The notes below the pieces were generated by a model. It was not told the origin of the DNA. It did not search any database and saw only the letters and a list, made by a program, of their open reading frames with translations. Made by a program: the position numbers and the translations under genes. Shown piece by piece: positions 1 to 28,626 of a DNA stretch of 28,626 bases (position 1 is the stretch's first letter; each line of letters begins with the position of its first letter). The stretch covers positions 1 to 28,626 of IMG/VR virus record IMGVR_UViG_3300042301_003626. One strand, written 5' to 3'. Source of the stretch: a virus.

Positions 1-647
1 GGAACACAATTTGGAACTTGCTTTCCACCTTTATCCTTCATTCCTACTTGCTTATATCCATCCCAACAATCTTCACATAATGCGTTAGCTTCTCCCTCAT
101 TGCAAGTTTTCCAACCACCACCTTTTGATTTATAGTTCTTTGCAGCCCATCCATTTGCATATGCAGATGGATAAACATCAAATTTAGATTTTGCTGCGGA
201 TTTAGATGCCGACCACTTTGCCGGGTCAGTTGGACAATTCTTTTCTAAAAATAAATTTAGTTTTTCTTCTATATTCATATCTTCATTTTTTTTCTTTCCT
301 GCACAATGTGCTTTTTGAGAGAAACCTTTTGGATTATTGCAATCTATACTACTTTTATATTTATCACTCCATTCTTCATTTTTTGGTTTAGTAGAAACAT
401 ATATTGGCTTTTTACCTTGTCCACTACTATCTTTACCACCTCTTCCTGCATCATTTTGTGCATCTCTCTTTCTACGAGTTGCACTTTCTTTTTCTTTTTT
501 ACTCATCCCAGCTGCTTTTGCCGCAGGAACACATTTAGCATAACCTTTCTTTTCTCCCGAAGTTCCACATGGTGGATGTTTACCATCAACTTTTTTGCCG
601 ATGTTTACCCACTTTTCTTTAAACCATTTATCTAAATCTTCGTTCAT
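1..647 (-). CDS. DUF5872-like basic, Cys-rich phage protein (3' end cut by window edge)
   Basis: The reading frame opens at ATG 645-647 and stays open to the left edge (215 codons visible, no stop), so the C-terminus lies outside the window. The N-terminus (MNEDLDKWFKEKWVNIGKK, then a PPCG / KGYAKCVPAAKA / MSKKEKESATRRKRDAQ pattern) matches what I recall of DUF5872, a family of unknown function found in T4-like phages and giant viruses. The second half carries paired cysteines (CNNPKGFSQKAHC, CNEGEANALCEDC) and a KGGKQVPNCV segment typical of phage small structural or capsid-associated proteins. Lys and Gly are abundant and no membrane segment is visible. The gene follows the terminase by about 30 bases. 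The family call comes from memory of the motif, and the role is unknown. Confidence 0.72.
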   Translation of the reverse strand, partial: MNEDLDKWFKEKWVNIGKKVDGKHPPCGTSGEKKGYAKCVPAAKAAGMSKKEKESATRRKRDAQNDAGRGGKDSSGQGKKPIYVSTKPKNEEWSDKYKSSIDCNNPKGFSQKAHCAGKKKNEDMNIEEKLNLFLEKNCPTDPAKWSASKSAAKSKFDVYPSAYANGWAAKNYKSKGGGWKTCNEGEANALCEDCWDGYKQVGMKDKGGKQVPNCV

Positions 648-664
648 CTATAAGAGTTTCAACA

Positions 665-673
665 TATAAATAT
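665..673 (-). promoter_or_regulatory. ATATTTATA element upstream of DUF5872-like gene
   Basis: The coding-sense nonamer ATATTTATA lies 17 bases before the ATG at 645-647, in the short gap after the terminase stop. The same nonamer precedes several other minus-strand genes (see finding). Its function is inferred from recurrence only. Confidence 0.35.
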
Positions 674-676
674 AGA

Positions 677-2284
677 TTATCCAAGCAACCACTTCAAATT
701 TTCTACTTCCCCATTACCTATTTTCATTTCATATGGATTATCCTTTTGCCAATTGCTAGTATAAACCCCCTCTTCATATGATTTAACCGTAGATGAATTC
801 AACATTGCTTTGGTTAAATCAATCCCTTCTTGCTTCAATCTAAGCGCTGTGTTACGAACCCATAGTCCAATTCCCAATGCCATAATCAAGTCATCATTGT
901 AACTTTTCATAGCTTCAGCTCTACCAGAACTCCAAATAAAAGTAAACATTTCATCAATCAATCTGCTAGAACGAATGAGAATATCTTTTTCTCTCATATA
1001 GGTATCCAATGTAGATATGATAAGAGGACGGGTTTTTGATGTTGTAGAAAACCCAGCAACCATATTTCTTTCATCTCTGTAATACCTATTACTCATTTGT
1101 TTTTCAGTATCAATATATTGTAAATCCTTACTCATATAAAATAAATTAGGATATGCTCTATTAATTACTTGTTGAATTGCTGACCAACCTACATTGGCAT
1201 TTTCTATAATAAGTAATGCATTATTATAATCAGTTGCTAAACTTACTAAGAAGTTTCCAAAATCCTTTGTATCCAATCTCCCTCTATATTCAGCTACTTG
1301 GGTACAATCTTCAATATCTAATACTTGGGCAGTAGAATAATCGGCTCCATCGCCTCGCGCCACATCGGCTACAACCATATATGACTTATTGTAATTTGGA
1401 TATTCCCATTTCCAAAGATTCCCATCAAACCCAGCTTTTTCTATTGGCTCCATCACATATGTATCTTTATACCAAGTCAATAATGCCGGGTCGATTACAG
1501 TATCACCAGAACCAACAAAGTCACAATCACATTCCTGTGCTGCTCCTTTAATTCCTAAAATTCTTGTTTGTTCATCTCTCCATTGTTGATTTCTTTCAGG
1601 GTGTACAGTCCAATGTAAGTTAATACAATTAAAACCATTTGCACCACTTTCTCCATCTACCCACATTTTATGAAACCAATTACCAATACCATTTGGTGTA
1701 GATAATACGATTGCCGAACCACCTGTTGATAGGGTTGATTGTGCCGATAACCAAATTTCATCAATATCTCTAATGAATGCGGCCTCGTCTACTACCAATA
1801 GTGATAAGGCTTCAGAACGACCTGCATCTGGAGAACTTGCAATAGCTTTTACTTGAGAACCATTTTTTAATTTAAGGGAAAGTTTGTTATCTTCAACGGA
1901 TGAGCTTCCACCATCTCTCAACCAAATTGGAAGTAAATCGTGCATAACCCTTACCTTTTCTACTAAGTTTTTTGCAACAGTTACTTTAGTTGCAATAACC
2001 AACGCATTATAGTCCTGATTAAATAACATCTTCCAAAGAATAAAGCCCGCCGATAGAGTTGATAAACCTAACTGGCGGGATTTTAAAATTATATTGAACC
2101 TATTATCTTTGAAATCATCTAAACAATTTTCCTGAAATTGATACAAATGAAATGGTATCTTACCTCTTGTTGGATGTTGGATGACACAATATTTTTTCAT
2201 AAAGTATATCGGGTCGTTTGCAGACTTACGATATTCTTCAGCAATGATATCTTTTAGATTCTTTTTTGGCTGATTTTGAATCAT
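677..2284 (-). CDS. Terminase large subunit (gp17-type packaging ATPase/nuclease)
   Basis: This is the motor that drives DNA into the prohead and cuts the concatemer. The ATPase half has Walker A SRQLGLST (residues 69-76), Walker B LLVVDEA (162-168, D166/E167) and the coupling motif LSTPNG (194-199). The nuclease half shows the RNase H-fold acidic residues: D307 in VVADVARGDG, E361 in LLIIENANVGW, and D464/D465 in SYNDDLIMAL. The length of 535 aa is slightly shorter than T4 gp17 (610 aa), and both catalytic halves are intact. The ATG at 2284 follows the 215-aa gene by 6 bases, so the two are probably co-transcribed. No small terminase subunit is recognisable, although the 222-aa gene upstream is a possible candidate by position only. 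Confidence 0.95.
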   Translation of the reverse strand: MIQNQPKKNLKDIIAEEYRKSANDPIYFMKKYCVIQHPTRGKIPFHLYQFQENCLDDFKDNRFNIILKSRQLGLSTLSAGFILWKMLFNQDYNALVIATKVTVAKNLVEKVRVMHDLLPIWLRDGGSSSVEDNKLSLKLKNGSQVKAIASSPDAGRSEALSLLVVDEAAFIRDIDEIWLSAQSTLSTGGSAIVLSTPNGIGNWFHKMWVDGESGANGFNCINLHWTVHPERNQQWRDEQTRILGIKGAAQECDCDFVGSGDTVIDPALLTWYKDTYVMEPIEKAGFDGNLWKWEYPNYNKSYMVVADVARGDGADYSTAQVLDIEDCTQVAEYRGRLDTKDFGNFLVSLATDYNNALLIIENANVGWSAIQQVINRAYPNLFYMSKDLQYIDTEKQMSNRYYRDERNMVAGFSTTSKTRPLIISTLDTYMREKDILIRSSRLIDEMFTFIWSSGRAEAMKSYNDDLIMALGIGLWVRNTALRLKQEGIDLTKAMLNSSTVKSYEEGVYTSNWQKDNPYEMKIGNGEVENLKWLLG

Positions 2285-2290
2285 ATTGAA

Positions 2291-2938
2291 TTATTTCTTC
2301 ATTCTAATCTTCCAATATACTCCACCATTAATATAAGGAGTCAATCCACCATTTGTTCCATCTACTACTCTATTTGCAACACCAATTCCTAAATTGTATA
2401 TTCTATCTTTTTTGGTATTTACTAAAATTCCCATTCCAACATGAGATACAACATCTGCTTTGTTAAATCCACCTTCAAATCCGTAGAATAATTTTGTTTT
2501 AGGTAATTCTTTTACAATCGTAGTTTCTTTAATAGTTCTTTGTTTAACACTTGCATTGAAAGTTCTACCTAATATTTTGTTTTGTGAGATAGTATCGATT
2601 ACTGATACAGTTCCTAATGAATCAGGTAACACTAACACATCTTTGTATAATACTTTTGAGTAATAATCTTTTAATAATGCAGCTGTATCAATGATTGCTG
2701 GGATTAGTACTTCTTTCTCAACGATTGTTTCGTGATAGATATCTTCACCCTTTTTTGTTACTACTTTCGTTTTAACTACTTCAATTGTATCAATTTCATG
2801 TTTAATAAGTTCATATTTTTTACCATCTATTTTTACAATTTCACCCGTTTTTGTTTTGTTTCCACCACATTGTTGGAAAACTACTATTGCAATTAGTATT
2901 AATAATGCAATGTTCTTAATGTTTAAGAATTTTTTCAT
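2291..2938 (-). CDS. Membrane-anchored or lipoprotein of unknown function
   Basis: This 215-aa protein starts with a short basic stretch (MKKFLNIKN), a hydrophobic segment at residues 9-21 (IALLILIAIVVF) and then QQC24GG, so it is either a lipoprotein with a relaxed Bacteroidota-style lipobox (Cys24) or a signal-anchored protein. The middle (about 30-145) is charged and probably elongated. The last 65 residues alternate hydrophobic and polar residues with glycines (GFEGGF, VGMGILVN, YNLGIGVAN, YINGGVYW), like short beta-hairpins of outer-membrane barrels. It lies 3 bases after the 222-aa gene and 6 bases before the terminase. A role in envelope attachment or lysis (spanin-like) is possible, but nothing in the sequence proves it. 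Confidence 0.6.
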   Translation of the reverse strand: MKKFLNIKNIALLILIAIVVFQQCGGNKTKTGEIVKIDGKKYELIKHEIDTIEVVKTKVVTKKGEDIYHETIVEKEVLIPAIIDTAALLKDYYSKVLYKDVLVLPDSLGTVSVIDTISQNKILGRTFNASVKQRTIKETTIVKELPKTKLFYGFEGGFNKADVVSHVGMGILVNTKKDRIYNLGIGVANRVVDGTNGGLTPYINGGVYWKIRMKK

Positions 2939-2941
2939 AAT

Positions 2942-3610
2942 TTAGTTTTTTATTAATTCTGTGTGATTTAATTCTCGTAACTTATTTTCTAATGCTTCTT
3001 TCCTTTCCAATAGTGCTTCTATTGCATCGGCAGCTCCATCAATATCTTTTTGTAAATCTTCTTTAACTTTCTCTAAATCAATATCCCATTGCCAATTACT
3101 CATGCTACCATCTTCATTAACAAATTCAAATTGTTTAGTAACTCCTGCTAAAGCATCTTCAAATCTCATTTTTAAATCTCTAACATATGCTAGTTGATTT
3201 CTACTTATTTTATAATCTTCATAAAATGGAAATGTTCCATCTATTCTTAACTCACTTTCTAATTTAGCTAAACAAGATGTACATAATCCTGTTTTACGAA
3301 TTAATTTTTTATCTGCGTTACCATATTGTATAGTTTCGCAATTTTCAGCTGAACAAGTGTTTAATTTAGAAAGATATTCTCTAACATCATCCATTTTAGA
3401 ACGGTTGATTTTAAATCCTTCTTTTTGCTCCCACTCTTTACCATCTTTATCAGTCCACACTTCACCGACTTCTCTCTTTTGTTCTACTTCTCCTTCGTAA
3501 CCATGAACTCTTTGATTGTTATCAGTTCTACCAAATACCGTATCTATAATTAATTTACGAGATTTGTGCATCCCCTTTGATTTCTCATCAAAACTTTTTC
3601 TTTTTGTCAT
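2942..3610 (-). CDS. Cys4 zinc-ribbon-like protein with C-terminal coiled coil, unknown function
   Basis: I do not recognise this 222-aa protein. It is strongly charged, with a basic N-terminus. Four cysteines are spaced as two pairs (C86-x4-C91 and C110-x2-C113: TCSAENC and GLCTSC), as in a small zinc ribbon. The C-terminal 45 residues (about 178-222) form a Glu/Lys/Leu-rich predicted coiled coil. It heads a compact run of genes (222-aa, 215-aa, terminase) with gaps of 3 and 6 bases. Its position before gp17 and the coiled coil make it a possible small terminase subunit or packaging partner, but that is an inference from order only. The A/T-only 47-base gap upstream has no Shine-Dalgarno site. 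Confidence 0.7.
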   Translation of the reverse strand: MTKRKSFDEKSKGMHKSRKLIIDTVFGRTDNNQRVHGYEGEVEQKREVGEVWTDKDGKEWEQKEGFKINRSKMDDVREYLSKLNTCSAENCETIQYGNADKKLIRKTGLCTSCLAKLESELRIDGTFPFYEDYKISRNQLAYVRDLKMRFEDALAGVTKQFEFVNEDGSMSNWQWDIDLEKVKEDLQKDIDGAADAIEALLERKEALENKLRELNHTELIKN

Positions 3611-3657
3611 AATTCTATATTGTTAATAACCTTTTATATATGTATATATATATAATT

Positions 3658-6600
3658 TTATTCGTAAAATATACCTAATATCTGATTTAGTGGTGCAAAT
3701 GTACCTGTTAGTTTATATGTATTACCTTTATAAACAAATACAATACCTTCGTTTGGTACTATTTTATCTTTACCACCAATACTAGCTAATCTACTTAATT
3801 CCATTTTTAATTTAGCTATTTTAGATATATCACCACTACCTCTAACTTTTTCAGCAGTTGATTTTAATCTATCTTTCATACTACGAACAGCTGCATCTGG
3901 ATTTACAGTTAATACTGAACCCATAAATGAAAGAACATCTGCCCCAACACCCAAAAATATTTCTTCAAATTGTCTAACATTATCTTTTTGTTGTTTAGCT
4001 ACATTTACTTTATCATTTTCAATTGCCCAACTTTGAGCATCTTTATCAGCAATAGTATTTAAACGGAATGATTTATCACCAAATGCCCATCTTCTTACTA
4101 ATGCTTCCTTTTCTAATTTTTGTAATTTAACTTTTGATTTATTTACAAAATCTTCCCACCATGCTTGATGATATTCAGATACACCATCTTTATCGGATAA
4201 TTGGAACTGAAATTGTATCTTTTGTAATTGAGTAAGGTACTTTGTTTGTTTTGAACTTAACTCCTCTTTTTTAGGTAGTTCTGTTACAGGTGGACCTTGT
4301 ATTGTATACTTTGATTGAACATCAGCGTTCACTTGCTTAATCATTCCTGCTAACATAGTTGCTGCTCCCTGATTTGCACTAATCGCAGAACCCTTTTCAT
4401 CGTAACAAGTTGTATTATGGAATACTAATAAAGCCTGTCCATAAGGAATTACATTTACCGAAGTTGGCCATATTACTTCCAAATTCATAAAACATTTTCC
4501 TTCATCAAATATCTTTTTTCGTTGTGCTTCCGAAAGTGATTGAATTGCTACGGATAAATCTTTCATAGCGAAGTTATATGCATCGGTTAATCCACCTCTA
4601 CCACCAAACTTTGATGCTACATCTTCAATTCCCATTGCCCCTGCTCCGGCATTTTGTAAATGTGATTTATTTCTAGCTGCAATTAATCTACCATTCTTCC
4701 AACTAATTGCCAATGCTTGTCCATCGGTTTTTTCTCTTGTCAATTCTAAATTACCAGTTAATGCTCCTTTGATAATCTTTTTTAAATCACCAAAAGTTAA
4801 ATCCATATCATCAAATGGATGTGACATATGTCCATATGCTCCACCTTCGTTTAGGGATTCTTTAAATGCAGATGATTTGATTTTGTGCCAACCACCGCCT
4901 GGCATTCTGAATATTCTTGCGGGAATTTTGAATGTAGAGCCTATTGGTAATTTACTTTGATATTTTTTATCAATATGAATTACTTTTGTTATAAATTCTT
5001 TTGTTTTATTATCTACTCCTAATAATTCTACTTCAATTTCAACCGGCTGTCCGCCTATCTTAACCTTACCTGCGAATAAACCTTGTGTTAATTCATTTAG
5101 ATTTTTTTTTTCGTCTAATCCCAACTTATCAGTAACATGGGTAACTTCTTTATATCCGTAGTTTCTTAACTTTCTAGCTACATCGTTTCTATCAGCCTTT
5201 GGGTCGTTACATACTACCACTCCAATTTTCTTTCTACCAAATGAACCAGCGGTATCCCACATCTTCATAATTGCTTTAAAATGCCAATCGTTTGGACCTA
5301 CTTCATTGAATACTGATTGTGGATTAGATTTCTCTTCACCTCTTGGAATTCTGAATGTAGTTGCTTTCTTTCCGTTGATTGTTGGCATCCCATAGTCATC
5401 AGTTCCAATATCTTTAACGGTAGTTTTTTTGTTTTTAAACTTACCCATTAAAACAGTATCACCCTTATCAACATCTACATTGATATCTTCATTATAAATT
5501 TGTTTGTTGATTCTACCATATTCTCTCATTAAGATTCCAGCTACTGCATGTGCTTTGTTTTCTATTGGAGAACCATCTGCTCCATCGGTTTCTGCATTTG
5601 TAACCAATCCCATCTCATCTTGCTTTCTATGAGCCATTTCATGTGCAAGTGTTCTTAAAATATCAGCAGTTAATCTACCTTCGGTTGCTACATATATTGA
5701 TTTATCATCTGGATTATATCCACCCAATGATGTTTTTACTTCTGCAAACTCTCTACCACCAACTAATGTAATATTTGGTGTTTCTTTTAATTTTAATCTT
5801 TTAGTTGCAAACTCTACAAAATTCTGAATTGATTGTTGTTTTGATTCTGAAATATCCTCTTTCATCAAATCCATTGCTGCATTTTTTAAATCAGATTCAG
5901 GTTTGTTTTTTTTATATGATTCAATAGATGCCAACATTTGTTCATCGGTCATCTTATATGTTCCCATTCTCTCACCTATTTTCTTTATTAGGTTCATCAT
6001 CATATCTTGTGGATTTGGTTGATTTGATTTATCATCTATGGCTTCCAAAATACCACCCGTTACAACGCTCAATACAGCACCACCACCACCTGCTTGTAAT
6101 GCGCCAGCTCCAACAGATTCAAACGCAACATGCTTAACCATATCTTTACCTAAATGTGTACTAAATCCTAATGCTCCATGTGTAAATGCACTAGCCGCAC
6201 CGTGTGTTGCTGCTTGTCCAATGGTTTGACCTGCATATGCGGTTACATTTGCAGTTGTACCGATTCCTTTAGCTGCTAAAGCTCCTACTCCAGCTCCAGC
6301 CACTGCCATACTAGCACACATAACAGCGGCATCCATTGCTGTTCCTTTTATTCCTTTTAATTGCTCACTTCTTTCGTACCAAGATTTCTTTGCTAATGCT
6401 TTTTCTCTTGGAGATAAATCTTCTCTGAATACAGGTTCTTTTGTAGTTTTAGGTCTACCTCTCCAATCTTTAGCTTGAACGGGATTACCTTCTTCGTCAT
6501 GTACATCGTGTCCATGGCTATCTTTTTTATAAACAGGAACTTCTTGCATTTTAGGCTTCATATTTCCAAAAAACCCCTTATCACCTTCTTGAGTATAATC

Positions 6601-8022
6601 AGACCAATTTACTTTTTTACCAGTTTTTTCGTCTTTAATAGTACCCAATTTACCTGAAGTTGCTATTGAGTACATTCCTTTACCAAATTCTTTATATTGG
6701 TCTACTTTATGTGCAATAACATGCCCAACTGCTTTACCAACCTTATGTAATTTATCTCCAGTCCAATCATTTAATTTTTCATACCAACCTTTTCTAGTTT
6801 CAGATTCAGGGTTGTTAGTATCTTCAGCTGCTTTTTTCTCATCATCTGATAAATCAGCCATAGCTTGGTGTAATTTCTCTTTTACTTCTGCTTTTTTCTT
6901 ATCCCCATCAGTCATTTCGGCAGAAGATTTTAATTCTGCTCCACTTAATTTTTGCTCAGGAGGAGGTGCTTGTTTTCCAGTATCTGCTCCACCTTTTTTA
7001 TCTGCAGTTGGTTCTTCTTTTTTCTTATCTACTTTACCCTGTGCAGTTGCTCCTTTATTAACAGGCTGACCTGGTTGAGATGGCTTAGGTTCGTTAACAG
7101 GTGCATCGGAAGGCCCTTTAGACATTGCTTTTTTCTTAACTGCATCAATTTCTTTTGGAGTTAATGTACGAATTTTACCATTATCTGATTTGTGGGTAGC
7201 CGGTTGCCCCTCTTTACCATAATACCCACCACCTAAATGGGTTAATCCCATTTTCTCTGCTTCAGATTCTTCGTTAAAATATGTTCTAGTAAATTCTTCA
7301 AACATTTCTTCCATTGCAGCTCTACCAATTAATTCTGCAATTGGGTCATAAAGATATTCATCATCTGAAGTTGATTCAGGTGAATTTCTAAATTCTTTAT
7401 TTTTTCTTTCGATATCTTTTACTTGTTCTTCTGAAGGGTAGCCTTTGTATAGTTCTTCATTTAATTTACCTGTTATCATATTGAATATATCTTTGTCAAA
7501 TTTTGGATATGCTTTCGTAAATCCTTTTTGTTTATCTTTATCATCGCCTTTACTTAACCAATTACGAACATCAGTTCCACTTATAGCGTTATCTTCCGCA
7601 GGAACTGCATAAACATAACCAATTTCATCATAACCATATCCAGTCTTACCATTATATGGTTTAAAATATTTACCTGCTAATCTATCTGCATCTTTTTGTC
7701 CAACTGCTGCAACATAGGCAGTAGTCTTTCCATCCATACCACTTAAAATTTCTTTTGGTGCATATGGGTTTTTTACTTGAACTATTTTATTTGGAGATAT
7801 ACCAAACATTTTAGTCATTATAGTTTTCTTTTCATTAAAATTAAAAGGAGATTTTGGTCCTGAAGTATCATTAGAAGTTCCTATGTAAACATTATTTGCA
7901 CCAAACTTAGAAACTAATTTCTGATAAGTAGCATAATGTCCTTTATGGAAGGGTTGAAATCTACCAGCGTAAACTACTACTACTTTTTTAATTTCAGGTT
8001 TATCTATTTCTTTTATATTCAT
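3658..8022 (-). CDS. Giant multidomain 'polyvalent' protein: HxGH nucleotidyltransferase + HExxH metallopeptidase + ATP-ligase-type nucleotidyltransferase
   Basis: This 1454-aa protein carries at least three catalytic modules. Residues 14-185 look like a nucleotidylyltransferase of the NMNAT/cytidylyltransferase superfamily: GRFQPFHKGH (20-29, HxGH) and ISGTDVR (147-153). Residues 305-405 are a Lys/Glu/Pro-rich linker. Residues 560-660 form an Ala/Gly-rich hydrophobic stretch (possible membrane-active or core segment). Residues 740-835 contain a zinc-peptidase motif HEMAH (794-798) with a downstream Glu (E821) as a possible third ligand. The C-terminus looks like a covalent nucleotidyltransferase of the DNA/RNA ligase type: motif I EKTDG (1097-1101, K1098), motif III FMNLEVIW (1178-1185), motif IV EGIVF (1425-1429) and motif V YKLTG (1436-1440). 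The frame is unbroken. The combination fits virion-packaged proteins injected with the DNA. The domain calls rest on motifs read by eye. The substrates are unknown. Confidence 0.8.
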   Translation of the reverse strand: MNIKEIDKPEIKKVVVVYAGRFQPFHKGHYATYQKLVSKFGANNVYIGTSNDTSGPKSPFNFNEKKTIMTKMFGISPNKIVQVKNPYAPKEILSGMDGKTTAYVAAVGQKDADRLAGKYFKPYNGKTGYGYDEIGYVYAVPAEDNAISGTDVRNWLSKGDDKDKQKGFTKAYPKFDKDIFNMITGKLNEELYKGYPSEEQVKDIERKNKEFRNSPESTSDDEYLYDPIAELIGRAAMEEMFEEFTRTYFNEESEAEKMGLTHLGGGYYGKEGQPATHKSDNGKIRTLTPKEIDAVKKKAMSKGPSDAPVNEPKPSQPGQPVNKGATAQGKVDKKKEEPTADKKGGADTGKQAPPPEQKLSGAELKSSAEMTDGDKKKAEVKEKLHQAMADLSDDEKKAAEDTNNPESETRKGWYEKLNDWTGDKLHKVGKAVGHVIAHKVDQYKEFGKGMYSIATSGKLGTIKDEKTGKKVNWSDYTQEGDKGFFGNMKPKMQEVPVYKKDSHGHDVHDEEGNPVQAKDWRGRPKTTKEPVFREDLSPREKALAKKSWYERSEQLKGIKGTAMDAAVMCASMAVAGAGVGALAAKGIGTTANVTAYAGQTIGQAATHGAASAFTHGALGFSTHLGKDMVKHVAFESVGAGALQAGGGGAVLSVVTGGILEAIDDKSNQPNPQDMMMNLIKKIGERMGTYKMTDEQMLASIESYKKNKPESDLKNAAMDLMKEDISESKQQSIQNFVEFATKRLKLKETPNITLVGGREFAEVKTSLGGYNPDDKSIYVATEGRLTADILRTLAHEMAHRKQDEMGLVTNAETDGADGSPIENKAHAVAGILMREYGRINKQIYNEDINVDVDKGDTVLMGKFKNKKTTVKDIGTDDYGMPTINGKKATTFRIPRGEEKSNPQSVFNEVGPNDWHFKAIMKMWDTAGSFGRKKIGVVVCNDPKADRNDVARKLRNYGYKEVTHVTDKLGLDEKKNLNELTQGLFAGKVKIGGQPVEIEVELLGVDNKTKEFITKVIHIDKKYQSKLPIGSTFKIPARIFRMPGGGWHKIKSSAFKESLNEGGAYGHMSHPFDDMDLTFGDLKKIIKGALTGNLELTREKTDGQALAISWKNGRLIAARNKSHLQNAGAGAMGIEDVASKFGGRGGLTDAYNFAMKDLSVAIQSLSEAQRKKIFDEGKCFMNLEVIWPTSVNVIPYGQALLVFHNTTCYDEKGSAISANQGAATMLAGMIKQVNADVQSKYTIQGPPVTELPKKEELSSKQTKYLTQLQKIQFQFQLSDKDGVSEYHQAWWEDFVNKSKVKLQKLEKEALVRRWAFGDKSFRLNTIADKDAQSWAIENDKVNVAKQQKDNVRQFEEIFLGVGADVLSFMGSVLTVNPDAAVRSMKDRLKSTAEKVRGSGDISKIAKLKMELSRLASIGGKDKIVPNEGIVFVYKGNTYKLTGTFAPLNQILGIFYE

Positions 8023-8025
8023 GTG

Positions 8026-8034
8026 TATAAATAT
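8026..8034 (-). promoter_or_regulatory. ATATTTATA element upstream of the 1454-aa gene
   Basis: The coding-sense nonamer ATATTTATA lies 3 bases before the ATG at 8020-8022. AATAAATA (8037-8044) lies just upstream in the coding sense and resembles the NATAAATA late-promoter core of T4-like phages. Either could drive this gene; neither is proven. Confidence 0.35.
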
Positions 8035-8036
8035 CT

Positions 8037-8044
8037 TATTTATT
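8037..8044 (-). promoter_or_regulatory. Possible T4-type late promoter core (AATAAATA)
   Basis: In the coding sense the octamer AATAAATA lies 14 bases before the start of the 1454-aa gene, in the 86-base gap after the galactosyltransferase. T4-like late promoters have a TATAAATA or NATAAATA core. In an AT-rich genome this can also arise by chance. Confidence 0.3.
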
Positions 8045-8108
8045 GTACTTTTAGTAAGTACTAGTCTTTTTTTAGGTCAAACATACGAAATTTTTTCCAA
8101 ATTTCCAA

Positions 8109-9518
8109 TTAAAGTTTTACATTTATCATCCAAGCATTATCTGATATTTGCTCTTTTGATACTAAATCGTATTTAATTTGAGCTATACCATCCTCTTTAT
8201 AATTCAATTTTTCTTTTTTCATTTCTAAAAAAAATCTTCGTTCATTTTTAGCAGTAGTTTCTCCTTTAGCCCATTTTCCATTTACAAATCCTTCATCAAT
8301 GTGTGGTAAAGAAAGAAACCTACCCTCTCTACGATATGGAATTATATTATTAATCACATCAAAAGTTTCAACCCCTTTAACTACATTGAAATAATTTACA
8401 TTAGTATTGCTAGTTGATAATTCAAAATATGGAGTTTCTTTATTTTTTAATACAATATCTTCTATTTCTTCTTTTTTAAAAAACTTATCCCAAACTTTAA
8501 CTTCTGCTACTTTTCCTTTTAAAAATGGAGCTATCATATCAGTAGTTATATCTGAATTTTTTCCTATGTAAAAATCTGAATCTATTTTCTTTAATGTGCC
8601 CTCATAATTAGAATAGCTTTCTTCTACTACTCCATTTGTTGTATTCTTTATAAGTTTATTATTACAATAAAAATATATATTTTTAGATTCCGAATCAAGT
8701 GATAATGTTATCCAAGTCCATTCATTAAAATTACGCTTAATCCACCCATAGTTAAAATGATTGTTAGAGTTTCTAATGGAAGAACATATTGCTCTAGAAT
8801 TATTAAATCCAATTCCATATCCATCTTTACTATTACTTCTAAAAATAGGATACTCTATAAACGATTTAGATTCATCTCCTACTAACCAATAATTATATTT
8901 TTCCGACTGATTATCAACACTACATAATATTGAAATAGTATGCGAATTAGATAAAACTGAATGTAACCCTAAATCTTTTGGTATCTGAATATATGAATCA
9001 TTTCCATTAAAACTAAAATACGATTTATTTGTGTATTTTGCAAATATATGCGTATCTACCATATTTTCAAATATACATCTCCAAAATAAATCATCATCCT
9101 CCATTCCCCAATCCCAATAATCATTTGAATAACCATTGGTTTTTACAACTTGCTCTTTTGTAAATAATACAACTCCACCAAAATATTGTTCATAATTTAA
9201 TTTATATTTGTATTTTGAAAGTTTTGTAGAAATATGCGTTGGTAATTCATTTGGATACGAATAATCACAATTATCGTTTTCAGGCAACATATCCACATCG
9301 TGAAATGCTACATAATCGCACCCATCATCAAATGCATGTTTAGCTGCAATGTTTTTCATTGCTCCTCTATTAAATAACTTATCATCGGTTTGATGAGCTA
9401 TATAAAAAGAGTGTTCAATACCTTTTTTATTAAGAAACTTTGTAAGATGTGGAATTAGAGTTTTTAAATGAGTTTCTCTATTCTTATATGGAATGCATAT
9501 TCCCAATTTATGTACCAT
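8109..9518 (-). CDS. Family 7 galactosyltransferase-like enzyme with a nested LamG/ConA-like lectin domain
   Basis: This predicted sugar-nucleotide glycosyltransferase has residues 1-150 that follow beta-1,4-galactosyltransferase (GT7) order: LGICIPYKNR (5-14), FNRGAMKNIA (49-58), FHDVDML (72-78, metal-binding DVD 74-76), YFGGVVLFTKEQV (112-124) and WDWGMEDDDLFWR (135-147). Residues of about 165-355 look like a laminin-G/concanavalin A-type beta sandwich (SYFSFNGNDSYIQIP at 166-180, FYIGKNSD at 316-323, GKVAEVKVWD at 335-344). The GT7 pattern then resumes near the C-terminus (NERRF 425-429, DGIAQIKYDLV 443-453, MINVKL 464-469). It lies right after the fibre and adhesin genes, so it may glycosylate virion proteins or host surface glycans. 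The acceptor is unknown. Confidence 0.82.
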   Translation of the reverse strand: MVHKLGICIPYKNRETHLKTLIPHLTKFLNKKGIEHSFYIAHQTDDKLFNRGAMKNIAAKHAFDDGCDYVAFHDVDMLPENDNCDYSYPNELPTHISTKLSKYKYKLNYEQYFGGVVLFTKEQVVKTNGYSNDYWDWGMEDDDLFWRCIFENMVDTHIFAKYTNKSYFSFNGNDSYIQIPKDLGLHSVLSNSHTISILCSVDNQSEKYNYWLVGDESKSFIEYPIFRSNSKDGYGIGFNNSRAICSSIRNSNNHFNYGWIKRNFNEWTWITLSLDSESKNIYFYCNNKLIKNTTNGVVEESYSNYEGTLKKIDSDFYIGKNSDITTDMIAPFLKGKVAEVKVWDKFFKKEEIEDIVLKNKETPYFELSTSNTNVNYFNVVKGVETFDVINNIIPYRREGRFLSLPHIDEGFVNGKWAKGETTAKNERRFFLEMKKEKLNYKEDGIAQIKYDLVSKEQISDNAWMINVKL

Positions 9519-9533
9519 AACAATTTAAATAAC

Positions 9534-9977
9534 TTATATAAATAATGCTCCTCTTATAAGTATGGAATATTTTGAATAAGGTAGATAAATAGTATTTCCA
9601 TATACATTTACGCTTAAAAACATACATCTATTTCTAACACTAGCTCTTTCTTCAAATTGAAAATCATTAATTAATACATCTTCTAATTTGTAATTTAAAA
9701 TTGATATAACTTTATTATTTACAAAATCTTCGTATAAATTTTTAACAAACATATTTTTTATCTCACCATCTACTCTAATTAATACTTCCGAATTTGTATG
9801 AAATTTTATTCCATTTAAAATATAGTATGTATCTACTTTATTAGATTTAATTGATGTGATTTTTTCAGTAGTGTAATTTTTCTTTGATATAGACCAACCA
9901 CTAATGGAATTATTAGAAGCTATATCAAATATAGGAACAATTAAAGTATTGTAAGTAAGTATATTCGTAATATCCAT
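9534..9977 (-). CDS. Hint-like (intein-fold) protein lacking catalytic residues
   Basis: Residues 50-145 of this 147-aa protein align by eye with the second half of the Hint domain at the end of the 1628-aa protein just upstream. YYILNGIKFHTNSEVLIRVDG matches YYVFNNRLRATYEHPIFIKRG, and the later LSVNVYGNTIYL corresponds to ININIEENDVYF. The block B histidine (TxxH) is replaced (HTNSE), the conserved N-terminal Cys is absent, and the terminal His-Asn is absent (it ends IRGALFI). It should therefore be unable to self-cleave. It begins 2 bases after the 1628-aa gene stops and ends 15 bases before the galactosyltransferase. It could be a decayed duplicate or a repurposed binding or chaperone module. 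Confidence 0.62.
   Translation of the reverse strand: MDITNILTYNTLIVPIFDIASNNSISGWSISKKNYTTEKITSIKSNKVDTYYILNGIKFHTNSEVLIRVDGEIKNMFVKNLYEDFVNNKVISILNYKLEDVLINDFQFEERASVRNRCMFLSVNVYGNTIYLPYSKYSILIRGALFI
9537..9544 (-). promoter_or_regulatory. TATTTATA element upstream of galactosyltransferase gene
   Basis: The coding-sense octamer TATTTATA lies 18 bases before the ATG at 9516-9518, overlapping the last codons of the 147-aa gene. It belongs to the same recurring upstream motif as the sites at 665, 8026, 20983 and 26998. Confidence 0.3.
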
Positions 9978-9979
9978 TT

Positions 9980-12900
9980 TTAAGCTTGGTCTTTTGGTTG
10001 AGCAAAATTATGAACTAATATACCATCTGCAAAATATACATCATTTTCTTCTATGTTTATATTAATAGTTTGTACACTCTCATCTATTATATCAATTGAT
10101 GTAATTATTTCAAATTCATTATCAGATGTAAACATATAATCTCCAATTGTTACATTTTCAGCAGGTTCAAACATACAAATATCACCTCTCTTTATAAATA
10201 TAGGATGTTCATATGTTGCTCTTAATCTATTATTAAATACATAATATTGATTGAATGAATTATCATTAATATCATATATGATAGATAAACCTTCTTCATA
10301 TTCAAAATTATTTGTAGAAAAGTTTTGCCAAGCAAATTCCTGTCCAGCATTTAACCCATTAATCGACATACTCTTAACAATATCTCCTATAACTAAATCT
10401 TCAACATTTTTTAAAGAGCCATCATACATTAAAACTTTTGTACCATATACTAAACAACCATCTCCACCAGAACAAGCACATAAACTACTATACGAATCAG
10501 ATTTATGCACAACTTCAAGTGTACCAGCCGATGTACCCTCACAACCTGTTGCCGAATAAGGTGTTATAGTAACATATATTTGTACATCACATGGAAACCC
10601 AAATAAACTAAGAGAGTAAGTAGTACCATATGCACGGCCGGAATCGGATGTAATTGAAGTGGTAACATTACCATATCCATCTGTAGCTGCCCAAGAAATA
10701 GCATAATAAGAGTTACTATTAGAATTACCTCCAGAAGGTCTATTAACTCTATATGTAAATGAGAAGCAACCAGACTCTACATTTAAAAAAACATAAGTAC
10801 CGGCTGCACCTGCTGCGTAATTTGTGTACGGATATGATGTACCAGTAACCAAAGTAGTACCAGCACTATTTTGTAATATTACTCTATAATATTTTGTTGA
10901 ATTTCCTGTTACGGTTATAAATGCATTGTATGTAGTATTTGCTGATATACCATTATAATTGTATGAAGTATTTGTAAATGTAGAATTATCCGTACTTTCT
11001 TGAATAATCAATCTTGTTGCGGTATCTATTTGACCCGTTCTATATTCTACATATATTCCACCACATTGACCCGTTTGAGTTAATATATTAACAATATTTT
11101 GAACACCTCTTGTCTTTAACACTACATAATAGTCTGTACCTTGTTGTGTATTGTTTGAAGCTTTTTGTCCATGCAATGTATATGTAGCAGTTGCATCATA
11201 TACCGATGGTGCTCTTAATAATGCCATCAATCTAAAGTTACCACTAATACCACCTGTGCCAAATAAAGTAGCATTTCCTATGTTATCACCGGAATTAAAC
11301 ATTTGAAATGATTTAATACCTAATATATCTGTGCCAGTTGCGTTTGCATAAGGACTTCCGGCATAATCTCTAGTTGCTATTACTTGTTGATTAGTACTAA
11401 GTGTATAAGTAAATGTTCTAAACATTCCATATGTAGGAGTACTACCTGCTGTAACAGATACACTTATGGTAGTATATGCACCTGGAAAATTAGAATATGT
11501 TCCCTTCTCATCCATACCGGATACATTATGTTCATATACTATAACATAATCATCTACAGTCATATTATCAATACTGATATTTGTTCCAGTTGACCATATG
11601 GCTCTTTTATCGGTAAATCCTGGAGTTAATATAACAGGTGCACTAGATTGACCAGGACCAACATAAGCATATACAGTAGGCTGGCCGCCTTCATTAGTTA
11701 CATTAAATGTATAATCTAAATCCGAAGTAGTTGCACTTTGTTCGCCTGATGCAAATGTATTACCCCATGTATCTGTAAATTTAACTCTAACTAAAGTAGT
11801 TCCGAATGTACCTGGATCGTAAGATGAACCAGCGATATCTACCCAACTACTTCCATTATATCTTTGATAAACATATGTTAAAGCATCTAAATTTCCATTA
11901 TAATAATCAATAGCTCCATCAGGTCCTGTTAATGTACCACTACCCAATCCAAATTGTAAATCACTATATCCTTTGCTTACATAAATTACAATACTCCAAG
12001 AATTACCGCTAGTACCTAATCTTCTTCCTCTAACGCTATATGTTTTTGTAGAAGTTAAAGTTGCTTCACTTCCATCAAAATAATAATCATATAAATAAGT
12101 AAATAAGCCAGGCCCTTCATAAATTTGATTTTCATCTATTTGGTATTCTCTTGCATAATAATTCAATGTTATATTAGTACCTACCTGGCCTGAAGTTGGT
12201 GTGTATTCAAATGATAAATTTCTAGTCTTTCTACAAAATGTCCCATCGGTAGCTATTCGGTAATATCCAATTGAAGGTGAATCTGGTGAATTTTCATCAT
12301 TGACTGTTATACCTGAAAAACTCGATGGATTTGTATTTTGAGAAAGATATGCGTACGCAGAATTATCATAAAATGTACCATTAAAATCGTAATAACCTGC
12401 TATTGGAGGACCATATGAAGAATATGAAATCTCGTGTGTTATAATATTTCCTCTAATTGCATAATCACTTGTAATACCACTAATTAATGTAGAGGTTAGG
12501 CTTGGTGGTTCATTTAAAACAGATACACCTGAAGATATTAGTTGATGTAAATAATATCTCGATGCATCGATTTCATATTTTAAATAAGCCATTAAAGTTG
12601 CTATACCCGTTACATTATTACCACATTCTGCCGAATCGTATAATGAAAATGTAGCTGAATCAAAGCTAGTTGCTGAATCGGTGATACTTGCTTCCGATTT
12701 ACCAGCAGGTGATACATTTGTTCCCGTAGGTCTAGTTACATAATAACTATCTACTGATATTTTTGCGAAATTACCACTACTTCTACTTACTCTTGCTACA
12801 ACACTACCCACTTGAGATAATGTACCAGATGATGGAACACCTGCAACCGAATAACCATAAGATTGTCCAGGATATCCATATACGGTCAAAGAAGTTTCTG

Positions 12901-14866
12901 CTGTATCCGATGTCGTATATGTTCCCCCACTAGCAACAATTCTATAAGTCCAAGTCTGGTCTGAAGTGGGTGCAGTATAAGTATGTGAATACGAACTACT
13001 CATATTACCACTATTTAATGTGGTGTATGAACCAGCTCCAACTTTATAAGCAAATGAATTTAATGTAAATGAGTATTGTGCTAAGCTATTTGCAATAGAA
13101 TTACTCGCTCCATTATAATAATTACCATTTACCCAAGTAGTAGTTAAATTTATAGATGTAGAACTTATTTTATATTGAGTTGTAAAAGATTTAGTTAGAT
13201 TATAACCATTACCATCTTTTAAAGATATAACATGGCTAGCCGTTCCATCATTTACATTTGTACATGGATTATTAACAACCACTCTAACAACATTAGAAGA
13301 AGGTTTACTAATGGTAGCAGTAACAGTACCACCCGTAGTAACTGCCGTTATTGTTGGAGTATTATATCCCGTATCAGCTACTCCGCCAATTGTAACACTA
13401 CCATCAAAACTTCTATCTCCACCTGTTAATAGATTAGTTTGATTATCCATATTAACAATACCCTTTTGCGGAACTAATGCTTCGTTTGATTCTACCCAAG
13501 TAGAAACTTCATTAAAACTGTCCGGAGTATATGTTCTTCTAACTCTTACTCTAATTTGAACATATTGTGCAGTATTTGTTTTTCCTGCAAATGATTGAGC
13601 AGAAATTGAATTAGATGAAACAGTTACACTACCACCCCAATCCGTATATGTTCCACCTGCATCTTTTGAACGGGCTTGATATTCATAAGTTCTTGAACCA
13701 TAGGAAGCTGCTACTACACTATCAAATGTGGCAGACCAAGTTTCAGTTCCAGGCGCATATGTTACACTTACATTTGCGGTTGGTGAAACTTGCACAGTAG
13801 TATTAGATGTAATATGATTTCTAATTGATGCGTTTTCAAATGAACTTATACTAACTCTATGAGTTTTTGCACCTAATGTTGAATAATATACAATTGGGTC
13901 TGCATCATTAGATGCGTATCCAAATTTATAACCAGTACCGCTTCCTACAACCCAGTCATATGAAATATTTAATCCTTGAACATTATAATTTACAGTAGAA
14001 TCTAATGTATAATCTACATATGGTTCACTAATCGATGCATTAGAAATACTTACCGATACAGGTCTCCTCATTATAGGTAAACTCGTTCCATTAGCGGTAT
14101 CCGCAGTTGGAGTATGAGAATCCGTTACAACTAATGTTATTTGTTTATCGGTTACAGTTGATGCGTTATTAAATGAATATGGATTAGCAGAACTTGCTCC
14201 ACTATTCCAATTATAAATGTATGGTGAAATACCACCTGCTACATTTGCATTAAATGAAATTGAACCCGTTGTGTAATTATATGTAGTAGTTCCACTTAGG
14301 GATGGTGTTTGCGTTATAGATGTTATTGTTAAATCTAATGGATAAACATATACAGTCTTACTATCATTTCCCGTCTTATTTGATGAATTTATATTTAATA
14401 CTAATTTTAAAGTATTAATGGAGTTTGGAACTACATACGAATTAGCAGTATCAACATACACTCCATTAGCAAGTCCAACATTTCCATTTATATTATAATA
14501 TTCACCTGTATCTGAACCATTTACAAATATTTTTAATCTTGCAGTTTCCCCAGCAAGCATACCTGCGATTGAATATTCCCAAGTAATTTTTTTACCACTA
14601 TTAGAGTCAGATGTATCCGGACTAGCAATTGATATAATTGTAACCGTTGGAATTTTTCCATCAAATTCTATAAATTCATATTGTTGTCCATAAGGTCTAG
14701 CGGATGTACCTGATAATGTTCCTGGAGTATCTGGTAAATCTCTTACACCACCCCCAATAGAACCCGTTAAAAATATAGTAGCAACATAAGAACCACTTAC
14801 AGTTGTTGTTGCCGTATTTAATCCAGCTGAAGTTCCTAAATCACCTAATTTAATATTACTTGCCAT
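9980..14866 (-). CDS. Large beta-rich adhesin/tail-associated protein with C-terminal self-processing Hint domain
   Basis: This 1628-aa protein is rich in Ser, Thr, Gly, Tyr and Asn and reads as a chain of Ig/PKD/fibronectin-like beta domains (for example repeated SGGISPYIYNW, TYEYQARSKD and TWTYRIVASGG segments), as in phage receptor-binding or tail-decorating proteins. The last about 158 residues form a Hint domain: CLVYGTKVLMYDG (from C1471), TYEHP (block B, T1551/H1554), and DGILVHN ending in H1619-N1620. The residue after Asn is Phe, not Cys/Ser/Thr, so classical splicing is not expected. Cleavage or linkage to a nucleophile (bacterial intein-like behaviour) is more likely. The start overlaps the preceding fibre gene by 11 bases, so translation is coupled. 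Confidence 0.8.
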   Translation of the reverse strand: MASNIKLGDLGTSAGLNTATTTVSGSYVATIFLTGSIGGGVRDLPDTPGTLSGTSARPYGQQYEFIEFDGKIPTVTIISIASPDTSDSNSGKKITWEYSIAGMLAGETARLKIFVNGSDTGEYYNINGNVGLANGVYVDTANSYVVPNSINTLKLVLNINSSNKTGNDSKTVYVYPLDLTITSITQTPSLSGTTTYNYTTGSISFNANVAGGISPYIYNWNSGASSANPYSFNNASTVTDKQITLVVTDSHTPTADTANGTSLPIMRRPVSVSISNASISEPYVDYTLDSTVNYNVQGLNISYDWVVGSGTGYKFGYASNDADPIVYYSTLGAKTHRVSISSFENASIRNHITSNTTVQVSPTANVSVTYAPGTETWSATFDSVVAASYGSRTYEYQARSKDAGGTYTDWGGSVTVSSNSISAQSFAGKTNTAQYVQIRVRVRRTYTPDSFNEVSTWVESNEALVPQKGIVNMDNQTNLLTGGDRSFDGSVTIGGVADTGYNTPTITAVTTGGTVTATISKPSSNVVRVVVNNPCTNVNDGTASHVISLKDGNGYNLTKSFTTQYKISSTSINLTTTWVNGNYYNGASNSIANSLAQYSFTLNSFAYKVGAGSYTTLNSGNMSSSYSHTYTAPTSDQTWTYRIVASGGTYTTSDTAETSLTVYGYPGQSYGYSVAGVPSSGTLSQVGSVVARVSRSSGNFAKISVDSYYVTRPTGTNVSPAGKSEASITDSATSFDSATFSLYDSAECGNNVTGIATLMAYLKYEIDASRYYLHQLISSGVSVLNEPPSLTSTLISGITSDYAIRGNIITHEISYSSYGPPIAGYYDFNGTFYDNSAYAYLSQNTNPSSFSGITVNDENSPDSPSIGYYRIATDGTFCRKTRNLSFEYTPTSGQVGTNITLNYYAREYQIDENQIYEGPGLFTYLYDYYFDGSEATLTSTKTYSVRGRRLGTSGNSWSIVIYVSKGYSDLQFGLGSGTLTGPDGAIDYYNGNLDALTYVYQRYNGSSWVDIAGSSYDPGTFGTTLVRVKFTDTWGNTFASGEQSATTSDLDYTFNVTNEGGQPTVYAYVGPGQSSAPVILTPGFTDKRAIWSTGTNISIDNMTVDDYVIVYEHNVSGMDEKGTYSNFPGAYTTISVSVTAGSTPTYGMFRTFTYTLSTNQQVIATRDYAGSPYANATGTDILGIKSFQMFNSGDNIGNATLFGTGGISGNFRLMALLRAPSVYDATATYTLHGQKASNNTQQGTDYYVVLKTRGVQNIVNILTQTGQCGGIYVEYRTGQIDTATRLIIQESTDNSTFTNTSYNYNGISANTTYNAFITVTGNSTKYYRVILQNSAGTTLVTGTSYPYTNYAAGAAGTYVFLNVESGCFSFTYRVNRPSGGNSNSNSYYAISWAATDGYGNVTTSITSDSGRAYGTTYSLSLFGFPCDVQIYVTITPYSATGCEGTSAGTLEVVHKSDSYSSLCACSGGDGCLVYGTKVLMYDGSLKNVEDLVIGDIVKSMSINGLNAGQEFAWQNFSTNNFEYEEGLSIIYDINDNSFNQYYVFNNRLRATYEHPIFIKRGDICMFEPAENVTIGDYMFTSDNEFEIITSIDIIDESVQTININIEENDVYFADGILVHNFAQPKDQA

Positions 14867-17800
14867 TAGCTAAAACCTTTTTTACATCTTCTAATTCTTT
14901 TTTCAAATTTTGAATTTGCTTAACCATTACGGGAATTAATTCGTTGTAGTTTATAGTTAAATATTCTCCCATAATTTTTGTTTTAGTTAAATGTGGATAT
15001 ATTTTTTGAACATCCTGTGCTATAAATCCATAATGTTTATTATTGTTTTCATCATCTTTCCAACTATATGTTACAGGATGTAATTTATCCATATCTTCTA
15101 TTTCGGTATCTTCGATATCTACTATATCTTTTTTCAATCTTCTATCAGATGAAAGAGCTGTTGAAAAACCTGCTATATCACCTTTAACATGCATTTCTCC
15201 ATAATGTGCAAAAAACCCTGCTGATTTAATATTGAAATTTGATATAGTTGGAGTGCCCACATCGGATACTCTAAAGTAATTACCTTCGGATGAATTTGTT
15301 GCGTTAAATACGGCTTGCATACCTGCTTCCGATAATTCAACTTGCTTAGTTAAAGCGTTTGCAGTTAATGATGTCGTTTTTGCACTATATGTTACAGACG
15401 ATGGAGTACTAACAAACCCACCTTCAGTTTCAGCCCATATTGCATAACCTTGATAATTCGTACTACTACCACCATATCCTGTAAAGTTTATATTATATCG
15501 GCCGCCTCTCCATGTAACTCTTCTATATACACTTTGCAATGTATTTGATTTTGTTATGGCAAACGATGGACCAGTAGTTCCATTTCCTGTTGAGTTTACA
15601 GTATAAGTAACTTCCGGTAATTCTTCACTTGTAATTTGAGAATTTGGTGTAAATGTAGATACAGTTGTACCACCCGAAGTCGTTTTATAGGTCATTGCTG
15701 AATTTACTCCAATTGAACCATTCATATAAGATAAAGCTGTGGTAATTGTCCAACCCGTAATTTCATTTTCCATTTGTTGAATAGATGTAATGTTTGTACC
15801 CATTGCAGCATTCATTTGGTTTAAAAAATTAAAAACAGCAGTATTATCCGATTGCGGTATCCATCCCCATTCGGGTCTTGCGGTTGTTAAATTTACAGCA
15901 CCATCATCTACTAATGTTGACCAAGCCATTTGCCCAGCTGCATAATCTATACTATAATATGAACGAGTATTAGTTTCATTTAATACTTGAGTTACGGGTA
16001 CAGATTCATATACTACATCAATTTTAAATTTAAGTTTAGCTATAAGGTTAAAAGTAGAAGATGTACTAAGAGATGTTACAGTTTGAGATGAAGTTCCCAT
16101 TGTAGCAGTTGTAGATGAATTACCTGCGTATATCGTATTAGCTGATGAAATATTTACATATGAAGATGCATTTGTAGCAGCAATTGCGTTACCACTTCCA
16201 CCACTTATATCAGTTAACTCTCCAGGGTGAATATATACACGGTTACCTGCAAATGAACCACCGGGTGTACCTGTAATTTGTATGTAATTTTCAGCATCTG
16301 ATTCTCCTGCATTCAATGTAACTCTATTTTTTGAAATGCTGTTTTGAGATATAACCCAACCACCAATAGTTCCTTGAGTTGCCGTTATTTTTCCTCTAAC
16401 ATCGGCATTTGTTGCTACTAATGCTCCATCCAAGTTTACACTAAATGGAGCAGACCCAAATGAAGTATTTCCGGCAAAAAATCCTGCAGGTGATACCCTA
16501 GCAGAAGAATTAGTACTTAAATTACCAACTATTATGGTAGAAGTAGTTCCATTTAATTGTATACCTGATGTGGTACTACCTGCTTGCAGCAACCCACCTT
16601 GAATTTCAAAACCACCAATAGAACCGGTATCAGCCGTTAATGATGTTGCTGAAATTCTGCCACCAATATCTACCATATTTGTGGCACTGGCATCATATTT
16701 AAAATAATTACTACCACTAACAAAACTTACTTTTGGTGTAGTAGCACTTACAATACCTAACCATATACCATTGTTACCATATCCTTGCGTACCTTGTCCA
16801 ATTGAAACATACGGAGAAGTAGTACCTCCTTTTAAAGTTATGTTTGCAGCAGAACCATCTGAGTTTGTACCAACATTTAAAGTGTTTTTTACATAAGATT
16901 CATCAAATATTGCAATCTTAGCTGCTACAAAGAAATCTTGCTCACCTAAATATTGCCAATATGTATTATCATTACTAACTGCTGGCAGTTCTTTTACTCC
17001 AGTTTCACTTGTATGTTGTACTAAAGTTGCCCAATAATGAGTAACACCGCTTACGCTTTTATAAACAGCATCTCTTCTAGATGAACCTGCTACTGTTGTA
17101 TAATAATAAAGAGTATTATTTTTCCATTCACCTCTTAAAACAATTCCAGGTCCCGTTGCTCCCGTACTTCCATCCGTACCATCTGATGCAACATTTACAT
17201 TATGTGTTTTAAAAAATGAAGTAGTACTTCCTTCAGAATCCACAAATGAACCGGTTATACTTACAACTAATCCTGAAGTGCTTGATGGAGTAGTTGGGGT
17301 TATTGTTGCATATTTATCTAAATCAGTTGCAGAAACAGACCCATTTGTTACACCACTAATTCTAAATGTAGAATTTGCAAATGGAGATGTATTATCATAT
17401 GAAGATGAGTTTGCACCTTCTAAAACATTTATTCTGAATGAAGATGGAGTACCATATGTTCCAGTTTTACTCTTAGTAATAGTTTGCCCATCTTTTTCAA
17501 TAAATACAATAGTAGATGGTGCAGATGCTAATGCTTTTGAAACAGTAGCTACAACATTTTTTGTTCCAGTTGCGCCTTCACTATCCGTATAGTTTACAGG
17601 TATTGTTACCTGTGCTGTATTTGAAGTAATAGTAGATGCGTCTGATGTTATTGTTATAACATTTGAAGAAACTGAACCTGCTAATCCGTTTGTGAATGTG
17701 GGTGTACCAATTGAAGTAAATCTACTTGTTCCAGCTTCCAAAGCGGTTACCGTTAATGCAATGGGTGTAGCAGAACCACTTCCTTTTGAATTTGCGGATA

Positions 17801-20800
17801 TTGTTTGTGCTGATGGGGATACTGCTACTAATACATTTGGAGTACCTGCTTTTGCTTTTGAATAAGTTACTAATTTTGTAAACACACTATCACTACCTCT
17901 ACCATCTCTATATGTAACTTTTAAATTAATACTACCACTATCAGCTGATAAAGCTGTGATAGAATAGTTGTTATTTGTTAATACGGGTGTTACATTTAAT
18001 GAAGATGATATACTTGCACTAAATTTATTATTTCCAATTGTAGATGCGTATGAAATATCTTCACTACCAACTTTTACTGATATAGAACCACTACTTGCTA
18101 AGAATCCTCCGAATACACTTCCACCTGAATAAGCGGGAAATGTAGTATTTTCATTTGTTAAATTTACAGCTATCTGAGATTCTGCTATTACAGGAGTAAT
18201 TGTTATTGTATCAGTATATCCATCAAAATTTAAATCTTCTGCAAAAAATGTATATGTAGTTGCTCCAGCTGAATATGGATAATCGGCGCCATTTACATTA
18301 TAAGATTGCACTCCCGTAGTACCATTATTAGAACCAACAGTCAATGCCGGTTTGCCACTTCCACTTGTTACAGTGATAGCGTTTGATGTACTACCTAAAT
18401 TATTTCTTTTAACATCTATTGTTATTGCTTGACCCGATGGAGAAAGACTAACATCAGTCATTTTATAGAAAAATTGATTAGCGTTTGAAACCGCATTTAA
18501 ATTTTTACTCTTATCTCCTTTTAAAACACCTTCTATTTGTACGGATGAACTAAATCCATTTTGAGTAAATAAATAAGTTCCGCCATGTATAAGATTCGTA
18601 GGAGTATAATACGACCAAGACGCTGCATTTGTACCAAGCATAGCAACATCTTCATCATCATCTCCACTGTAAATTCTATAAACAGATTCAGTATAAAATC
18701 CAACCTGAGTTGTGCTTAATTTTTGTAATTTTGGTAAAAATGAACCAGAAGCAATTGTTAAAGAACCACTTACTATATTTGATGATAGTTTAATATCAAT
18801 AAAATCATTTGATTGTGCAGGCTCAAAATGATTATCAGGGTCGTATACAAATTGGTTTTTATTAGCTATTACTATAAAAGTTGCACCATCTGAACCATCT
18901 ATTCCATCTTGCCCATTTGCACCCTGGTCAACTCTATAAATGTTTACTAAATCTTGTACATCTTCGCATGATGCGGTATACAATATTCTTGTAACTTTTG
19001 GAGTAGTTAATGAGCCTGTAAAATTAGATACCGTTAATGTAGCTGAACCCGATGTTATATTTGTTAATAATCCTGGATAAAAAGGTTGAGAACCATAAAC
19101 TGATGGTTGTATATAATCTCCATTTTCATCAAAAGCGGATGAATAAAATATCGTTGAGCCTGTTAATCCAACTTTAACAATATCAAAATTAATAGAAGAT
19201 ACACCTATTGATTCTCCTGAACCTGAAAAACTAAATAAGTTTCCATCAGGAGTTACTGTTATACTTTTTCTAACAACCAAATCATTTCCACCTGTAAATG
19301 TAAACTCTTGATTTAAACTTACAGGAACATAGTTGTTATTTATATCATAAAATTCAAATTTAAAATCAAAAGTATCATTTTTAACTTTTGTAGGAACTGC
19401 TACATTTAAAGTTATCTCATTTGGAGAAAAATTTGTTTCTTGAGTTGCTCTTAAACTTATATTTGATAGTTGCCAATTTCCCTGATAAACAGCAAATACA
19501 ATAGTACCCGTACCATCAGCATCTGTTTTAAAATTAACTTGTTGTTTATCATATCTTATAAATTGAGAATTGGTAACTAATTTACCTATGTTTTTCCCCA
19601 ATCCAATATTACTACCTAAATTAACAAAAGCAGAACCACTACCATATATTTCTATTATATTATTTCCATATAAAGATGATGATAGTATTGGTGTAAAATC
19701 TAATTGGTATTCTGTATTCTTTAATAAATCAAGCGATGATGAATAATAAAATATTCTTTGTGGATAATCCGATGTATTTTGAATACCATCATCTAATAAT
19801 TTCACAGATGAAACTAAATCGGTATTATTTAATGTAGCAGTATAGTTTGTTGATGAATCATAATCTTTATATACCCAAAATTCATTTACTATATTTTGCG
19901 AACTAAAAACACCCGTTCTTATGTTTACACTACCACTATATTCATCAGTTTGTAATAATTCATTAGATTCTAATTGAATATCTTCTAATAAAGTATAATT
20001 TCCAATATCAGCTTTTCTACTTGCATATATTCTTAAACGATTTACATCACCACTAAATGCTTCTAAGTCAGTTAATTTAATCTTAGCAAATGATGAACTA
20101 ACAGATGAATTTGTAAGAGTTACACTTTCATTATATGCTAATGAAAAAGAAGCGGAACTGAAATTTTTTATAATTTGTGGAGAAGTTACCGATGATGTTT
20201 CATAATATGGAATAGTAGCATTTGCTTTATTCGAAGTTATTACATCTTTAATAGTTGTAGAATACGATTGATTTAAATTAGTAATAGTAATAGTTTCACC
20301 TTCCATAGATGATGAAAAACTACTTCCACTAATTCTTAATTCATACAAAGTATCGCCCTTAAATGTTTTAAAATTAGCTCCAGCTAATGGATTAATAGAT
20401 ACACCATCGACGCTACCACTTATTGTTTTTCTATTTACACTTCTATTATAAATTGGTAAAATTGTTTCTTCAATAGCAACTTTAGGTCTACGATAGAAAC
20501 GAATTTTAGAAGTATTTTGTAATAATGGATTTACATTTATTTGTTTTTGCCATCTAACATTATAAGTACCCTCCCAATTTCCAGGTACAGGATTTAATAC
20601 ACCATTGTTAGAATAATATTCTTTTAATTCTCCTAAAATTGTTATAGTACATGGACCGAATGAGGTATCGGGGTAAATATAAACAGCTACAACCTTAGAT
20701 GTACCTTCATAGTATTCGGGTATACCTTCACCGGGCTCGTTATATATTGTATTACCTTGAGAATCTTTTATTTGTATTTTAATAAGACTATCGGCAACTA

Positions 20801-20960
20801 ATTCAGGAGAACCTTGAATTAAGAAAGCGTTTTTACCACCTGTAAATACATCTGATAATTCAGTTATCTTAAAATAATTACTAAAAGGCGCAGTATCTTC
20901 AACTAATACATTGTATGTCTCTAATTTTTCATCAAATAGAGTTTTTTTAAGTAAAGCCAT
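14856..20960 (-). CDS. Long tail fibre with C-terminal S74 intramolecular chaperone
   Basis: This 2034-aa fibre has an N-terminal part rich in SSS/SGS/TGS beta repeats. Two short collagen-like Gly-x-y stretches follow (about 680-692, GANGQDGIDGSDGA, and about 1258-1270, DGTDGSTGATGPG). Between them lie tandem Ig-like repeats of roughly 100 aa (shared VSPSAQTIS / IEKDGQTIT and NYTDSEGATG / FVDSEGSTT segments). The last 99 residues are an endosialidase-type chaperone (peptidase S74): SDRRLKKDI (S1938-K1943 as the Ser-Lys dyad), HPVTYSWK, HYGFIAQDVQKIYP and a terminal coiled coil. This module trimerises the fibre and cuts itself off. The N-terminus should attach to the tail. It is the first gene of the fibre operon and is the main candidate for host-range determination. 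Confidence 0.9.
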   Translation of the reverse strand: MALLKKTLFDEKLETYNVLVEDTAPFSNYFKITELSDVFTGGKNAFLIQGSPELVADSLIKIQIKDSQGNTIYNEPGEGIPEYYEGTSKVVAVYIYPDTSFGPCTITILGELKEYYSNNGVLNPVPGNWEGTYNVRWQKQINVNPLLQNTSKIRFYRRPKVAIEETILPIYNRSVNRKTISGSVDGVSINPLAGANFKTFKGDTLYELRISGSSFSSSMEGETITITNLNQSYSTTIKDVITSNKANATIPYYETSSVTSPQIIKNFSSASFSLAYNESVTLTNSSVSSSFAKIKLTDLEAFSGDVNRLRIYASRKADIGNYTLLEDIQLESNELLQTDEYSGSVNIRTGVFSSQNIVNEFWVYKDYDSSTNYTATLNNTDLVSSVKLLDDGIQNTSDYPQRIFYYSSSLDLLKNTEYQLDFTPILSSSLYGNNIIEIYGSGSAFVNLGSNIGLGKNIGKLVTNSQFIRYDKQQVNFKTDADGTGTIVFAVYQGNWQLSNISLRATQETNFSPNEITLNVAVPTKVKNDTFDFKFEFYDINNNYVPVSLNQEFTFTGGNDLVVRKSITVTPDGNLFSFSGSGESIGVSSINFDIVKVGLTGSTIFYSSAFDENGDYIQPSVYGSQPFYPGLLTNITSGSATLTVSNFTGSLTTPKVTRILYTASCEDVQDLVNIYRVDQGANGQDGIDGSDGATFIVIANKNQFVYDPDNHFEPAQSNDFIDIKLSSNIVSGSLTIASGSFLPKLQKLSTTQVGFYTESVYRIYSGDDDEDVAMLGTNAASWSYYTPTNLIHGGTYLFTQNGFSSSVQIEGVLKGDKSKNLNAVSNANQFFYKMTDVSLSPSGQAITIDVKRNNLGSTSNAITVTSGSGKPALTVGSNNGTTGVQSYNVNGADYPYSAGATTYTFFAEDLNFDGYTDTITITPVIAESQIAVNLTNENTTFPAYSGGSVFGGFLASSGSISVKVGSEDISYASTIGNNKFSASISSSLNVTPVLTNNNYSITALSADSGSINLKVTYRDGRGSDSVFTKLVTYSKAKAGTPNVLVAVSPSAQTISANSKGSGSATPIALTVTALEAGTSRFTSIGTPTFTNGLAGSVSSNVITITSDASTITSNTAQVTIPVNYTDSEGATGTKNVVATVSKALASAPSTIVFIEKDGQTITKSKTGTYGTPSSFRINVLEGANSSSYDNTSPFANSTFRISGVTNGSVSATDLDKYATITPTTPSSTSGLVVSITGSFVDSEGSTTSFFKTHNVNVASDGTDGSTGATGPGIVLRGEWKNNTLYYYTTVAGSSRRDAVYKSVSGVTHYWATLVQHTSETGVKELPAVSNDNTYWQYLGEQDFFVAAKIAIFDESYVKNTLNVGTNSDGSAANITLKGGTTSPYVSIGQGTQGYGNNGIWLGIVSATTPKVSFVSGSNYFKYDASATNMVDIGGRISATSLTADTGSIGGFEIQGGLLQAGSTTSGIQLNGTTSTIIVGNLSTNSSARVSPAGFFAGNTSFGSAPFSVNLDGALVATNADVRGKITATQGTIGGWVISQNSISKNRVTLNAGESDAENYIQITGTPGGSFAGNRVYIHPGELTDISGGSGNAIAATNASSYVNISSANTIYAGNSSTTATMGTSSQTVTSLSTSSTFNLIAKLKFKIDVVYESVPVTQVLNETNTRSYYSIDYAAGQMAWSTLVDDGAVNLTTARPEWGWIPQSDNTAVFNFLNQMNAAMGTNITSIQQMENEITGWTITTALSYMNGSIGVNSAMTYKTTSGGTTVSTFTPNSQITSEELPEVTYTVNSTGNGTTGPSFAITKSNTLQSVYRRVTWRGGRYNINFTGYGGSSTNYQGYAIWAETEGGFVSTPSSVTYSAKTTSLTANALTKQVELSEAGMQAVFNATNSSEGNYFRVSDVGTPTISNFNIKSAGFFAHYGEMHVKGDIAGFSTALSSDRRLKKDIVDIEDTEIEDMDKLHPVTYSWKDDENNNKHYGFIAQDVQKIYPHLTKTKIMGEYLTINYNELIPVMVKQIQNLKKELEDVKKVLANGK

Positions 20961-20982
20961 TTATAAAGTTTGTATTGTTTCC

Positions 20983-20991
20983 TATAAATAT
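20983..20991 (-). promoter_or_regulatory. ATATTTATA element upstream of tail fibre gene
   Basis: The coding-sense nonamer ATATTTATA lies 22 bases before the fibre ATG (20958-20960). Read on the plus strand it is TATAAATAT, so it could instead serve the divergent plus-strand gene as a T4-type late core. The orientation cannot be settled from sequence. Confidence 0.35.
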
Positions 20992-21029
20992 TTCTAAAAA
21001 AATAAACTCTACATATTTATATTTAGAAA
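20991..21029. repeat. Inverted repeat TTTCTAAA...TTTAGAAA in the divergent intergenic region
   Basis: Perfect 8-bp arms at 20991-20998 and 21022-21029 are separated by 23 bases. The minus-strand TATAAATA core sits between the arms. It may be an operator or a cruciform; A/T-richness lowers its significance. Confidence 0.4.
21014..21021 (-). promoter_or_regulatory. T4-type late promoter core TATAAATA for the fibre operon
   Basis: On the minus strand the exact T4 late consensus TATAAATA lies 53 bases before the fibre start codon, in the only sizeable intergenic gap. T4-like late promoters consist of this core read by a gp55-type sigma factor. The position and exact match are good, but AT bias remains a caveat. 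Confidence 0.45.
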
Positions 21030-21064
21030 ACTAACAAATACTTTATTAAACTAAAGAAAACTAA
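21028..21064 (+). promoter_or_regulatory. Phased AAACTAA repeats, candidate operator of the ribbon-helix-helix gene
   Basis: The heptamer AAACTAA occurs at 21028-21034, 21048-21054 and 21058-21064. A partial copy keeps ACT at 21040-21042. The ACT core therefore appears at 21030, 21040, 21050 and 21060, exactly every 10 bp (one helical turn). The last copy abuts the ATG at 21066. Ribbon-helix-helix repressors bind cooperatively to such short phased boxes, so autoregulation is a reasonable inference. Confidence 0.45.
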
Positions 21065-21065
21065 A

Positions 21066-21251
21066 ATGGTTATGAAATACTCAATGCTACAAATCAAAAA
21101 AGAAACCCATGAACTTCTCAAAAATTATTGTGAAGAACACGGGTTCAAAATGGGAAGTTTAGTAGAAAACTTAATTAAGAAACACATTGGTGTTCCTAAA
21201 CCTCAAGCGGGTGTGTTGAAAGCTGACAAGGTTAGAAGTCAATCTTACTAA
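21066..21251 (+). CDS. Small ribbon-helix-helix (Arc/CopG-type) DNA-binding protein
   Basis: This 61-aa protein is encoded opposite to all other genes. After a short lead the sequence reads MLQIKKETHELLKNYCEEHG then MGSLVENLIKKHI. This is a short beta strand (YSMLQIKK), an amphipathic helix, a Gly-containing turn and a second helix, the order of the ribbon-helix-helix fold. The C-terminal tail is Lys/Gln-rich. Alternative starts exist at codons 3 and 7 (Met), but ATG 21066 directly follows the phased AAACTAA boxes. The last 20 bases overlap the end of the gp47-gp46 fusion gene in convergent orientation. It is probably a transcriptional regulator; its target is inferred from the adjacent repeats. 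Confidence 0.72.
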   Translation: MVMKYSMLQIKKETHELLKNYCEEHGFKMGSLVENLIKKHIGVPKPQAGVLKADKVRSQSY

Positions 21252-24200
21252 ATCCATTTTCTTTTTTTATTTCTATCAATCCATCTACGATATCTCTCAT
21301 TTGTTCTAAGTGAGAAATAACCCAAATAAAATCGAATTGAGTTTTAAGATACTGCATCATCATAAATAGGGATGATAAGTTATCACTATCCAATGTACCA
21401 AATCCTTCATCAATTACTAAGAAGTTTGGACGAGGTAAATTACATACATTGATAAGTGCCACTCTAATAGCCAATCCACTTACGAATTTCTCCATACCAC
21501 TACACATCTCCAATGGCCATTCTTGGTCATCATAAACAATTTTGGCATTGATTGATTTACCATCGACATCCATTACTACTCCAAAATCAACTACTTGTGA
21601 AAGAATATTATTTACTTCATTCTCAATTACTGGCAATGCTTTTGAAATCAACTCATAAGGTATACCATCTCTTTTGACTGCATCTAAATAATAGGTGTAT
21701 AGGCGGTTCTTTTCTTCCAACTCCTTAACATCATTCATCTTACCTTTTATCCCCTCTATAAACGAAGATATGGAAGAAATAGAGCCATTCACACTTGCTA
21801 TATCCTTTGTAACTTTTTTGATTTCATCATCAATCTCACCTTTGGTTCGTTTTAGACCCAATATCACTTCATTAATTTGTGCATTCTTCTTAATAGTTGC
21901 TTCGTTATCGTGATATTTTTGAATATTAACTTTAACCGATTCTAATTGATGTTCTAGCAATTGTTCTTTACTACTCATTCCTTCTAACTCCGCTTCAGAT
22001 TTTTCTTTAATAACAATTGCTTTACTATATTTAACTTTCAAATCATTAAACACATTGTATTGTTCTTCCACACCTTCCATCGTATCCAATGTTTGTTGAA
22101 TACCGGTACAATCAACCAATGCTTCTCTAAGTATTTCTTTCAATTGAGGTAATAATTCTTTTACTCTCATTGCATCTTTTACAAAAGTATTGTCACAACA
22201 AAACTTACAATTTGGGTCGTATTTATGATTATCTAAATGTGAAATCGTTTCTTCTGCAGAACTTACATGCAACTTTGCAATATCATAAGTTTTAGTTGCT
22301 TCGGTTAATGCTTTTTGTTCTCGTTGATAATTTGAATATGCCGCTTCTATATCAATAGTTTGATTAAATAATTTTGTATCTTCTATTGATTGTGATAATT
22401 CATTTAAAATATTAGTTTGAGATTCAATCAATTCTAATTTGGCTTTCTTTTCTGCAAGAATATGTAATATATCCCTACCAATAGTTCCTTCTTGTTTAGT
22501 TAAACTATCCAAATCTAAATTACCATCCATTGGAGTAAGTTCTGCACTCAATCCAACAATTCTATTATTTAAATCAGTAGAATCAGTATTTAATCTACCT
22601 AATTCTTTTTCAAATTCTTTTAATTCACCCTTCTTATCTTTTAATTCAGTTGCCTTATCAGCTAATTCAGTTGTGAAATCAGTTTTCTTAAAGTTCTTAA
22701 TTAGGACAGATACTTCCTTAATATCTTCAGTAGCCGTTTCATATAATTTATCGAATACATTCAATCCCATAAATTGTGCTAACAAATCTTTTCTTTCTGA
22801 TTGGGATTTGTCTATGAAAAGTGCGTTATTACCTTGCAAAGATAAAGCAGTTAATACAAAATCTTCATACTTACCAACATATTGTTCGATAATCTGATTT
22901 GTATCCCTTCTCTCCGTTCCATTCAAAGAAGTCCTATCATCACCATCTTGTCTCCAAAATTGTACATCAACTTTAACATTTTTACCTTTGTTAATTGTTT
23001 TTGCAGTTCTTTCAATATGATAATCTAACCCATCGATTTGAAAGTGTAAGTGACAAACGAAATCCGATTTACGATTGTTTAGAATATTTTGAGCTTTATA
23101 AGCTCTACTACTCTTATCATATAAACAAAATGATATAGCATCAAATAGAGAAGATTTACCTGTTGCATTTGGTGCAAATAATCCCATTAACCCACCTAAC
23201 TTTGTGAAATCAATTTTGTTATTCTCTCCATAACTAAACATATTTGAAAACTCAAAACGAATCGGTTTCCATTGAATATTTCTTTGTACATCTTCATTTA
23301 CAATTCTACTATTTATATCTCTATTAATTCCTTCTAATTTTTCGATATCTTCTTTAGCTACAAACGGCATCATTCTCTCAATGTACTCATTTATAAGTGA
23401 GTTCTGATAATTAATATCCGAAATATCTTCAAAGTCTAATTTGTTTAATCTATTACCTGTTTTTGATTTAGAAAGAGAATCGGTTCTGATAACTGTGAAA
23501 TCCTCAACACCATATCTCATTTTAATTTCAGCCATTACTCTTTTAGTATCAGCAGAATCAGTATTAGATAAACGAACTCTTAAACGAGGTTTGTTTGGCA
23601 TATCTGATACGATAGGAACTTTACCATTATCAATATCCATAGTATAATACCCATACTCGTTATGAATATCAACCGCTTCGTAACTCATTGTATCCAAATC
23701 CCAAACAAGGAATCCATGCTTATCCAAAGTTTCACCAAAGTTTTGTTGAACTAATGAACCGGCATAAACTACCTTACATCCTTTTGGAGAAATCATCTCC
23801 TGTCGTTTGTGGATATCACCCAATAAGGCTAAATCGTATCCATCAAACATATCCGTTGTAAAATGACGAGAAGATACTACATATCCAATATCCGTTTGAG
23901 AATTATCAACTGGTCCGTGAAATAAGGCAATCTTTTTATTGCCAGATAAAGTTTCTGCTTTAGGCCAATTATCTTTGTTATCAAAAATACTGAATACTGC
24001 GAAATCAACATCACCGATTCCATAAACTTGTGTATCTCTTAGATATGTAAAGTTTGGCAGATTTAACGCCTCTACAATTGGAGTAAGAACATCCAATCTA
24101 TCCGAATTGTTCATATTACAATCGTGATTACCTGTAATAAGGATTGTTTCACATAATTTAGAACATTCGGTAAATAACCAACTAATCTCTCTAACTAATT

Positions 24201-24381
24201 CAGGAGATAATTCTAATTTAGCATGGGCAATATCCCCTGCTAAATAAATAATTGAATCTTCCGTACCTCTTTTACGGATTTCTTCAAACATTTTTTCAAA
24301 CACTTGTCTATACTCATTGTGTCTTTTTACATTACGGATGTGTACATCGGCAATGTGGTAAATCTTTTTTAATCTACTCAT
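21232..24381 (-). CDS. Fused gp47-gp46 (Mre11/Rad50, SbcD/SbcC-type) recombination nuclease-ATPase
   Basis: One 1049-aa chain contains both subunits of the end-resection complex. The phosphoesterase half has ADVHI (11-15), LAGDIAH (48-54), GNHD (84-87), FHGPV (154-158) and GDIHK (188-192), the metal-binding set of Mre11/gp47. The SMC-like half begins near residue 371, with Walker A LFAPNATGKSSL (401-412), long heptad-rich coiled coils (about 565-890), a zinc hook CKFC (725-728) at their apex, the ABC signature CSGMEKFVSGLA (960-971) and Walker B NFLVIDEGFGTLD (986-998). In T4, genes 47 and 46 are separate. The gene is coupled to primase through ATGA (4-bp overlap at 24378-24381). It should process double-strand ends for recombination-dependent replication. 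Confidence 0.95.
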   Translation of the reverse strand: MSRLKKIYHIADVHIRNVKRHNEYRQVFEKMFEEIRKRGTEDSIIYLAGDIAHAKLELSPELVREISWLFTECSKLCETILITGNHDCNMNNSDRLDVLTPIVEALNLPNFTYLRDTQVYGIGDVDFAVFSIFDNKDNWPKAETLSGNKKIALFHGPVDNSQTDIGYVVSSRHFTTDMFDGYDLALLGDIHKRQEMISPKGCKVVYAGSLVQQNFGETLDKHGFLVWDLDTMSYEAVDIHNEYGYYTMDIDNGKVPIVSDMPNKPRLRVRLSNTDSADTKRVMAEIKMRYGVEDFTVIRTDSLSKSKTGNRLNKLDFEDISDINYQNSLINEYIERMMPFVAKEDIEKLEGINRDINSRIVNEDVQRNIQWKPIRFEFSNMFSYGENNKIDFTKLGGLMGLFAPNATGKSSLFDAISFCLYDKSSRAYKAQNILNNRKSDFVCHLHFQIDGLDYHIERTAKTINKGKNVKVDVQFWRQDGDDRTSLNGTERRDTNQIIEQYVGKYEDFVLTALSLQGNNALFIDKSQSERKDLLAQFMGLNVFDKLYETATEDIKEVSVLIKNFKKTDFTTELADKATELKDKKGELKEFEKELGRLNTDSTDLNNRIVGLSAELTPMDGNLDLDSLTKQEGTIGRDILHILAEKKAKLELIESQTNILNELSQSIEDTKLFNQTIDIEAAYSNYQREQKALTEATKTYDIAKLHVSSAEETISHLDNHKYDPNCKFCCDNTFVKDAMRVKELLPQLKEILREALVDCTGIQQTLDTMEGVEEQYNVFNDLKVKYSKAIVIKEKSEAELEGMSSKEQLLEHQLESVKVNIQKYHDNEATIKKNAQINEVILGLKRTKGEIDDEIKKVTKDIASVNGSISSISSFIEGIKGKMNDVKELEEKNRLYTYYLDAVKRDGIPYELISKALPVIENEVNNILSQVVDFGVVMDVDGKSINAKIVYDDQEWPLEMCSGMEKFVSGLAIRVALINVCNLPRPNFLVIDEGFGTLDSDNLSSLFMMMQYLKTQFDFIWVISHLEQMRDIVDGLIEIKKENGFSKIDF

Positions 24382-25319
24382 AAACTCATAATCTTATTTA
24401 ATAATAATTCATTGGATGAAAACTCTTTAGTTTTCTTTAGTTCTTCATAAAATTTATCATATCCAATTTCAGATGCATCTTTATCTTTCATATGCATCAT
24501 TTTTACATTTATTCCCTGTTTTCTAAAATATTCTGCTGCTTTTAATGCTTCATTTATTGCATCACTATCTAATGAGATAATAATATCACTAACTCCACTC
24601 ATAAAGATTTTTTCAACCAATGTTTTGGATGGAAACTTACCTAATAGTGGAATTGCGTTTCTTCTGATTGTAATTGCATCAAATACACCCTCACATAATA
24701 TAATTGGTTCGTTCCAATTTATCTGCGATTCTAAACAAATTACATTTTTACTGATTGGAGGATTTTTGTATTTCATTTTCTCTTCTGGATAATAAGAACG
24801 AGAAACAAAGTAGTTTAATTGTCCGTCTGATAAATACGATGGTATAATAACTCGTTTTGCATACAAACCTTCCGTACAATATCCAATATTATATTTGATA
24901 ATTTCCTTCATACCAATTCCTCTTTGTGTAAGATAGAACATAGCATGTTTGTATTCGGGATTAAACCCTTTAGGAACTTCATTAAGCGATTTAAATTCTT
25001 TTGGTAAGGAAATGTATACTTTTGTATCCGCATCCTCATTTTGGGGATTATAATTAGAATCTCCGTATATTTCTCTAATGATTGAGATTGTTTTCCTATC
25101 CACATCCAACCTCTTTAATAATGAGGTCAATTTCTTACCACCACTATTACAAGTCCAACAATGCCACTTTTGAGTTTCGGTATTGACTTGGAGTTTTTGT
25201 TTATGGTGATTACAAAATGGACAGTGGAATGCAAGTTCATTACCCTTTAGATTGGAGTAACTACCCAACGCATTAGAAAGCGTTGTAATAACTTTGGATT
25301 TGTCAGTACTATTCAACAC
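24378..25319 (-). CDS. DNA primase (gp61/DnaG-type, CHC2 zinc finger and TOPRIM)
   Basis: This 313-aa protein has a zinc finger C33-P-F-C36 ... C54-W-T-C57 (FHCPFCNHHK and KWHCWTCNSGG), followed by a TOPRIM core: ILCEGVFDA (E210, D214), ISLDSD (D251, D253) and KDKDASE (D281). It makes RNA primers for lagging-strand synthesis at the fork with the gp41-type helicase, which is not in this window. The start chosen is GTG 25317-25319. No in-frame ATG lies between the upstream gene and the finger, and TTG is the next codon. Upstream bases show a possible Bacteroidota-type promoter (25324-25331). The stop TGA overlaps the ATG of the gp47-gp46 fusion. Confidence 0.92.
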   Translation of the reverse strand: MLNSTDKSKVITTLSNALGSYSNLKGNELAFHCPFCNHHKQKLQVNTETQKWHCWTCNSGGKKLTSLLKRLDVDRKTISIIREIYGDSNYNPQNEDADTKVYISLPKEFKSLNEVPKGFNPEYKHAMFYLTQRGIGMKEIIKYNIGYCTEGLYAKRVIIPSYLSDGQLNYFVSRSYYPEEKMKYKNPPISKNVICLESQINWNEPIILCEGVFDAITIRRNAIPLLGKFPSKTLVEKIFMSGVSDIIISLDSDAINEALKAAEYFRKQGINVKMMHMKDKDASEIGYDKFYEELKKTKEFSSNELLLNKIMSL

Positions 25320-25323
25320 AATA

Positions 25324-25331
25324 CAAATATA
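25324..25331 (-). promoter_or_regulatory. Possible Bacteroidota -7 box (TATATTTG) before primase
   Basis: In the coding sense TATATTTG matches the Bacteroidota housekeeping consensus TAnnTTTG, with TTTG 20 bases further upstream as a -33 element. It would place the transcription start at or next to the GTG start codon, implying a leaderless or nearly leaderless message. Chance is not excluded in AT-rich DNA. Confidence 0.3.
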
Positions 25332-25371
25332 TGAACAATATTTGATATTTCCAAATAATTTGGGAACTATT

Positions 25372-25782
25372 TTACTCCTCGAACCAAGAATCTGGTATTA
25401 TTTTGTCGGAATATGTGTATCCGTTCTTATCACACCAATCCCCATATGTGGTTTTTGATGTTTTTGTGATTTTATTCTTTGAATTGGAGAATACGAAACG
25501 AATATCAAGTGTAGGGTTTTGCGCTTTAACTAACAAGTGTTTTTTCCTATCAGCAGCAACAAATCTACCTTTTGTTTCTACGAAGATACCATTTGGTAAC
25601 TTAAAATCAGGATTGTAAGTATGTTGAGAAGCAGGTATAGTGTAAGCCACCTTTTCGGTTTCATATTCTACTTTTATTCCTTTACTTTCAATTTGTACAG
25701 AGATATTCTCCTCAAGACCTGATTTAAACCCATACTTTCTAGCAACCCAAGTGCTAGATTTCTTTGTAACTTTTTTAGCCAT
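25372..25782 (-). CDS. T7 endonuclease I-type Holliday junction resolvase
   Basis: This 136-aa protein is closely similar over its length to T7 gene 3 product (149 aa). Shared stretches include FKSGLE, ESKGIKVEYE, YTIPASQHTYNPDF, LPNGIFVETKG, DRKKHLLV, LDIRFVFSNS and IIPDSW. The catalytic residues of T7 endonuclease I (E20, D55, E65, K67) correspond to E24, D59, E69 and K71 here. The T7 C-terminal basic tail is missing. The enzyme resolves branched DNA (four-way junctions) by paired nicks, before packaging. T4 uses an unrelated enzyme (endonuclease VII, gp49), so this is a T7-type solution in a T4-type gene set. It lies 10 bases after the 71-aa gene and 52 bases before primase. Confidence 0.95.
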   Translation of the reverse strand: MAKKVTKKSSTWVARKYGFKSGLEENISVQIESKGIKVEYETEKVAYTIPASQHTYNPDFKLPNGIFVETKGRFVAADRKKHLLVKAQNPTLDIRFVFSNSKNKITKTSKTTYGDWCDKNGYTYSDKIIPDSWFEE

Positions 25783-25792
25783 TAAATGTTTT

Positions 25793-26008
25793 TTATTTAG
25801 CTTTCATTGTATCGGAATACTTTGGAGCCGATGCTACTTCACCACCTCTGCCTGTTTTAAATTTTGCAGCAGTAAGTACTTGGTCATCTATTTTTTTCAA
25901 ATCATTTGTAGTGTATGGTGTTTTAGCAGCCACTCCAGCATCAAATCCTAATTTATCAACTCCTAAAGATGATTGAGATGATTTGTATAATTCTAAAATC
26001 TTTGACAT
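25793..26008 (-). CDS. Small protein of unknown function (71 aa)
   Basis: I do not recognise this protein. It begins MSKILELYKSSQSSLG, has no hydrophobic membrane segment and is moderately charged, ending in a basic tail (YSDTMKAK). The GVDKLGFDAG and TGRGGEVAS segments suggest a largely extended chain. It sits 29 bases downstream of the 317-aa structural-type gene and 10 bases upstream of the resolvase, within one orientation and with an A-rich leader. It may be a small virion-associated or regulatory protein. The compact spacing and unbroken frame support it as a real gene. Confidence 0.6.
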   Translation of the reverse strand: MSKILELYKSSQSSLGVDKLGFDAGVAAKTPYTTNDLKKIDDQVLTAAKFKTGRGGEVASAPKYSDTMKAK

Positions 26009-26025
26009 ATTTTTATTTGTTTATT

Positions 26026-26034
26026 AATAAATAT
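26026..26034 (-). promoter_or_regulatory. Variant ATATTTATT element upstream of the 71-aa gene
   Basis: This is one mismatch from the recurring ATATTTATA nonamer and lies 17 bases before the ATG at 26006-26008, the same spacing as at 665-673. It partly reaches toward the end of the 317-aa gene. Confidence 0.25.
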
Positions 26035-26037
26035 TGA

Positions 26038-26991
26038 TTATGTATCAAAACGAACAATAAAGTTCACAGGAAAATCAGGTTCAGACTTAATTGGTTGTGG
26101 AAGTTTAGCAACAGCCACTAAATCGCAATTATCATCATACAATCCGATTGTTGTAATAAATGGTGTTAAAAATGAACCAGTACTATCTACTGAACCACTT
26201 AAATCAATATGTTCAAATCCACCACTAATAGCGCTATTAACACTTGAGCCATATCTGAAATCTAAAGTAGTACCATTATCTAATGCTGTTTTCTTTCTAA
26301 TATATCTAACCGGTTGCTCTTCATTGATTGTTCTAACAATTCCATCGGTATCTGTAAAAGTAGAAGTAACACCACCCACTTTAACAACTGCTGAAGGGTT
26401 TTGAGAAATATTAAATTCATCTTCGTTTACGATTAGTAAATATTCATTTTCATAAATAGTTTCGGTTGATTTAAACTCTATTTGCCAATCACCTGTTAAT
26501 GTACTATTTAGTGAAGCAGTGTGAGTATATACAACCAATCCATGGTCATAAAATACATCTCCAACTATTGTAGTTCCATTCATTAAAGAACCAGACCCAT
26601 TTTCAACAAATGTAGTAGATGTAACACTATCGGTTAAAGATAAACTTCCTTTTTTAATTTCTTCACCGAATATAGATTGTGGAATAGCTAATATTTTAGC
26701 CTTACCATTAAATACTCTTTCCCCACTTACAGCCGCCGGTTGATGAGATTTAGTTCCAACTCTATAAAACGGATTATCTACATTTGCATAGAATAAAGAA
26801 TTTAATTGTCCGTATAAAGAGTGTTTATTATATGTAACCCCATTTCCAAGAGTTACATCATTAGCTGTATCATAAAATAATGTATTTTCAGCTTGCATTA
26901 AAGTAATATCAGAACCACTTACAAAACTCCACTCTTTGTAGGCTTTGAATGGTCTAATACTAACATCCGATTTAGGTATTTTTTTTAACAT
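26038..26991 (-). CDS. Virion structural-type protein, paralogue of the 404-aa protein
   Basis: This 317-aa protein is rich in Ser, Thr, Val and Asn with few Lys clusters, typical of T4-like virion or baseplate components. It shares an ordered motif set with the 404-aa product upstream: FYDHGLVVY (147-155), EFNISQNPS (192-200) and a C-terminal module ITTIGLYDDNCDLVAVAKL (279-297). The counterparts are FYPDAGIMLL, EFNFSNNPT and ITSVGLYDDANELLAVAKT. Both end in alternating beta residues (FIVRFDT / AIKVKLDF). The motif set is familiar from conserved structural proteins of marine T4-like phages, but I cannot assign a gene number. The gene is separated from the upstream one by an intrinsic terminator. 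Confidence 0.7.
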   Translation of the reverse strand: MLKKIPKSDVSIRPFKAYKEWSFVSGSDITLMQAENTLFYDTANDVTLGNGVTYNKHSLYGQLNSLFYANVDNPFYRVGTKSHQPAAVSGERVFNGKAKILAIPQSIFGEEIKKGSLSLTDSVTSTTFVENGSGSLMNGTTIVGDVFYDHGLVVYTHTASLNSTLTGDWQIEFKSTETIYENEYLLIVNEDEFNISQNPSAVVKVGGVTSTFTDTDGIVRTINEEQPVRYIRKKTALDNGTTLDFRYGSSVNSAISGGFEHIDLSGSVDSTGSFLTPFITTIGLYDDNCDLVAVAKLPQPIKSEPDFPVNFIVRFDT

Positions 26992-26997
26992 ATCGTA

Positions 26998-27006
26998 TAT
27001 AAATAT
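26998..27006 (-). promoter_or_regulatory. ATATTTATA element upstream of the 317-aa gene
   Basis: The coding-sense nonamer ATATTTATA lies 6 bases before the ATG at 26989-26991, just after the intrinsic terminator of the preceding gene. A new transcription start is needed here if the terminator works, which makes this one of the better placed copies. Confidence 0.38.
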
Positions 27007-27010
27007 TCAG

Positions 27011-27038
27011 AAACTAAAAACCCACCAAAAAGGTGGGT
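27011..27038 (-). terminator. Intrinsic (Rho-independent) terminator after the 404-aa gene
   Basis: In the coding sense ACCCACC-TTTTT-GGTGGGT forms a perfect 7-bp GC-rich stem with a 5-base loop (arms at 27032-27038 and 27020-27026). It is followed by TTTTAGTTTC. It is the only GC-rich hairpin of this kind noticed in the window and sits in the 71-base gap between the 404-aa and 317-aa genes. Confidence 0.88.
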
Positions 27039-27062
27039 CAGTAGTTTATTAGTTATTTCCGA

Positions 27063-28277
27063 TTAGAAATCCAACTTTACTTTTATTGCTACTTCTTTAT
27101 CAAATGATTTTTCAATTGGTTTAGAAGTTTTTGCTACTGCTAATAATTCATTTGCATCATCATATAAACCTACTGAAGTGATATACACCTTAGGGTCTCT
27201 TTCGAATGTTGCCTGAACGAATTGTCCAACTGAACCCGTTATAAATGTTGGGTTATTAGAGAAGTTAAATTCTCTATTGTTTGCTCTTACGAAATAGTGA
27301 GATGTTGAAACATTCTCAGTTCTACGAGCTTGGAAATCAGCACTAGCACTAATTGCTTGATATAATTTCATATTATTAGTAGCGTTATGGTATGTATCCG
27401 CCGCTGATGCTGATGAAAATGTTACTCCTAACCCAGCTGCTACTGCTGAAGGATTAAGTAACATAATACCTGCATCAGGATAGAATAATCCCCATCCTTG
27501 TCCATTAGAAGCAGTTACAGAACTAATAGTTCCTTCATTTGCAGTTCCAATGTTTAATGCTCCACTTACCATATTAAATACCCTACCACTTGCACCAACC
27601 GCTTCAGTTTGACCTGAATCATCTATCAATGAAATAACAGTAGAACCATTTTTCAAATTTAATTGAATATTACCTGGATCTAATTGTTCTTTATATCTAG
27701 CTCTATTTACATTAATTGCAAATAAATCACTTATATTTTGTCCGCCAGCAGTTGTTCCATTATATACACTAAAGTATGTATCACCACTATCCAATAATAA
27801 ATTACGGAATTGTGAATAAATAGCTTTAGTAGGAAGTGTTGAACTATCCGTTTGGTCTAAAGTAGGTGCACCTCCACCACTAATATGTCCGTATGCAATT
27901 GAAAACTGCACTTCAGCTGATGAAGATGTTGCGTTTTCATTATATACATCTAAATAGTATTTACCACTTGCAGATGAACTCTGAGCGGAAGAAGTATGGA
28001 ATGTTGTTAATGAACCTGCATCACTACTCCAAATACCAGAAGTTACAACTTCAGTTCTATTTGTTACTTTATCAATTGAACCGAACTTTTTATAAATACC
28101 ATTAGTTACGGTAGTGATATCAGTGCTGATTTGCTCACCCTGCCCCAAAAATTGGTTTACGATGTTTACTAATTCGTTAGTATCAACGGGAGTGCCAGCG
28201 GTGTTTGCTGCACCGGCCAAATATTGTGAAATATTACTTGCTAATAGGGCTCCTCTATTATCTCTTATTACTGCCAT
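27063..28277 (-). CDS. Virion structural-type protein (404 aa)
   Basis: This protein starts MAVIRDNRGALLASNISQYL, then a Ser/Ala/Thr-rich beta-prone middle. The C-terminal 78 residues hold EFNFSNNPT (336-344), ITSVGLYDDANELLAVAKT (366-384) and a final strand AIKVKLDF. The motifs GWGLFYPDAGIMLLNP and ASGRVFNM are also echoed in the 317-aa protein, so the two are paralogues. The composition and lack of enzyme motifs point to a baseplate, neck or tail component; the precise position is unknown. It starts 7 bases after the stop of the edge-cut gene, and a terminator follows, so these two genes probably close one transcript. Confidence 0.72.
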   Translation of the reverse strand: MAVIRDNRGALLASNISQYLAGAANTAGTPVDTNELVNIVNQFLGQGEQISTDITTVTNGIYKKFGSIDKVTNRTEVVTSGIWSSDAGSLTTFHTSSAQSSSASGKYYLDVYNENATSSSAEVQFSIAYGHISGGGAPTLDQTDSSTLPTKAIYSQFRNLLLDSGDTYFSVYNGTTAGGQNISDLFAINVNRARYKEQLDPGNIQLNLKNGSTVISLIDDSGQTEAVGASGRVFNMVSGALNIGTANEGTISSVTASNGQGWGLFYPDAGIMLLNPSAVAAGLGVTFSSASAADTYHNATNNMKLYQAISASADFQARRTENVSTSHYFVRANNREFNFSNNPTFITGSVGQFVQATFERDPKVYITSVGLYDDANELLAVAKTSKPIEKSFDKEVAIKVKLDF

Positions 28278-28284
28278 AGTTTAT

Positions 28285-28626
28285 TTATTGTACATATGTT
28301 ACGGTTACTGGAATCGTTTGTGAACCACCTGTTTCGTTACCATAAACAGTTATAGTTGTTCTGATAGATGAAGTTAAAGATGGGTTTGGAATAAACTTAA
28401 ATGTTAATCCCTTTGCTACTGCAGCTGTTGCTGAAACATCATCTCCGATAAATACTGGAACAGTACCCACATCGGATGTTACACCTTCACCTACAATATC
28501 ACCTGCATTTTTATTAGAAAGGATAATTGTGTATCCTAATCTTCTATTTCCTGCCGGCGATGTAGTTGGAGATAATGATACCTCACCACTTCTTTGATTA
28601 ACTGCTATGTTAGGAACACCAAATTC
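28285..28626 (-). CDS. Structural-type protein, 5' end cut by window edge
   Basis: The frame is open from the right edge to the TAA at 28285-28287 (113 visible residues), so the start lies outside. The visible part begins EFGVPNIAVNQRSGEVSLSP and contains RRLGYTIILSNKNAG, GLTFKFIPNPSLTS and a final ITVYGN-TIPVTVTYVQ strand. It looks like a beta-rich Ig-like or virion surface domain. A GTG at 28468-28470 could mimic a start, but coding-type sequence continues upstream of it, so the gene is better read as truncated. No family is recognised. Confidence 0.65.
   Translation of the reverse strand, partial: EFGVPNIAVNQRSGEVSLSPTTSPAGNRRLGYTIILSNKNAGDIVGEGVTSDVGTVPVFIGDDVSATAAVAKGLTFKFIPNPSLTSSIRTTITVYGNETGGSQTIPVTVTYVQ

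Follow-up and report, generated by a model that had tools for sequence, protein, structure and literature searches.

Organization of the locus

The analysed stretch of 28,626 nucleotides (the window) carries on its minus strand, at 8109..9518, an ORF of 469 amino acids, which its Pfam matches mark as a GT7 glycosyltransferase with a nested LamG domain; the plus strand opposite it is riddled with stops. Its N-terminal part (residues 1-155; 9054..9518, minus strand) is a B4GALT-like GT-A core, related by sequence and fold to B4GALT1 and B4GALT7, the sole matches of the protein among PDB sequences (spanning residues 2-154). The Pfam models Glyco_transf_7N (residues 3-86, E 4e-21, 75.3 bits against a cut-off of 27) and Glyco_transf_7C (residues 94-153, E 6e-21, 74.3 bits against 23) both detect this part. 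It contains a DVD metal motif (residues 74-76; 9291..9299, minus strand), which aligns with the DVD of the B4GALTs and includes the conserved D76, and the stretch WDWGMEDDD (residues 135-143; 9090..9116, minus strand), in which alignment and clade conservation point to the Trp loop and the catalytic acidic motif. A LamG/pentraxin-like jelly roll follows at residues ~156-391 (8346..9053, minus strand), as delineated by Pfam (Laminin_G_3, residues 171-352, E 2e-8, 34.8 bits against 27.6), predicted strands, couplings and fold matches. The last part (residues ~392-469; 8112..8345, minus strand), assigned from profiles and a truncation model, would supply the lid and final strands of the GT7 fold; it includes H406 (8301..8303, minus strand), a proposed counterpart, on the basis of clade conservation, of the metal ligand His347 of bovine B4GALT1. 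The original prediction had GT7 motifs running up to residue 147, and this holds: WDWGMEDDDLFWR lies at residues 135-147, and both GT7 models exceed their curated cut-offs. Two of its boundaries needed correction: the GT7 sequence resumes at ~392 (IIPYRREGRF..LPH406) rather than ~425, and the insert comprises ~235 rather than ~190 residues.

Two large fibre genes on the same strand lie immediately upstream of the gene. One encodes a 1628-aa repeat/fibre-like protein (9980..14866, minus strand) with a weak C-terminal Hint match (PT-HINT, 16.9 bits, below the cut-off), whose Hint-like end begins GCLVYGTKV and finishes VHNFAQPKDQA, suggesting, from its sequence, self-cleavage at a fibre C-terminus. 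The other encodes a 2034-aa tail fibre with an S74 chaperone (14856..20960, minus strand; Peptidase_S74 E 3e-17, PHROG tail fiber E 2e-21). The adjacency to fibre genes noted in the original prediction is thus borne out by these matches, and it is conserved in the clade of the window, in which a single copy is flanked by fibre genes and a 1454-aa protein (3658-8022, minus strand) whose N-terminus has a weak cytidylyltransferase-like match (20.4 bits against a cut-off of 21). An ORF of 147 aa without a family match (9534..9977, minus strand), found in this clade only, takes the position that a paralog (B, below) has elsewhere. Replication and recombination genes are also near (21232-25782). The terminase of the window phage is nearest to those of the Flavobacterium phages immuto (53.5%) and Microcystis phage Mel-JY01 (52.4%).

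The two GT7 segments as parts of one fold

A spliced family profile, built from nine relatives by joining the N- and C-parts and leaving out the insert, matched B4GALT1 in a single stretch (65-282, 157 bits, E 4e-45); the unspliced profile of 52 relatives ended at residue 152 (136 bits). When the C-terminal profile was used alone against 10,000 shuffles and two B4GALT tails (their letters taken from printed alignments), the C-terminus of human B4GALT1 ranked first and that of Drosophila B4GALT7 fourth among the 10,002 sequences. Among the top 300 mean-field couplings computed from all 321 sequences, pairs between the N- and C-parts are enriched over those between the N-part and LamG (OR 2.4, p 1e-4); this enrichment is modest inside single clades, where the comparison of N-C with LamG-C pairs is not significant.

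AlphaFold2 modeled the full chain with a pLDDT of 90.2 and a pTM of 0.86 from a shallow alignment of 52 rows, and Foldseek superposed the N-part on B4GALTs, most matches having an rmsd of 1.1-1.7 A across 152-157 columns. Since these alignments cover mainly the N-part and include few C-terminal residues, packing was probed instead by folding the protein without the N-lobe. The C-terminal segment, which in the full chain has a pLDDT of 84-95 except at residues 411-420, which are looser (70), then drops to 48-63 at residues 397-446 (in a model of residues 157-469), while LamG mostly retains 81-97, apart from two stretches of lower confidence that the full-chain model also shows. These computations show a LamG domain that is predicted to fold by itself, and a C-terminal segment that probably packs on the N-lobe, as judged from the loss of confidence and from sequence rather than from measured contacts. 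The whole-chain prediction suggested as a check on the nesting hence returned a confident model with a C-terminus dependent on the N-lobe, and the independently folding C-terminus that was to count against it is contradicted by the truncation. We accordingly find it very unlikely that the C-terminal segment forms a small domain of its own, with LamG merely lying between two domains. It is true that, scored alone against the whole chain, the C-terminal profile has only weak similarity to the B4GALTs (13.5 and 9.0 bits), which would suit such an arrangement; however, the predicted fold of the segment is lost once the N-lobe is removed, the segment holds a conserved metal-type His, and in one group of paralogs (C2) this His is lost together with catalytic residues of the N-lobe. 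Computation on sequences and models thus shows the GT7 halves of the window protein as one predicted fold with its active-site residues retained. The nesting of LamG within it, the central claim of the original prediction, stands on the one-piece spliced alignment, the C-terminal profile rank and the confident full-chain model.

The active site and the placement of the insert

Bovine B4GALT1 binds Mn2+ through Asp254, Met344 and His347 (PMC7565966), and in the human enzyme residues 338-365 form the lid, a Trp loop being described as well (PMC6198961). By alignment, D76 and H406 of the window protein occupy the places of the metal-binding Asp and His, and position 403, a Ser here and a Cys in 139/147 of clade A, may take that of the Met. 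The family tree comprises clades A (n=147, including the window), B (n=144) and C (n=30), the last including C1 (n=20) and C2 (n=10). The active-site residues are invariant in A and nearly so in B: D76 is kept in 147/147 and 144/144 sequences, respectively, and H406 in 147/147 of A, 143/144 of B, 19/20 of C1 and 0/10 of C2. D141 corresponds, in the alignment, to the position changed in the D211N variant of Drosophila B4GALT7. Given the alignment of D76 and H406 with the metal ligands, LamG enters just ahead of the metal His and the lid. The insert sits between the EDDD-bearing helix and the segment with the metal-binding His and mobile lid, so that its point of exit from the fold is the base of the lid.

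Of the features of a GT7 enzyme, the protein has the DVD metal motif (D76), the acidic motif of the catalytic site (D141) and, further along, the metal His (H406), as well as the B4GALT fold, seen in its N-part by rmsd and in its C-part by profile and truncation model; what it lacks is an uninterrupted catalytic domain. Such continuity is usual in solved GT7 members and is not strictly defining.

The insert has the LamG/Laminin_G_3 profile and jelly-roll fold, and matches pentraxins in Foldseek searches. In the AlphaFold2 model it is closed by paired strands at 158-171 and 380-389; the top LamG couplings (S166-V383, S169-G382, D174-N378) link 166-174 to 378-383, the pattern to expect where the two ends of an insert close it off. 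In clades A, B and C1, LamG is more variable than the GT parts; such variability would be expected where a domain meets variable ligands, be they glycan or protein.

Distribution of the family

The IMG/VR scans yielded 186 and at least 571 relatives, of which 80 were kept from each. Among the matches listed there are 427 ORFs with the GT7 N-part (counts that include repeated sequences; 321 are distinct), 414 of them also with the C-part. All 414 of these have the LamG insert, and the interruption spans 196-269 residues in 331/331 of the listed relatives measured. No insert-less relative occurs among the 427 listed: nine ORFs without a LamG match are short (113-192 aa) and come from truncated or short loci, and seemingly contiguous tblastn matches (e.g. 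L109, L120) turned out to be nested proteins. The nested GT7-LamG architecture is, as these computations show, fixed across the family.

The family is borne by uncultured aquatic phages, with enzymes that are animal-like. It had 0 matches in 50,697 records of sequenced phages at E 1e-5, only weak partial ones appearing at E up to 10, and none in PHROGs or NCBIfam; annotation pipelines thus probably miss it. Prokaryote genome assemblies gave two matches only, one in a Pelagibacterales MAG and one in a Flavobacteriales MAG, on short viral-looking contigs; these nested genes (L082, L083) probably belong to phage contigs binned into bacterial MAGs. In 295 genomes of one bacterial class, strong matches lie only on viral-looking contigs of G001; weak ones (L222, L223) were read as ordinary GT2 enzymes, and the second GT7C match of G003 (L097) is likewise GT2-like. 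Literature searches recovered no report of a GT7-LamG fusion.

Paralogs and gene neighborhoods

Outside the clade of the window, the gene belongs to a tandem array of two or three paralogs, often overlapping, in the order C-B-A, inside an operon of sugar and radical-SAM genes that include GT2-like, methyltransferase, radical SAM, epimerase and RmlC components. The B-A pair is present in 171 loci (not all independent), with a one-base overlap in 101 pairs. Across 137 distinct B-A loci the most frequent neighbors are a GT2-like ORF (125), a twitch radical SAM (124; NF033640, assigned through one member), a methyltransferase (113) and a LamG-type ORF (~65). Free-standing LamG proteins homologous to the insert occur in the same operons (L061:8938-9669, L037:10816-11481; LG profile 74-82 bits), and are a possible donor or derivative of it. 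Radical-SAM and GT2-like operon genes had no match in the 209-kb record of a relative of the window (a record that may be incomplete). As the clade of the window is without the sugar operon, the role of the enzyme may differ there.

In C1, D141 is kept and H406 mostly so, with E140 often changed and D142 always. In C2, examples of which stand at the head of C-B-A arrays (L021:2781-4235, L030:2146-3594, L031:2777-4246, L077:2758-4212), W137 is replaced by G, D141 by W/Y and H406 by N/D, each in 10/10; with these replacements, they have the appearance of GT7-LamG proteins that are catalytically dead. The joint loss of W137, D141 and H406 from both halves fits a single shared active site. The mean identity of LamG in C2 is 52.9%, versus 63.4% for the N-lobe, a ratio above that of A, B and C1.

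Functional interpretation

We favor a metal-dependent inverting GT7 glycosyltransferase whose nested LamG holds the acceptor, and which decorates the fibres or another virion protein, with a probability of roughly 55%. By analogy with lectin-bearing glycosyltransferases, LamG would keep the acceptor, a glycan or a glycoprotein, next to the lid, and acceptor binding and catalysis would in that way be physically coupled. The position of the window gene, immediately after two fibre genes on their strand, makes a glycan on fibres or another virion protein the likeliest product. In other phages, the C-B-A paralogs, together with the sugar and radical-SAM genes, would probably build a longer glycan.

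The same enzyme could instead act on the host surface, altering the O-chain or capsule, for instance to block superinfection, with LamG binding a host glycan; we regard this as a tentative second reading. T4-like pelagimyophages have a host recognition cluster in which glycosyltransferase and radical-SAM cassettes accompany the tail fibres, an arrangement that the authors read as O-chain modification (PMC7029224), and the tandem operons have content of the same kind. Against this, the window copy is alone, without sugar genes, and arranged with late structural genes, a setting better suited to virion decoration, for which reason we prefer the fibres as target.

LamG domains are known to bind proteins too. 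Somewhat more doubtful is the idea that LamG is a protein dock rather than a lectin, tethering the enzyme to a fibre or to its C-B-A partners: C2 keeps a well-conserved LamG despite lacking catalytic residues, and many operons have, downstream, a gene for a separate LamG protein homologous to the insert, but C2 amounts to 10 sequences only, and in A, B and C1 the greater variability of LamG relative to the GT parts speaks against it. A further, improbable conjecture would make the nested LamG a covalent counterpart of alpha-lactalbumin that gates acceptor use at the lid, with the dead C2 proteins keeping the lectin as scaffold or regulatory subunit of a stepwise C-B-A glycan assembly. Phages do use glycosyltransferases on DNA, and replication and recombination genes are near, but an enzyme shielding the phage genome by DNA glycosylation is scarcely credible here, as the direct neighbors are fibre rather than base-modification genes and we know of no precedent for a GT7 acting on DNA.

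On the preferred reading, the family supplies candidate enzymes for glycosylating phage fibres, and also, were the host the target, its surfaces. More generally, a lectin-type domain that lies inside a glycosyltransferase fold rather than being appended to it, fixed across a broad family of uncultured phages, offers a clear test case for asking whether catalysis can have acceptor binding built into it.

Comparison with known systems

With the animal B4GALT1 and B4GALT7 (CAZy GT7), the phage protein shares the DVD and WxWGxEDDD motifs, the metal-type His, a C-terminal DG(I/L)xx(I/L)xY and, as modeled, the GT-A fold; it differs in being phage-encoded, in lacking a stem or membrane anchor and in its interruption by LamG before the lid. 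A functional parallel might be drawn with lactose synthase, the complex of B4GALT1 with alpha-lactalbumin (PMC7565966), in that acceptor use might be governed near the lid by a partner without catalytic function, although in the phage protein that partner would have the LamG fold and be covalently joined and nested. The pelagimyophage host recognition cluster is similar in placing glycosyltransferase and radical-SAM genes beside the tail fibres of T4-like phages; the terms lectin, laminin and galactosyltransferase did not turn up in a search of that report (PMC7029224). Finally, the GalNAc-transferases and GnT-IVa are likewise glycosyltransferases with a lectin module, which tunes catalysis (PMC4432651, PMC9296478). 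In these, however, the module is appended, at the C-terminus in GnT-IVa and through a linker in GalNAc-T2, whereas in the phage protein it lies inside the catalytic fold.
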